This document shows positions 1 through 64,000 of a DNA stretch of 64,000 nucleotides, piece after piece. Both the position numbers and the translations under genes were made by a program. The stretch is from Modestobacter sp. VKM Ac-2986 (GTDB lineage: Bacteria; Actinomycetota; Actinomycetes; Mycobacteriales; Geodermatophilaceae): contig NZ_JAPVBH010000007.1 in assembly GCF_026967795.1 (NCBI RefSeq), forward strand, positions 186,001 through 250,000. Direction: 5' to 3'. Within the stretch, counting starts at the first letter, position 1; every line of letters starts with the position of its first letter. The notes beneath the pieces were generated by a model. That model was given only the letters and a program-made list of their open reading frames with translations, was not told the origin of the DNA and ran no database searches.

Positions 1-327
1 GAGGTCCGGATCGAGCGCGAGCCGATCACCGACGCCAACCGCGGCGACGCCTACGACGGCCCGGCCATCTCCGAGGAGGAGCACGAGGTCGTCCTGCACG
101 CCGAGCGCCCCGTGGTCGCCAAGGAGGCCGTGCCGGTCGAGCGCGTCCGCCTCGACGTCGACACGGTCGTCGAGCAGCAGACGGTCACCGACACGGTCCG
201 CAAGGAGCAGATCGAGGTCGACGGTGACGGCGTCACCGGCCGCGGCACCACCGGTCACTCGAACGACGACCGCAGCCTGACCGAGAAGGCCAAGGACGCC
301 CTCGGTCGCGACAACGACCGTCGCTGA
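1..327 (+). CDS. DUF2382 (YsnF/AvaK-type) stress protein, C-terminal part
   Basis: The frame is open from the first base, so the start lies upstream of the window. The visible 108 residues carry the acidic/basic alternation of DUF2382: a VRIEREPI-type segment, then EEEHEVVLHAERPVV and the repeat-like ending KEAVPVERVRLD and VRKEQIEVDGDG. This domain is usually C-terminal in PRC-barrel general-stress proteins of Actinobacteria and Bacilli; no biochemical activity is established. The tail is hydrophilic and ends in a lysine/arginine-rich stretch. A GC-rich hairpin follows the stop within 5 bases. The family call is firm; whether a PRC barrel precedes it cannot be seen. Confidence 0.85.
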   Translation, partial: EVRIEREPITDANRGDAYDGPAISEEEHEVVLHAERPVVAKEAVPVERVRLDVDTVVEQQTVTDTVRKEQIEVDGDGVTGRGTTGHSNDDRSLTEKAKDALGRDNDRR

Positions 328-778
328 TCTTCCCGGGTCACCCCTCCGGTGACCCCCGGGTCACCGTCCCGCTGACCCACCCAGTCGCTCAGCCGGCCGG
401 CGCACGCACGACAGGCACGACACGTACGACCTGCCCCACCTCCTCGACCACCCGCTCGGCACAGCCCCTGCCGCCGCTCGCCGGGGAGCACTCGCCGCGA
501 TCACCGGTCCCGGGCTCGTCGCCCTCCACGGCCGCGACCCTCCCGGTATCTGGGCGCCGCGAGCAGGCGCTCCCCTCCGCCGAGCCCGCGCGGACCGTCA
601 GGCCACGGGCACCGACCCGGTGGCCACCGTCCGCACCGAGGCCGGACGGCCTCCCCCACACCTCAGCCCACCCCGCCGTCGGCCGGCCCACCGCGCCGTC
701 CGACCGCACCCCGAACTCGTCGCGATCGGCGAGCGGCTGCTCGCCCGCCGATCGCGACGACCATCCCAGGAGGACAGC
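328..778. other. Intergenic stretch, no convincing gene
   Basis: After the terminator hairpin this 450-base stretch has open frames in several directions, but none has a ribosome site, family resemblance or sensible composition; they are GC-bias artefacts. It presumably holds the promoter of the membrane-protein gene at 779. I see no clear -35/-10 pair. Confidence 0.5.
332..360 (+). terminator. Hairpin terminator after the DUF2382 gene
   Basis: An 8-bp stem (GGGTCACC at 335-342 with GGTGACCC at 348-355) is extended by three more C:G pairs across a 2-base bulge. It begins 5 bases after the stop codon. There is no U-tract, as is usual for hairpins in such GC-rich genomes. Confidence 0.6.
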
Positions 779-1450
779 ATGAGCACCGCCGCGCACGACC
801 CGAACGACGCGACCACCTCGACCAGCGAGCGGGCGACGAGCTTCCGCAACAACGCGGCAGCCAAGGCCGGCAACGGCGCCCGCGCCAGCAAGGGCGCCGC
901 CCGCGACGCCGTGGACGCCCAGCACGAGCGCTTCGGCGGCATCAAGTGGGGGGCGGCCTTCTTCGGCTGGCTGTCCGCCAACGGCCTCGCCGTCATCCTC
1001 ATCGCCCTCATCTCCGCCGCCGGCATGGCCATCGGCCTCACCCAGGGCGTGCCCTCGACCGAGGAGGCCACCTCCAACGCCAGCGGCATCGGCATCGGCG
1101 GCGGCATCGCGCTGCTGGTCGTGCTCTTCCTCGCCTACCTCGCCGGCGGTTACGTCGCCGGCCGCATGTCCCGCTTCGACGGTCTCCGTCAGGGGGTCGC
1201 CGTGTGGGTGATCGGCCTGCTCGTGGTCGTCGTCCTGGCGATCGTGGCCGCCGTGGCCGGCGCGCAGTACAACGTGCTCTCGCAGCTGAACCTCCCCCGC
1301 ATCCCGATCGACGAGGGCACGGCCACCACCGCCGGCATCATCGCCCTGGTCGCCGTCCTGCTGGTCACCCTGCTCGGCGCCATCCTCGGCGGCAAGCTCG
1401 GCGAGCGCTTCCACCGCAAGGTGGACCGGGCCGGCTTCAACGCCGCCTGA
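779..1450 (+). CDS. Four-helix membrane protein of unknown function
   Basis: The protein has 223 residues. I chose the ATG at 779 because AGGAGG lies 5 bases upstream; the frame is open further back but that extension is proline/arginine-rich and implausible. Residues 1-55 are a hydrophilic, alanine-rich cytoplasmic head. Membrane helices lie near residues 57-87, 105-128, 139-161 and 183-205, and the protein ends in a basic tail (GERFHRKVDRAGF). Glycine-rich stretches in helices 1, 2 and 4 suggest tight packing. It resembles small stress-associated membrane proteins that sit beside YsnF/DUF2382 genes, but I recognise no named family. Two strong hairpins follow. Confidence 0.8.
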   Translation: MSTAAHDPNDATTSTSERATSFRNNAAAKAGNGARASKGAARDAVDAQHERFGGIKWGAAFFGWLSANGLAVILIALISAAGMAIGLTQGVPSTEEATSNASGIGIGGGIALLVVLFLAYLAGGYVAGRMSRFDGLRQGVAVWVIGLLVVVVLAIVAAVAGAQYNVLSQLNLPRIPIDEGTATTAGIIALVAVLLVTLLGAILGGKLGERFHRKVDRAGFNAA

Positions 1451-1560
1451 TCACCCCACAGACCTGCACCGTCGTCGTCGACCAGGGGGAAGGACGGCGA
1501 CGGCGGTGCAGCTGTGAGCCCGGCCCGCCCCTGGCGGGCCCGGCGCACCTGGGACGCCCG

Positions 1561-1598
1561 GACGGGGCGGTGAGCGCACCAGCGCTCACCGCCCCGTC
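1561..1598. terminator. Strong hairpin with perfect 17-bp stem
   Basis: GACGGGGCGGTGAGCGC (1561-1577) pairs perfectly with 1582-1598 around a 4-base ACCA loop. A weaker 8-bp hairpin (GGCCCGCC, 1523-1540) lies just before it. The pair closes the membrane-protein transcript ahead of the big helicase gene. Confidence 0.8.
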
Positions 1599-1812
1599 CT
1601 GCGTCCGGCGCACGTCCCGCCCCCAGAGGACACCCCGACGAGGTCACTGCGGGTGACGAACGGGCCGCTGACCTGGGCGGTCACCTCTCGGCCGGCCCAG
1701 CGCCCACCGGTACCGGGAGCACGTCCCCGGGCCGGCTCGGGCCACCACACCCGCACCACCGGGCACATCCGTCCCATCCGACTGCCCGCCGGTATGGGGA
1801 CGTCCCGCTCGA

Positions 1813-1829
1813 GCGGGTAGACAGAACGC
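1813..1829 (+). promoter_or_regulatory. Leaderless promoter element of the large helicase gene
   Basis: GCGGGTAGACAG (1813-1824) ends 5 bases before the ATG at 1830, placing a TAGACA hexamer (1818-1823) at the position of a -10 box if transcription starts on the A of the ATG. There is no Shine-Dalgarno sequence. The identical 12 bases at identical spacing precede the paralogue at 36476 (36459-36470), which strongly supports function. Confidence 0.6.
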
Positions 1830-8831
<7,002 letters not shown>

Positions 8832-9059
8832 GCCGGCCGGCGAGCGCCCGGGTCGAGGTCGGCGGCGAGTGGTACGGCGCATGGGAGGTGCCGGTCGAGC
8901 TGGCCCGGGAGCCGCACGGCCGCTCCGCCGAGAGGCCCGCGACCTGCCGGTGGCAACACCTCGCGCGGCCGAGGTCGCCGGGCTCGTGCTGCGCTGCTGA
9001 CCTGCGCCGCTCCCGGGCGTGCCGCGGGTCACCGGAGGCCGCGATCTACCGTCGAGGGC

Positions 9060-10064
9060 ATGGACATCCCCACCACGAACCGGGCCGTCGTCGCGACCGC
9101 GAGCGGCCCCGTCGACGTCCTCACCGACGTCGAGCTCGACGTCCCCACCCCGGGGCCGCGTGACCTCCTGGTCGAGGTCCGCGCCGTCTCGGTGAACCCC
9201 GTCGACGTGAAGCTGCGCGGCGGTGCCCTCCCCGGCGGCGACGGCCCGCAGGTGCTCGGCTACGACGGCGCCGGCGTCGTGCGCGCGGTCGGCGACGAGG
9301 TGAGCGCGTACGCCGTCGGCGACGAGGTCTACTACGCCGGCTCCATCTCCCGCCCTGGTTCCGACCAGCAGTTCCAGTTGGTCGACGAGCGGGTCGCCGG
9401 GCGCAAGCCGTCCTCGCTGGACTTCGCAGAGGCCGCTGCGCTGCCGCTGACCACCATCACCGCCTGGGAGACCCTGTTCGAACGCTGGCGGCTGACCGCC
9501 GACAGCACGGGCACCCTGCTGATCATGGGCGCGGCCGGCGGCGTCGGATCGATCCTGGTGCAGCTCGCCCGGCAGCTCACCGGCCTCACCGTCATCGCCG
9601 CGGTCGGCCGTCCGGAGTCCGGTGACTGGGTGCGGGAGCTCGGCGCCCACCACGTCGTCGACCGCACCGCACTGGTCGAGGAGGTCGCGGCGCTGGCCCC
9701 GCGTGGGGTCGAGTACGTCTTCAGCCCGTTCTCCGCCGGCATGGTCGAGACCTACACGCAGGTGATGGCGGTGGGCGGCTCTGTCGTGGCGATCGACGAG
9801 CCCGAGGGCGTCGACACGCTGCCGCTGAAGTGGAAGAGCCAGGGCTGGCACTGGGAGTTCATGTTCACCCGGGTCCTCCACGACCCGGAGAGCACCGCGC
9901 ACCGGGAGCTGCTCGACGAGGTGGCCCGGCTGGTCGACGCCGGCACGCTGCGCACGACGCTGACCACCCGGCTCTCGCCGGTCGACGCCGCGAACCTCCA
10001 GCAGGCGCACCGGCTGCTGGAGTCCTCGGCCACCATCGGCAAGGTCGTCCTCGCGGCCGGCTGA
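9060..10064 (+). CDS. Zinc-type/quinone-reductase-like MDR oxidoreductase
   Basis: The 334-residue protein belongs to the medium-chain dehydrogenase/reductase superfamily, in the group annotated as zinc-binding alcohol dehydrogenase family proteins (TIGR02817-like). The N-terminal GroES-like fold contains VSVNPVDVKLRGG and YDGAGVV. The Rossmann nucleotide-binding motif GAAGGVGS lies near residue 156, and the C-terminal pattern WEFMFTR is typical of the family. The classical catalytic-zinc cysteine and histidine are not evident, so a zinc-independent NAD(P)H:quinone or enone reductase is likelier than an alcohol dehydrogenase. The start follows an ATCTACCGT-like element by a few bases and may be leaderless. 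A long bidirectional terminator follows. Confidence 0.88.
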   Translation: MDIPTTNRAVVATASGPVDVLTDVELDVPTPGPRDLLVEVRAVSVNPVDVKLRGGALPGGDGPQVLGYDGAGVVRAVGDEVSAYAVGDEVYYAGSISRPGSDQQFQLVDERVAGRKPSSLDFAEAAALPLTTITAWETLFERWRLTADSTGTLLIMGAAGGVGSILVQLARQLTGLTVIAAVGRPESGDWVRELGAHHVVDRTALVEEVAALAPRGVEYVFSPFSAGMVETYTQVMAVGGSVVAIDEPEGVDTLPLKWKSQGWHWEFMFTRVLHDPESTAHRELLDEVARLVDAGTLRTTLTTRLSPVDAANLQQAHRLLESSATIGKVVLAAG

Positions 10065-10073
10065 CCCGGTCCG

Positions 10074-10113
10074 CGCTCGTGCTCTGCCCACCGTGGTGGG
10101 CAGAGCACGAGCG
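10074..10113. terminator. Bidirectional terminator
   Basis: An 18-bp perfect stem (10074-10091 with 10096-10113) with a 4-base loop separates the convergent MDR gene and the small basic-protein gene. Confidence 0.85.
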
Positions 10114-10124
10114 TCCCCGGCGCA

Positions 10125-10271
10125 TCAGCGGCGGCCGGTGGTGCCCGTTCCGCCCTTGTTGCGCATCGAGGCGATGGCGGCCTTGATCTTCGCCTGGTTC
10201 TGCGGCTTGCGCGCCTCGTCGATGGCCTTCTTGGCCAGGGCGCCCTTGGTGATCGCGCTGAACAGTCCCAC
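10125..10271 (-). CDS. 48-residue lysine-rich small protein
   Basis: The gene starts at GTG with AAGGAG upstream (spacing about 7). The product begins MGLFSAITKGALAKKAIDE and ends MRNKGGTGTTGRR, a short amphipathic, strongly basic helix followed by a glycine/threonine tail. It is bounded by the terminator at 10074-10113 downstream, and codon use matches the neighbours, so I regard it as real. I recognise no family. Possible roles are nucleic-acid or membrane-surface binding, but that is inference from charge alone. Confidence 0.7.
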   Translation of the reverse strand: MGLFSAITKGALAKKAIDEARKPQNQAKIKAAIASMRNKGGTGTTGRR

Positions 10272-10355
10272 GGTGGTCTCCTTCACTCGGAGGACCCGGG
10301 CCCGGGCCCGTTCCCGGACCAGTGCCCAGCCGGACCGGTCGTGAACCGGCTCAGG

Positions 10356-11324
10356 TCAGGACGACGGCGTCAGTCCGCGCACCCGCTCGATGAGCTCGCT
10401 CTGGCAGACGGCCAGGAAGCCGTCGGGGTCCGGGCCGGTGTTCTGCAGGACGATGTGGTCGAAGCCGGCGTCGACGTAGGGCTGTGCCTGCTGCACGTGC
10501 ACGTCGAGGTCCGGGCCCACCGAGAACTGGCCGCGGATGTCGTCGGCGTCCACCGAGCTGCTGGCGGCGTCGAAGTTCACCGGGTTGGGCAGCTCGCTCA
10601 TCACCGGCCAGCCGGTGAGCGCCCAGCGGCTGGTCTCCAGCGCGGCCTGGACGGCGGCGTCCTCGGTCTGCGCCCAGCTCATCGGCACCTCGGCGTACTT
10701 CGGGCCGGTGCCGCCGTGCTCGGCGAAGGCGTCGACGAGCTCCTTCTTCGGCTCGGTGGCGAACAGCCCGCTGCCGTACTTGGCGGCGAGCTTGGAGGCG
10801 CCCGGCCCACCGCTGGCGACCGCGATCACCGGCAGCTGCTCGGGGAGGTCCCAGATGCGGGCGTCCTCCAGGGTGAGGTACTTCCCCTCGTAGGACTGGT
10901 AGCCGCCCTGCCAGAGCAGGTTGATGATCTCCAGCGCCTCGCGGAGCATGTGGTGCCGGATGCGCACGGCCGGCCAGGCGGCGCCCACGACGTGCTCGTT
11001 GAGCCGCTCACCCGAGCCGATGCCCAGGGTGAAGCGGTTGTCGGACAGGATCTGGGTGGTCGCCGCCGCCTGGGCGATGACCGCCGGGTGGTACCGGATG
11101 ATCGGCGCGGTCACGCCGGTGGCCAGCCCGATGCGCGAGGTCTGCGCCGCCATCGCGCCGAGCATGGTCCAGGTGAAGCCGCTGTGGCCCTGCTCCTCCA
11201 GCCACGGGTGGAAGTGGTCGGACAGCTCGATGAAGTCGAACCCGGCCTCCTCCGCGGCGACCGCCTGCGCGACGACCTCCTTGGGCCCGAAGGCCTCGGT
11301 GGCGATCTTGTAGCCGACCTGCAT
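10356..11324 (-). CDS. F420-dependent LLM-class oxidoreductase (G6PDH-like family)
   Basis: The 322-residue TIM-barrel protein is of the luciferase-like monooxygenase class, TIGR03557 type. Diagnostic stretches are MQVGYKIATEAFGPKEVV, FDFIELSDHFHPWLEEQGHS, GVTAPIIRYHPAVIAQAAAT and LGIGSGERLNEHVVG. These match the group that includes F420-dependent glucose-6-phosphate dehydrogenase. The enzyme uses deazaflavin F420 as hydride carrier; the substrate is not predictable, and the G6PDH label should not be taken literally. The length is normal. Its open frame runs on upstream through several other genes, which is a GC artefact: the ATG at 11324 is supported by the family's N-terminus. Confidence 0.9.
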   Translation of the reverse strand: MQVGYKIATEAFGPKEVVAQAVAAEEAGFDFIELSDHFHPWLEEQGHSGFTWTMLGAMAAQTSRIGLATGVTAPIIRYHPAVIAQAAATTQILSDNRFTLGIGSGERLNEHVVGAAWPAVRIRHHMLREALEIINLLWQGGYQSYEGKYLTLEDARIWDLPEQLPVIAVASGGPGASKLAAKYGSGLFATEPKKELVDAFAEHGGTGPKYAEVPMSWAQTEDAAVQAALETSRWALTGWPVMSELPNPVNFDAASSSVDADDIRGQFSVGPDLDVHVQQAQPYVDAGFDHIVLQNTGPDPDGFLAVCQSELIERVRGLTPSS

Positions 11325-11407
11325 GGTGGGTCCCCTCGTCGTCCGGTGCGTCTCCCCGGCCGGTGCCCGACCGGTCGCACGCAGAAACCGTCCGGTGCCG
11401 CCGACGG

Positions 11408-12010
11408 TCAGCCGACCCCGATGAAGACCAGCGGCCGGGCGTCGGGCCGCAGCCACCGCAGCAGCGCCGTCAGGCTGGCCCGGTCGACGGCCACGCACCC
11501 GGCGGTGGGCGCCCCGTCCGTGACGTGCAGGAAGAAGGCCGACCCGGCACCCGGCACGCCCTCGCGGTTGTGGTCGATGACGACGGCGAGGTCGTACACC
11601 GCCCCGTGGGCCGCCAGGTGCTCCCCCGCGGACTCCCGGAAGGAGCAGGTGCCCGGCGCGCACCGGGTGTGCCGGTTGTACAGCCGGCTGGCGGGGTCCG
11701 ACACCCACCAGTCGTGGTCGTCGAGCACGCGGTAGGGCAGCGCGGTGCCAGGGTCGGGCAGCCGGCCGAAGGCCTCGGTGAGGGTGTACGTGCCCGCCGG
11801 CGTGCGCCGGGAGCCCTCCACGACCGCCCCGACGCCGGCCGAGCCCAGCCGGGCCGGCACCGGGCCCAGCACCGGGGTCCACCCGGTGTCGCCCCGCTCC
11901 CAGGCGGTCAGCCGGCCCGTGGTGGCCGTGGCCGCGGGGGCCACCACCGTGACCAGCTGCGTGGAACCCGCGGTCCCGACCCCGGACGGCAGGCCCGCGT
12001 CCCCGGTCAC
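11408..12010 (-). CDS. L,D-transpeptidase-family protein
   Basis: The 200-residue protein is of the YkuD-like group. The catalytic region shows histidine H162 in FFLHVTDG and nucleophile C172 in TAGCVAV, matching the His...Cys pattern of the fold. The family usually cross-links or edits peptidoglycan, or hydrolyses related bonds. No clear signal peptide is seen from the chosen start, which is odd for an envelope enzyme. The start is GTG at 12010, overlapping the NUDIX stop (GTGA), so the two are translationally coupled. A longer frame to 12160 exists but is proline/arginine noise inside the NUDIX gene. The frequent TxGCVA variant fits the smaller YafK/ErfK-like branch. Confidence 0.82.
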   Translation of the reverse strand: MTGDAGLPSGVGTAGSTQLVTVVAPAATATTGRLTAWERGDTGWTPVLGPVPARLGSAGVGAVVEGSRRTPAGTYTLTEAFGRLPDPGTALPYRVLDDHDWWVSDPASRLYNRHTRCAPGTCSFRESAGEHLAAHGAVYDLAVVIDHNREGVPGAGSAFFLHVTDGAPTAGCVAVDRASLTALLRWLRPDARPLVFIGVG

Positions 12011-12486
12011 CTGCCGGGGTGTGCGGCCAGCGCGGCGAGCAGCCGGTCGAGGAACGGCGCCTGGCCCTTGACCAGCTTCTCCCGGGCCTGCTCGACCGGC
12101 AGCCAGGCCGAGCGGTCGATCTCCGGGTACTCCTGCACCCGCCCCGACCGCGGCGGCCACTCCAGCTGGAAGGTGTTGCTGCGGGTCGCGGTGGCGTCCA
12201 GGTCGCCCTGCACGGCCCAGATGGTGACCAGCTTGCTGCTGGAGGTGCGCAACTCCCCCAGCTCAAGGAGCTCCCCGGCCGGCACCGGCGAGCCCATCTC
12301 CTCGGCGAACTCGCGCCGGGCGACGTCCAGCAGCTCCTCCCCCGGCAGCGACTCGCCCTTGGGGATCGACCAGGCCCCGGCGTCCCGGCGGGCCCAGAAC
12401 GGCCCGCCCATGTGCCCGACCAGCACCTCCAGGACCCCGCCGGTGAACCGGTAGAGCAGGATCCCGGCGGCCTTCCTGGTCGGCAT
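12007..12486 (-). CDS. NUDIX hydrolase
   Basis: The 159-residue protein has a perfect NUDIX box starting at about residue 45, GESLPGEELLDVARREFAEE followed by MG, which fits G-x5-E-x7-REUxEExGU exactly. The opening KAAGILLYRFTGGVLEVLVGH and PFWARRDAGAWSIPKGE are typical of NUDIX enzymes resembling diadenosine polyphosphate hydrolases that clean up oxidised or signalling nucleotides. The substrate is unknown. The start is ATG at 12486; the open frame to 12576 lacks family similarity. It forms an operon with the L,D-transpeptidase gene (4-base overlap) and is divergent from rtcB. Confidence 0.9.
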   Translation of the reverse strand: MPTRKAAGILLYRFTGGVLEVLVGHMGGPFWARRDAGAWSIPKGESLPGEELLDVARREFAEEMGSPVPAGELLELGELRTSSSKLVTIWAVQGDLDATATRSNTFQLEWPPRSGRVQEYPEIDRSAWLPVEQAREKLVKGQAPFLDRLLAALAAHPGR

Positions 12487-12577
12487 CCCGTCAGCGTGCC
12501 ACGACGGCCGCCGGGTAATGCACGTGCGGTCCCGGACGGCGGCGCGTTGACTGCACCGGCCGCGCGGCGCCAGCACC

Positions 12578-12617
12578 GACCGGCCGGGACGACGTCCGCA
12601 CGTCGTCCCGGCCGGTC
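12578..12617. promoter_or_regulatory. Perfect 18-bp inverted repeat ahead of rtcB
   Basis: GACCGGCCGGGACGACGT (12578-12595) and its exact complement (12600-12617) flank a 4-base CCGC loop. It lies between the divergent NUDIX and rtcB genes, 21 bases before the rtcB ATG. A TTGACT hexamer lies at 12547-12552. The repeat could be a 5'-UTR attenuator or hairpin, or an operator. Confidence 0.6.
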
Positions 12618-12638
12618 AGGACGACGAGAGAAGGGACC

Positions 12639-13802
12639 ATGGAGAAGATCAACGGACGCCTGCTGAACTGGGCGTCCATCCTCGAGCCGAACACCCGGGA
12701 GCAGGCCGAGCGCACGGCGGCGATGCCGTTCGTGTACCCGCACCTGGCGCTGATGCCCGACGCGCACCTGGGCAAGGGCGCGACCGTCGGGTCGGTGATC
12801 CCGACCGAGGGCGCGATCATCCCGGCCGCCGTCGGGGTGGACATCGGCTGCGGGATGATGGCCGTGCGCACCCAGTTCACCGCAGACGACCTCGCCGGCC
12901 GCCCGCTCGACGTGCTGCACGGGCAGATCTCCCGCTCGATCCCGCTGTCGGCCGGGGGCCGCAACTCCCACGTCCGGGACACCGCCGCGGCGCGGGTCGA
13001 GGAGCTGCGCGCCCTGCCCGGGGTCGAGCAGGCCGACTCGGCGGTGGGCCACTGGCCGCAGCAGCTGGGCTCGCTGGGCTCGGGCAACCACTTCATCGAG
13101 GTGTCGCTGGACGAGACCGACCAGGTGTGGCTGTTCCTGCACTCCGGCTCCCGGGGCGTGGGCAACAAGCTGGCCCAGCGGCACATCCGGCGGGCCCAGG
13201 AGCTGTGCCGCCAGCGGTTCATCGAGCTCTCCGACCCCGACCTCGCCTACCTCGTCGAGGGCGACCCGGAGTTCGACGCCTACATCGAGGCGCTGAACTG
13301 GGCGCAGCGGTTCGCCTTCCTCAACCGCGAGGAGATGATGGACCGCGTCGTCGAGCAGACCGGGCGGTTCCTGCACGCCGACGTCCAGCGGCTGGAGACG
13401 GTCAACTCCCACCACAACTACACCGAGCGGGAGCGGCACTTCGGGCGGCAGGTGTGGCTGACCCGCAAGGGCGCCATCTCCGCCCGGCCCGGGCAGCTCG
13501 GGCTCATCCCCGGCTCGATGGGGACCGCGTCCTACGTGGTGGCCGGCCGGGGCAACGTCCCGGCGCTGATGTCGGCGCCGCACGGCGCGGGCCGCAACCA
13601 CTCGCGCAACGCGGCCCGGCGGCTGTTCACCCGGGCCGACCTGGAGCAGCGGATGACCGGCATCGCCTGGGGGCACTCCGACGCGTTCCTCGACGAGCAC
13701 CCCGACGCGTACAAACCGATCGACCAGGTCATGGCCGACGCCGCAGACCTGGTCGAGGTCCGGCACACCCTGCGCCAGGTGGTCAACGTCAAGGGCGACT
13801 GA
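12639..13802 (+). CDS. rtcB: RtcB-family RNA ligase
   Basis: The 387-residue protein has the full set of RtcB motifs: PDAHLGKG, GVDIGCGM with metal-ligand C71, LGSLGSGNHFIE, LFLHSGSRGVGN, VNSHHNY, RKGAISA, GSMGTASYVV and the guanylation motif SAPHGAGR with H315. RtcB joins 2',3'-cyclic phosphate or 3'-phosphate RNA ends to 5'-OH ends using GTP and Mn2+, and repairs cleaved tRNA or rRNA. At 387 residues it belongs to the shorter bacterial branch. No archease or RtcA gene is adjacent. The start is ATG with AAGGG upstream. The perfect inverted repeat in front suggests special regulation. Confidence 0.93.
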   Translation: MEKINGRLLNWASILEPNTREQAERTAAMPFVYPHLALMPDAHLGKGATVGSVIPTEGAIIPAAVGVDIGCGMMAVRTQFTADDLAGRPLDVLHGQISRSIPLSAGGRNSHVRDTAAARVEELRALPGVEQADSAVGHWPQQLGSLGSGNHFIEVSLDETDQVWLFLHSGSRGVGNKLAQRHIRRAQELCRQRFIELSDPDLAYLVEGDPEFDAYIEALNWAQRFAFLNREEMMDRVVEQTGRFLHADVQRLETVNSHHNYTERERHFGRQVWLTRKGAISARPGQLGLIPGSMGTASYVVAGRGNVPALMSAPHGAGRNHSRNAARRLFTRADLEQRMTGIAWGHSDAFLDEHPDAYKPIDQVMADAADLVEVRHTLRQVVNVKGD

Positions 13803-13807
13803 AAGGA

Positions 13808-13858
13808 CCCCGTCGCCCCCCACCGCTCGCGAGCTCGCGGCGGGCCCCTGCGACGGGG
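13808..13858. terminator. Hairpin region between convergent rtcB and GT51 genes
   Basis: CCCCGTCGC (13808-13816) pairs with GCGACGGGG (13850-13858), and the intervening loop contains the self-complementary CGCGAGCTCGCG. It lies between two convergent genes, so it can act in both directions. Confidence 0.6.
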
Positions 13859-13881
13859 CCAGGCGACGAGGCCGCCGGCGC

Positions 13882-14631
13882 TCAGCCGGCGACCAGGCCC
13901 CAGTCGTCGTCGGCGACGTCGTCGGCCTGGCCCCGCGTCAGGTCGCCGACGTCGACGAGCCGGTCCAGCACGTGCGCCTGGCGCGCGCGGGCGCGCTCGG
14001 GGTGCACCAGCGGGTCGTAGGCGGTCGGGGCCTGGAACAGCCCGGCCAGCAGCGAGGCCTGCGCCCAGGTCAGCTCGTCGGGGTCGACCCCGAAGTAGCC
14101 CTGGGTGGCGGCGGTCAGGCCGTGGAACCCGTGACCGTAGTAGCCGTCGTCCAGGTACATCTCGAGCAGTTCGGTCTTGCTGTACGCCCCGTCGAGCTTG
14201 AGGGCCAGGACGACGGCCTCGGCCTTCTGCGCCGGGCCGTTGCGCCCCTCGAGGTAGAGGTTCTTGGCCAGCTGCTGGGACAGCGTCGACCCGCCCTCGT
14301 CGGTGCCGGTGACCAGCCCGCGGAAGGAACGGACGACGCCGGTCGGGCTGATGCCGGGGTTGGTGTGGAAGCTGCTGTCCTCGGTGGCGACCAGCGCCTG
14401 GAGCAGCTCCGGCGCCGGCGCGACGGTCAGCGCCGGCGACTGGTGCTCCATGAGGAAGGCGGTGACCCGCTCCTGGGCGTCGTCGACCGAGGGGGTGGTC
14501 ACCCAGCCCACCCCGAGCGCCAGCGCCAGCAGGGTGAGCACGGCGACGAGCACCCGGCGGAGCGCCCTCCCCAGGCGCCGGCGCGGCACCGGCTGGCTCA
14601 CCTCCGGGCTGTCCAGCAGGTCCAGCGCCAT
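13882..14631 (-). CDS. Monofunctional GT51 peptidoglycan glycosyltransferase
   Basis: The 249-residue protein has one N-terminal membrane helix (about 24-46) and a GT51 transglycosylase domain: catalytic-Glu motif VATEDSSFHTNPG (E84) and GGSTLSQQLAKNLYLEGRN. The second part, ELLEMYLDDGYYGHGFHG, is also typical. It polymerises lipid II into glycan strands outside the membrane. It lacks the penicillin-binding transpeptidase domain found in class A PBPs, so it resembles MtgA or a truncated PBP1. The ATG at 14631 has AGAGGA upstream; a frame reaching 14769 has no supporting motif. The ExxSF variation (S for R) near E84 is unusual. Confidence 0.87.
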   Translation of the reverse strand: MALDLLDSPEVSQPVPRRRLGRALRRVLVAVLTLLALALGVGWVTTPSVDDAQERVTAFLMEHQSPALTVAPAPELLQALVATEDSSFHTNPGISPTGVVRSFRGLVTGTDEGGSTLSQQLAKNLYLEGRNGPAQKAEAVVLALKLDGAYSKTELLEMYLDDGYYGHGFHGLTAATQGYFGVDPDELTWAQASLLAGLFQAPTAYDPLVHPERARARQAHVLDRLVDVGDLTRGQADDVADDDWGLVAG

Positions 14632-14787
14632 CGACGTCCTCTTCCCGGTCCCGCACCGCCCCGGACCGGGGCACACGTCCAGGATCAGGGCAGCAGTCGA
14701 TCGTGTGATCGCCCTGGGGAGTGACTTCGGGGCGGCTGCGGGTCCACCCCGGGGAGGGGTGCCGGTCATCCCGCGGCGGGAGGCAGG

Positions 14788-16614
14788 TCAGCTGCCCGGC
14801 CAGGGCTCCTCGGGGCCGACCCCGAGCTCCGGGCCGCACACCCGGTCCGGGGCGACGTCCTGCGGCCGGAAGTACAGCGTCGAGGCGGTGACGTCGTCGC
14901 CGAACGCCTGCGGGGTGGTCACGTCCTCGGGGGCGCCGCCGAGGGTGGGTGCGGCCGACGCGATGGAGAAGCGCACCACCCGGGTGAACTGGCAGTCCGC
15001 CGCCACCGACTCGATGCTGAACTCGATCGGCGGCCGCTCGGTGCCGCGCACGAGGTTGTCCAGCCCGCCGGCGCCGGTGGACCCCTCGACCAGGTCGATC
15101 GTGGCGTCGCCGGCCTGCACGTCGGCGCTGTCGTTCTGGGCGTGCACGTGGCCGGAGACGGTCTGCCGGACGCGGTCGGGCAGCACCTCGCGCAGCTCCT
15201 CGGCGGCGACCGGCTCGTGGATGGCGAACAGGTCGATCGGGGGCGCCTCGGCCGGCACGTCGCCGGTCGGCGCGGCGGCCGAGGACGAGGGGGCAGCCGA
15301 GGCGGCCGACGACCGGGTGGACGACGTGGCCGCGGCGTCCTCCTCCGGCGGGCCGACCGCGGTGCGCACCGTCTCCCGTTGCAGCGGCTCGACCACCGAG
15401 GCGTCGTCGGCGCCCCACGGCCCGGCCGCGCCGTAGACCCGGGGGTCGGACAGCCCGGCGATGGTCAGCCCGAAGGCGTCGACCACCCCGGCGGTGACCT
15501 GGTAGCCGCCCCCGCCCAGCGTCGTCTTGGTGCCCAGCACGGTGACCCCGGGGATGCCCGACATCACCTGCGCGGTCGCCGGCGAGTCGTGGTTGCCGGC
15601 GATCCACAGCATCGGGGTGGTGGAGGTCAGCGCCTCGACGGCGTCCAGGTAGGCCGAGGTGAGCTCGGCGGCGGTGCCGAACGCGCTCTCGTCCCCGGCG
15701 TTGACGATCAGGTCGACGCCGTAGTTGGCCGCGTACCGGGCCACCAGCGGGTAGTTCGCGGCCAGGTGCATGTCGGAGATGACCATGATCTGCAGCGCCG
15801 TCTCCGGCGTCTGGGCGTCCTCGATCTGCGCCTGCAGGGCGGCCTGGATGCCCACGACCGAGCCGAGCACGTCGAAGGCCTTGGACTGCTGGGAGTAGTA
15901 GGCGCTCAGCTCGCTGGGGAACAGCTGCGCGGCGGCCAGCGTGCCGGTGAGCCGGGACTCCCGGACCCAGTTCGGGTTGTAGCTCAGCGCCCCGTAGGCG
16001 GCCACGGCCAGCACGACCAGGGCGGCCGTGGCGGCCTGGCGGAACCGCCGCCGCAGCTCGCCGGCCCGGCGCGGCCACCCGCGCAGGTACCGCACCGACA
16101 TGTTCACCGCTGCCGCGATGGCCAGACCGACGGCCAGGCCGAGCAGGAACTCCGCCACCAGCCAGCCGATGATCGTCGGCGCCTGATCGGTCAGGTCGGC
16201 CTGCAGCCGCTGCACGAAGCTGGGGACGTCGCCGCCGGCCAGCTTGGTCAGCGCCAGGACGTCGACGTCCTCGGGGCTGATGTGCACCCCGAAGGGCACG
16301 CCGCTGACCGTGGGGAACTCCCAGCTGCCCAGCGTCGTGTCCGCGCTCAACCCGGGCCGGGAGAACAGCGAGCCCTGCACCTCGAACGGCACGCCCTGCA
16401 CGGTCGCGTGGTACGGGAAGGCCTGCAGCACCGCCGCCGCGCAGACCAGCGGCAGCGCGATCCGCAGCACCCAGCGCACCAGCAGGTGCAGCGCCGCGGC
16501 GGCCAGGTCACCGGCCCGGCGGGCGCCGTGCTCCAGCCGCTGCCGGCGGGTCGCCGGGAACGGCAGCGGCAGCTGCGGGGCGTCGTGCCGGGTGTGCGCC
16601 ATCGCCTCCATCAT
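14788..16614 (-). CDS. Membrane-anchored metallophosphoesterase
   Basis: The protein is about 608 residues. N-terminal hydrophobic helices lie near residues 37-60, 148-170 and 190-212, with extracytoplasmic segments between them. The calcineurin-like phosphoesterase domain then shows ISDMHLA, VNAGDES, IAGNHDSP and SGHVHAQND, the dimetal ligands. A serine/alanine-rich insert (TSSTRSSAASAAPSSS) interrupts the catalytic domain. The substrate is unknown; related actinobacterial proteins are annotated only as metallophosphoesterases. Start codons at 16614, 16611 and 16602 are all possible. The divergent zinc-ribbon gene begins at 16748, so they share a short promoter region. Confidence 0.85.
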   Translation of the reverse strand: MMEAMAHTRHDAPQLPLPFPATRRQRLEHGARRAGDLAAAALHLLVRWVLRIALPLVCAAAVLQAFPYHATVQGVPFEVQGSLFSRPGLSADTTLGSWEFPTVSGVPFGVHISPEDVDVLALTKLAGGDVPSFVQRLQADLTDQAPTIIGWLVAEFLLGLAVGLAIAAAVNMSVRYLRGWPRRAGELRRRFRQAATAALVVLAVAAYGALSYNPNWVRESRLTGTLAAAQLFPSELSAYYSQQSKAFDVLGSVVGIQAALQAQIEDAQTPETALQIMVISDMHLAANYPLVARYAANYGVDLIVNAGDESAFGTAAELTSAYLDAVEALTSTTPMLWIAGNHDSPATAQVMSGIPGVTVLGTKTTLGGGGYQVTAGVVDAFGLTIAGLSDPRVYGAAGPWGADDASVVEPLQRETVRTAVGPPEEDAAATSSTRSSAASAAPSSSAAAPTGDVPAEAPPIDLFAIHEPVAAEELREVLPDRVRQTVSGHVHAQNDSADVQAGDATIDLVEGSTGAGGLDNLVRGTERPPIEFSIESVAADCQFTRVVRFSIASAAPTLGGAPEDVTTPQAFGDDVTASTLYFRPQDVAPDRVCGPELGVGPEEPWPGS

Positions 16615-16747
16615 CCCGTGCGGGACCGCCCGGCCGGACCGGGCACGGGAGTGGTCCCGGCGACACCCGCCCGCCGGCGGCAGCCCCTCCGGGTGGATCG
16701 TGGGTCCGCCCTCTCGGGCCCGGTGACGATCCGTGGGACGCTGTGAG

Positions 16748-17635
16748 GTGACCGACGACGACGCACTCGCCGACTCGTCGCCGACGAACGGGTCTCCCTT
16801 GGCACTGATCACCTGCCCCACCTGCGATTCCGAGGACATCAACGGCACGCCGCAGCCGGACAGCCGGCTGCTGATCCACTGCAACGACTGCGGCAACGAG
16901 TGGCTGCGCGGTGAGGCCCGGCGCGACCCGGCCCGCCCCGCCGTCCAGACGTCGGAGTCCCTGCACGCGACGTTCCCCACCGCCGCCGACGTGCGCCCCG
17001 AGGTCCGGGAGCGGGTGATGCTGCTGACGTCGGAGTTCCTGATGGAGCGGCCCGAGCCCGACCCCGACGTGGCCCCCTACCGGGAGCGCTACGCCGCGCT
17101 GTTCACCCGTGAGGGCCTGTCGTCGGCCACCTCCGAGCAGCTGCTGCACTTCGCGAACTCCACGACCGTGGCCGACCCGGGCAACATCTCCGGGTTCAAC
17201 CGGGCGTGGAAGACCGCCGGCCCGGACAAGGCCGCGACCCAGGTGCGCGCCACCATCGAGTACCTGCTGTTCGGCCCGGAGAGCCTCAAGCTCGAGGACC
17301 GGATGACCCACCTGGTCGACGGCACCAAGAAGGGGCTGGGCTTCCCCTCCTTCAAGGAGTCGCTGCTGACCAAGGTGCTGTGCGTCGTCGAGCCCGAGCG
17401 CTTCCTGCCGATCGTGAAGTACACCGCTGCAGCCGGTGGCAAGAAGGAGCTGGTCAAGGCCGTCTTCGAGCTGGACCTGCCGCCGGTGGAGAAGTCGGCG
17501 TGGACGGTCGGGCGGCTGGCGGTCTGGAGCAACGACCTGCTGCGGTCGCTGGTCGGCAACGAGCTGCCCGACCTGCAGGAGGCCGCCCGCTTCCTGCAGT
17601 GGGCGAAGACACAGCCGGTGCTGTCCCGCAGCTGA
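16748..17635 (+). CDS. Zinc-ribbon protein of unknown function
   Basis: The 295-residue protein has a zinc ribbon near its N-terminus (CPTC at about 25 and CNDC at about 51). A helical domain of about 200 residues follows: LSSATSEQLLHFANSTTVAD, NISGFNRAWK, IEYLLFGPESL, GFPSFKESLLTKVLCVVEP. The helical part resembles the uncharacterised domain found C-terminal in some predicted restriction or DNA-handling proteins, where ERFLPI-type motifs recur, but I cannot name the family. GTG at 16748 was chosen over GTG at 16733 because the upstream frame adds only five residues. A bidirectional terminator follows. Confidence 0.75.
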   Translation: MTDDDALADSSPTNGSPLALITCPTCDSEDINGTPQPDSRLLIHCNDCGNEWLRGEARRDPARPAVQTSESLHATFPTAADVRPEVRERVMLLTSEFLMERPEPDPDVAPYRERYAALFTREGLSSATSEQLLHFANSTTVADPGNISGFNRAWKTAGPDKAATQVRATIEYLLFGPESLKLEDRMTHLVDGTKKGLGFPSFKESLLTKVLCVVEPERFLPIVKYTAAAGGKKELVKAVFELDLPPVEKSAWTVGRLAVWSNDLLRSLVGNELPDLQEAARFLQWAKTQPVLSRS

Positions 17636-17646
17636 TCCCCGGCACG

Positions 17647-17693
17647 ACGACGAACGCCCCGCCCCGGTCACCCGGGAGCGGGGCGTTCGTCGT
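17647..17693. terminator. Bidirectional terminator
   Basis: A 16-bp perfect stem (17647-17662 with 17678-17693) lies between the convergent zinc-ribbon gene and the membrane-protein gene. Confidence 0.85.
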
Positions 17694-17705
17694 GGTGCGG
17701 GTGGG

Positions 17706-18191
17706 TCAGTCGCCGCTGTAGGCGCTGACGCCGAAGTGCTGGTCGCCGTTGTCGTCCTCCTGGACGAGCACGGTGGCGGCCTGGCCGCCCACGATGACCG
17801 CGCAGGTGTCACCGGTGCAGTCGATCGTCTCGACCTGCAGGTCCTGCCCGGACAGGAAGCTCGTCACGGCGGCCTCGGTGTCGGCGTTCGCCTCGTCCCG
17901 CTGGTCGCGGTAGAGCACGACCGCGGCGATGGCCAGGGCGGCCACGATGACCACCAGCAGCGCCGAGATCAGCGCGTTGGTGTTGCGGGCGACCCAGCCG
18001 GGCTCGCCGGCGTCGGGGGTGCCGTCACCGATGCTGCCCTGGGTCGTGCCGGGGCCGGTCGCGTCGGGGAACGTGGTGCCGGTGGCCTGGGTGCCGTCCG
18101 GGGTGCCCACGGACGTGGCGCCGCCGGGGGTCTGCGGGAGGGGTCCGGCCGAGCCGTGCTCGGTGGGGTGGGTGCTGCCGTCGGTGCTCAT
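17706..18191 (-). CDS. Single-pass membrane protein, hypothetical
   Basis: The 161-residue protein has an 82-residue Thr/Gly/Pro-rich, unstructured cytoplasmic part. One transmembrane helix follows (LISALLVVIVAALAIAAVVL), then a small extracytoplasmic domain containing the pair ETIDCTGDTCAVIVGGQ, probably a disulfide. The C-terminal domain looks like the small DUF4333-like/secreted folds of Actinobacteria, but I cannot assign it. The start is ATG at 18191 with a GAGG site. It lies between the ter operon terminator and the zinc-ribbon gene and appears independent of both. Confidence 0.75.
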   Translation of the reverse strand: MSTDGSTHPTEHGSAGPLPQTPGGATSVGTPDGTQATGTTFPDATGPGTTQGSIGDGTPDAGEPGWVARNTNALISALLVVIVAALAIAAVVLYRDQRDEANADTEAAVTSFLSGQDLQVETIDCTGDTCAVIVGGQAATVLVQEDDNGDQHFGVSAYSGD

Positions 18192-18380
18192 CGGGTGCGT
18201 GCCTCGCTCGGGAGTGGTCGGACGCCGCGTGGTCCGCGGCAGGGCTGTGTGCTGGGTGGCGTGGGGGCTGGGTCTGCGTGCCGGAGCCGGCCCGGCGGGG
18301 CGCGCCGCGGGCAGCGGGCGCGGGCACCGGCGGCCACGACACTGCCACAACGGTGCCACGTCCCGGCCGGGCTCTGCGGT

Positions 18381-18406
18381 CCGCGGCCCGGTGCACCGGG
18401 CCGCGG
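18381..18406 (-). terminator. Perfect 26-base palindrome terminating the ter biosynthetic operon
   Basis: Bases 18381-18406 equal their own reverse complement (arm CCGCGGCCCGGTG). The palindrome lies one base past the TAG stop of the HAD gene and is the likely end of the operon transcript. Confidence 0.75.
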
Positions 18407-18407
18407 G

Positions 18408-19259
18408 CTACCCGGTGGCCGTGCGAGCGCGGGGCGCCACGCCCTCGGTGTGCGCGGCGAACCAGGCCACGATCTCCTCCCCGGCGGCCGCTCCGGTGCT
18501 GGTCAGCGGCTCGACCCACGGCGCGGACCAGCCGCTGGCGGCGATCTCGCCGTGCCCGGGGTGCACGCCGCGGTCGGCGGCGGCGAGCAGGTCGACGTCC
18601 AGCAGGGAGTCACCGGCGGCCAGGACGACGTCGGCGTCGACCCGGCGGGCCACCTCCAGGGCCGCCGCGGACTTCCGCAGCGGCTGGGGCACCAGGTAGA
18701 CCTTGCGGCCCTGCAGCGACACCGACCAGCCGCCGGCCTCCGCCCAGGCGGTGAGCCGCTCGACGGCGCCGGCGGGGACGGCCGGCCGGTCGACGACCAC
18801 GTAGCAGAACAGGTCGGCCGCGACCCGGGGCTGCCCGGCCCACTCCGGGCGGCAGAGGTCGGTCAGCTCGGCCAGCGCCGCGGCCAGCGGCGCGACCCCG
18901 GCCACCTCGCGCGCGACCCGGCGGTCCCAGGCGGGGTCCGGGACACCGTCGACCAGCAGGACGCCGCCGTTCGCGGCGACCGCGTACCGGGGTGGCGGGC
19001 CGGGCAGCCGCACCCGGGCCAGCTGCTCCGGGGTGCGGGTGGTGACCGGGACGACGACCTGCGCCCGGGCGAGCTCGGCCAGCGCGGCGGCGGCGGGGCG
19101 GGTCATGAAGGAGATGTCCCGGTCCCGATGGCGCTCGACGGCGACCAACCCGGCGGTGCCCGGCCCGTCGGGGTCGACGACCAGGCCCCCGGACGGCGCG
19201 GCGGCGGCGGAGTAGATGAGCGTGCGGTCCAGGTCGCTGGCGACGAGCGTGCCGGTCAC
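18408..19259 (-). CDS. HAD-family phosphatase of the ter biosynthetic operon
   Basis: The 283-residue protein begins TGTLVASDLDRTLIYS, the HAD motif I DxDxT (nucleophile D9-type). Motif II is in VVVPVTTRTPEQLARV, motif III K in QPLRKSAA, and motif IV in LAAGDSLLDVDLL. This is the Cof/SPP-like (C2-capped) branch. In Ter-linked operons a HAD enzyme of this kind is proposed to dephosphorylate a PRTase-made nucleotide-like product. The start is GTG overlapping the upstream stop by 4 bases (GTGA), so translation is coupled. It is the last gene of the operon. Confidence 0.85.
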   Translation of the reverse strand: MTGTLVASDLDRTLIYSAAAAPSGGLVVDPDGPGTAGLVAVERHRDRDISFMTRPAAAALAELARAQVVVPVTTRTPEQLARVRLPGPPPRYAVAANGGVLLVDGVPDPAWDRRVAREVAGVAPLAAALAELTDLCRPEWAGQPRVAADLFCYVVVDRPAVPAGAVERLTAWAEAGGWSVSLQGRKVYLVPQPLRKSAAALEVARRVDADVVLAAGDSLLDVDLLAAADRGVHPGHGEIAASGWSAPWVEPLTSTGAAAGEEIVAWFAAHTEGVAPRARTATG

Positions 19260-20392
19260 GTGTCCCTCCCGAGGGGGCGGATGAGGCCGACGCAGGCGTA
19301 GGCCATGTCCTCGACCAGCTCCACCGCGGCCCCGCGCTGCTCGGCCAGCAGCAGCACGTGGCCCAGGTCGGGCACGGCGTCCCGGCGGACCAGCACCTTC
19401 TCCGGCACCCGGCGCAGCAGCACCCGGGTGGTCTCCCCCACGCCCGGCTTGACCAGGTTCAGGTCCGGGACGCCGTGCTCGGCGGCCAGGCGCTGCACGG
19501 TCGCCCAGCCCGACCAGGTCGGCGTGCGGTCGGCGGCCCGCAGGCCCGGCAGGTCGGCGGCCACCTGGTCCGCGACCGCGGCGAAGGAGCCGCTGACGGT
19601 GTCCAGGAACCGCGCGGAGACGTCGGCCGGGGCGAGGTCGGCGTAGGACTTCGCGCCGTGGAACTGGCCGGGTGCGATCAGCCGGTCGGTGAGCACGGTG
19701 CGCGAGACCAGGCCGGAGACCGTGGAGTTCAGGCACGCCGAGGCGATGAGGAAGTCCCGTCGGGTGCCGAACAGCGGCGTGCAGGACCCGGGGTCGGCGA
19801 GCACCGCGAGGTCGGCCGGGAAGCCCCGCCCGGCCGGCAGCGCGGCGTTGGCCCGGGCCACCGAGGCGGTGAGCTCGCGGGTGATCGCGCCCTTGCCGGT
19901 CCAGCCGTCGACGAACACCACGTCCCGCGGGTCGTGGGTGGCGGCCAGCCAGGCCAGCGCGACCTGGTCGATGCCGCGCCCGCGCAGGATCGAGAGCGCC
20001 GCGTGCGGCAGGTCCAGGCCGTGGGCGGCCCGGGCCCAGCGGCGCATCAGGATGCCCACCGGGGTGCCGGCCCGGGCCAGCGACACCAGCACCGGCGGTC
20101 GCGCCCGCTCGCTGAGCACCAGCTCGGTGACCAGCCCGACGGCGTGCGCGAGGGTCCCGGCGGAGGCGGTGAGCGCCCGGTCGAACAGCTGCTGGTAGTC
20201 CGGCCCCGGCTGGTACTCGACCGGCAGCGACTCCGAGTAGTGCGCCGCCCCGGACTGCACGGCCTCCTCGCGCTCCTCGACCGGCGCCTCCAGGTCGGCC
20301 CCGGAGAGGTCGGTCAGCAGCCAGCTGACCTCCTCGGCGCGGTAGGAGCCGAACGCCGGCCCGTGCAGCGGCGAGGGCAGCGGGGCGGTCAC
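19256..20392 (-). CDS. StiP-family PRTase-like protein (annotated cysteine protease StiP)
   Basis: The 378-residue protein matches the PF11202-type family, variously named cysteine protease StiP or PRTase. It has FGSYRAEEVSWLLTDL, EEREEAVQSGAAHYSESLP, PVLVSLARAGTPVGILMRRW and VFVDGWTGKGAI, the last resembling a PRPP-binding loop. The C-terminal segment LNLVKPGVGETTRVLLRR is also characteristic. Comparative genomics places this family in ter operons with a second PRTase, a HAD phosphatase and a CitE-like lyase, as a route to a nucleoside-like metabolite. I favour the phosphoribosyltransferase reading over protease. GTG start, with 4-base overlaps at both ends. Confidence 0.87.
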   Translation of the reverse strand: MTAPLPSPLHGPAFGSYRAEEVSWLLTDLSGADLEAPVEEREEAVQSGAAHYSESLPVEYQPGPDYQQLFDRALTASAGTLAHAVGLVTELVLSERARPPVLVSLARAGTPVGILMRRWARAAHGLDLPHAALSILRGRGIDQVALAWLAATHDPRDVVFVDGWTGKGAITRELTASVARANAALPAGRGFPADLAVLADPGSCTPLFGTRRDFLIASACLNSTVSGLVSRTVLTDRLIAPGQFHGAKSYADLAPADVSARFLDTVSGSFAAVADQVAADLPGLRAADRTPTWSGWATVQRLAAEHGVPDLNLVKPGVGETTRVLLRRVPEKVLVRRDAVPDLGHVLLLAEQRGAAVELVEDMAYACVGLIRPLGRDT

Positions 20393-21774
20393 CGGGTGCC
20401 CGGGCGGGCGCTGGGCACGGTGAACACGGTGACCGGCCCCGCGACGACCGCGGCCAGCCGGGCCCGCAGCGCGGCGTCCCGGCCGGTGCTGGCGTCGTCG
20501 ACGACCAGCAGGGCCGCGTCGAACGGGGTGCCGCCGGCGGGCGGTGCGACGTTGTAGGCGAACCGCGGCCCCGGCCCGTCGGCCGGGGCGTCGTGCGCGG
20601 GGAAGGTGAGCGCGGTGCGGATCGCGCAGCCGGGCTCGTCGACCGGGACCACCGGGGAGCGCGTGGTGCTGGAGAACAACACCTCCACGCCGTCGTCGGC
20701 CAGCAGCGTGGCGAGCTCGGCGGCCAGCCGGGTGGGCAGGTACATGAGCTCCTCGGTGCCGAGCACCAGCAGCCGCTCCCCCGCCGTCCGGGGCAGGCCG
20801 GGCCGGAGCTGCCGAGCCACGGCGGCCACCGCGGCGTCGAAGGCGGGGCGCTCGGCGTCGGTGAAGCCGTGCCGCCCGCCGTCGCGGACACCGTCGGGCC
20901 AGCCGGTCGCCGCCCGTCCCTCGACCGGGCGGGTCGCGGCGGTCACCGGTGGCCGGCCGTGCTGCGCCACCAGGGCGCCGCCGCGGGCCAGCGCGTCGGC
21001 GGGCAGCGCGACCTCCCCGGTGACCAGCGCGACCACCTCGACCTGCACGCCGGTGCGGTCGGCGAAGGCGGCCAGCGCGGCACGGTCGGCCGCCGTGCGG
21101 AGGTCGACGAGCGCGGCGACGAGGTACCGCTGCCGCGGGGCGACCGCCTGGAGGGCGCGGACCGTGTCCATGACCGTGGCGCCGGTGGACAGCTCGTCGT
21201 CGACCAGCACCAGCGGGCGGGGGCCGGCCAGCAGCGCGGCGTCCTCGGGCAGCAGCAGGTGGCTGGTGGCGTGGGAGTGCGACTCCTCGAACGCCCCCAC
21301 CGGGGTCACCCCGGGCACCGGCCGCCGGGTGGAGTGCAGGTACGGGGCGCGGAGCTGGTCGGCCACCGAGTGCCCCAGGCCGGTGGCGGTCTCGGCGTAG
21401 CCGAGCACCAGCGCGTCGTCTTCCGCGCCGGGCAGGTGCACGTCGAGGGCGGCCAGCAGCCGGGACGACGCCGTGCCGTCACCGCGCAGTGCCGCGGCGA
21501 CCAGCGCGCCGCCGTCCTCGGCGAGGCCGGTGGGCACGCCGGTGAGCCGGTCGGCGACGAGGGCGCCGAGCAGCCGGCCGGCGCCGTGGACGAGCCGCGG
21601 GTCGGTCGGCACGTGCTTGCCCAGCACCCGGCTGACCAGCAGGTGCGCCCGCCGCGGGTTGCGGCGCAGCGCCATGCCGACGAGGTCCTCGGCGACCAGG
21701 CCACCGACGCCGGCGGTGGTGCGGAGCCGGGCGCCGAGCCGGTCGGCGGTCCACTGCCCGCTCCAGACCGTCAC
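20389..21774 (-). CDS. Phosphoribosyltransferase with TRSP domain
   Basis: The 461-residue protein has an N-terminal type I PRTase domain with the PRPP motif VLVDDELSTGATVMD near residue 188. The region before it, HSVADQLRAPYLHSTRRPV and EESHSHATSHLL, is typical of the PRTase_2 family. From about residue 325 comes the TRSP domain (LLVLGTEELMYLPTRLAA, VEVLFSSTTRSPVVPVD), named for its conserved residues. It is predicted to build a ribosylated compound in the Ter stress pathway. GTG start at 21774 overlaps the lyase stop by 4 bases; the frame extends further upstream only as noise. Confidence 0.88.
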   Translation of the reverse strand: MTVWSGQWTADRLGARLRTTAGVGGLVAEDLVGMALRRNPRRAHLLVSRVLGKHVPTDPRLVHGAGRLLGALVADRLTGVPTGLAEDGGALVAAALRGDGTASSRLLAALDVHLPGAEDDALVLGYAETATGLGHSVADQLRAPYLHSTRRPVPGVTPVGAFEESHSHATSHLLLPEDAALLAGPRPLVLVDDELSTGATVMDTVRALQAVAPRQRYLVAALVDLRTAADRAALAAFADRTGVQVEVVALVTGEVALPADALARGGALVAQHGRPPVTAATRPVEGRAATGWPDGVRDGGRHGFTDAERPAFDAAVAAVARQLRPGLPRTAGERLLVLGTEELMYLPTRLAAELATLLADDGVEVLFSSTTRSPVVPVDEPGCAIRTALTFPAHDAPADGPGPRFAYNVAPPAGGTPFDAALLVVDDASTGRDAALRARLAAVVAGPVTVFTVPSARPGTR

Positions 21775-22925
21775 AGGGCGGCGCCCAGCAGGTCGACGAA
21801 GGAGGTCGTCGGGTGCGCGACGCCGAAGACCTGGGCCCGCCGCAGGGTCCGCTGTGCCCAGGCGGTGTGCGGCTTGGACTCGTTCATCTTGTTGCGGAAC
21901 GCCGAGGCGGCCACCCCGCCGGCGGCGCCGGTGCCCAGGACCGCGACGGCGTCGCTGTGCTCCTCGTGCGTGACCACCGACAGCGCGTGGACGGCGGCGA
22001 CGTGCGAGGGGTGGATGACGGTCTTGCCGCTGAGCCCGTTGGCCCGGTCCAGGACCACCTCGCGGATCAGGCCGTCGAGGTCGCGGCGGAGGATCTCGGT
22101 GCGCAGCGCGCGCTCCTGGTGCTCGTCGAACGGGGTCTGCCGGAGCTGGGGCTTGAACAGCCGCTCGGGGCTGGAGAAGTACTCCCACACCGCCCCGGTG
22201 ATCACGTGGCCGGTGCCGTCGGCCCGGCCGAGGACGTTGACGATGTCGGCGATGGTGTCGGCCAGCACCCGGACGTCGTAGACGGTGAGCTCGCGGCTGC
22301 GCCGCAGGCCGTAGGTCGCCGACAGGTCGGTGGCGCCGATGCGCACCGCGAGCACGTGCTCCCGGTGGGCGGCGAGCAGGTCGCGGATGCCCAGCAGCGC
22401 CGCCGCCCGGGTCTCCAGGTGGGCGACCTCCGGTGACTCCACCACCGGCATCACCCGCAGCAGCCGGCCGGTGCGCTCGCTGGCCGCGACCACCTCGGCC
22501 AGGAACGCCGGGCCGGTGGTCGCGGTGAACTTGGGCAGCACGAAGCCGGTGAGGACGCCGAGGTCACTGCCCAGCCCGGCCACGATCGCCGGCACCTGCT
22601 CCGGGGACCGCACCCGGATGAACAGCAGCGGCCCGTCGGGTGCGGTGGCGGCGAGCTCGTGCAGCTGGGCGACGACGTTCCGCTCGGCCACGGGGACGTC
22701 GGCGTCGGCGATCGCGTCCTCCAGGCACAGCACGGCGCTGAGCACACCGGCGGCCCGGTTGCGGGCGACGTCCTTGGCCAGCGCGGGCCGGGTGGCCGGG
22801 CTGTAGAGGGTGGCGCCGAGGGCCGTGCCCAGCACGGCCGCGTCGTCGTCGGCGGTGAAGGGCTGGGGCGGCAGGGCGAACAGCCGCGCCTCGTCCGCGC
22901 CGGTCAGGTTGTCGAAGTGGCGCAT
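21771..22925 (-). CDS. HpcH/HpaI aldolase or citrate lyase-type (CitE-like) enzyme
   Basis: The 384-residue TIM-barrel enzyme is of the CitE/HpcH family. Recognisable parts are ATLYSPATRPALAKDV, SAVLCLEDAIADADVP, LLFIRVRSPEQVP, VMPVVESPEVAHLE, RIGATDLSATYGLRR and KTVIHPSHVAAVHAL, with the acidic metal ligands and the loop typical of CoA-ester lyases. In ter operons this subfamily is paired with the two PRTases and HAD enzyme and probably makes or cleaves a C-C bond in the small-molecule product. First gene of the four-gene overlap operon; ATG start with GAGG 6-7 bases upstream. Confidence 0.88.
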   Translation of the reverse strand: MRHFDNLTGADEARLFALPPQPFTADDDAAVLGTALGATLYSPATRPALAKDVARNRAAGVLSAVLCLEDAIADADVPVAERNVVAQLHELAATAPDGPLLFIRVRSPEQVPAIVAGLGSDLGVLTGFVLPKFTATTGPAFLAEVVAASERTGRLLRVMPVVESPEVAHLETRAAALLGIRDLLAAHREHVLAVRIGATDLSATYGLRRSRELTVYDVRVLADTIADIVNVLGRADGTGHVITGAVWEYFSSPERLFKPQLRQTPFDEHQERALRTEILRRDLDGLIREVVLDRANGLSGKTVIHPSHVAAVHALSVVTHEEHSDAVAVLGTGAAGGVAASAFRNKMNESKPHTAWAQRTLRRAQVFGVAHPTTSFVDLLGAAL

Positions 22926-23023
22926 GAGGACCTCGGGAGGGAGACCACCGTTGCTGGGTGGCGGACGGGACGGGCCAGCGGACGTCGGTGCAGCGCGAGC
23001 TCAGCAGGCTGCCCCCGGCGGGG

Positions 23024-24196
23024 TCACAGCACCGGGGTGGCGCCGTCGGCCCAGGTGATCCGGTCGTAGCCGTAGGCGGCGGCCACCTCCCGGACGGCGC
23101 CGGTCACCAGCTCGCCCTCGGCGCGCAGCACGAACTCGCCGTCGATCGCGTACAGCGACAGCGCCGCGACCGGCCCGGCGTGCCGCCCGAGGTCCAGCGG
23201 CACCTCGACCCGCGCGCCGCCGAAGGTGGTGACCCGCAGCGTGCCGCCCCAGTCGAGCTCGCGGCCGGACTCGGAGAAGACGTACACCAGCAGCCGGCGC
23301 AGCACCCGTGTCTGGCGGAGGTCGACCGTCAGCTTCTCGTGGGCGCCGCGGGCCCCGGTGACGACCGGCCGGCGGGAGTGTGGCGGTGCGGTGCCGAGGC
23401 CGGTGGCCAGCTGGACGACGCCGGAGGTGCCGTCGGCGAGGGCGTACAGCGCCCCGACCCGGACGTCGCCGACCGCCGCGGACACGATCGCCTCGACCGT
23501 CAGCGTGCCGATGCCGGACTGCACCCGGCTCAGGGTCACCGTCGGGTCCCGGCGGGTGAGGATGACCCGGCCGCCCGGGGCCAGCCGGGGCACCGCGCGG
23601 CGGGCCGGCGGCGCGGCCGCGGCGGGCGTGCGCACCGGCGCCGGGGCTGCGGCCGGCGGGCTCACCGGCGTGGGGCCGAGGTCCAGCGGGTCGGACGCGC
23701 GCGGGCCGGCGACCGGCGCGGGAGCGGCAGCCGGGCCGGAGAGGTCCAGCGGGTCCCCGAGGTCGAGCGAGGACGACGGACGGCGAGCCGCGGCCGGCGG
23801 CGCTGCGGGGGTCGCGGCTGCCGCCGGCGGGGCTGCGGCCGGCGGGCCGGAGAGGTCCAGCGGCGAGGACAGGTCCAGCGACGGTGCCGGGGCGCGGCGG
23901 GCAGGGGCGGGCGTGGACAGGTCCAGCCCGGACGACGGCTCCGACAGGTCCAGCCCTGCCGCCGACGACCGCGCGGGCGGCGACGGCTCGGACACGTCCA
24001 GCCCGCTCGACCGGGACGGCGACGACGGCTCGGAGAGGTCCAGCCCACTCGACCGGGCGGGTGGCCGAGCGGGGGTGGCTGCAGGCCGCGGCGGCTCGGG
24101 TGCGGCGGCGGTCCCCGGGACCGGACGCAGGGTGCGGTGCCGCAGCCAGCCCAGGTCCGGCCGCGGCGGGGCGGACGCCGGCGGCTGGCCGATCAC
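23024..24196 (-). CDS. TerD-domain protein with long LDLS-repeat linker
   Basis: The protein has 390 residues. After a short N-terminal stretch, residues about 40-190 are a low-complexity Pro/Ala/Ser linker carrying about nine copies of an LDLS/LDLG motif (e.g. SSGLDLSEPSS, APSLDLSSP, SSSLDLGDP). The last roughly 190 residues are a divergent TerD fold (GGRVILTRRDPTVTLSR, VGALYALADGTSGVVQ, LTVDLRQTRVLRRLLVYVF, EFVLRAEGELV). The Ca2+-binding acidic cluster of classical TerD is missing. I chose GTG at 24196, 13 bases after the preceding terD stop, with GGGGG upstream. Probably a scaffold in the membrane-associated Ter complex. Confidence 0.82.
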   Translation of the reverse strand: MIGQPPASAPPRPDLGWLRHRTLRPVPGTAAAPEPPRPAATPARPPARSSGLDLSEPSSPSRSSGLDVSEPSPPARSSAAGLDLSEPSSGLDLSTPAPARRAPAPSLDLSSPLDLSGPPAAAPPAAAATPAAPPAAARRPSSSLDLGDPLDLSGPAAAPAPVAGPRASDPLDLGPTPVSPPAAAPAPVRTPAAAAPPARRAVPRLAPGGRVILTRRDPTVTLSRVQSGIGTLTVEAIVSAAVGDVRVGALYALADGTSGVVQLATGLGTAPPHSRRPVVTGARGAHEKLTVDLRQTRVLRRLLVYVFSESGRELDWGGTLRVTTFGGARVEVPLDLGRHAGPVAALSLYAIDGEFVLRAEGELVTGAVREVAAAYGYDRITWADGATPVL

Positions 24197-24209
24197 GGCC
24201 GGCCCCCGG

Positions 24210-24773
24210 TCACAGCGGCAGCCCGTAGTCGGCGGCGATCCCGGCGATCCCACTGGTGTAGCCCGCGCCCAGCACCCGGAACTTCCAGTCCCGCTGGTGC
24301 CGGTAGACCTCACCGAGCACCAGCGCGGTCTCCCCCGACAGCACGCCGGCCAGGTTCTCCGAGCGCACCAGCTCCCGGCTGCCTGCCGCCTCGCGCACCA
24401 CGACGGTGAGCTCGCGCAGCTGCCCGAGCGTGCGCCGCTGCGCCGTCCCGTCGTTGAGGTACAGCACCACGACCAGTCGGTTGACCTCGGCCGGGACGCC
24501 CGCCAGGTCGATCTCCACCTGCTCGTCGTCGCCGGCCAGGGCGGTCTCCAGCTGGGCGACCGACTCCTCCGGGGATGCGAGCTGGTTGAAGAACACGACG
24601 TGCTCCGGGGACAGCGCCTTGCTGTCGGCGTCGCAGAGCACGGTGGCCAGCACCAGGTTGTCCTGCAGCAGCCGCTCGGCCCCGGCGTTCCAGGAGACGC
24701 CGACGAGGATCCGGGTCAGCCCCGGGATCTCGCGGGTCAGCGCCACGTTGGCGCCGCGGCTCATCGCCGGCAT
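24210..24773 (-). CDS. Divergent TerD-family protein
   Basis: The 187-residue protein has a TerD fold: MSRGANVALTREIPGLTRIL at the start and LVLGEVYRHQRDWKFRVLGA, then GYTSGIAGIAADYG, at the end. The middle is degraded relative to canonical TerD: the FDLDASA strand is LVLATVLCDADS and the HTGDN...GDGDDE loop is reduced to LAGDDEQVEIDL. Calcium binding is therefore doubtful. Start is either 24773 (MPAMSRG) or 24764 (MSRG). It sits between the XpaC-like gene and the TerD/LDLS gene in the same direction, so is probably co-transcribed. Confidence 0.88.
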   Translation of the reverse strand: MPAMSRGANVALTREIPGLTRILVGVSWNAGAERLLQDNLVLATVLCDADSKALSPEHVVFFNQLASPEESVAQLETALAGDDEQVEIDLAGVPAEVNRLVVVLYLNDGTAQRRTLGQLRELTVVVREAAGSRELVRSENLAGVLSGETALVLGEVYRHQRDWKFRVLGAGYTSGIAGIAADYGLPL

Positions 24774-24797
24774 CAGGAGTCCTTCACAGGTCGGTGT

Positions 24798-25286
24798 TCA
24801 CAGGTCGAGGTCGGATCGGGAGAACTTGGTGCGCAGGAAGCTGCCCTGGGTCATCAGCGCGTCGACGTCGGAGTGCTGGGCGGCGTCGCGCACGGCCAGC
24901 GCGGAGCTCTCCAGTGCCTCTAGCTGCTCCAGCAGCGACTCCGCCGGGGTGCGGCCGCTGGCCCGCGGGGTGTCGACGAGGTCGGGGTCGACAGCCAGGT
25001 AGCTGCGCACCGTGGTGGGCAGGTAGTCCGTCGCCGTCGCCTTCACCGAGATCGCCGCGTAGACGTCCAGGGGCCGCACGTCGGCGCCGTCGACGACATC
25101 ACGGAGGGCGTCGGTGACCCGCCGCGCGGTGACCACCGCAGACAGCGGCAGCCGGCCGGCGGAGGAGTTGACCAGCCGGTCGACCGTGGTGAGCGCCGCC
25201 CGCAGCGCCGCTGGGCCGTCCTCGGGCTCGGGGTCGAGGGCGGCGACGACGCGGGCTGCGGCCTCAGGCCGCTTGAACCACGCCAC
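24798..25286 (-). CDS. XpaC-like partner of TelA
   Basis: The protein is about 162 residues and mostly helical. The segment KATATDYLPTTVRSYLAVDP and the tail TPAESLLEQLEALESSAL resemble the C-terminal part of XpaC-type proteins, which pair with TelA/YaaN in Bacilli. That resemblance is by eye and tentative. The protein ends KFSRSDLDL, echoing the LDLS motifs of two neighbours. GTG at 25286 has GGGAGGGG 5 bases upstream; GTG at 25292 is an alternative. It follows telA in the same direction after 37 bases. Confidence 0.7.
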   Translation of the reverse strand: MAWFKRPEAAARVVAALDPEPEDGPAALRAALTTVDRLVNSSAGRLPLSAVVTARRVTDALRDVVDGADVRPLDVYAAISVKATATDYLPTTVRSYLAVDPDLVDTPRASGRTPAESLLEQLEALESSALAVRDAAQHSDVDALMTQGSFLRTKFSRSDLDL

Positions 25287-25325
25287 CGCCACCCCTCCCC
25301 CCGGTCACCGCGCCCGACACCGTGC

Positions 25326-26558
25326 TCACCCGCCGGTGATCTCGTTCCGGCGGGTGCGCTCCAGGTAGGGCTGCGCCCGCTGGATCTGGCCCTCGAGCGC
25401 CTGCACGGTCGCCGCCATCGAGTCCACGGCCTGCGCGCGGAAGGTGTCCACGGCGTCCATGGTGGCGAAGACGTTGTCGAAGGCGGCCTGCAGCTTGGCC
25501 ACGTCGATGGTCGACGACGCCGCCTGCTGGTTGATCGCCCCGCCCTGGATGCGCAGCTGTTCCGACGTGGACTCGATCAGGTTCCCCGTCACGGTGTTCA
25601 GCGCGTTGATCTGGTCGAGCACCAGCTTCTGCCGGCTCAGCGCCTGGGACACGATGACCGCCGTGCGGAGTGCGGCGATCGTGGTGGTCTGCGCCCGGTC
25701 GACGCCGCGGATGAGCTCCAGGTTGTTGCGCCGGATGAGGTCCAGGGCCATGTACCCCTGCACCGCGACCGCCATCTGGGTCTGGATGTCCTGCCGGCGC
25801 TGGCGCACCGGGAACAGCGCGTCGGACCGCACCGTGTTCGCGTCCTCGGTGCGGCCGGCGACCTCGAGCTCGGCGACCCGCTGCTCGAGGGCGGCGTCGA
25901 GGGCGGCGGCGAGCTCGTTGTACTCCCGCAGCTTGCCCATCAGCGCCCACATGTTGGCCTTCTCGGTCTCGATGGCCGCGTTGTCCTTGCGCAGCTCGTC
26001 CTGACCGCTGTCCAGCGCCTTGATGATCGAGTCCAGGTGCGACTGCGCCGACTGGTACTTGGCGAAGTACCGGTCGACCTTGTCACCGCCCGGGATCCAC
26101 TTGAGCACCTTCTTGACCCCGGTCAGGTCGGCCCGGTTGGGGTCCAGGTCGGTGACCGTGGTGCGCAGGTCGACCAGGGTGTTGGAGACCCGGGTCTGGG
26201 CGTCGGCGCCCTTGACGGCGCCCTTGCCCATCGCCGCGGCGGGGCGCTCCAGCATGCGGTTGGACACCGCCGCCGAGGAGCGCATCTCCTTGTCGCCCAT
26301 GTTCGTGATGGACGCGACCTTCTCGGCGAACGCCGGCGACCTGGAGTCCAGCGACACCAGGTCGGCGACGAAGGCCTCGGCCCGGCTGCGCAGCGCGACC
26401 GCCTTTTCGTCCTCGATCGGGACGGCACCGGCGGCCGCCTCGGGGGCGACGACGACGACCGGGGCCGGCGGGGCGAGCACCAGCGCGCCCGCGGCCGGGG
26501 CGGCCGCCGGGGTGGTCGTCGGGGTGCCCGACGACGCGCTGAGGTCCAGTTCGGACAC
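25326..26558 (-). CDS. telA: TelA-family toxic anion resistance protein
   Basis: The 410-residue protein is of the TelA (PF05816) family: long coiled-coil helices such as RSRAEAFVADLVSLD, FAEKVASITNMGDKEMRSSA, LKWIPGGDKVDRYFAKYQSA and MALDLIRRNNLELIRGVDRA, then QTTTIAALRTAVIVSQAL. Family members are linked to tellurite and other toxic-anion or envelope stress and are thought to act at the membrane as part of Ter complexes. Residues 1-60 are a flexible Ala/Pro/Val stretch starting SELDLSASSG. GTG start with AGGAGG 6 bases upstream. Confidence 0.92.
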   Translation of the reverse strand: MSELDLSASSGTPTTTPAAAPAAGALVLAPPAPVVVVAPEAAAGAVPIEDEKAVALRSRAEAFVADLVSLDSRSPAFAEKVASITNMGDKEMRSSAAVSNRMLERPAAAMGKGAVKGADAQTRVSNTLVDLRTTVTDLDPNRADLTGVKKVLKWIPGGDKVDRYFAKYQSAQSHLDSIIKALDSGQDELRKDNAAIETEKANMWALMGKLREYNELAAALDAALEQRVAELEVAGRTEDANTVRSDALFPVRQRRQDIQTQMAVAVQGYMALDLIRRNNLELIRGVDRAQTTTIAALRTAVIVSQALSRQKLVLDQINALNTVTGNLIESTSEQLRIQGGAINQQAASSTIDVAKLQAAFDNVFATMDAVDTFRAQAVDSMAATVQALEGQIQRAQPYLERTRRNEITGG

Positions 26559-26612
26559 GGGGTTCCTCCTGCGGATCGGTCGGGGGCTACAACGGTGGGT
26601 CGGGTGGGCGGG

Positions 26613-27191
26613 TCAGAGCGCGCTGGACACGGCGGGCATGAGGTCCCGGAACGTGCGCCCGGACGCCGGCACACCGAGCGCGGTCATCGACCAACCGGCG
26701 CCGTCACGGGTCACCCGGGCCATGATCTGCGCGTTGTGCGAGCCGGAGCCGGTGAGCTCGAAGCGGGCGATCTCGGTCTCCGTGGTCTCGTCGATCAGCC
26801 GGCAGAAGGCGTTGGCGATGGAGGAGAAGTCCTGCCCGGTGAAGGAGTTCACCGTGAACACGACGTTGGTGACCGAGGCGGGCACGCGGGACAGGTCGAC
26901 CTGGATCGCCTCGTCGTCACCGTCGCCGGCGCCGGTGCGGTTGTCCCCGGTGTGCAGGACCGAGCCGTCGGAGCTGCGCAGCTGCCGGAACCAGACCTGG
27001 TCGACGAGGTTGCCGCCGGCGTCCAGCAGCAGGGCGGAGGCGTCGAGGTCGACGCTCTGGGCCTTCCCGCCGCCGAAGAAGCCCTTCTTCTTGACCGCGT
27101 CCCAGCCCAGGCCCATGCGGACGCGGGTCAGCGAGCCGCCGTCCCGCTTGGACAGGGAGACCTTCTGGCCCTTGCTCAGGTTGACGCTCAT
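26613..27191 (-). CDS. TerD-family protein with canonical Ca2+ motifs
   Basis: The 192-residue protein opens MSVNLSKGQKVSLSKRDGG and has LGWDAVKKKGFFGGGKAQ, the strand [10 protein letters not shown] and the loop HTGDNRTGAGDGDDEAIQV. These acidic residues are the TerD calcium sites. The C-terminus (DGAGWSMTALGVPASGRTF) is shorter and different from the TerD/TerE pair at 28-29 kb, which fits the TerZ/TerF-like branch. I preferred the ATG at 27191 because AGGAG is 8-9 bases upstream; a GTG three codons earlier sits directly on the ribosome site. Confidence 0.9.
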   Translation of the reverse strand: MSVNLSKGQKVSLSKRDGGSLTRVRMGLGWDAVKKKGFFGGGKAQSVDLDASALLLDAGGNLVDQVWFRQLRSSDGSVLHTGDNRTGAGDGDDEAIQVDLSRVPASVTNVVFTVNSFTGQDFSSIANAFCRLIDETTETEIARFELTGSGSHNAQIMARVTRDGAGWSMTALGVPASGRTFRDLMPAVSSAL

Positions 27192-27281
27192 CTGTGCCAC
27201 TCCTTCGTGGTGGTGTGCGGTGCAGGTCGGGGTCCGGCCGGTCAGACGTACGGAGGGGCGCCCGGGGTTCCCGGGGCCCGC

Positions 27282-27947
27282 TCACTTGCGGCCCACGCCC
27301 CAGCGGATGCCCCAGTCGTAGGCCGCGTCGAGCTGGGCCTGGGTGCCGTCGACGTAGCGGACCTCGCGGCGGACGGCGAGGTCACCGCCGCTGGGGGTGA
27401 GCAGGGCGATGGCGCAGGTGCGGGCGCCGTCGCGGGGCTCGTCGAGGTGCACCTCGATCGAGGGGCCGGACACCGGCGTGAGGGTGACCAGGCCGTCGGC
27501 CGCGGCCCAGTTGGCCGAGCCCTTGTAGATGTAGGCGAACACGAGCACCCGCCGGATGGCGGCGGACTGGGCCAGGTCGACGTGCAGGTTCTCCCCCGCC
27601 GCGTTGCCGCCGGACCGGTCGTCGCCGTCGAGCCAGATGGTCGGCGAGCCGGCCCCCGGCGCGGTGACCGAGAAGGCGTTGCCCAGCGCCTGGACGACGC
27701 CCTTGCGCCCGTCGGTGAGCTCGTACAGGCAGCCCAGGTCCAGGTCGACGTCCGGCTCGCGCTTGCGCAGGAACCCGCCGCCCGCCGGCCGCGACGTCCA
27801 GTTCAGGTTGACCCGCAGCACCCCGCCGCCACCGCCGGACTTGGTCAGCGACACGGTGGGTGAGGCCTTGGTCAGCGTCACCTTCCGCGGTGCCGCCGCC
27901 TCGGGTGCGGCCTGCTGCTGCGGTCGCTTGGTGTAGTCGATCGGCAC
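27282..27947 (-). CDS. TerD-family tellurium resistance protein, TerA-like
   Basis: The 221-residue protein begins PIDYTKRPQQQ, then KVTLTKASPTVSLTKSGGG. The core strands are VDLDLGCLYELTDGRKGVVQ and FSVTAPGAGSPTIWLDGDDR, then SGGNAAGENLHVDL, with an end IEVHLDEPRDGARTCAIALL and AYDWGIRWGVGRK. The YELTDG and GENL patterns are those of the TerA-like branch rather than TerD itself; part of the acidic loop is retained (DGDDRSGG). GTG start with GGAGGG 7-8 bases upstream. Confidence 0.88.
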   Translation of the reverse strand: MPIDYTKRPQQQAAPEAAAPRKVTLTKASPTVSLTKSGGGGGVLRVNLNWTSRPAGGGFLRKREPDVDLDLGCLYELTDGRKGVVQALGNAFSVTAPGAGSPTIWLDGDDRSGGNAAGENLHVDLAQSAAIRRVLVFAYIYKGSANWAAADGLVTLTPVSGPSIEVHLDEPRDGARTCAIALLTPSGGDLAVRREVRYVDGTQAQLDAAYDWGIRWGVGRK

Positions 27948-28059
27948 TCGGTGTCCCTCCGCCGTCCAGGCGCTGGTGCGCCGCTCCCCGCAGGCGCGGT
28001 GCGCGCGCGGCCCATCCAACCAACCACCGCGCCCCGCTGTGCGGGTGCGGCGCCGGGGC

Positions 28060-28638
28060 TCACCCGACGTTGACGCCGAACTCCGTGGCGATGCCGGCCA
28101 GACCGGACTGGTAGCCCTGCCCCACCGCCCGGAACTTCCACTCGGCACCGCGCCGGTACACCTCGCCGAAGATCATCGCCGTCTCGGTGGAGGCGTCCTC
28201 GGACAGGTCGTAGCGGGCGAGCTCGACCCCGTCGTCGGCGTTGACCACCCGGATGAAGGCGTTGCGCACCTGACCGAAGGACTGCCGCCGGGCGTCGGCC
28301 TCGTAGACGGACACCGCGAAGACGATCTTGTCGACCTCGGCAGGCACCTGGGCCAGCCCGACCCGGATCACCTCGTCGTCGCCGTCGCCGAGGCCGGTGG
28401 TGTTGTCCCCGGTGTGCTCGACCGAGCCGTCGGGCGAGACCAGGTTGTTGAAGAACACGAAGTGCTCGTCGGACAGCACCCGGCCCACGCTGGTGACCAG
28501 CAGCGCCGAGGCGTCCAGGTCGAACGCCGAGCCGGACGTCGTCCGGGCGTCCCAGCCCAAGCCCACCACGACAGCGGTGAGACCGGGGGCCTCCTTGGTC
28601 AGCGAGACGTTGCCGCCCTTGGCGAGGCTGACGCCCAT
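28060..28638 (-). CDS. terD: TerD/TerE calcium-binding stress protein
   Basis: The 192-residue textbook TerD starts [19 protein letters not shown]. It carries [40 protein letters not shown], the GDGDDE loop, [20 protein letters not shown] and [20 protein letters not shown], ending [14 protein letters not shown]. All acidic calcium ligands are present. It is about 65% identical by eye to the next gene upstream, so the two are tandem duplicates. A hairpin (28666-28691) between them may make its expression partly independent. Confidence 0.95.
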
Positions 28639-28665
28639 GACGGGGCTCCTAACAGGCCGGAGGGA

Positions 28666-28691
28666 GCCGGCGGCGGGTGCCCGCCGCCGGC
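28666..28691 (-). terminator. Hairpin between the two tandem terD genes
   Basis: GCCGGCGGCGG (28666-28676) pairs with 28681-28691 around GTGC, giving a perfect 11-bp stem just downstream of the 28733-29308 gene. It probably attenuates read-through into the rest of the locus. Confidence 0.6.
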
Positions 28692-28732
28692 CCGTGCTGC
28701 CGCCCACGCCCCACCGGGCGCGGCCGGGGAGG

Positions 28733-29308
28733 TCAGACGTTGATGCCGAAGTCGCGGGCGATCCCGCCGAGGCCGGCCGAGTAGCCCTGGCCCACGGCGC
28801 GGAACTTCCAGTCGCTGCCGTTGCGGTAGAGCTCGCCGAAGACCATCGCGGTCTCGGTGGAGGCGTCCTCGGAGAGGTCGTAGCGGGCGATCTCGCGGTT
28901 GTCGGCGGCGTTGATGACGCGGATGAAGGCGTTGCGCACCTGCCCGAAGCTCTGCCCGCGCTCGTCGGCCTCGTAGACCGAGACCGGGAAGACGACCCGG
29001 TCCAGGGTGGCCGGGGCGCCGGCGAGGTCGACCTTGATCTGCTCGTCGTCGCCGCCGCCCTCACCGGTGAGGTTGTCGCCGGTGTGCTCGATGGCGCCGT
29101 CGGGGCTGCGCAGGTTGTTGAAGAAGACGAAGTACTCGTCGGCCGGGGCCTTGCCGTCGGCGCCCAGGCCGATCGCGGAGGCGTCGAGGTCGAAGGGCTT
29201 GCCGTCGGTCGTCCGGGCGTCCCAGCCCAGGCCGACGATCACCGTCTTCAACCCGGGGGCCTCCTTGGTGAGTGAGACGTTCCCGCCCTTGCTGAGGCTG
29301 ACTGCCAC
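28733..29308 (-). CDS. terD: TerD/TerE calcium-binding stress protein
   Basis: The 191-residue canonical TerD has [59 protein letters not shown], then [16 protein letters not shown] and [20 protein letters not shown]. The acidic loop reads GGGDDE where its sister has GDGDDE, one acidic residue fewer. It is the promoter-proximal gene of the ter locus, with a GTG start and GAGGAG 6 bases upstream. A candidate TAGTAT -10 box lies 66 bases upstream, next to an inverted repeat. Confidence 0.95.
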
Positions 29309-29373
29309 CTGGATCTCCTCTGATCGGTTCGCGGGCCGCTCCGACACCTGCCGACCCGGCTGTCTCCGCCCCG

Positions 29374-29406
29374 ATACTAGGCAGCCCAGCTGTACGGGAG
29401 CTGGGC
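29374..29406 (-). promoter_or_regulatory. Candidate ter promoter with overlapping inverted repeat
   Basis: On the minus strand a TAGTAT hexamer (29374-29379) fits a -10 box about 66 bases ahead of the first terD start. The -35 position reads only AGCTCC, so it is weak alone. An inverted repeat GCCCAGCT-N7-AGCTGGGC (29384-29406) covers the spacer and -35 region, where an operator or activator site would sit. Confidence 0.4.
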
Positions 29407-29536
29407 GTTCACCCGCTCCGGGTGACACGCACAGCGCACGGGCAGACCACCCACAGCAGCGTGAACGACCGGTGACTGTACGTTTCCGGCACGCGATGAC
29501 CAGAAAAGTGTGTTCTCGACCCGTGTGGGCGCCGCG

Positions 29537-29562
29537 CCGCCGGGTTGCCGGCAACCCGGCGG
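29537..29562. repeat. Perfect 26-bp palindrome in the ter/NlpC intergenic region
   Basis: Bases 29537-29562 equal their own reverse complement (arm CCGCCGGGTTGCC). With no unpaired loop it looks more like a dimeric-protein site than a terminator. It is about 230 bases from the terD start and about 200 bases ahead of the riboswitch. Confidence 0.6.
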
Positions 29563-29744
29563 AGAGCGGCCCAGGTCAGTCACGGCGAGTCGTGCGCCCA
29601 TGGCGTGGCGTGGTCGTCCGGCGGCCGTCCACAGCCGCCGTCCGCGGCTGTGCGAGCACCGCAGGAGCGACTTAGGTTCGCCGCACCCGCTCGGTTCCAC
29701 CTGTCGCCGACCCCGGCGACGAGCCGGCGGGCACCGCCGAACCG

Positions 29745-29880
29745 GGCGGTCGCCTGAGTCGGCGTCCTCCCGGGCCGGGGACCCATCGCAGTTCTGGGGT
29801 GAAGCGCGACCGGCACGCAGGTGCCGCAGCGCCGGGCGAGTTCCCCGCCCGAACCCGTCAGCTAACTCGGTAGGCGGTTG
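29745..29880 (+). ncRNA. c-di-AMP (ydaO-yuaA) riboswitch
   Basis: The conserved core of this class is present in order: CCGGGGACCCATCGCAG (about 29774-29790), GGGGTGAAGCGC (about 29796-29807), a GC-rich hairpin GGCACGCAGGTGCC, and the hallmark end GTCAGCTAACTCGGTAGGCG (29857-29876). It lies 30 bases ahead of an NlpC/P60 start, the classic actinobacterial context, where c-di-AMP binding turns expression off. The left boundary is approximate. Confidence 0.88.
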
Positions 29881-29905
29881 CGGAGAACCAGGAGAAACGT
29901 CGTCC

Positions 29906-30418
29906 GTGACGACCATGCGCACTGCCTCGTCCCGTCGTTCCACCCGCGGGGCGGCTCTCGCCCTGCTCACCGGCGCGGGCGTCCTGCTCGCCCCCGTCGC
30001 CGCCCAGGCGGCTGCTCCCCCCGGCGCACCCGTGGTGTCGGCCCCCAGCCAGGTCGTCGCGCCCAACGGTGCCGCCCAGCGGATCGTCGACACCGCCCTG
30101 TCGATGCAGGGCACCCCCTACGTCTGGGGCGGCGCCACCCCGCAGGGCTTCGACTGCTCCGGGCTCGTCAAGTACGCCGCGGCGTCCGCCGGCATCTCGG
30201 TGCCGCGCACCTCGCGGGCACAGTCGACCGCGGGCACCTACGTCTCCCGGGCCGACCTGCGCCCCGGTGACCTGGTGTTCTTCTACAGCCCGGTCAGCCA
30301 CGTGGGCATCTACCTCGGCGGCGGCAAGATGGTGCACGCCCCGACGCGCGGTGACGTCGTGCGGATCGCCGACGTCGACCGCATGTCGGGCTACAACACC
30401 GCCCGCCGCATCGCCTGA
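29906..30418 (+). CDS. Secreted NlpC/P60 cell-wall endopeptidase
   Basis: The 170-residue protein starts with a Sec signal peptide (RRSTRGAALALLTGAGVLLA ending near AQAAA), then a short linker and a C-terminal NlpC/P60 domain with catalytic Cys84 (GFDCSGLV), His132 (SHVGIYLG) and His144 (VHAPTRGD). It should cleave peptide stems of peptidoglycan (D-Glu-mDAP bonds) outside the membrane. GTG at 29906 or ATG at 29915 are both possible. The c-di-AMP riboswitch upstream ties its expression to osmotic or wall-stress signalling. Confidence 0.92.
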   Translation: MTTMRTASSRRSTRGAALALLTGAGVLLAPVAAQAAAPPGAPVVSAPSQVVAPNGAAQRIVDTALSMQGTPYVWGGATPQGFDCSGLVKYAAASAGISVPRTSRAQSTAGTYVSRADLRPGDLVFFYSPVSHVGIYLGGGKMVHAPTRGDVVRIADVDRMSGYNTARRIA

Positions 30419-30432
30419 CCTCCGCTGACGGG

Positions 30433-30464
30433 GTCCCAGCGCGCCAGGAGTGGCGCGCTGGGAC
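30433..30464. terminator. Bidirectional terminator after NlpC/P60
   Basis: GTCCCAGCGCGCCA (30433-30446) pairs perfectly over 14 bp with 30451-30464 around a GGAG loop. A near copy closes the MerR gene at 31694-31731. Confidence 0.85.
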
Positions 30465-30476
30465 TCCACCGGCGCC

Positions 30477-30821
30477 TCAGGGGGCGATGGTCAGGACGGC
30501 GATGCGGTCGCCCCGCAGCGTGAAGCGGTACCGCAGGTCGACGACGCCGCCGGGGAAGTCGCCCTCCAGGTGGCTGGTGACCACCCAGTGCTCGTCGTCC
30601 AGACGCTCGGCGCCGGTCAACTCGGTGGTGAAGGTGTACTCGGCGGACGACGTCCCCAGCCAGCGGCGGACCTCGTCGGTGCCGCGGTGGGTCAGCCCCT
30701 CGTCGGTCACCTCCGCGTCTGCGGTGAAGGCCGCGAGGGCGGCGCCGGTGTCCCGGGCCTCGTGCGCGGTCAGGTAGGTGCGCACGGTCGTGGGCAGGTC
30801 GGTGAGCTCGGTGTCGGTCAT
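30477..30821 (-). CDS. SnoaL-like (NTF2 fold) protein
   Basis: The 114-residue protein is a small cone-fold protein: TTVRTYLTAHEARDTGAALA, FTADAEVTDEGLTHRGTDEV and RRWLGTSSAEYTFTTELTGA, then WVVTSHLEGDFPGGVVDLRY. This is the pattern of SnoaL_2/nuclear transport factor 2-like proteins, enzymes or binders of small hydrophobic molecules. It is divergent from a MerR/GyrI-like multidrug-sensing regulator and is probably its target. The start is ATG at 30821. Confidence 0.85.
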   Translation of the reverse strand: MTDTELTDLPTTVRTYLTAHEARDTGAALAAFTADAEVTDEGLTHRGTDEVRRWLGTSSAEYTFTTELTGAERLDDEHWVVTSHLEGDFPGGVVDLRYRFTLRGDRIAVLTIAP

Positions 30822-30866
30822 GTCCTGCACCGTGCGCCGTCCCGCCGGGAGCAGGTCAAGCCCTCG

Positions 30867-30887
30867 ACCTTCCCCGGGGGAGAGGGT
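30867..30887. promoter_or_regulatory. MerR-type operator
   Basis: ACCTTCCCCGGGGGAGAGGG plus T is an imperfect dyad centred between the divergent SnoaL and MerR genes. ACCxTC / GAxGGT arms in front of a MerR gene are typical of the long-spacer promoters these regulators twist open. Confidence 0.6.
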
Positions 30888-30900
30888 GCACAGTGCCGGG

Positions 30901-31692
30901 GTGCTCACGATCGGCGAGTTCGCCCGGCTGACCCACCTCAGCGTCCGCACGCTGCGGCGCTACCACGACGCCGGGCTGCTGGAGCCGGCGCGCGTCGACC
31001 CCGCCAGCGGCTACCGGTACTACACCGTTGAGCAGATCCCGACCGCGCAGGTGATCCACCGGCTGCGGGAGCTCGACGTCCCGCTCGCCGACGTCCGGCG
31101 CATCCTCGACTCCCCCGACCCGCAGGCCCGCGGCAGGCTCGTCGCCGAGCACCTGCGCCGGCTGGAGGCCGAGCTGGACCGCACCCGGGCGGCGGTGGCC
31201 TCGCTGCGCCGACTGCTGGACCCCGCCCCGGCCGCCCTGGACGTCGAGCTGCGCCGGGTGCCGGCGACCGAGGTGGCCGCGGTCGCGGCCGAGGTCGCGC
31301 TGACCGACGTCCTGAGCTGGTACGCCGGCGCCGTGGCCGAACTGGACGCCGCCGTGCCCGAGCCGACCGGGCCGCCCGGCGGGCTGTACGACGACGCGCT
31401 GTTCACCGCCGGCCGCGGGCACGTCGTGGTGCACCGCCCGACGGCGGAGCCGGTGCGCGCGGGCCGGGTGCGCCCGATGACCCTGCCCGCGGTCGAGCTG
31501 GCGGTGGCCACGCACGTCGGCGCCCACGACGACATCGACGTCACCTACGGCGAGCTGGGCACCTGGGTGGTCGGGCAGACCCTCGCCGTCGCCGGCCCGG
31601 TGCGCGAGACCTACCTGGTCGGCCCGCGCGACACCCCCGACCCGGCCGCCTGGCGCACCGAGATCGGCTGGCCGGTCTTCCGCGTGGGCTGA
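30901..31692 (+). CDS. MerR-family regulator with GyrI-like effector domain
   Basis: The 263-residue protein has a MerR winged helix at residues 1-70 (LTIGEFARLTHLSVRTLRRY, HDAGLLEPARVDPASGYRYY). A linker coiled coil follows (HLRRLEAELDRTRAAVASLR), then a C-terminal GyrI/BmrR-like ligand domain (VELRRVPATEVAAVAA, YGELGTWVV, PVRETYLVGP). It resembles BmrR-type sensors of cationic or hydrophobic compounds. GTG start; the operator at 30867-30887 implies autoregulation and control of the SnoaL gene. A related terminator follows. Confidence 0.92.
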   Translation: MLTIGEFARLTHLSVRTLRRYHDAGLLEPARVDPASGYRYYTVEQIPTAQVIHRLRELDVPLADVRRILDSPDPQARGRLVAEHLRRLEAELDRTRAAVASLRRLLDPAPAALDVELRRVPATEVAAVAAEVALTDVLSWYAGAVAELDAAVPEPTGPPGGLYDDALFTAGRGHVVVHRPTAEPVRAGRVRPMTLPAVELAVATHVGAHDDIDVTYGELGTWVVGQTLAVAGPVRETYLVGPRDTPDPAAWRTEIGWPVFRVG

Positions 31693-31693
31693 C

Positions 31694-31731
31694 GGAGTCC
31701 CAGCGCGCCAGGAACGCACCGCTGGGACTCC
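31694..31731. terminator. Terminator between MerR and GH63 genes
   Basis: GGAGTCCCAGCG (31694-31705) pairs with CGCTGGGACTCC (31720-31731). The left 17 bases are almost the same as in the 30433-30464 terminator, but the right arm has lost the inner GCGCG pairing. Confidence 0.8.
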
Positions 31732-31737
31732 ATCAGC

Positions 31738-34467
31738 TCAGCCGGCCCAGCGGGGGTCGGGTGGGAGCCGGGGGTTGAGCAGGTGGGCGACCAGCGCCGT
31801 CCAGCCGGTCTGGTGGGTCGCACCCAGGCCCTCGCCGGTGTCGCCGTCGAAGAACTCGCTGAACGTCGGGTGCTCGCGCCACAGCGGTGAGTCGCTGGCC
31901 TCGATCCGGTCGCCGTCGGCCGGCCGCTTGCCGTCGACGGGGCGGAACAGCCGGGTGAGGCTGGAGTCGATGAGGTCGGCGGCGTCGACCAGCGTGCAGT
32001 GGTTGCCCGACCCGGTGGGGATCTCGATGGTGAACGTGTCGCCGTAGTGCCGGCCCAGCGTGCGCAGCTTGTCGGCCAGCAGCACGTTGACCGGGAACCA
32101 CACCGGCCCGCGCCAGTTGGAGTTGCCGCCGAACAGGCCGGTGCGCGACTCCCCCGGCTCGTACTCGATGGAGGCGTCGCGGCCGCCGACCTTGGCGATC
32201 ACCTGCCCGGTGGACTTCGACAGCGAGCGGATGCCAAACGGGGAGAGGAACTCCTCGGTGTCGAACATCCGCTGCAGGATCCGGGCGAGCCGGTCCTTGT
32301 CCACCAGGGACAGCAGGATCTTGCGGCCCTCGACCGCCGACCGGCTGCGCAGCGGGCCCATCAGCTGCGGACGGCGCTTCTGCAGCCACCGCACCCGCTC
32401 GGCGACGTCGGGCACCTGGGTGCTCACCCAGGCCGGGACGTCGGTGGCGCCCAGGATCGGCAGCAGCCCGACCATCGAGCGCACCCGCAGCGGCTCCGCC
32501 GTCCCGTCCGGGGCGACCAGCACGTCGTAGAAGAAGCCGTCGTCCTCGTGCCAGAGCTTGACCTCCTGCGACCCGAAGGCGTTCATCGCCTCGGCGATGG
32601 CCAGGAAGTGCTCGAAGAACTTGGTGGCGACGCCGTCCCAGGCCTGGTTGCCGCGGGACAGCTCGAGGGCGATCTTGAGCATCTGCTGGCAGTAGAACGC
32701 CATCCAGCTCGTCGCGTCGGACTGCTCCAGCCGGTAGCCCGGCGGCAGCGGCGCGGACCGGTCGAACAGCGCGATGTTGTCCATGCCGAGGAAGCCGCCC
32801 TCGAACACGTTGGACCCGTCGGCGTCCTTGCGGTTGACCCACCAGGAGAAGTTCAGCAGCAGCTTGGTGAACACCCGGATGAGGAACGCGCGGTCGCGGT
32901 AGCCGTCGATCCGGTAGACGTGCCAGGCGGCCCAGGCGTGCACCGGCGGGTTGACGTCACCGAAGGCCCACTCGTAGGCCGGCAGCTGGCCGTTGGGGTG
33001 CATCGCCCACTCGCGGCACATCAGCACGAGCTGTTCCTTGGCGAAGTCGGGGTCGACGTGCGCCAGCGGCAGGGTGTGGAAGGCGGTGTCCCACGCGGCG
33101 AACCACGGGTACTCCCACTCGTCGGGCATGGAGATGACGTCGGCCAGCGCCAGGTGCCGCCAGGTGGTGTTCCGCCCGCCCTTCCCGCGCCGGGACTCCG
33201 GCGCCGGGACGTCGGGGTCGCCGTCCAGCCACTGCGCTACGTCGAAGCGGTACAGCTGCTTGGTCCACAGCAGCCCGGCGTAGGCGCGGCGGGCGACGTG
33301 CCGGTCGTCGGCGGACAGGCCGGGGTGGATGACGTTGGCGTAGAAGTCGTCGGCTTCGCAGGACCGCGCCCGCAGCACCCGGTTGAACTCGGCGCCGAAC
33401 ATCTCCGCATCGGGCTCGGCCGTGCGCAGCCGCAGCTTCACCGTCACGGTCTCCCCCGGCGCGACGGCGTCCCAGGAGTACCAGAACGCGGCCTTGGTGC
33501 CGGTGTCGGCCGGGTTGACCGCGGACTTCTCGCCGTTGACGACGCGGCGGTTGATGCCGTCCTTGGGGTACCGGGAGGCGTTGCGCCGCGCGCCGAACAG
33601 CGAGACGGCGTTGGTCTCGTTGTCGCAGAACAGCACCTCGGGGGTGCCCTCGGCGGTCAGCACGTACCGGCCCAGGTAGCCGTGCTCGGCCTCGACGGCC
33701 TCCACGCCGTTGACCGTGAGCGTGGGCGCGAGCAGCTGGGTCAGCGTGCCCTGGCGCTTGTCGTGGCCCCAGGACCAGGTGTTGCGGAACCAGACCTGCG
33801 GCAGCAGGTGCAGCGGGGCGGCGTCCGGGCCGTGGTTGGTGGCGCTGACGACGATGCACACGTCGTCCGGGGCGTTCTTGGCGTAGGTGACCTGGACGTC
33901 GAAGAACCGGTCCTCGTCCAGGACGCCGGTGTCGGAGAGCTCGTACTCCCGCTCCAGGCGGGTGCGCTCGGCGTTCTCCCGGCGCAGCTCCGCGTAGGGG
34001 TACTCGGCCTGCGGGTAGCGGTAGAGCCACTGCATCCAGGAGTGCGTCGGGGTGCCGTCGACGGCCCACCAGTGCTCCTTGGCGTCCTCGCCGTGGTTGC
34101 CCTCGGCGTTGGTCAGCCCGAAGAGCCGCTCCTTGAGGACGGGGTCCTTGCCGTTCCACATCGCGACGGAGAAGTTGAGGAACCCGTAGCGGTCGCAGAT
34201 GCCGCCCAGCCCGTCCTCGCCCCAGCGGTAGGCGCGGGCCACGGCGTGGTCGAAGGGGAAGGACGCCCAGGCGTCACCGTCGGCGGAGTAGTCCTCGCGG
34301 ACGGTCCCCCACTGGCGCCCGGCCAGGTAGGGACCCCACATGCGCCAGGGCGCGGACATGTCGGAGGACTCGGCGAGACGGGCGTGCTCGGCGGAGCGAG
34401 GGGTGTCGGCGTCCTGCGGACCGGGAGGGCTCGTGGACTCGTCGTACCCGTAGGTGGCGGCAGACAC
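31738..34467 (-). CDS. GH63-like (MGH1-type) glucosidase
   Basis: The 909-residue protein is of the large actinobacterial glucosidase group with a mannosylglycerate-hydrolase/GH63-like (alpha/alpha)6 barrel. N-terminal signature: WGPYLAGRQWGTVREDYSAD, FPFDHAVARAYRWGEDGLGG, DRYGFLNFSVAMWNG. Barrel: EWEYPWFAAWDTAFHTLPLA, NGQLPAYEWAFGDVNPPVHA, GGFLGMDNIALFDRSAPL, NWRGPVWFPVN, with many aromatic and acidic residues. The probable role is hydrolysis of an alpha-glucoside such as a compatible solute or glycogen-like oligosaccharide. No signal peptide. The GTG start at 34467 sits very close to GGAGG; an internal ATG at residue 37 is possible. Confidence 0.9.
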   Translation of the reverse strand: MSAATYGYDESTSPPGPQDADTPRSAEHARLAESSDMSAPWRMWGPYLAGRQWGTVREDYSADGDAWASFPFDHAVARAYRWGEDGLGGICDRYGFLNFSVAMWNGKDPVLKERLFGLTNAEGNHGEDAKEHWWAVDGTPTHSWMQWLYRYPQAEYPYAELRRENAERTRLEREYELSDTGVLDEDRFFDVQVTYAKNAPDDVCIVVSATNHGPDAAPLHLLPQVWFRNTWSWGHDKRQGTLTQLLAPTLTVNGVEAVEAEHGYLGRYVLTAEGTPEVLFCDNETNAVSLFGARRNASRYPKDGINRRVVNGEKSAVNPADTGTKAAFWYSWDAVAPGETVTVKLRLRTAEPDAEMFGAEFNRVLRARSCEADDFYANVIHPGLSADDRHVARRAYAGLLWTKQLYRFDVAQWLDGDPDVPAPESRRGKGGRNTTWRHLALADVISMPDEWEYPWFAAWDTAFHTLPLAHVDPDFAKEQLVLMCREWAMHPNGQLPAYEWAFGDVNPPVHAWAAWHVYRIDGYRDRAFLIRVFTKLLLNFSWWVNRKDADGSNVFEGGFLGMDNIALFDRSAPLPPGYRLEQSDATSWMAFYCQQMLKIALELSRGNQAWDGVATKFFEHFLAIAEAMNAFGSQEVKLWHEDDGFFYDVLVAPDGTAEPLRVRSMVGLLPILGATDVPAWVSTQVPDVAERVRWLQKRRPQLMGPLRSRSAVEGRKILLSLVDKDRLARILQRMFDTEEFLSPFGIRSLSKSTGQVIAKVGGRDASIEYEPGESRTGLFGGNSNWRGPVWFPVNVLLADKLRTLGRHYGDTFTIEIPTGSGNHCTLVDAADLIDSSLTRLFRPVDGKRPADGDRIEASDSPLWREHPTFSEFFDGDTGEGLGATHQTGWTALVAHLLNPRLPPDPRWAG

Positions 34468-34492
34468 GACCTCCAGCCTGCCATGGCGCGGC

Positions 34493-34523
34493 CTCCGCCC
34501 CCGGGTGGACCGGGCGGGCGGAG
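34493..34523 (-). terminator. Weak hairpin after the GGDEF-EAL gene
   Basis: CTCCGCCC (34493-34500) and GGGCGGAG (34516-34523) form an 8-bp stem in the 63-base gap between the GGDEF-EAL stop and the GH63 start. Confidence 0.35.
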
Positions 34524-34530
34524 ACGAGCA

Positions 34531-36285
34531 TCACCGCGCGGGCGCCCCGGTGGCGGGGAGGACGGCGGACGAGGCGAGCAGCTCGGCGATCGGCACGGGA
34601 CGGCCGTGGAACCAGCCCTGGGAGAAGGTGCAGCCGATGGCGGCCAGCACCTGCGCCTGCCCGGCGGTCTCGACGCCCTCGGCGGTGACGTCCAGGCCCA
34701 GCGCGCGGCACATCGCGGCCAGGCTGCCGACCATCTGCCGGCGGCGCGGCGAGGAGTCGATCGTGGCCACCAGCGAGCGGTCGAGCTTGATGACGTCGGC
34801 GGGCAGGGTGTCGAGCCGGCTGAGCGAGGAGTAGCCGGTGCCGAAGTCGTCGATGGCGACCTTGAGGCCGGTGGCGCGCAGCAGGTGCAGCGCCTCGACC
34901 GCGGTGGACGAGTCGGCCTCCACCAGCGTCTCGGTGACCTCCAGGACCAGGTGCTCGGCCGGGAAGCCGGTCTCGCGCAGCAGCGCCTGCAGCCGGGCCG
35001 GGTAGTGGGGGTCGGTCAGCTCGCGGCCGGAGACGTTGACGCCGACGGTGAGCTGCTCGCCCCGGGCGGTGCGCACGCCGGCCAGCTGCGCGCACGCCGT
35101 CCGGACGACGTGGGCGTCGAGCGCGGCGACCAGCCCGTTCTGCTCGGCGACGGCGATGAACTCCTCGGGCGGCACCGCGCCCAGCTCGGGGTGGGTCCAC
35201 CGCGCGAGGGCCTCGACGCCGACGACCGTGCCGTCGGCGGTGTCGGCGATGGGCTGCACGTGCACGTGGACGTCGCCGGCGGTCAGGGCGGCGACGAGGT
35301 CGAGGGCCAGCTGGCAGGCGACGCCGCCGTCGAGCTCGCACCGGCCGCGCCCGGCGGCCTTGGCGTCGTAGAGCGCGCGGTCCGCGCGGCGCATCAGCTG
35401 GGCGGCGGTCTCGCCGGCCTGGTGCTCGGCGACCCCGCAGGACATGGAGATCTCCGGGTGCAGGGCGACGATCCGCCGCACCAGGGCCAGCCCCTCGGCC
35501 CCGCGGAGACCGGGCAGCAGCAGCGCGAACTCGTCCCCGCCCTGCCGGGCGAAGACCGCACCGGCCGGGAGCTCGTGCTGCCACACGTCGGCGACCCGGC
35601 ACAGCACCTGGTCCCCGGCCTCGTGCCCGCGCGCGTCGTTGACCTGCTTGAAGTGGTCGAGGTCGAGCAGCACCGCCGACAGCCGCTCGCCGGTGCGCGC
35701 GGTGGTGGTGAGCAGCTCCTGCAGCGAGTCGTCGAACCCGCGCCGGTTGGCCAGGCCGGTGAGGGGGTCGCGGCTGGCGCTGGAGGCGCGGATGACCAGG
35801 CCGCGGGTGACCGTGCCCAGCGCGATGATGATCGGGGCCAGGGCCACGGCGATGAACGTGGGCACGTCGCCCTGCAGCACCAGCGCGGTGACCATCCCGC
35901 CCACGGCGAAGACCATGTGCGCCCAGGCGAGCGGGAGGCTGAAGAAGAAGCACGCGTCGACGGCGATGAACGACATCAGGGTCGCCGCGCCCACGGCGGT
36001 GGCCGGGTCGGGGCTGACCAGGATGGCGACGACGATCAGCGCCGACGCCGAGCCGACGGCCAGGTGGAAGGCGTTGCGGGGCCAGCGCGGGCCCCACCGG
36101 ACGGCGATGCCGGCGCAGGTCAGCACGCTGGCCGACAGGGCCACCATGGCCCAGCGGAACCGCTCGGGGAACCCCGGGTCGAGGGCGGCCAGCAGGCCCG
36201 CGACCGCGGCGAAGACGTAGAACGTCGCCAGGGTGCGCGTCATCATGCGGGGAGTCGCCACCGCAGGTGCCGTCGACCAGCTCAC
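34531..36285 (-). CDS. Membrane GGDEF-EAL c-di-GMP protein
   Basis: The 584-residue protein has an N-terminal six-helix membrane sensor (residues about 15-180, starting APAVATPRMM). A GGDEF domain with intact GGDEF at 249-253 and an EAL domain with intact EAL at 358-360 follow; NVSG, EVTETL, DDFGTGYSS and KLDRSL are also intact. It could make or break cyclic di-GMP, and no RxxD inhibition site is visible ahead of GGDEF. The start is GTG at 36285, chosen because the two paralogues (45796, 49624) share the APxVAxPRxM opening. The gene is divergent from the pseudo-helicase gene. Confidence 0.93.
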   Translation of the reverse strand: MSWSTAPAVATPRMMTRTLATFYVFAAVAGLLAALDPGFPERFRWAMVALSASVLTCAGIAVRWGPRWPRNAFHLAVGSASALIVVAILVSPDPATAVGAATLMSFIAVDACFFFSLPLAWAHMVFAVGGMVTALVLQGDVPTFIAVALAPIIIALGTVTRGLVIRASSASRDPLTGLANRRGFDDSLQELLTTTARTGERLSAVLLDLDHFKQVNDARGHEAGDQVLCRVADVWQHELPAGAVFARQGGDEFALLLPGLRGAEGLALVRRIVALHPEISMSCGVAEHQAGETAAQLMRRADRALYDAKAAGRGRCELDGGVACQLALDLVAALTAGDVHVHVQPIADTADGTVVGVEALARWTHPELGAVPPEEFIAVAEQNGLVAALDAHVVRTACAQLAGVRTARGEQLTVGVNVSGRELTDPHYPARLQALLRETGFPAEHLVLEVTETLVEADSSTAVEALHLLRATGLKVAIDDFGTGYSSLSRLDTLPADVIKLDRSLVATIDSSPRRRQMVGSLAAMCRALGLDVTAEGVETAGQAQVLAAIGCTFSQGWFHGRPVPIAELLASSAVLPATGAPAR

Positions 36286-36458
36286 CCCCCGATCATCGTC
36301 CTGCCCGACGACAGCTTGATCGCGCGTCACCGACGGCCTCCCCGGCTCACCCCCCTGAGTGGTGGGTTCGTGACACAGAGTGCCTGGAACGGCGGCTGCG
36401 GACCACCCGTCCCACCGGTCACAGGAGCACCCCCGGGTCCGGGTCCGCGCGGCGGGGT

Positions 36459-36475
36459 GCGGGTAGACAGGCACC
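36459..36475 (+). promoter_or_regulatory. Leaderless promoter element of the helicase paralogue
   Basis: GCGGGTAGACAG (36459-36470) is identical to the element ahead of the 1830 helicase gene, with TAGACA at 36464-36469 and the same 6-base gap to the ATG at 36476. There is no ribosome-binding site. Confidence 0.6.
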
Positions 36476-39400
36476 ATGGGCGCGCACCCCGGCCCCCCGC
36501 CGGTCCCGCACGGGGCAGCCGGCCGCACGGCCGTCACGGTCTCCGCCGTGCCCGTCGTCGGGGAGGCGCTGGCCCGGCTCGGTGCCCCGGTGGTCACCCG
36601 GCTGACGCTCACCGGCGGGGACCGTCCGCTGCGCGACGTCCGCGTCACCGTCGCGGTCACCACCGACGACGGTCCGCTGGGCGCCCCGGTCGAGCTGCGC
36701 TGCGACCTGGAGCCGGGCCGCACGGTCGCGCTGACCGACGTCCCGCTGCTGCTGGACGCCGGGGTGCTCGCCGCGCGCACCGCCCCCGGGATCGGCAGCG
36801 TCGAGGTGGTCGCCGAGTGCGACGGCGAGCTGGTCGGCCGGGCGGGCAGCCCGGTGACCGTGCTGGCCGCCGGTTCCTGGCTGGCCGCCCCCCTCCCGCT
36901 GGCGCTGGAGACGCTGGCCGCGCACGTGCTGCCCGACGACCCGGCCGTCGCCGCGCTGGTCGGTGCGGCCACCGACACCCTGTACTGGCGCACCGGCGAC
37001 GCCTCGGTCGCCGGCGCGGCCAGCGCGGAGCGGGTCGACCAGACGGCGGCCGCGATCGTGGAGGCGATGCGCCGGCGCGGCATCCGGGCCGCCGCCCCCT
37101 CCCCCGACTGGACCACCCTCGCCCAGCCGGTGCGCACGCCGACGCAGGTGCTCGAGGACCGGATCGGCAGCAGCCTGGACACCGTCGTCGTGCTGGCCGC
37201 CGCCCTGGAGCACGCCGGCCTGCGGCCGCTGCTGTGGGTGTGCGCCGACCACGCCTTCCTCGGCTACCGGCGCACCGACCGCGACGCGGACACGACCGCC
37301 ACCACCGAGGTGACCGGGCTGGCCGACCAGGTGCACCGCGGCGAGGTGCAGCTGGTCGAGACCACGATGCTCACCAGCCGCTCGGCGTCGGCCACCTTCG
37401 GGGACCTGCACCGCATCCCGGCCACCACCTGGCTGACCGGGGACCGGCACGGGGTCCTCGGGGTCACCGACGTGCACCGCGCCCGCGCCGACGGCGTGCA
37501 CCCGCTGCCCACCCCCGGCCCGGACCGGCGGCCGACCACGCCATCGCCGCCGGCCGACCCGCTCGCCCTGCCCGACGGCGTCCGCGACGCACTGCTGGAG
37601 CTCGGCCCCGGGACCGTGTCCCTGGGCGTGCGGTCGCTGCGGCTGCCCGCGCTGGCCGACCTGCTGGCCGCCGGGACCGCGCTCACCCTGCTGCCCGCCG
37701 ACCAGCTCGGCGCCGCCCAGCGCGCCCGGGGCATCCGCGCCGGCAGCGACCTGCCGCCCTACCAGCTGGCCGAGCTGCTGGAGCGGCACGCCGGCGTCTA
37801 CACCGACCTGCCGCAGGTGGCCTACCTGCCGCGGCTGCGGGAGCTCACCGCCCGGGCCCGCGACGCCGTGGCGCGCACCGGCGCCGCCGAGCTGCACCTG
37901 GCCCTGGGGTCGGTGGCGTGGGAGCGGGAGGGCCGGGCGGTGCGGTCCCCGCTGCTGCTGGTGCCCGTCGTCCTCACGCCGGTGCCCGGCAGCGACGCGC
38001 ACCGGGTGTCCGCAGCACCCGGGAGCGCGCCGGCCTGGAACGACTGCCTGCTCGCCGAGCTGCACGACCGGTTCGGCGTCGACGTGCCCGCCGACGGCGC
38101 GGTGCCCGACCTGGCCGCCGACCTCGGCGCGCTGCGCTCGGCCCTGGCGTCGGCGGGTCTCCCGCACCGGGTCGAGCCGACCGCCGACCTGGCCCTGGTG
38201 CCCGCCGCGGCGCTGCGCACCCGGGAGGACGCCGTCCGGGCGGTGGCCGGGCCGGGCCGCCCGCCGCTGGTCTCCACGTTGCTGCACCCGGCGCCGGGGT
38301 GGGCGCGCGACACCGAGCCGCCGACCGCCGGGACACCCGACCTCGAGGCGCTGGCGGACTCCCTCCCGCTGCCGGCCGACGGCTCGCAGCTGCGGACTGT
38401 CGCCGCGGCGCTGGCCGGGGAGACGACCGTGCTGTCCGCCGCCCCGGGCACCGGTGCGGTCCAGACGGTCGCCGCGCTGGCCGCGGCCGCCGTCGCCGGG
38501 AGCCGGCGGGTGCTGGTCGTCGCCGCACGCCCGGCTGCGCTGGCCGCCCTCGCCGACCGGCTCGGGACCGCCGGCCTGGCCGGGCGGGTGCAGGACCTCT
38601 CCGGCGCGGCTCCCCTCGGCCCGTCCCGGCCGGCCGCCGCCAGCGCCGCCGACCTGGGTGCCGCCCGCCGCGCCCTGGCCGCGCACGCCGCCCGGCTGCA
38701 CACGCCGAACTCCGCCGGGCTGTCGCTGTACCGCGCGCACGGCGCCCTGCTGCACGGCGCGCCGGACGCCCCGGTGCTGCCGGTGCCGGAGACGTTCGTG
38801 GCCACCGCGTCGGTGCGGACCACCGCCGCCGTCCGCCGGGTGCTGGCCGGCCTGCCCGCGGTGGCCGACCCGACCCGGCCGCGCCCGGGGCACCCGTGGG
38901 GCTTCCTCGACGACCCGGAGCTGGACCCGGTGGTGCTGGCCGACGCGGTCGTCGCCGTCGACGCAGCACTCGCGCTGCTGCCCCCGGCCGGACCGCTGGC
39001 CCGGGTCGTCGCCGCCGCGGTGCAGCCCGAGGACCTCGACGCGGTGGTCACCGTGCTCTCCGGCGTCCCGGTGCCGCTGGTCGAGCTGGACCGCACGGGG
39101 CTCCCGGACTGGGCGGAGACGGTCGAGCAGCTGGTCGCCGAGGTCGCCGCGTTCGTCGCGCTCCCCCATCCCGGCCTGGACGTCGCCCTGCCCGAGGCGC
39201 TGGACCAGCCGCTGGTGGAGCTCGCCGAGTCCGCTCGCGCCGCGGCGTCGTCCGGCCGGATGGGGCGGGCCAAGCGGCTGGCGGCGGTCCGCGAGCTGAT
39301 CGCCCCCGTGCTGGTGCCGGACGCGGTCGTCGACCCGGCGGAACTGCCCGAGCTCACGGCGTCGCTGCTGGAGGTGCAGACGGCGATGCGCGAGCTGGCC

Positions 39401-41830
39401 ACCTACGCCGGGGACGTCGCCGGACTGCGCGTGCCGTGGTCGTGGAACCCGCTGCTGGACCCCGGGCTGGTGGACCGGCAGGTGGCCCGGCTGCGGGAGC
39501 TGCGGGCGGCGATGGACCGGTCGCGGCCCTTCACCCCGGCGCTGCGCCGCTACCTGGACACCGACCCGCCGCACGACCCGGCGTCGGCCGCGGCGGTGGC
39601 GGCGCTGCGCGACGCGCTGGCCGGGCTGCTCGCCGTGGTGCGCCCCACGCCGGAGCGGTGGGCGCAGTGGTGCGGCACCGGGTTCGTGCCGCGCTGGGAG
39701 ACCACCCGGGACGAGCGCGCGATGGAGGAGTTCGGGCTGCCGTCGCTGGGGCGCTGGCGCGACCTGCTGCAGCAGCTGCGGCTGCTGGACGCCGCCGGGC
39801 TCGGTGAGCTGCGCGCCGCCCTGCTCACCGGCCAGATCGCCGCGGCCGACGCGGCGGCGGCCTTCGACCGGGGGCTGGCGGTGACCTCGCTGGCCGAGCG
39901 CTCCGCGGCGGCCGGCCCGGACGCCGGCGCCGACCTCGACGCCGCGGTGCGCGACCACCTCGCCGCTGCCTCCGCCCGGCGCGCCGCCGTCGTCCCCGGG
40001 GACGGCCAGGTGGTGCTGGCTTCGCCGGACGCCGTCGCCCGGCTGCTCCCGCCCGGTGCGGACGGCTTCGACCTGGTCGTCGTCGACGGCGGGCTCCCGG
40101 TCGTGGCCGGCCTGGGTGCGCTCAGCCGCGCCCGGACGGCGGTGGTGGTCGGCGACCCGCTGGCCGCATCGCCCGGCGACCTGACCACCGCGTGCCTGGC
40201 GGCGGGTGTGCCCCGCCGCGACCTGACCGTGCAGCACGCGAGCCGGGACGAGTCGCTGGTCGCCTTCGCGAACCGCACGTACCTGTCCGGGCTGCTGGCC
40301 ACGCTCCCCTCCCCCACCGGCCCGGCCGTGTCGCTGCGCCGGGTGCCCGGTGCGGTGCTGCGCGCGGCCGGCGAGCTGCAGGGCACCAACCCGGCCGAGG
40401 CGCACGCCGTGGTCGCCGAGGTGCGCCGGCAGTCGGGCCGGTCGGTCACCGTGGTGACCCTCACCGAGCCGCAGCGCGCGCTGGTCGAGCAGCTGCTGCG
40501 CGACCACGTCGAGCCCGGGCAGGTCACCGTCGCCCCGGTCACCGACGTCCCGGCGGCCGAGGTCGTGCTGTTCTCCCTCGGCTGCGCCCCCGACGCGGAC
40601 GGGCACCTGCCCGCGGAGTTCGGCCCGCTGAGCCGGCCCGGCGGCGAGCGGGTGCTGGCCGGGGCGGTGGCCCGCGCGAGCCGCGAGGTCGTCGTCTTCG
40701 CCTCCTTCGACCCGGTCCAGCTGCGGGACGACGCGACGGCGCTGACCGGCGTGCGGCACCTGCGCGCCTGGCTGGACGTGCTGACCGGGGCCGCGGCGCT
40801 GCCCCGGGGGCTGGCCGCACCGGACCCGCACCGCGAGGACGTCGCCGCCGGCCTGCGGGCGCGCGGGCTGGTGGTGCGCACCGACGTGGGGCTGTCGTCG
40901 TCCCGGCTGGACCTGATCGTGGCCGCGGCGGATGCCCCGGAGCGCCCGGTGCTGGCCGTGCTGCTGGACGGCCCCGCGTGGGCGGCGCAGCCGACGGTCG
41001 CCGACGGGCTGCCCGACGAGGCGCTGCGCGAGCGGCTGGGGTGGCCGGCGGTGGCGCGGGTGTGGCTGCCGGCGTGGCTGGCCGACCGCGAGGCCGTGCT
41101 CGACCGGCTGGTCGCGGCGGTCGAGGCGGTGCCCCCGGCCGTCCCCGCACCGGTCGAGGAGACCCCCCGGCCGGAGGCCCCGCACGTGCCCGTCCCGCCG
41201 CCCGCCCGCGTCCCGGCCCAGGCTCCGGCCCCGGCCGAGCCGGTGCGGACGACGGCGCGCCCGTCGGTGGGCCCGGCCGTGCTGCCCGGCGAGCGGCCGT
41301 TCGTGCCGTGGACGCCGTCGTCGTCGGGGGACCCGCGGGCGTTCCGCGAGCTGGCCGACCCGGAGGTGGCCGCGCAGGTGCGGCGGGTGCTGGTGGCGGG
41401 GATCGCGGCCGAGGGCCCGGTGCACCGCGACCGGCTGGTGCAGCTGACCGCCGCCGCGTTCGGGGTGGCCCGGGTCAACGCGGCCCGGACGGCGGAGGTG
41501 CTGGCGCTGCTGCCCGATCCCGAGGCGGAGTTCCGCTGGCCCGAGGGCGTGGACCCGGCGACGTGGACGGGCTTCCGCCGGCAGGCCGGTTTCGACGAGC
41601 GCCCGCTGGAGCACGTGGCGCCCGAGGAGCTGGGCAACGCGATGGTGGCGCTGTGCCGGGCGAGTGCGGGGATGACCCGCGACGAGCTGTTCGCCCGCAC
41701 GCTGGCGGTGTTCGGCCACCCGCGCCGGCACCCGGTGCTGGTGCCGCACCTGGAGCGCGCCCTGGCCACGGCCGTGCGCGCCAGCCGGGTGACCCGCGAG
41801 CCCGCGGGCCCGCTCATCATCGCCGCCTGA
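36476..41830 (+). CDS. Pseudo-helicase: DUF4011/DUF3320 paralogue with all ATPase motifs lost
   Basis: The 1784-residue protein is collinear with the 1830-8831 protein (N-terminal transglutaminase-like domain, DUF4011, helicase core, REase-like domain, short linker, DUF3320). Key residues have changed: Walker A APGTGAVQT has Ala661 for Lys; Walker B VVVDGGLP has Gly1205 for Glu; HYRSQDE became QHASRDES; ENVQGDERD became VTDVPAAE; VTRAR became VARAS; and LLDLSARNRLVNN became LLELGPGTVSLGV. The surrounding fold is well kept and the frame is fully open, so this is not a decaying gene. I infer a non-hydrolysing structural or regulatory subunit, perhaps partnering the active paralogue. A DUF5925 AAA gene follows 84 bases later. 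Confidence 0.92.
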   Translation: MGAHPGPPPVPHGAAGRTAVTVSAVPVVGEALARLGAPVVTRLTLTGGDRPLRDVRVTVAVTTDDGPLGAPVELRCDLEPGRTVALTDVPLLLDAGVLAARTAPGIGSVEVVAECDGELVGRAGSPVTVLAAGSWLAAPLPLALETLAAHVLPDDPAVAALVGAATDTLYWRTGDASVAGAASAERVDQTAAAIVEAMRRRGIRAAAPSPDWTTLAQPVRTPTQVLEDRIGSSLDTVVVLAAALEHAGLRPLLWVCADHAFLGYRRTDRDADTTATTEVTGLADQVHRGEVQLVETTMLTSRSASATFGDLHRIPATTWLTGDRHGVLGVTDVHRARADGVHPLPTPGPDRRPTTPSPPADPLALPDGVRDALLELGPGTVSLGVRSLRLPALADLLAAGTALTLLPADQLGAAQRARGIRAGSDLPPYQLAELLERHAGVYTDLPQVAYLPRLRELTARARDAVARTGAAELHLALGSVAWEREGRAVRSPLLLVPVVLTPVPGSDAHRVSAAPGSAPAWNDCLLAELHDRFGVDVPADGAVPDLAADLGALRSALASAGLPHRVEPTADLALVPAAALRTREDAVRAVAGPGRPPLVSTLLHPAPGWARDTEPPTAGTPDLEALADSLPLPADGSQLRTVAAALAGETTVLSAAPGTGAVQTVAALAAAAVAGSRRVLVVAARPAALAALADRLGTAGLAGRVQDLSGAAPLGPSRPAAASAADLGAARRALAAHAARLHTPNSAGLSLYRAHGALLHGAPDAPVLPVPETFVATASVRTTAAVRRVLAGLPAVADPTRPRPGHPWGFLDDPELDPVVLADAVVAVDAALALLPPAGPLARVVAAAVQPEDLDAVVTVLSGVPVPLVELDRTGLPDWAETVEQLVAEVAAFVALPHPGLDVALPEALDQPLVELAESARAAASSGRMGRAKRLAAVRELIAPVLVPDAVVDPAELPELTASLLEVQTAMRELATYAGDVAGLRVPWSWNPLLDPGLVDRQVARLRELRAAMDRSRPFTPALRRYLDTDPPHDPASAAAVAALRDALAGLLAVVRPTPERWAQWCGTGFVPRWETTRDERAMEEFGLPSLGRWRDLLQQLRLLDAAGLGELRAALLTGQIAAADAAAAFDRGLAVTSLAERSAAAGPDAGADLDAAVRDHLAAASARRAAVVPGDGQVVLASPDAVARLLPPGADGFDLVVVDGGLPVVAGLGALSRARTAVVVGDPLAASPGDLTTACLAAGVPRRDLTVQHASRDESLVAFANRTYLSGLLATLPSPTGPAVSLRRVPGAVLRAAGELQGTNPAEAHAVVAEVRRQSGRSVTVVTLTEPQRALVEQLLRDHVEPGQVTVAPVTDVPAAEVVLFSLGCAPDADGHLPAEFGPLSRPGGERVLAGAVARASREVVVFASFDPVQLRDDATALTGVRHLRAWLDVLTGAAALPRGLAAPDPHREDVAAGLRARGLVVRTDVGLSSSRLDLIVAAADAPERPVLAVLLDGPAWAAQPTVADGLPDEALRERLGWPAVARVWLPAWLADREAVLDRLVAAVEAVPPAVPAPVEETPRPEAPHVPVPPPARVPAQAPAPAEPVRTTARPSVGPAVLPGERPFVPWTPSSSGDPRAFRELADPEVAAQVRRVLVAGIAAEGPVHRDRLVQLTAAAFGVARVNAARTAEVLALLPDPEAEFRWPEGVDPATWTGFRRQAGFDERPLEHVAPEELGNAMVALCRASAGMTRDELFARTLAVFGHPRRHPVLVPHLERALATAVRASRVTREPAGPLIIAA

Positions 41831-41914
41831 CGCTGCGTATCTCGCTGGTTCCTGTCGGTGGCCCGACGTACGGTCCACCGGCCTCGTCCACCCGACCTGC
41901 TCAGGAGACCTCCC

Positions 41915-42988
41915 GTGACGCTGCCCGTCGTGCCCCGGCTGTCCCTGGACTTCGTGGAGGACGTCGCGACCGCGCTGATGGTGCAGGTGCAGTGGAGCGG
42001 GGCGCTGCCGCACTACCGCTCGGAGTCGGTGCCCGGTGGGGTCGAGGACCTGGCGGCGCTGGTGCCCGAGGGCGCGGAGCTGCGGGTCGACCAGCGGTTC
42101 GACCACCACGCGACGCTGTGCGTGGAGCTGCCCGGCGTGCTTCTGGAGCTGGAGCGGCGGCGGGCGGTCACCCGGGTGCGGGCGGCCGGTGCGACGGCCG
42201 CCGGGGTGGAGGCCGTCGTCGCCGGGGTGGTCGCCGCGGCGCGGGCGGCGGTGGCGGTGCCCGAGGGCACGGTGCGGATGCGGTTCTGGTCGGCGTCCAA
42301 GGACGGCGACGGCTCGATGTCCTCCCGCGAGGTGAGCGCACCGGGCTGGTCGGAGGTGGCCGGCAACTACGCCGCGCGCACCGCGGCGCCGCTGGGCGCG
42401 CTGATGGCCATGCCGGACGTCGAGAGCCGGGCCGGGCGGCTGGTGCTGTGGCACGGCGAGCCCGGGACGGGGAAGACGACGGCGGCGCGGGCGCTGAGCC
42501 GGGAGTGGTCGGCCTGGTGCCAGACGCACTACGTGACCGACCCGGAGCGGCTGTTCGAGGACCCGGGCTACCTGCTGGAGGTCGCCGGCGTCGACGGCGA
42601 CCGTGGGGACGACGACGACAAGCAGTGGCGGCTGGTGGTGGCTGAGGACTGCGACGAGTACCTGCGCACCGACGCGAAGCTGCGCGCCGGTGCGTCACTG
42701 GGCCGGCTGCTCAACCTGTGCGACGGCATCCTCGGCCACGGCCTGCGGGTGGTCGTGCTGCTGACCACCAACGAGGACGTCGGCAGCCTGCACCCGGCGA
42801 TCACCCGCCCGGGCCGCTGCCTGAGCAAGGTGGAGTTCGCCCGGCTCACCCACCCGGAGGCGCAGGCGTGGCTGGGTGCCGCGGCGACCGCCCCGACCGG
42901 TGCCTCGACGCTGGCGGAGCTGTACGCGCTGCGCGAGGAGCGCGCCGACCTCACCGACCGCGCCCCCGACATCGGCGGCTACCTCTGA
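41915..42988 (+). CDS. AAA-family ATPase with DUF5925 domain
   Basis: The 357-residue protein has an N-terminal DUF5925-like domain (LSLDFVEDVATALMVQVQWS, VRMRFWSASKDGDGSMSSRE). An AAA module follows with intact Walker A HGEPGTGKTTAARAL, Walker B LVVAEDCDEYL, sensor 1 LLTTNEDVGSL and an arginine-finger-type region HPAITRPGRCLSKVEF. It is a typical CbbX/spore-V-K-like AAA fold, used to remodel a partner protein. GTG start with AGGAG 7 bases upstream. It lies 84 bases behind the pseudo-helicase on the same strand, so probably one transcript. Substrate unknown. Confidence 0.9.
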   Translation: MTLPVVPRLSLDFVEDVATALMVQVQWSGALPHYRSESVPGGVEDLAALVPEGAELRVDQRFDHHATLCVELPGVLLELERRRAVTRVRAAGATAAGVEAVVAGVVAAARAAVAVPEGTVRMRFWSASKDGDGSMSSREVSAPGWSEVAGNYAARTAAPLGALMAMPDVESRAGRLVLWHGEPGTGKTTAARALSREWSAWCQTHYVTDPERLFEDPGYLLEVAGVDGDRGDDDDKQWRLVVAEDCDEYLRTDAKLRAGASLGRLLNLCDGILGHGLRVVVLLTTNEDVGSLHPAITRPGRCLSKVEFARLTHPEAQAWLGAAATAPTGASTLAELYALREERADLTDRAPDIGGYL

Positions 42989-43010
42989 CTGAGGCAGTCA
43001 AGACAACGAT

Positions 43011-43038
43011 GGCCCGTTCCTCCAGTCAGGAACGGGCC
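43011..43038 (+). terminator. Terminator after the AAA gene
   Basis: GGCCCGTTCCT (43011-43021) pairs with AGGAACGGGCC (43028-43038) around a 6-base loop. Confidence 0.8.
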
Positions 43039-43079
43039 GTCGGACGGGGTCAGCTCAGCGCACGCCCATGCTCCGGCGT

Positions 43080-43210
43080 GAGCGTTCCGCTCACCGCTGG
43101 CCTCACCCGCGACGAGCTGTTCGCCGCGCGTTGGCTCCGTTCGGCGACCCGCGCCGGCACCCGATCATGAGGCGTCCGGGCATGGCGTTGCGCGCATCGG
43201 GCGACCCACT
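43080..43210 (+). pseudogene. Frameshifted remnant of a DUF3320 helicase C-terminus
   Basis: Bases 43105-43125 match 41675-41695 in the pseudo-helicase exactly (21 bases), and 43147-43163 match 41718-41734 exactly (17 bases). The distance between the blocks is 42 bases here and 43 there, a one-base indel. Translated, the first block gives TRDELFA and, in another frame, the second gives LAPFGDPRRHPIM, against TRDELFA and LAVFGHPRRHPVL. It is the tail of a further copy, lost to deletion, or a duplicated 3' end. Boundaries outside the blocks are approximate. Confidence 0.75.
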
Positions 43211-43356
43211 CCCGCTGGCTGATCTCGTGCACGGGAGTGGTGCCCGGGACGACGCGTGGGATCAGTGAGGCGGACGCGCCGCTCGCCGTCCATCGACGCT
43301 GGGCCTGACCGCCGCGGACGGTTACGTTCCGGCCGTTGCGAGCCTTGGAGGGCCCT

Positions 43357-44274
43357 GTGCACGAGTTCAGCGATGACACCCGCAGTCTCCCCACCACGGA
43401 GAGCGCTCGACCGAGCCGGAGCGACGGGCAGTGGGTGGCCTTCGGGGTGGTCGGCGCCTTCGTACTGCTCTTCGTCGTCCTCGGTGCGGTCACCAGCGGA
43501 CCTGGTGGCGGACTCGCCTTCCTCGGCGTCTTCGCGGTGCTCATCGGCGTCGCTGCACTGATCCGCGGCCGCGCGCGGTGGGCGTTCATCGGCTCGCGGA
43601 AGGTCGCCGGCGCAGTGGCAGCGACCGGGTTGGCCGCGCTCGTCGTCGGTGCCCTGGTCTCCCCGAGCGTCGCGACGCCCACCGCCGCGAGGCCGTTGAG
43701 CGACGCCAGGGCGAGTCAGCACCTCCCCAGGACGACCCCGTCGCCGGCACCGGCACCGGCGCCCTCACCCGCTCCGACGCCGACCGCTGCATCCAGTCCG
43801 GCGCCGCAGGCCAAGGCCAGTCCTGCGACGACCGCCCCTGCCGCCACGCCCACCACCACGAAGGCGGCGCCAAGCACGTCCAAGGCCGCACCGAAGCCGA
43901 CGCCGGCACCCAGGGCGAGTTCGTCAGCCAAGCCTGCTCCCGCCCCGGCACCCAAGGTGAGTCCGTCGCCCAAGCTCGCACCGGCACCGGCACCGGCACC
44001 GGCACCGGCACCCGCACCAGCACCAGCACCAGCACCAGCACTCAAGGCGAGTCCGTCGCCCGCGCCGGCTCCGGCTCCCATCACGACGTCAGCACCGGCA
44101 CCGGCACCGGCACCCGCACCCGCACCTGCACCCGCACCTGCACCCGCAGCCGGCGCGGTGACTCCAGGAGCCTTCTGCGCGACCGAGGGCGCACGGGGTC
44201 AGACGGTCAAGGGCACGCCGATGGTCTGCAGCACCAAGGCTGGCGACGACCGCGCGCGGTGGCGGTCAGCGTGA
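43357..44274 (+). CDS. Proline/alanine-rich membrane protein
   Basis: The 305-residue protein has membrane helices at about 25-47, 49-68 and 80-100. A roughly 150-residue Pro/Ala/Ser/Lys-rich stretch follows (long runs of PA dipeptides encoded by a hexanucleotide repeat, 43975-44155), then a small C-terminal module GAFCATEGARGQTVKGTPMV and CSTKAGD with two cysteines. Its membrane segment closely resembles that in the HNH-Excalibur protein at 50826. It probably spans the wall with the PA stalk and displays the small Cys module. GTG start with GGAGG 5 bases upstream. Confidence 0.82.
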   Translation: MHEFSDDTRSLPTTESARPSRSDGQWVAFGVVGAFVLLFVVLGAVTSGPGGGLAFLGVFAVLIGVAALIRGRARWAFIGSRKVAGAVAATGLAALVVGALVSPSVATPTAARPLSDARASQHLPRTTPSPAPAPAPSPAPTPTAASSPAPQAKASPATTAPAATPTTTKAAPSTSKAAPKPTPAPRASSSAKPAPAPAPKVSPSPKLAPAPAPAPAPAPAPAPAPAPALKASPSPAPAPAPITTSAPAPAPAPAPAPAPAPAPAAGAVTPGAFCATEGARGQTVKGTPMVCSTKAGDDRARWRSA

Positions 44275-44337
44275 CACCCGCGTACGACGGCTGACCGAGG
44301 AACTGCCGGCCACAGCCGAGCAGTGCGCACGCGAGCA

Positions 44338-45543
44338 TCAGACCAGCACTACTGGACCGATCACGATCTCCGTGCCGTCGGGGCGGTAGGTGCGCCATCG
44401 GCCGTCCGGTGGTCGTTCGACCCGGAACCCGTGGTGGACCTTGGTGTGGTGGCGTTCGCAGAGCAGCGCCGAGTTGTCCAGGCTGGTGTCGCCGTGGTCG
44501 CGCAGCCACTCCAGTTGGTGGTGGACGTCGCACCAGTGGGTAGGCGCGGAGCACCCGGCGAAGACGCAGTGCCGGTCGCGACGTTCCACCGCCCGACGGA
44601 TGTGCGCCGGGACCAGCCGCTTGGACCGTCCGACGTCCAGCGGCAGCCCGTCGGCGTCCAGCACCATCCGCGACACCTTGGCGTCGCAGGCCGCCCAGCG
44701 GGCCTGCGCCGCGGAGATCGTGGCGCCGAAGCCGGTCTCGGCGGCGTGCGGCCCGGCACTGGGGTCGAGCAGGTCCTCGATGCCGATGGTGACGACGAGG
44801 TGCGGCTTCTCCGACCGCAGGAACGGCAGGTCACCGCTGGCCAACTGGTTGTCGCACAGCTGCACCAGCGCGTCGGCGTTCTGCTGGGCGCGGGTGCGGG
44901 TGTCACCCTTCGGCCGGGCGGCCTGCACGATCGACTCGAGCGCTGCCTGCACCTTCTCGCCGCCGACCGCATCGAGGTCGAAGCGGCCGGACACGCTCCC
45001 GTCGGCGTGTTTGGCGATCAACAGCCGCCGCCCCTCGGTCGGGTCGGGCTCGGGGCCGTCCGGGTCGAGGGCTGCCAGGTAGATCGCGACGACCTCCGGC
45101 AGTCGGGCCGGTGAGTTGATGGCGGCCTCCGCCAGCGCCTCGTCGAACCCGCGCACGTCGACGTCCTGCGCCGCGGCCTGGGCCAGCCGCTCGGGCGTGG
45201 CCACCTGGGCCGCGACGGCGACCTGGTCAGGGGTGAGGGCGCCGGTGGCGAATCCGGCTGCGACGGCCGGCAGGTGCTCAAGCGCCCGACCGTGGGCCAC
45301 CAGCCGGGACGCCGACGCGGGCGACAGCCGACCGTGCCCGCGCAGCCACGACTGCATGGTCTTGAGCCCGTCGTGCTCGGCGGCGCCGGTCTTGTCGCAC
45401 TCGCGCACCGTGCGGGTGATCTCTGCGAGGAGAGCACTGTGCGCCTGCAACAGAGGGGCCAGCCGTTCGAGCAGTTGCGGCCCGAACACCGGGGTGAGGT
45501 CGTCGGCAGCCAGCGCCTCGAGAGCCGACTGCAGCTCGCCCAT
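44338..45543 (-). CDS. DUF222/HNH endonuclease (13E12-repeat family)
   Basis: The 401-residue protein has an N-terminal DUF222 region (LTPVFGPQLLERLAPLL, MQSWLRGHGRLSPASASRLV, TPDQVAVAAQVATPERLAQA). The C-terminal HNH nuclease has RDRHCVFAGCSAPTHWCDVH and HQLEWLRDHGDTSLDNSALL, then CERHHTKVHH. The family is highly duplicated in Actinobacteria and probably mobile; the biological role is unclear. The ATG at 45543 has GGGAGGG upstream. No repeats or target duplications flank it. Confidence 0.92.
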   Translation of the reverse strand: MGELQSALEALAADDLTPVFGPQLLERLAPLLQAHSALLAEITRTVRECDKTGAAEHDGLKTMQSWLRGHGRLSPASASRLVAHGRALEHLPAVAAGFATGALTPDQVAVAAQVATPERLAQAAAQDVDVRGFDEALAEAAINSPARLPEVVAIYLAALDPDGPEPDPTEGRRLLIAKHADGSVSGRFDLDAVGGEKVQAALESIVQAARPKGDTRTRAQQNADALVQLCDNQLASGDLPFLRSEKPHLVVTIGIEDLLDPSAGPHAAETGFGATISAAQARWAACDAKVSRMVLDADGLPLDVGRSKRLVPAHIRRAVERRDRHCVFAGCSAPTHWCDVHHQLEWLRDHGDTSLDNSALLCERHHTKVHHGFRVERPPDGRWRTYRPDGTEIVIGPVVLV

Positions 45544-45795
45544 GACCCTCCCGCCTCGTTCGAACGTGTGTTCGATCCTATCGCCTAGACGGGGCGCAGA
45601 CAAGCTGAAAGACCAGCTCAGAGCCGTGTTGCGGCCACCGGGTCAGCGGCGGCGCGCTGTAGGCGGAGGCGGCGCCACCTGCACCCGCTCAGCAGGCGCT
45701 GGTGACGAGCTCCGTCCGCATCAACACGGCGGCTGCCTGGCCACTCAGCCGTTCTCGAACGGGTCGCCGTCTGCGACCGACGTCGTCCGGACGGC

Positions 45796-47556
45796 TCAGC
45801 CGGCCTTGACGAGCGGGCGCGCCGCGAGGGTCGACGCCAGCTGGGCCAGCGGCATCGGACGGCCGTACAGCCAGCCCTGCCCGAAGGTGCAGCCGATGCC
45901 GCGCAGCAGTGCGTCGTGCTCGGCGGTCTCGACGCCCTCGGCGACCACGTCCATCCCGAGCGCCTGGGCGAGGTCGACGATGCTGCGCAGCATCTGCGCT
46001 CGGCGCACCGAGCTGGTGGTCGTGGCGATGAAGGAGGAGTCGACCTTCAGGACGTCGACCGGCAGCGTGTCGAGCCGGCTGAAGGAGGAGTAGCCGGTGC
46101 CGAAGTCGTCGAGGGCAACCCGGATGCCCAGCGCGCGCAGCGTGTGCAACGCGGCGACCGCGACCGCGGAGTCGGCCTCCAGCAGGCTCTCGGTCACCTC
46201 GAGCACGACCTCCCCGGCCGGCCAGCCGGTCTCGGCCAGGACGGCGGCCACCCGCGCGGGGTAACCGGGGTCGGACAGTTGCAGGCCGGAGACGTTCACG
46301 CCGAGGCGCAGCCGCCGTCCGGTGTCGCGGTGCAGGGCGGCCAGCTGGGTGCAGGCGGCGGTGAGCACCTGCTCGCCGAGTGCGCCGATCAGCCCGTGCC
46401 GCTCGGCGACGGCGATGAAGACGTCGGGTGCGACCGGTCCGCGCCGGGAGTGGGTCCAGCGGGCCAGGGCCTCGACGCCGACGACCGTGCCGGAGCACAG
46501 CTCGACGATCGGCTGGAGGTGCACCGCGAGCTCGCCGAAGGCCAGCGCCGACGCCAGGTCGCGGGCCAGCTCCTGGTCCGGGTCCGCGACGCCCTCGCTG
46601 TCGAGCTCGCACCGGCCACGGCCGGCGGCCTTGGCGGCGTAGAGCGCCTGGTCGGCGCGGCGCATGAGCTGGGCGGCGCCGTCCCCGACGCGGCGCTCGG
46701 CGACGCCGACCGACAGCCGGACGGCGGAGTGGTCGGCGCACAGCCGGCGCAGCAGCTCCAGCGCGGCCGGACCGGCGAACCCGGGCAGCAGCAGGGCGAA
46801 CTCGTCGCCGCCGTGCCGGGCCAGCACGGCGCGGGGCGGCAGCGCACGGGTCCACTCGTCGGCGACCCGGCGGAGCACCTGGTCACCAGCCTCATGACCG
46901 CGGGTGTCGTTGATCGCCTTGAAGTGGTCGAGGTCCAGCAGCGCCGCGGACAGCGGCTCCCTGCTGCGAGACAGGTCGGCCAGCAGGTGCTGCAGGGCCT
47001 CGTCGAACCCGCGCCGGTTGGCCAGCCCGGTGAGGGGGTCGCGGCCGGCGTCGGCGGCGCGCAGCACGAGCACCCGGGTGGCGACGGCCAGCGCGACGAT
47101 CACCGAGTCCAGGGCCAGCGCGGTGGCCAGGCTGACGTCGCCCTGCACGGTCAGCGCGATCGTGACCCCGGCCAGCCCGACGAGCACGTGCGCCGCGGCG
47201 ACGTAGAGCGTGAACAGCAGGACGGCGTCCATGACGGTGAAGGCGACGAGCGCGGCCGCGGCGACCGCGGTACCGGCGTCCGGGGCCAGCAGGACGGCGA
47301 TGTCGACGAGCAGGGCGGCTGAGCCGATCGGCAGGTGGAAGACGTTGCGGTCCCAGCGGCTGCCCCAGCGTGCGACGACGAGTGCGGACAGCAGCGCGCT
47401 GAGCGACATGCCGACCATGACCGTCCGCGCCGTCCCCTGCCCGTGCCCGCCCCAGGTGAGGAGCAGCCCCGCGACACCGCCGACCAGGTAGAAGGCGGCG
47501 ACCATCGCGGCCATCGCGCGGGGCGTGGCGACCTCGGGTGCACGCAGCAGGTTCAC
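45796..47556 (-). CDS. Membrane GGDEF-EAL c-di-GMP protein
   Basis: The 586-residue paralogue of the 34531 gene starts APEVATPRAMAAMVAAFYLV. The six-helix membrane part is followed by GGDEF at 249-253 and EAL at 362-364, both intact; EVTESL, DDFGTGYSS and AEGVETAE are all kept. A potential bifunctional cyclase/phosphodiesterase. The near-identical domain spacing to 34531 indicates recent duplication. Start ATG; the frame ends in a KAG tail 253 bases after the HNH gene start. Confidence 0.93.
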   Translation of the reverse strand: MNLLRAPEVATPRAMAAMVAAFYLVGGVAGLLLTWGGHGQGTARTVMVGMSLSALLSALVVARWGSRWDRNVFHLPIGSAALLVDIAVLLAPDAGTAVAAAALVAFTVMDAVLLFTLYVAAAHVLVGLAGVTIALTVQGDVSLATALALDSVIVALAVATRVLVLRAADAGRDPLTGLANRRGFDEALQHLLADLSRSREPLSAALLDLDHFKAINDTRGHEAGDQVLRRVADEWTRALPPRAVLARHGGDEFALLLPGFAGPAALELLRRLCADHSAVRLSVGVAERRVGDGAAQLMRRADQALYAAKAAGRGRCELDSEGVADPDQELARDLASALAFGELAVHLQPIVELCSGTVVGVEALARWTHSRRGPVAPDVFIAVAERHGLIGALGEQVLTAACTQLAALHRDTGRRLRLGVNVSGLQLSDPGYPARVAAVLAETGWPAGEVVLEVTESLLEADSAVAVAALHTLRALGIRVALDDFGTGYSSFSRLDTLPVDVLKVDSSFIATTTSSVRRAQMLRSIVDLAQALGMDVVAEGVETAEHDALLRGIGCTFGQGWLYGRPMPLAQLASTLAARPLVKAG

Positions 47557-47703
47557 CTGTCCGTGGTCGACACCGGCGCCGTCCTGCTTGACCGTCCTGA
47601 CGTGGCCGCGAGCTCACCCACCCCGCTGGGGTGAGCCGCAGGACCCGTGGGTGGACCAGCGGCGCGAGCGCTGGACCCGCCGATGACGGTCCGCTGACGT
47701 ACT

Positions 47704-47748
47704 GCACCCGCAGCGCCGCCGAGACGAGCTCGACGGCGCCGCGGGTGC
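47704..47748 (-). terminator. Hairpin after the 5'-nucleotidase gene
   Basis: GCACCCGCAGCGCCG (47704-47718) pairs with 47734-47748 with one mismatch. It lies 19 bases past the stop of the nucleotidase gene. A further 8-bp hairpin (GCTCACCC, 47612-47636) lies beyond it, nearer the GGDEF-EAL gene. Confidence 0.55.
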
Positions 47749-47766
47749 GAGGTGGACCGGGTCGGG

Positions 47767-49521
47767 TCAGTCGAGCAGCGGCACACCGTTGCGGACGAGC
47801 TGCCAGTTCTCGGTGTAGAAGTCGGCCGGGTCGATGACGCCGCGCTCCTGCGCCCACTCGATGAGCAGCTGGCGGATCTCCAACTGCTCGTTGTAGACGA
47901 CCGGCGCGGTGGAGATGGCGGGGAAGCCCCCGCCGCCCGAGCGCCGGTAGTTGTTCACCGCGACGACGAACCGGTCGTCGTCGGCCACGGGCACGCCGGC
48001 GATCTCGAGCCGGGTGACCCGGGAGCCCACGGGCCGGGACACGTCCAGGTCGTAGTCGACGCCGGAGAGCACGTCGTAGTTGTAGTCCGGGGTCCCGTTG
48101 GCGTTGGTGATCGTCCCGGGGTCGACGGCGCCGGTGGCCGGCACCTGGGTGAAGTAGCCCGCTGACCTCTCCAGGTAGGCGCGCACCTGCGCGCCACTGA
48201 GCTCGACGGCCTCGAGGGTGTTGTCGAAGACGTACAGCCCGGCGATGTCGCGGATGGTGACGTCCCCCTGCGGGAAGACCGCCTCGCGGCTGAACGGTGC
48301 GGCGATGGACAGCACCGGCAGGTCGGCCCGGTCGGTGCCGGCGAGCGCGGCGTCGACGGTCTCGGTCTGCACCTGCTGGATGAAGTCGAGGATCGGGGTG
48401 TCCTCGTATCGGCTGGTCAGCGTGGTCAGCTGCTCGGTGGAGGTCGCGACGACCTGGTTGACGTAGTCGACGGTCTCCTGGTGCGCGTCGGCGACGACCT
48501 CGAGGACCTCCGGGTCCTCCGGGAAGTCCTTCGTGCGCAGCGCGGTCGCGGTGGCCGAGGTGACGTCCCACTGACCGCGGGTCTTGGTCAGCGAGAAGTC
48601 GACCTGGCTGACGGTGGCACCCCAGCGGTACGGCTGGGTGAGCAGCACGTCCTCACCGGTGACCTCGTTGGTGACGACCTGCGAGGGTCGGTCGAGGTGC
48701 GTGTGGCCGACGACCATCGCGTCGATGCCGGGCACGGTGCGGGCGATGACGTCGGTGGGGTTCTCGGTCGGGACGGTGTCGGACGCGTAGGACGACGTCC
48801 CGCCGACGCCGGCGTGGGAGAGGACGACGACGACGTCGGCCTGCGCGTCGACGATCGGCACCCACCTCGCCGCGGTCTCGACCATGTCGCGGAACTCGAC
48901 CCGGCCCTCGACGTTGCCCTTGTCCCAGATCGCGGAGCCCGGGGTGGTGAGGCCGAGGATGCCGACGGTGACCGGCTTGCTGCCGGGCACGTGCATCTGC
49001 TGGAGGGTGTAGGGCCGCAGGTACGGCTCACCCGTCGCCGCGTCGACGACGTTGGCGCCGAGGACCGGGTGGTCGACGTCGCCGACGTAGTCGGCCAGGG
49101 TGTCCAGCCCGTAGTTGAACTCGTGGTTGCCGACGACCTGGGCGTCGTAGCCGATCGCGTCGTAGGCCGCGGCCATCGGGTGCTCGCCCTCGCCGGACTG
49201 CTGGGCGGCGAGGTAGGTCAGCGGCGTGCCCTGCAGGAAGTCCCCGTTGTCGACGACGAAGACGCTGTCCTCGCCCTTCGCTGCGCGCACCGAGTCGATG
49301 GCCGAGGAGACCCGGGCCAGACCGGTGGTGTCGCCCGAGCGCTCGGTGTACGGGGCGTTGCGGAAGTAGTCCCAGTCCTGGACGCGGCCGTGCAGGTCGG
49401 TGGTGGCCAACATCGTCAGCTGCACCGGCTTCCCGCCCGGCGCGGCCGCGGCCGGTGCCGCCGAGCCGACGATCAGTGCCAGTGCCGCGACGCCGATGAC
49501 GCCGGTCGTCCTCGTGTGCAT
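47767..49521 (-). CDS. Secreted 5'-nucleotidase / metallophosphoesterase (UshA-like)
   Basis: The 584-residue protein has a Sec signal peptide (TGVIGVAALALIVGSAAPAA). The metallophosphoesterase domain has TTDLHGRVQDW, DNGDFLQGTPL, VGNHEFNYG, LSHAGVGG and GHTHLDRP. The C-terminal 5'-nucleotidase domain has the substrate-binding motif NNYRRSGGGGFPAIS. It should strip phosphate from extracellular nucleotides or 2',3'-cyclic nucleotides. The length and order match the UshA/YfkN family. There is no sortase or lipobox signal, so it is probably released. Start ATG. Confidence 0.92.
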   Translation of the reverse strand: MHTRTTGVIGVAALALIVGSAAPAAAAPGGKPVQLTMLATTDLHGRVQDWDYFRNAPYTERSGDTTGLARVSSAIDSVRAAKGEDSVFVVDNGDFLQGTPLTYLAAQQSGEGEHPMAAAYDAIGYDAQVVGNHEFNYGLDTLADYVGDVDHPVLGANVVDAATGEPYLRPYTLQQMHVPGSKPVTVGILGLTTPGSAIWDKGNVEGRVEFRDMVETAARWVPIVDAQADVVVVLSHAGVGGTSSYASDTVPTENPTDVIARTVPGIDAMVVGHTHLDRPSQVVTNEVTGEDVLLTQPYRWGATVSQVDFSLTKTRGQWDVTSATATALRTKDFPEDPEVLEVVADAHQETVDYVNQVVATSTEQLTTLTSRYEDTPILDFIQQVQTETVDAALAGTDRADLPVLSIAAPFSREAVFPQGDVTIRDIAGLYVFDNTLEAVELSGAQVRAYLERSAGYFTQVPATGAVDPGTITNANGTPDYNYDVLSGVDYDLDVSRPVGSRVTRLEIAGVPVADDDRFVVAVNNYRRSGGGGFPAISTAPVVYNEQLEIRQLLIEWAQERGVIDPADFYTENWQLVRNGVPLLD

Positions 49522-49623
49522 GTGTCCCCCAGCTCCTCAGCCGACCCCCGGTGGGCCGACTGTGCGGTTGCTGAGCCACGGTAACGAAGACCACCGACGA
49601 GGTGACGCGGCGTCACGAGGTGT

Positions 49624-50628
49624 TCACGAGCCGGCCGGCTGCTGGGACGTGGTGCGGCCGGGCTCGTGCTCCTCGTCGAGAGCAGCGCGGCCACGGCCGC
49701 CGTCCTTGGCCGCGTAGAGGGCGCGGTCGGCCCGACGCATGAGCTGCGACCCGGTCTCCCCCGCCCGGTGCTCGGCCACGCCGCAGGACAGCCCGACACC
49801 GGGGTGCAGCGCGCTGACCCGGCGCACCAGAACCAGGGCCTCGTCGCCGCCCACACCGGGCAGCAGCAGCGAGAACTCGTCGCCACCGTGCCGGGCGAGG
49901 ACGGCGTCGGCGGGCAGCTCGGCGCGCCAGACGTCGGCGACCGTGCAGAGCATGCGGTCCCCGGCCTGGTGCCCGGCGGTGTCGTTGATCTGCTTGAAGT
50001 GGTCCAGGTCCAGCAGCGCGGCGGACAGCTGGCCGCCGGTGCGGGCCACGCCGGTCATCAGCTCGTCGAGCGCCTCGTCGAAGCCGAGCCGGTTGTGCAG
50101 CCCGGTCAGCGGGTCACGGCTGGCGCCGGAGGCGCGGAGGACCAGCGCACGGGCCACGTAGGCCAGGGCGAAGACGATGACGTCCACGCCCAGGGCGGTG
50201 CGCGGGTCGACGTCGTCGCGGGCGAACAGTGCCGCGGTCACCAGGGTGAGGGCCACGGCCAGGTGCGTGACGGCCAGCGGGAGCTGGAAGAAGTAGCACG
50301 CATCGACCGAGACGAGGGTGATCAGCGCGGCGGCGAGGATGGCGGTCGGGCCGTCCGGTGCCGCGAGCACGGCGATGCTGATGAGCCCGGCCGCCAGCGC
50401 GACGGGCAGGTGGAAGAGGTCGCGGGGCCAGCGTGGTCCGAACCAGCCGACGACAGCAGCGGCGAGGAGCGCGGTGATGGCCAGTGCGAAGAGGACGGCT
50501 CGCCCGGCGCCGTCCGCCGCGCCCGAGGCGCCGAGCAGACCGGCGACCCCGCCGGCCAGGTAGAAGACGCTGAGGACGTTCGCCATGACGCGCGGGGACG
50601 CGACCGCAGGCGCCACCGTCTTGTCCAC
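49624..50628 (-). CDS. Membrane diguanylate cyclase (GGDEF only)
   Basis: The 334-residue protein is the third member of the paralogous set, starting VAPAVASPRVMANVLSVFYL. It has the same six-helix membrane part and an intact GGDEF at 248-252, but it ends after the GGDEF domain with an acidic tail (EEHEPGRTTSQQPAGS) and lacks EAL. The activity should be synthesis of cyclic di-GMP. GTG start at 50628, chosen by the shared opening motif. The longer frame to 50784 has no family support. Confidence 0.92.
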   Translation of the reverse strand: MDKTVAPAVASPRVMANVLSVFYLAGGVAGLLGASGAADGAGRAVLFALAITALLAAAVVGWFGPRWPRDLFHLPVALAAGLISIAVLAAPDGPTAILAAALITLVSVDACYFFQLPLAVTHLAVALTLVTAALFARDDVDPRTALGVDVIVFALAYVARALVLRASGASRDPLTGLHNRLGFDEALDELMTGVARTGGQLSAALLDLDHFKQINDTAGHQAGDRMLCTVADVWRAELPADAVLARHGGDEFSLLLPGVGGDEALVLVRRVSALHPGVGLSCGVAEHRAGETGSQLMRRADRALYAAKDGGRGRAALDEEHEPGRTTSQQPAGS

Positions 50629-50790
50629 GGGACGATCATCGGCCCGCGGGCCCGGCTGCCACAGATCCGAGACCCGACAGTCGCACCAGCGCCACTCTTC
50701 TGAGGGACCGGTCACCGACCGTGGGCGGCGCCGACCGCTGACCTCGCTGGACGAGGCCCATCCGGATGTGGCGCACAGCACCACGCCTCC

Positions 50791-50818
50791 GCGTCCCGGG
50801 CGGCTCCGCCCGGGACGC
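50791..50818 (-). terminator. Terminator after the HNH-Excalibur gene
   Basis: GCGTCCCGGGCGG (50791-50803) and CCGCCCGGGACGC (50806-50818) form a 12-13 bp stem directly after the stop at 50826. Confidence 0.8.
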
Positions 50819-50825
50819 TCGGCCG

Positions 50826-52655
<1,830 letters not shown>

Positions 52656-52821
52656 GCCGGGCCCCCGTTGGTCGAGCTGCGAACCGGCCCATCGTGTGCC
52701 GGTCCACGTCGTCGACCTGCGAGGACATGCGGGGCGGGCTGCACCGTGAAGTCATCCGCCCCACGCGCCCCCGCGGCACCACCGGGCGACGACCACAAGC
52801 CCTCGCCCGGCGGCGCTCGCG

Positions 52822-54318
52822 TCAGACCATCGGCGTCCGCGCCGGCTCGGCGGCCTCGTCGTCCGTCGTGCTGTGCAGGCCGCCGGTCATCGCGTACTCC
52901 TCCTCCGGGCTGAGCACGAGCCGGTGCCGGCCGAAGAGCGCGAAGCCGATCAGCCCGAGCACGAAGACGACGAGGATCGCGACGATCGCCGGGCGGTAGT
53001 CCTCGTTGGTCATGACCCCGATGAAGATCAGCGTCGCGATGACCCCGGCGAACACCGCACCCGGGACGCCGACCGGGCTCTTGTACGGGCGGTCGGCGGC
53101 GGGGAACTTCCGGCGCAGGAGGACGTAGCTGACCATCTGCAGCACGTAGGCGATGACCGCGCCCCAGACGGCGATGTTGAGCACGATGCTCCCCGCGGCG
53201 TCCCCGCCGAACTGGACGGCGAGCAGGGCGACGAAGCCGATGACCGCGCCGACGAGCAGGGCCGCCCACGGGGTCTTGCGGGTGCCGGTGACCGACAGCG
53301 CCTTCGGGTAGTAGCCGGCGCGGGAGAGCGAGTAGATATTGCGGCCGTAGGCGTACATGATTCCCTGCAGCGACGCGAGCAGCCCGATCAGCGCAAACGC
53401 GGACAGGACGGCCGCGACGTCGCTGTTGGGCAGGATCGCGCGGAACCCGTCGAGCAGCGGCTCCCCCGACTCCCCGATCGCGGCGGACCCGGTGACGGCG
53501 GGGTTGAGGACGACGACGACCGCGCCGGACGCGATGAGCGTGAGCATCCCGCGCATGCCGGCCTTGGGGATGTCGCGGGCCGGGGTGTGCGCCTCCTCGG
53601 CGGTGAGCGGCAGCTCCTCGATGCCGAGGAACAGCCACATCGCGAACGGCAGGGCCAGCACGACCTGCCACCAGCCGAACGGCAGGAACGTCGAGTTGCC
53701 CGGCTCGGGCTCGATGTCGAAGAGGCTGCCGAAGTCCAGCGCCCCGGAGAACAGCGCCATGACGCCGAAGACGGCGATCACGCCGAGGGACAGGACGGCG
53801 ACGACGGTGGCGACCTTGAACGACAGCTCGGCGCCGGAGACGTTCACCGCCAGGAAGACGGCGTAGAGGATGACCCACCAGATCCAGGCGGGCATCGACA
53901 GCCCGAACAGCTCGTCGGTGATGGCGTCGGCGTAAGTGGCGGAGAAGTAGACGACGACGCCGGTGGTGGCGACGTACTCGATGGTCTCGGCCAGGCCGGT
54001 GATGAAGCCGCCCCACGGCCCCATCGCGGCGCGGGCGAAGGAGTAGGCACCGCCGGTGTGCGGCATCGCGGCCGACATCTCGCTGATGCTGGCGATCATC
54101 GCCAGGTACATCGCGGTGACGATGACGCAGGCGACCGCGAACCCGCCCCACCCCGCACCGGCGATGCCGTAGTTCCAGCCGGAGAAGTCACCGGAGATGA
54201 CGGCGGCGACGCCCATCCCCCACAGTCCCCAGAACCCGGCGGTGCGGCTGAGGCCCCGCTTCTCGAAGTAGCCGTCGTCGGCAGCGGCGTAGGTGACGCC
54301 GCTCCTGGCACTGGTCAT
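52822..54318 (-). CDS. eat: Ethanolamine permease-type APC transporter
   Basis: The 498-residue protein is of the amino acid-polyamine-organocation superfamily with 12 predicted helices. The N-terminal stretch YFEKRGLSRTAGFWGLWGMG and AAVISGDFSGWNYGIAGAGW, with EMSAAMPHTGGAYSFARAAM, closely matches ethanolamine permeases (TIGR00908-like). The C-terminal cytoplasmic tail is acidic. No ethanolamine ammonia-lyase genes are in the window, so the substrate could also be another small amine. GTG or ATG at 54318. Confidence 0.87.
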   Translation of the reverse strand: MTSARSGVTYAAADDGYFEKRGLSRTAGFWGLWGMGVAAVISGDFSGWNYGIAGAGWGGFAVACVIVTAMYLAMIASISEMSAAMPHTGGAYSFARAAMGPWGGFITGLAETIEYVATTGVVVYFSATYADAITDELFGLSMPAWIWWVILYAVFLAVNVSGAELSFKVATVVAVLSLGVIAVFGVMALFSGALDFGSLFDIEPEPGNSTFLPFGWWQVVLALPFAMWLFLGIEELPLTAEEAHTPARDIPKAGMRGMLTLIASGAVVVVLNPAVTGSAAIGESGEPLLDGFRAILPNSDVAAVLSAFALIGLLASLQGIMYAYGRNIYSLSRAGYYPKALSVTGTRKTPWAALLVGAVIGFVALLAVQFGGDAAGSIVLNIAVWGAVIAYVLQMVSYVLLRRKFPAADRPYKSPVGVPGAVFAGVIATLIFIGVMTNEDYRPAIVAILVVFVLGLIGFALFGRHRLVLSPEEEYAMTGGLHSTTDDEAAEPARTPMV

Positions 54319-54642
54319 GGCGCTCTCCCTGGTCAGCGACTCGTGGCCGCGGACGCTAGGGATGCGCCGTCCTGCTCGGGTGTCAGCTGTGCGACGCCGG
54401 TGGAACGTCTCCGTGTCGGGCGATGCACGCCACGATCCGCCGGGTTGCGGCGCGATCCTCCGGCGTCGAGGGCGCGTGGACGGCTCCTCCTGGCTCCCTG
54501 AGGATCACGGCGCTCGTACCCGACCAACCGCGCGACGTCAGGGCGGATGAGGGCGACGCGGTAGATCAGCTCAGCCGTCGTGCCTGGTTGTGGTGCCCGC
54601 CCACCGATGCGGTGTGCGCGTCCACCCGCCGCCGTCCCCCGC
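54319..54642. other. Intergenic region upstream of the permease
   Basis: These 324 bases lie between two minus-strand genes, upstream of the permease and downstream of the zinc-ribbon gene. Open frames exist in all directions but none has a ribosome site or recognisable family, so I treat it as noncoding (promoter of the permease). No strong hairpin was noticed. Confidence 0.4.
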
Positions 54643-55266
54643 TCATCGACCGAGACCGTGATGCCGCTCCGCGCAGTCGACGCACACCCCGCGGTACCCG
54701 GCGAACTCCTCGGGCGGGTGCGGCTCCCGGCAGACGGGGCACCAGCGGAAGGAGCGCCGGCGAGCACGGGCGATCTCGTCGGCTGCCTGCGCCAGCCACT
54801 CCGGGGCACACAGCAGGTCGTCCCGGCTGAACACGCGGCCCGCGTCCTCGGCGTCGAGGAGCCCACCTGCGGGGACCGCGCCGAGCACGACCATCCCGCC
54901 CCCGACCCCGAGCGCGACCTGAGCGGGGCGTCCGCTGACGAACCAGGTCAGCCCGCTGTGCGCCTCGTCCGCTCGCCGCCAGCCCGTGCCCACCGCTCGG
55001 ACGACGTCCTCGTACTGGACACCGACGAGGTCGGCGAGCTCCTGCTCGTCGGTGGTCGGGTCGTCGGGAGACCCCCACTCGTGCGCACAGGCCCGGCAAC
55101 GGAACTCCGCCTGGCCTTCCACCACCACGCACCCACTGAGCACGACCAGTCCGCGCTCAGCGGCCCGGACCAGCTCGGGGTCCGGCATGCCAGGGACGAA
55201 GCGGACGGCGTCCTCCACCCCACACGCCGGACACACCTGTCCGCGGACCACCCCGATCTCGCCCAC
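54643..55266 (-). CDS. Two-zinc-ribbon protein, hypothetical
   Basis: The 207-residue protein has one zinc ribbon at the N-terminus (CPACG...CRACAHEWG) and another at the C-terminus (WCPVCREPHPPEEF...CVDCAERHHG). The central part includes VGVQYEDVVRAVGTGWRRAD and GLTWFVSGRPAQVALGVG, a small alpha/beta domain I cannot name. GTG at 55266 follows AGGAGG by 5 bases. The role is unknown; double ribbons suggest nucleic-acid binding or a protein-protein scaffold. Confidence 0.75.
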   Translation of the reverse strand: MGEIGVVRGQVCPACGVEDAVRFVPGMPDPELVRAAERGLVVLSGCVVVEGQAEFRCRACAHEWGSPDDPTTDEQELADLVGVQYEDVVRAVGTGWRRADEAHSGLTWFVSGRPAQVALGVGGGMVVLGAVPAGGLLDAEDAGRVFSRDDLLCAPEWLAQAADEIARARRRSFRWCPVCREPHPPEEFAGYRGVCVDCAERHHGLGR

Positions 55267-55404
55267 CCGTACCTCCTGCTGAGACCGCCCCCGTGACCGT
55301 GCGCCGCGACGCTGCCACGGGGGTCCGACAGTCCCGGCCACGCGGCGACGCCGGTCGGACTGTGGTCGTACCGGCCACGCCGTCCCGTCCGGCGCGCCCG
55401 CGGC

Positions 55405-56277
55405 TCAGCCGGCGATGCGCTGCACGATGCGCCGGGTCGTCGCCCGCCCCTCCGGTGTCGGCGTCAGCGGGTAGACGTGGACGGCGCCCTCGCAGACCTC
55501 CGCGTGCCCGAGGACGCCGGCCGCCCTGGCCCGCTCGATGAGCAGCTGACCGTCGGGCAGGCCGATCTCGTGCGTGCCGACGTACACGTCGATCGGCGCG
55601 AGCCCGGCCAGCTCCCCGTTGCCCGGGCTGAGCCGCGGCTGCGTCGGGTCGCCACCACCGGCCCAGGCCTCCCCCGCGACCCGCAGCCCCACGCTGGACA
55701 GCCACGGGTCGTGGGCCTCGACGGCCGGGAGGTCGGGGTGGCCGAGCGTCAGGTCCAACCACGGGGACAGCAGCACGATGCGCGTGGGTTGCGGCAGGCG
55801 GGCGTCGGGCAGCGTCTGCGCCAGGCCGAGCGCGAGCCCACCACCGGCGGAGTCACCGGCGATCGTCACGTCGTCCGCGTCGTCTAGCAGTTGGCGGTGG
55901 ACCTCGGTGACGAACGGATACGCGTCCCGGTGGGTGTGCTGCGGGGCGAGCCCGTAGTGCGGCACCTCGACGCGGACGCCGGCGTCGGCGAGCGCGCCGA
56001 TGAGCGACCAGTGCTGCGGGGCGATGGCGCTGACGTAGGAGCCGCCGTGCACGTAGAGGACGGCGCGCTGCGGCGTCCGCCCGCGCGGCAGGACTGTGTG
56101 CACCTCGAAGCCGTCGACGTCGCGGGTGCGGACGTCGTGCCGTTCCGCCAGCCGGGCCGGCGGCTCGGTGCTGCCCTTCGGGGCGGCGAGCCGCTTGCGG
56201 GCCCGGACGACGGTGGCCATCCGCGGCTTGAAGGCCAGCCGCATGGCGACCTCGAGCGCACGCATCTGCAGGCTCAT
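55405..56277 (-). CDS. HSL-family alpha/beta hydrolase (esterase)
   Basis: The 290-residue protein has the HSL family oxyanion motif YVHGGSY, the nucleophile elbow GDSAGGG and the late histidine region GAVHVYPLTP, with LLSPWLDLTL typical of group IV esterases. The likely substrates are small acyl esters; it could also act on lactones. It overlaps the upstream VOC gene stop by 4 bases (ATGA), suggesting coupled expression. No signal peptide. Confidence 0.9.
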   Translation of the reverse strand: MSLQMRALEVAMRLAFKPRMATVVRARKRLAAPKGSTEPPARLAERHDVRTRDVDGFEVHTVLPRGRTPQRAVLYVHGGSYVSAIAPQHWSLIGALADAGVRVEVPHYGLAPQHTHRDAYPFVTEVHRQLLDDADDVTIAGDSAGGGLALGLAQTLPDARLPQPTRIVLLSPWLDLTLGHPDLPAVEAHDPWLSSVGLRVAGEAWAGGGDPTQPRLSPGNGELAGLAPIDVYVGTHEIGLPDGQLLIERARAAGVLGHAEVCEGAVHVYPLTPTPEGRATTRRIVQRIAG

Positions 56278-56708
56278 GCCGTCACGTCCTCGGCTCCGGC
56301 ACCGGACCTCCGCCACACCTGGCCCTGGGCCGCCGATCGGTCAGCAGGGATCTGCTGGTGCGCCCAGCCGTTGCCGTCGGGGTCCGACAGCGAGGCGTAG
56401 AGCACCCCGCCGCCGACGTCGACGACCTCGCTGACCTCGACGCCCCGGCCGACGAGCTCGGCGCGGGCCTGCTCGATGTCTGCGACGACGAGGTGCAGCC
56501 CACGGACCGGACCGGGCGGGACCACGTAGACCGGCAGCCCGGTGCCGAAGCCGACCGAGCAGGCCGAGCCGGGCGGTGTCAGCTGCACGAACCTGAACCC
56601 GTCGCCCGGACGCAGGTCGAGGTCGACGGTGAAGCCGAGCCCGTCGGCGTAGAAGGCCTTGGCCCGGTCGACGTCCGCCACGGGGATCGGCACGAGCTCG
56701 AGCCTCAT
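56274..56708 (-). CDS. VOC-family protein (glyoxalase/bleomycin-resistance fold)
   Basis: The 144-residue protein is of the VOC superfamily: RLELVPIPVADVDRAKAFYA, DGLGFTVDLDLRPG, FVQLTPPGSACSVGFGTG, HLVVADIEQARAELVGRGVE, LYASLSDPDGNGWAHQQIP. Typical of single-domain VOC proteins that bind a metal or small molecule. In operon with the esterase downstream. The ATG at 56708 is used; the ATG at 56723 adds five residues. Confidence 0.9.
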   Translation of the reverse strand: MRLELVPIPVADVDRAKAFYADGLGFTVDLDLRPGDGFRFVQLTPPGSACSVGFGTGLPVYVVPPGPVRGLHLVVADIEQARAELVGRGVEVSEVVDVGGGVLYASLSDPDGNGWAHQQIPADRSAAQGQVWRRSGAGAEDVTA

Positions 56709-56900
56709 GTCCACCCGCCGCACCCTGCCACGTCACCGGCCTCGGGTGACCACCCGCGGATCGGCCGAACACCTGGATCCCACTGGTGCCCCACCTCCCT
56801 CGATCGGATACATCACGCCGATTCGGCTCAAGACGGACGATCGAGGTTCGATACCTACCGGGATGCCGGCGTCAGCTCGGCCCGTGACCGTAGGAGCACG

Positions 56901-57824
56901 ATGTCCCACCCGTACCAGCCCCAGACGACCCCGCCGATCCCCGGCGGCCAGCCCGCCTACGGCCCTCCCCCCGGTCAGTACTCGAACGAGATGCCGCCCG
57001 CGGGCTACCCGCAGTACGGGGCCCAGCCGCCCGCGCCGCGCAAGGGCTCCGGGCTCGCCGTCGCGTCGCTGGTGCTCGGCATCCTCGCGCTGGTCCTGTG
57101 CTGGGTGCCCATCATCAACAACGTCGCCGCGGTCCTCGCCGTCGTCGGGCTCGGCCTGGGCATCCCTGCGCTGATCTCCGCCCGCCGGGGCAAGCGGACC
57201 GGCTTCGGCCTCGCGCTGTCCGGCGTCATCCTCTCGGTCGTCGCGATCGTCGGGGTCCTGGTCACGCAGGCCCTGTACAGCTCCGTGATCGACGAGGTCA
57301 CCGACGAGCTCAACTCGTCCATGGGGTCGACCCCGAACGCCCTCGCCCCGGAGGTCGCGCCGGTCGAGGCGCCGGTCGCCGAGGAGGCGGACGCGCCTGC
57401 GGCCACCGACGCGGTCCTGCCCCTCGGGCAGACCGGTGAGCTGGGCGAGTACACGGTGACCGTGGACTCGGTCACGCAGGACGCGAACGACGTCATCGCT
57501 GGCGAGAACTCGTTCAACGAGCCGCCGACCGGCCAGTACGTCCTCGTCGACCTCACCGTCACCTACAACGGGACCGATGAGGGCGACCCGTGGCTCGACC
57601 TCTCGACCAACTTCGTCGGGACCGACGCGCGCAAGTACGACACCACCAGCTGCATGGCGGTGGTCCCGAACGAGGCGTCCAGCGTCCCGACCCTGCTCGC
57701 CGGCGGCACGGCGTCCTACCAGGTCTGCATGGACCTGCCGCCGGCCGCGATCGCCGGTGGCCAGGTCGAGGTATCGGAGAGCTTCTCCTTCGACGACACC
57801 GCCCTGGTCTGGGCTATCCAGTAG
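56901..57824 (+). CDS. DUF4190/DUF4352-type membrane protein
   Basis: The 307-residue protein has a Pro/Gly/Tyr-rich cytoplasmic head (QPQTTPPIPGGQPAYGPPPG). Two membrane helices of the DUF4190 type follow (GLAVASLVLGILALVLCWVP, LALSGVILSVVAIVGVLVTQ), then an extracytoplasmic domain resembling DUF4352 immunoglobulin-like folds (GQTGELGEYTVTVDSVTQDA, GQYVLVDLTVTYNGTDEGDP). Such proteins are widespread wall-exposed proteins in Actinobacteria with unknown function. The ATG at 56901 follows TAGGAG by 4 bases. Confidence 0.88.
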   Translation: MSHPYQPQTTPPIPGGQPAYGPPPGQYSNEMPPAGYPQYGAQPPAPRKGSGLAVASLVLGILALVLCWVPIINNVAAVLAVVGLGLGIPALISARRGKRTGFGLALSGVILSVVAIVGVLVTQALYSSVIDEVTDELNSSMGSTPNALAPEVAPVEAPVAEEADAPAATDAVLPLGQTGELGEYTVTVDSVTQDANDVIAGENSFNEPPTGQYVLVDLTVTYNGTDEGDPWLDLSTNFVGTDARKYDTTSCMAVVPNEASSVPTLLAGGTASYQVCMDLPPAAIAGGQVEVSESFSFDDTALVWAIQ

Positions 57825-57837
57825 GTCCCGCTCATCC

Positions 57838-57870
57838 AGCGGCCCGTGTCCCCCTGGGACACGGGCCGCT
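57838..57870. terminator. Terminator after the DUF4352-type gene
   Basis: A perfect 15-bp stem (57838-57852 with 57856-57870) with a 3-base loop lies between convergent genes. Confidence 0.85.
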
Positions 57871-57923
57871 GTGCTGTCCAGACCCTGCCGCCGGATCGTG
57901 CCCTCGTCATGAGTTGGGCAGCC

Positions 57924-58496
57924 TCAGGGACGAGGTGTCCGATCCCGGTCGTCGACACCGCAGAGCGCCCAGAAGTGGCTCCGCCGCGCTCCGTGCTGCC
58001 CCTCACCCGGGACCCGGCTGAGCGCGCGGTCGAGGCGGGACCACAGTGCCGGGTCCGCCAGCAGCCGCGGCAGGTCCTCGACCCCCAGGACGCCGTGCGT
58101 GACGAGGGTCCGCGCGAAGCGCAGTGCGGCGTCCGCCTTGGTCACGCCGCCGCGGGTCGACGTCCGCTGCCTGTTCTGCGCAGCAGCTTCCAGCGCCTGC
58201 TCGTCCGGGAAGCGGGTGAGCAGGCGCGGCAGCGGGTGGCTGTCGGCCTCAGGCCGGGAGTCCGCGAGCAGCGGCCCCGTCGCAGCCGACGTCAGGACCC
58301 GGTGCACCAGCGGTACGACGACCCTGTCGTGGTCGGCGCCCACGCTCCACACGGCGTCGAGGACGCAGGCGGACAGGCTGGTCCACCGCTCGACCGGCGT
58401 CGGGACCGGCGGCCGCTCGGTGTCGGCGATGCGCCGGACGTGGTCCGGTTCAGCCTCGACGTCGTCGTCGAAGAGTGACGGTGGCACAGGCTCCAC
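57924..58496 (-). CDS. Hypothetical protein, possible HhH-GPD-like tail
   Basis: The 190-residue protein is mainly helical: LSACVLDAVWSVGADHDRVV, HPLPRLLTRFPDEQALEAAA, KADAALRFARTLVTHGVLGV. The C-terminal stretch ALSRVPGEGQHGARRSHFWA and LCGVDDRDRTPRP recalls the helix-hairpin-helix and following aspartate of DNA glycosylase-like (HhH-GPD) proteins, though the match is weak and the catalytic lysine is not obvious. GTG at 58496 is preceded by GGGAGGG; GTG at 58487 is also possible. Function not assignable. Confidence 0.6.
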   Translation of the reverse strand: MEPVPPSLFDDDVEAEPDHVRRIADTERPPVPTPVERWTSLSACVLDAVWSVGADHDRVVVPLVHRVLTSAATGPLLADSRPEADSHPLPRLLTRFPDEQALEAAAQNRQRTSTRGGVTKADAALRFARTLVTHGVLGVEDLPRLLADPALWSRLDRALSRVPGEGQHGARRSHFWALCGVDDRDRTPRP

Positions 58497-58590
58497 GCGC
58501 GCTTCCCTCCCTCGGCGTCGCCGGTTCGGGCGATCCGGCCCAGCCTGCCAAACGAGCCGGCGGGTCCGCGGCTGCCACACCCGTAGACCG

Positions 58591-59360
58591 CTACGCCGTC
58601 CCGACCTCGACCGGCTCCCCCATCGGCAGCCAGCGGAACCGACGCCGGACGTCGTCCGGTGCTCGCGCCAGCTCACGCTCGACCGCGGCGCGGCCCTGCA
58701 CGAAGTGGCTCCAGCCCTCGAAGTGCACCGGGACGACGATCGGGGCGTCGAGCCGCGCGGCCAGCCGGGCCGCCTGCCGGCCGGTCATCGAGTACCGCAG
58801 CGGCCCGGTGACCGGGAACCGCACCCCGCCCAGGTGCAGGACGGCGACGTCGACGTGCAGCCGCTCGGCGACCTCGCGCAACCCGCGGAACAGCACGGTG
58901 TCGCCGGAGATCCACAGCGAGCCGCCGTCCCAGCGCAGCGCGAAGCCGACGACGTCCCCGGCGACCGGACGGCTCAACGGCGGACCGTGCCGCGCGGGGG
59001 TGGCAGTCACCTCGACGTCCGGGCGCCCGGGGCGGTGAGCACCGTCGACTCCCCCGGTCGCAGCCCGCGGGCGCCCAGCCGCCGTCCGCCGGACGCCGTC
59101 GTCACGACCACCGGCACCGAGGGGAGGAGCGCGCGCCCGGCGTCGTCCAGGTTGTCGGCGTGGTGGTCGTGGGTGAGCAGGACGGCGTCGACCGGGAGCA
59201 GTTCGGCCGGCTGCAGCGCGGGGCCGGCGACCTTGCGCGAGCCGGTGCCCCAGCCGAACCGGTAGCGCCGTCCGGGCGGGTCGAAGGTCGGGTCGGTGAG
59301 GATCCGCCAGCCGGCGACCTCGACGAGCAGGGTGGGCCCGCCGACGTGGGTGAGCCTCAC
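58591..59360 (-). pseudogene. Metallo-beta-lactamase-fold hydrolase, frameshifted
   Basis: Starting at GTG 59360 (overlapping the preceding stop), the frame reads RLTHVGGPTLLVEVAGWRIL, TDPTFDPPGRR and LLTHDHHADNLD, a UlaG/RomA-like MBL hydrolase. It then ends at a premature stop near 59009. One base missing in the GC run at about 59020-59030 restores the rest in the next frame: DVEVTATPARHGPPL, SLWISGDTVLFRGLREVAER, VPVHFEGWSHFVQG and the normal C-terminus. Together about 256 residues. Either a recent pseudogene or a sequencing error. Confidence 0.85.
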
Positions 59361-60180
59361 TGCGCACCGGTGACCGGCCGCACCCCCGTCGTGTGGGCGA
59401 GCGCCCAGTCGAACACTTCGTCGGCGATCCGCTCCCAGCCCGGCGAGGCCGGCAGCAGGTGCGGGTAGCCGGCCTCCTCGCGGACCTCGGTGACCGTGTC
59501 GCCCTTGAGTGCGCGGCGTTCGAGCACTGCACGGACGGCGGCATGATGTGGTCCTCACTGCCGGAGACGAACAGCAGCGGCGGGCGGTTCGGGTTCTTGT
59601 AGTCGACGTGGGCGTCCTGCGGGCCGGGCATCAGGTTGGCCAGCACGCCGCTCCAGATGATGTTGCCCGGCGCCGGGATGGCGTAGCGCTGGTACAGCCG
59701 CCGCGACTCGTCGTCGTCGAAGGTGTTGGTGAACGCGTAGTGCCACTGCTCCTCGCTGAGCGGGACGGCGCGGTGCCGGTTGGCCGGGTTCTTGAACGCC
59801 GTCCACGTCGAGCGCAGCTGCGACAGCGGCAGAACGCGGACGCCCTCGGTGGGCGCGGAGTTGAGCGCGACGCCGACGGCGCCGTATCCGCGGTCGAGCA
59901 GCAGCTGGGTGATCGCGCCGCCGGCCGAGTGCCCTATGAGGATCGGCGAGCTGTCGAGCTCGCTGATGACGGCGGCGTAGTGGTCGACGATCTGCGGCAG
60001 CGTCACCTCGGCGACCGGCGTCGGGTCGGCGTTGAGCGCCTCGACCTCCACCTCGAAGCCCGGGTAGGCGGGGGTGAGCACGCGGAAGCCGCGGGCCTCG
60101 TAGTGGCTCTTCCAGTGCTCCCAGCTGCGCGGGGTCACCCAGAAGCCGTGGATGAGGACGATGGTGTCGGGGGCGGTCAT
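59357..60180 (-). pseudogene. Alpha/beta hydrolase, frameshifted
   Basis: From ATG 60180 (GAGGAG 7 bases upstream) the frame gives a normal alpha/beta hydrolase: TIVLIHGFWVTPRSWEHWKS, the elbow IGHSAGGAI and FVSGSEDHIMPPSVQ. After SNAAH the frame is lost. One T missing near 59509 (CACTCAAGG for CACTTCAAGG) restores KGDTVTEVREEAGYPHLLPA and GWERIADEVFDWALAHTT with the stop overlapping the next gene. Intact length would be about 274 residues. It is divergent from the AraC regulator, its probable controller. Confidence 0.85.
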
Positions 60181-60344
60181 GGCGGTCTCCTCACTGCCGG
60201 GGCTGCGGATGGCAGGGACCCTGGCAGCGGGCGCCGGGCCCGGATCGGCTGTGCGTGCACGCCTGTGGTCTGTGCGTGCCGGAAGCGCTTCCCCGGTGTT
60301 TGCGCTTCTGCCACGCTCGACGGCGACACCACCGGGAGTCGCCG

Positions 60345-61307
60345 ATGCTGTTGCTGGACACGCGCACCGTGCCCCGCGCCGAGCGGGCCGAGGCCTTCCG
60401 CGCCGCCATGCTGGAGGCTTCCCTCCCCTGCCGCGTCGAGCAGCGCACCCCGCCCGAGCGCATGCACGCCCGGATGCACCTCGTGCCGCTGGGCCGGACG
60501 GCAGTGTTCACCACCGACGCGACGCCGTTCGGGCTGGTGCGCACGCCGCGGCACGTGCAGCAGGAGGGGCCGGACGTCGTCGCGATCGCCTACCAGGCGG
60601 CCGGGTGCGGCGAGTACGCGCAGCTGGGCCACGAGCAGCTGGTGCAGGGCCGGGACCTCATGCTGGTCGACCTGACGGCGCCGTACGCGTTCGGCTGCGC
60701 GGTGGGCGGTGGGTCGCGGTCGGTGATGGTGCCGCACGAGCAGCTGGCGTTGCTGGTGGACGTCATCCGGCGTGCCGTCCCGCGGCTGCGCGCCAGCCCG
60801 CTGCACGACCTGGTGCGCACGCACCTGGCGGAGGTGTGCGGCCGGGCCGAGGAGCTCGCGGACGACGCCGGCGCTCTCGCCCTCGGGACGGCGACGGCGG
60901 AGTTGGTGCGGGCGCTGATCGTGTCGGCCGCCGGTGGGGTGCGGGACCGCGGGGCGGTGCGGGAGGAGACGCTGCTGACCCGGGTGCGGACCTACGTCGG
61001 CCAGCACCTCACCGACCCGGCGCTGACGCCCGCGACCATCGCCGCGGCGCACAACGTGTCGCTGCGGCAGCTGTACCGGCTCTTCAGCGATGCGGGGGTG
61101 AGCCTGGAACAGGAGGTGATCGGACAGCGGTTGGAGCTGGCCCGAGCACAGCTAGTCTCCCCCGTCGGCCGCCGGCGGTCGATCGCCGCCACTGCGCGGG
61201 CGTGCGGCTTCCTCGACGCCAGCCACTTCACCCGCCGGTTTCGCCGGGCCTACGGCATAAGCCCACGGGACTGCCAGAGGATCCGCTCTCCCGGACACCC
61301 CTCATAA
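60345..61307 (+). CDS. AraC-family transcriptional regulator
   Basis: The 320-residue protein has an N-terminal AraC_binding_2-type ligand domain (RAERAEAFRAAMLEASLPCR, MHLVPLGRTAVFTTDATPFG). The C-terminal double helix-turn-helix starts TRVRTYVGQHLTDPALTPAT and includes IAAAHNVSLRQLYRLFSDAG, ARACGFLDASHFTRRFRRAY and GISPRDCQR. ATG at 60345. Divergent from the broken hydrolase and MBL genes, so it probably regulates or once regulated them. Confidence 0.92.
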   Translation: MLLLDTRTVPRAERAEAFRAAMLEASLPCRVEQRTPPERMHARMHLVPLGRTAVFTTDATPFGLVRTPRHVQQEGPDVVAIAYQAAGCGEYAQLGHEQLVQGRDLMLVDLTAPYAFGCAVGGGSRSVMVPHEQLALLVDVIRRAVPRLRASPLHDLVRTHLAEVCGRAEELADDAGALALGTATAELVRALIVSAAGGVRDRGAVREETLLTRVRTYVGQHLTDPALTPATIAAAHNVSLRQLYRLFSDAGVSLEQEVIGQRLELARAQLVSPVGRRRSIAATARACGFLDASHFTRRFRRAYGISPRDCQRIRSPGHPS

Positions 61308-61423
61308 GCGCGCCTGCGACAAGAGGTTGAACCGCCATCGAGGCGTCCCCTTAGCTGCCCTATGTAGCCCGGACGTCCTGCTGGTGCAGGGCAAGGCGAG
61401 TACCTTGAAAGGCGGCAGGCGGG

Positions 61424-62146
61424 TCAGGCCGCTGCGGCGAGCCTGGACCGCATCGTGGCGAACATGGCGACTTCACCGGTCAGCCAGGCGTCGAAGTGCT
61501 GACTGCGGATGGGTTGTGGTCGGTGAAGCTTGGCTCGGCGGACGTCGAGTACGCCGTGGTCGAGTGAGGGGTTGGTGCGCTCGAGGATGCGCAACATGGC
61601 CTCGGCGGCGTCCGTGGTGAGCGGGGCTTCCTTCAGGTATGTGGCCATCTCCCGATTGTCCGATCCGTCCTTGAGCAGGGCGGCGATGCGCGCGCGGACG
61701 TCGGCCCTCGGATGCCCCCAGACGGCCGACTCCCGATAGCGCGGCGCAAGGTTTTTTCGCGCCGTCCACCGCATCAGCCCGTCAATGAGGTGTGCATAGT
61801 GTTGAAGCCTGGGCTTGGTCGCCAAGGCGGCGGCTCGGTGCAGGTGTAGCTGATCGTTTTGAGTGGGGACTGCCTCAACGAAGGCGTCCCGCCAACCCTT
61901 GTAGACGTCGTGGCCGGGGCCATAGTCGCGGTTGTAGAGGGCGATCGCCTGCCGTAAAACGGCGATCTTGGCCGACGATGGGGCGACGACGAAGTCCCCA
62001 AACTTACCGAGAGTGCCTGCCGGACGAGTGGTCTCACCTAGCTTCTGGTCAGTACCTGGTGGAGCTGGGGATAGTTGGGAGATGAGTGTCACCTGGCGTT
62101 CCGACAATCCGGATGTCGTCTTCACACCGGGTGGCGGTGCGGGCAC
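61424..62146 (-). CDS. Hypothetical protein in low-GC accessory DNA
   Basis: The 240-residue protein has FGDFVVAPSSAKIAVLRQAI, LYNRDYGPGHDVYKGWRDAF, LQHYAHLIDGLMRWTARKNL, then PRYRESAVWGHPRADVRARI and YLKEAPLTTDAAEAMLRIL. All-alpha, basic, no membrane segment. No family recognised. GC and codon choice differ from the rest of the window. Start GTG at 62146 with only a weak ribosome site. Confidence 0.7.
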   Translation of the reverse strand: MPAPPPGVKTTSGLSERQVTLISQLSPAPPGTDQKLGETTRPAGTLGKFGDFVVAPSSAKIAVLRQAIALYNRDYGPGHDVYKGWRDAFVEAVPTQNDQLHLHRAAALATKPRLQHYAHLIDGLMRWTARKNLAPRYRESAVWGHPRADVRARIAALLKDGSDNREMATYLKEAPLTTDAAEAMLRILERTNPSLDHGVLDVRRAKLHRPQPIRSQHFDAWLTGEVAMFATMRSRLAAAA

Positions 62147-62287
62147 TCGTCATGCTCTAGCAACTTCGGGCCGGGGGTACCGGGCTGCCCGAGCAGCTAC
62201 CTGAAGCGCGGTCGGGCCACTCCCCGTAGGCGCCGCCTCAACAGCAAGGACTGGAGGCATCTCACGGTCAAGCTGTGCCGGTGACCG

Positions 62288-62323
62288 CAGGTCTGGGCGC
62301 TGGTAGTCCAGCGCCCAGACCTG
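62288..62323. terminator. Terminator between low-GC genes
   Basis: A 16-bp perfect stem (62288-62303 with 62308-62323) around a TAGT loop lies downstream of the 62363 gene. Confidence 0.85.
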
Positions 62324-62362
62324 GGTCGTCCAACCCGTTGCTGGTGCTCTGTGCCGGAGTAG

Positions 62363-63139
62363 TCAGTCGACGTCAAGGTCGATGACGTATCCGGGTTGAG
62401 GTGACCGGGTCTCGGGGTGGAGCTCATCGAGGACCCGTTGGGCCGCCCGCTGGATCTGTTCGAGATTTTCCGCGAATCGGTCACGGTACGTGCGTGGGAG
62501 CTGATCGATCACACCGCTCAGCTCGAGCAGGTCGACCACCATCCTCGACAGCGCCACGTTGCCCTTGATGGCCCGTTCGGCCAGCCGGACGTTGAGTTCG
62601 GGAGCGAGCGCATCCGCGCGCGCCTGTTGCTCTTGAAGCCGGAGTTCCGCTCGCGCCTTGGTTAGCTGCTCTGATTCGATGGCACGTGCTGCGGCGACCA
62701 CCCGCCGGGATCGCTCCCTGGAGCGCGTAAGTACCGCCTGCTGCACGTCCTTGTTGGTCAGCAGCTCCTCGACGCGGGCAACCTGGTCTCGGACCCGACC
62801 CGAGAGGTTGTCGTCCATCTCGTCGTTCAGGAGAAGGTCGACACGGTTCGGTCGGGCGGCGTACTTCGAGTGCTTGGCGTGGCTGATGTCGAGGAATCGG
62901 CTGCCTGGCGGCCAGGCGGCCGACGTCCGGTGACAGTCCTTGATGAGGCCCAACGTCAGGCCGGTCCGGCCGGCGAAGTCCTCCAGGAGTCGCTGCGCTG
63001 CGCTGCGGGTGGCTCGATCGCTTCCAGGCGGTACAGCCGCGATGCACAGGTCGCCAACGACCCAGCGGTCGGGAGGGGAATCCGCCTGGGCCAGGCGGAT
63101 CCCCTCCTCCACCAGGGCCTCCCAGTTCGGGGAGGTCAT
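62363..63139 (-). CDS. Hypothetical protein with coiled-coil middle (DUF6192/RacO-like start)
   Basis: The 258-residue protein has an N-terminal helical part (WVVGDLCIAAVPPGSDRATR, RTGLTLGLIKDCHRTSAAWP, DISHAKHSKYAARP) whose WPPGSR...HSKY pattern recalls DUF6192/RacO-type proteins of Streptomyces (tentative). A long charged helix follows (EELLTNKDVQQAVLTRSRER, ESEQLTKARAELRLQEQQAR), then a C-terminal leucine-rich region. It lies 2 bases after the preceding gene, so is translationally linked to it. Lower GC than the core genome. Confidence 0.7.
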   Translation of the reverse strand: MTSPNWEALVEEGIRLAQADSPPDRWVVGDLCIAAVPPGSDRATRSAAQRLLEDFAGRTGLTLGLIKDCHRTSAAWPPGSRFLDISHAKHSKYAARPNRVDLLLNDEMDDNLSGRVRDQVARVEELLTNKDVQQAVLTRSRERSRRVVAAARAIESEQLTKARAELRLQEQQARADALAPELNVRLAERAIKGNVALSRMVVDLLELSGVIDQLPRTYRDRFAENLEQIQRAAQRVLDELHPETRSPQPGYVIDLDVD

Positions 63140-63141
63140 CG

Positions 63142-63873
63142 TCAGCGCTTGACGGCACCCGGCCCGAGGGCCTTGGCAGTCGCGGGGCCACCGGCCTGCA
63201 GTCCGGCGAAGTCCGGCGTGGCCACCTGCATCAGGTTGCTCACCGCGGTCGTGACGCTGCTGCCCAGCTCCTTCTTGAGCCGGTCGCTGATGCCGTCAAA
63301 TGCAAGTGCCACCATCATGCAGTCGTCCCGGACGCCTCCGCTGACCTTAACGAGCTGGTCGCCGCGCGGTCGCACGTACCACTCGATGATCAGGTCGTGG
63401 TCGTCGGTCGCGGCCTTGAGGGTCACCGGAACACCCTCTCGGGACACCTTGGCTTCGACCAGCAGCAGCCCCTTGGTCACGATGAGCTTTTGCGCCGCCC
63501 CTGCGCGACTCGTGCGGCTCAGTGAGCCCCAGAGCAGAGTCCCGAGGTCGGTGACGGCCTGGACCCGCTCCTCGAGGTCGGGATGCTCCTTCGGGTCCTT
63601 CTTAAGCAGTTCCTGCTCGTCGTCTTTGAGCTCAGTGGCGCCCAGGAAACCAGGCAGCACCGCCTCGACGACCTCGGTCTTGGACAGGCCCTTGGCGATG
63701 AAGTCGGCCTTGCGGTCGAGGATGTCTCGCTTCGACGCGCGAACCGGATGCTGCGTGAAGATGGTCTGCAGCTGAGCGGCCAGGAGGTCCTGCCGGAGGT
63801 TGCCGGTCTCCTCGTCCAGGTAGCCCTGGACTGCCAGGGCGTCGCGTGCGATCTCGTTGTCGCGCCAAGACAT
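63142..63873 (-). CDS. Hypothetical protein, first gene of a low-GC operon
   Basis: The 243-residue protein has an N-terminal helical region (NEIARDALAVQGYLDEETGN, LQTIFTQHPVRASKRDILDR, KADFIAKGLSKTEVVEAVLP). A beta-rich domain follows (KLIVTKGLLLVEAKVSREGV, HDLIIEWYVRPRGDQLVKVS, GGVRDDCMMVALAF), then a helical tail. I recognise no family. ATG at 63873 with GAGGAG 7 bases upstream; the open frame further back overlaps the promoter. Two bases separate it from the following gene. Confidence 0.72.
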   Translation of the reverse strand: MSWRDNEIARDALAVQGYLDEETGNLRQDLLAAQLQTIFTQHPVRASKRDILDRKADFIAKGLSKTEVVEAVLPGFLGATELKDDEQELLKKDPKEHPDLEERVQAVTDLGTLLWGSLSRTSRAGAAQKLIVTKGLLLVEAKVSREGVPVTLKAATDDHDLIIEWYVRPRGDQLVKVSGGVRDDCMMVALAFDGISDRLKKELGSSVTTAVSNLMQVATPDFAGLQAGGPATAKALGPGAVKR

Positions 63874-63939
63874 GATAGTGCTCCTCAATCTCGTGCGGGT
63901 CGGCTCCCCAGTTGGAGCGTGGCCGATCAGAGGAGGCAG

Positions 63940-63968
63940 ACCGTAGCGTCTGGCGACCGGGAGCACAA
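63940..63968 (-). promoter_or_regulatory. Sigma-70-type promoter of the low-GC operon
   Basis: On the minus strand TTGTGC (63963-63968) and TACGGT (63940-63945) are separated by 17 bases, and the predicted start is about 60 bases ahead of the ATG at 63873. Confidence 0.5.
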
Positions 63969-64000
63969 CCCCTGGAACGCTCCGGCTTATGTCACCGCCC

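Follow-up and report, generated by a model that had tools for sequence, protein, structure and literature searches.

What keeps a gene of more than 5 kb open when the giant helicase that it encodes has lost the catalytic residues of its motor? The question is raised by a protein of 1784 residues (P0001; Table 1) from Modestobacter sp. VKM Ac-2986, encoded within the window, by which we mean the whole stretch of 64,000 nucleotides that was analysed. Translation from its ATG start gave a single frame without internal stops over 5.3 kb, as the preliminary description had reported, and both its GC3 of 0.98 and its GC content by codon position resemble those of other genes. The DUF4011/MTES_1575/DUF3320 architecture is present in P0001, with all three domains above their Pfam gathering scores. 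AAA_11, AAA_12 and other AAA models pass the Pfam cut-offs not in P0001 but in P0002, a paralogue encoded in the same window.

Table 1. Positions of the features discussed (window coordinates, unless a locus is named).
Feature	Position	Strand	Evidence
P0002, 2333 aa, motor motifs intact	1830..8831	+	alignment, Pfam, NCBIfam
Ter-type stress cluster: StiP+PELOTA, PRTase_2+TRSP, C-C bond lyase, TelA, four TerD	19256..29554	-	Pfam
P0001 pseudohelicase, 1784 aa, degenerate ProA/Hhe member (DUF4011-SF1 helicase-Vsr-DUF3320)	36476..41830	+	ORF, Pfam, PADLOC, NCBIfam, alignments
N-terminal region, aa 1-345, aligns with transglutaminase-like region of relatives	36476..37510	+	alignment
DUF4011 domain, aa 370-527, RN of LLDLxxRNR lost	37583..38056	+	Pfam 53.7 bits, cut-off 22.2
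Dead Walker A AAPGTGAVQT, aa 655-664, Lys to Ala661	38438..38467	+	alignment; identical loss in M. muralis
Dead motif II LVVVDGGL, aa 1200-1207, catalytic Glu lost	40073..40096	+	alignment
VQHAS, aa 1252-1256, replacing WHYRS	40229..40243	+	alignment
APVTDVPAAE, aa 1353-1362, replacing KNLENVQGDERD	40532..40561	+	alignment (APVTDVPA--AE)
AGAVARAS, aa 1395-1402, replacing NVAVTRAR; first Arg retained	40658..40681	+	alignment
MTES_1575 Vsr-type nuclease-like domain, aa 1454-1548	40835..41119	+	Pfam 42.5 bits, cut-off 38.2
DUF3320 winged-helix domain, aa 1625-1669	41348..41482	+	Pfam 25.5 bits, cut-off 25
AAA+ ATPase with DUF5925 domain, P-loop GEPGTGKT	41915..42988	+	Pfam; GTG start, AGGAG upstream
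mscL-linked degenerate helicase, Cryobacterium	L002 9650-13378
mscL-linked degenerate helicase, Cryobacterium	L003 9650-13378
mscL-linked degenerate helicase, Actinomyces oris, annotated 'DNA helicase'	L010 2740-7053

P0001 was aligned with seven intact proteins, namely P0002 and six relatives from named plasmid records (L004-L009), and it lacks catalytic residues in each helicase motif examined. Relative to P0002, the Walker A lysine K702 has become A661, the Walker B glutamate E1317 is lost (D1204-G1205 in P0001), VQGDERD is gone, and TRAR reads ARAS, so that motif VI keeps Arg1400 and has Ser1402 in place of its second arginine; motif V is lost as well. P0001 does not have the set of Walker A lysine, Walker B Asp-Glu pair and motifs III-VI that marks a working SF1B helicase. 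The replacements named in the preliminary description (Ala661, Gly1205, HYRS, ENVQGDERD and the second arginine of motif VI) are all correct in the alignment. Its broader statement that every motif had been lost holds for the catalytic residues, but PGTG, the Walker B Asp1204, the Gly-Asp of motif III, Gln638 and Arg1400 persist as remnants. Likewise, the LLDLSARNR signature of DUF4011 has indeed given way to LLELGPG, but the domain that was said to be erased is still found by Pfam.

The distribution of the losses is uneven. Among the 248 columns that are invariant in the seven reference proteins (gaps being scored as losses, and some of the seven being closely related), 64 of the 121 that lie in helicase-motif regions are retained by P0001, as compared to 97 of the 127 elsewhere (Fisher p = 1.1e-4). 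By region, the columns kept amount to 30/39 in the N-terminal region, 26/40 in DUF4011, 19/32 across motifs Q, I and Ia, 11/13 in the middle insert, 13/30 across motifs II-III, 32/59 across motifs IV-VI, 23/27 in the nuclease-like domain and 7/8 in the remainder; the value for DUF4011 is thus also lower than those of the other accessory regions. Non-invariant columns are kept at identities of 0.42-0.55 in the motif regions and 0.41-0.64 in the others. General divergence fails as an explanation because these variable columns are about equally kept in the same regions, and the column counts indicate that the losses in P0001 are targeted at the motor.

An orthologue in Modestobacter muralis (P0003, 1788 residues), the one close match among the species genomes scanned, occupies the same place in a locus (L001) that is collinear with window positions 24332-55084 in pieces of 86-94% identity, a few stretches of the window being unmatched. 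The two proteins are separated by four gap columns, all of whole residues, and neither species has a frameshift over the 5.3 kb. Identical residues are found at 22 of 25 inspected positions (the kept Asp1204 is among the 22), and the Walker and motif II-VI losses are common to both proteins; the three positions that differ are T641, Q1253 and V1393 of P0001, which are A, H and W in M. muralis, the first two being residues of the intact type. For this one orthologue pair dN/dS is 0.268 (95% CI 0.211-0.333), with values of 0.264 (0.165-0.412) in the helicase regions alone and 0.270 in the remainder of P0001; four neighbouring genes, a set that leaves out the mis-framed pair for the gene at 31738-34467, gave 0.10-0.36. 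These ratios indicate that P0001 is under purifying selection, dead motor included, and it is accordingly an open frame without catalytic residues that is held under constraint, as judged from one orthologue in a close species. A recent pseudogene is ruled out by the dN/dS of 0.268 together with the whole-residue gaps. We are confident that P0001 is a maintained, functional pseudohelicase. The maintained non-enzymatic role that had been proposed at the outset gains support from the shared losses and the dN/dS value (n = 1 orthologue), and the two contrary outcomes named with it, an orthologue with intact Walker residues and a dN/dS near 1, were looked for in that orthologue and not seen. A scan of genome contigs with P0001 returned 79 pattern matches, three of which are relatives; absence elsewhere means little because a contig scan of this kind detects close relatives only. 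In viral contigs the scan returned six pattern matches, none of which was confirmed as a relative.

P0001 and P0002 are 50% identical in a global alignment (by BLASTP, 45% over 1299 columns plus a second segment of 49% over 232), their domain order matches over the whole length, and the C-terminal region is well kept. Their difference in length is largely accounted for by a repeat-rich linker in P0002 (window 7023-8229), where tandem repeats of 12, 18 and 36 bases encode a Pro/Glu/Val-rich sequence; the linker of P0001 is much shorter. In P0002, Pfam finds DUF4011 and MTES_1575, with DUF3320 slightly under the cut-off (23.5 vs 25). The accessory domains have changed in both paralogues. At the N-terminus, all six plasmid relatives have a cysteine (in ATCLDT in four of them, GTCFDL in L008 and GTCLDL in L009), which we take to be the catalytic cysteine of a transglutaminase; it is replaced by serine in P0001 (GSSLDT) and by glycine in P0002 (GTGLDT). 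In the nuclease-like domain, the VECDG...YH of all six reads VLLDG...WA in P0001 and P0002 (VLLDGPAWA/VLLDGPSWA). The name 'active' copy that P0002 had been given therefore fits its motor motifs, which are intact, but not its accessory domains, where the presumed transglutaminase cysteine and the nuclease Glu and His of the relatives are absent. Because P0002 also lacks the relatives' cysteine and VECDG...YH, the duplication probably took place after the accessory enzymes had been lost and before one copy lost its motor.

Family models separate the two paralogues. With the NCBIfam ProA model NF058533 (cut-off 1500), P0002 passes narrowly at 1527.5 and the relatives in L004, L007 and L008 also pass, whereas P0001, without its motor residues, reaches 798.4 over three stretches and P0003 reaches 810.3. 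ProA probably belongs to the 'Prometheus' system of defence-system lists, judging from the name. With the Hhe model NF042953 (cut-off 2000), both P0001 (120.4) and P0002 (488.7) fall far below the cut-off, and Pfam lists a HEPN domain in neither. Hhe was reportedly described by Gao et al. 2020. The order of DUF4011, SF1 helicase, Vsr-type nuclease and wHTH is the same in Hhe (PADLOC PDLC02194) and in the MTES_1575 giants; according to work on the latter (PMC3710099), a transglutaminase occurs in such an architecture, and the wHTH domains of such giant proteins have been proposed to recognise invading DNA.

The gene that follows P0001 offers the physically nearest candidate for its partner. An AAA+ ATPase gene begins 84 bases past the P0001 stop (82 bases in M. 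muralis), no terminator-like site was found between 36000 and 43600 in a weak scan, and the two genes are probable operon partners. Positions 9921-16551 of the M. muralis locus match window 36396-42991, which holds P0001 and the AAA+ gene, and nothing at that place of the locus corresponds to the adjoining stretches 34551-36395 (a GGDEF-EAL gene) and 42992-45780 (including a DUF222 gene); the pair is conserved as a two-gene block where its neighbours are not. GGDEF-EAL proteins flank the pair in the window (34531-36204 and 45796-47556), and the M. muralis copy of the second of these genes has ~75% DNA identity to the first. The AAA+ gene has a dN/dS of 0.204 against M. muralis, and its product resembles PDB chains of CDC48/VCP/AFG2 as well as PADLOC TRIP13 (E 2e-5). 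A DUF5925 relative in Nonomuraea has no homologue of P0001 or P0002 within 8 kb (tblastn E 1e-3), and DUF5925 is named in no paper of the open-licence literature searched.

We propose that an anti-phage giant SF1 helicase of the ProA/Hhe type was duplicated and that one copy, P0001, has been maintained without its motor. P0001 would fold in the shape of a helicase but would be unable to translocate, since it lacks ATP turnover; its nuclease-like and winged-helix domains may hold or recognise DNA or RNA, and the downstream AAA+ ATPase would remodel its conformation or assembly, supplying the ATP-driven step that the helicase core has lost. Such a remodelling cycle is our preferred mechanism because the ATPase resembles remodellers of the CDC48/VCP and TRIP13 types. 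Taken whole, this reading of P0001 as a duplicate-derived ProA/Hhe-type pseudohelicase, a nucleic-acid-binding scaffold remodelled by an AAA+ ATPase, stands evenly balanced. The scaffold role by itself is slightly favoured; against it counts the loss of motif V, through which SF1 helicases contact DNA. That the DUF5925 protein is the working partner of P0001 is plausible but short of probable, and is weakened by its basis, adjacency in two related genomes, by the lone DUF5925 relative in Nonomuraea, and by the lack of an AAA+ gene among the inspected neighbours of the mscL-linked dead lineage described below. As for the fold, which would comprise two RecA-like domains, framework columns are kept in the P0001 alignment. 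Two structure models, built from five aligned sequences each, have mean pLDDT values of 48 and 53 and are too weak to prove it; with the low-confidence AlphaFold model of residues 618-1553, four of the five Foldseek matches at E <= 0.001 are IGHMBP2/Dna2 chains with TM-scores of ~0.1, which would be consistent with an SF1B-derived fold.

The main rival is a complex with P0002, because there is a precedent in RecC and AddB, which belong to another SF1 branch, SF1A. P0001 would then be a dead subunit that scans or recognises DNA while P0002 acts as the motor. In PMC4824097 and PMC1185551, AddB and RecC are described as subunits of live helicase-nuclease complexes whose SF1 helicase domains are inactivated; a role in Chi recognition is proposed for these domains, and the nuclease domain of RecC is inactivated too; the RecB/RecC and AddA/AddB pairs also overturn the earlier remark that no described system combines a live and a dead copy. 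Like RecC and AddB, P0001 has kept an SF1 helicase domain after its inactivation (and RecC a nuclease domain too), but their complex partner is known and that of P0001 is a candidate only. The presence of P0001 and P0002 in one genome and window, with matching domain order and a preserved C-terminal region, speaks for such a complex. However, the two genes lie ~28 kb apart in separate operons, and none of the six plasmid loci has a second annotated DUF4011/DUF3320 gene in the ~3 kb to either side of the live one; what the annotation does show there, in L004, L006 and L009, is a DNA repair exonuclease together with AAA-type ATPases. We consider a complex of this kind rather unlikely. These three loci are from rhizobial and Paraburkholderia plasmids, and in L006 the exonuclease and ATPase genes lie directly downstream on the same strand.

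Proteins retained after their helicase motifs were lost or became dispensable include Deinococcus radiodurans PriA, which keeps DNA binding, and yeast Utp25; they belong to other helicase families, and the accessible text of PMC4504706 and PMC9539457 mentions no live paralogue beside either. Pseudohelicases and live/dead helicase pairs are therefore already known, and what appears new is a dead member of the ProA/Hhe family, of which no description was found in the open-licence literature.

P0001 is not the only such member. The contig scan that was run with P0001 also yielded two Cryobacterium proteins of 1242 residues with similar surrounding gene order (L002 and L003), in which PGTGK has become PGTGG, FVAEK VVSAR, DEASQ VDAGA, HYRS SYRA, VQGDERD AVAQSRD and NVAVTRAR AIGMTRAR. 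Searching plasmids with one of the two brought up a protein of Actinomyces oris (L010) that is degraded further (PGSDVAG, TSRNS). The Cryobacterium and A. oris proteins are 32% identical, both being open frames, and in all three loci a small ORF lies between the dead helicase gene and a downstream mscL; the small proteins of L002 and L010 have a common C-terminal pattern, NxARLRxDxPPHW. These proteins are of the same family as P0001 and have lost the corresponding motifs, but they lack the transglutaminase-like N-terminal region and a DUF3320 match and have other neighbours: they sit among genes with housekeeping-type domains, and the AAA+ gene is absent from the neighbours inspected (nine in L002 and six in L010).

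In a tree of 13 proteins (986 variable columns), the three mscL-linked proteins group together (100/100) and P0001 and P0003 group with P0002 (100/100). A single clade of the five dead proteins is rejected by the AU test (p 2.1e-6), with the cautions that the dead group was named after the first tree had been viewed, that the long branches of L012 and L010 meet, and that composition differs in six rows. With a single dead clade rejected, the present sampling implies at least two losses of the motor. L011 (Microbacterium, annotated in several pieces) and L013 (checked by tblastn only) were left out of all counts. Among 172 columns invariant in eight intact proteins, P0001 keeps 106, L002 87 and L010 67. 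The lost columns overlap: 57 are lost in P0001 and 87 in L002 among 179, with 44 lost in both (odds ratio 6.2, p = 1.7e-7), and eight of these 44 carry the same new residue. This overlap fits convergence, but may partly reflect columns that tolerate change, and our argument does not depend on it. A stable dead state is possible, as the second, separate lineage shows.

It is improbable that P0001 serves as a decoy or regulator that tunes or restrains the ProA-like protein or the Ter system by binding its trigger or substrate. An anti-phage role is suggested by the family's names (NCBIfam ProA/Hhe; PADLOC Hhe, candidate PDC-S37), and the Ter cluster is located between P0002 and P0001, its functional membership being a candidate only. 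Against this, PADLOC at E 1e-5 matched none of 17 further ORFs of the window (some of them unlikely genes), and the neighbours of the mscL-linked lineage carry housekeeping-type domains. The TelA and TerD part of the cluster (24332-29602) is collinear with the M. muralis locus. Elsewhere in the window are a gene for an RtcB RNA ligase (12639-13802) and a protein that combines a GmrSD C-terminal restriction-endonuclease domain with an Excalibur calcium-binding domain (50826-52655).

That P0001 is a slowly decaying relic whose stop codon is still to come is very doubtful and already largely refuted. The stem branch to P0001/P0003 is ~2.6 times as long as that to P0002 (0.95 vs 0.36, tree of variable columns), which points to an early, faster phase before the present constraint, but the upper confidence limit on dN/dS of 0.333, the absence of frameshifts in both species and a GC3 like that of other genes all argue against ongoing decay. 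Equally remote is an ATP-independent enzyme that has lost the motor alone and still cuts with its nuclease-like domain, a region that keeps most of its invariant columns (with 0.64 identity in the others) and the aspartates of RLD and LLDG, but in which the Glu and Tyr-His of all six plasmid relatives are replaced in both P0001 and P0002.

Returning to the pseudohelicase reading, the disarmed copies in several actinobacteria are probably nucleic-acid-binding scaffolds and not enzymes. We advance only tentatively the wider idea that ProA/Hhe giant helicases in Actinomycetota repeatedly became ATP-free architectural proteins, once in the mscL-linked lineage, which would be old and span at least two orders, and once in the AAA+-paired lineage of Modestobacter. 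At least two disarming events, overlapping in the columns that they affect, are seen on present sampling in this very large helicase of the defence type, and one of the resulting copies is under selection. The publicly applied label 'DNA helicase' on the dead A. oris protein is a warning to annotators. Pseudokinases are well known, whereas the term 'pseudohelicase' is rare in the open-licence literature; with P0001 one can ask by experiment how a helicase fold functions when ATP is no longer used, and whether anti-phage systems are regulated or extended by dead copies. If the wider idea is true, pseudohelicases would form a class of nucleic-acid scaffold that is general in bacteria and has gone unrecognised.
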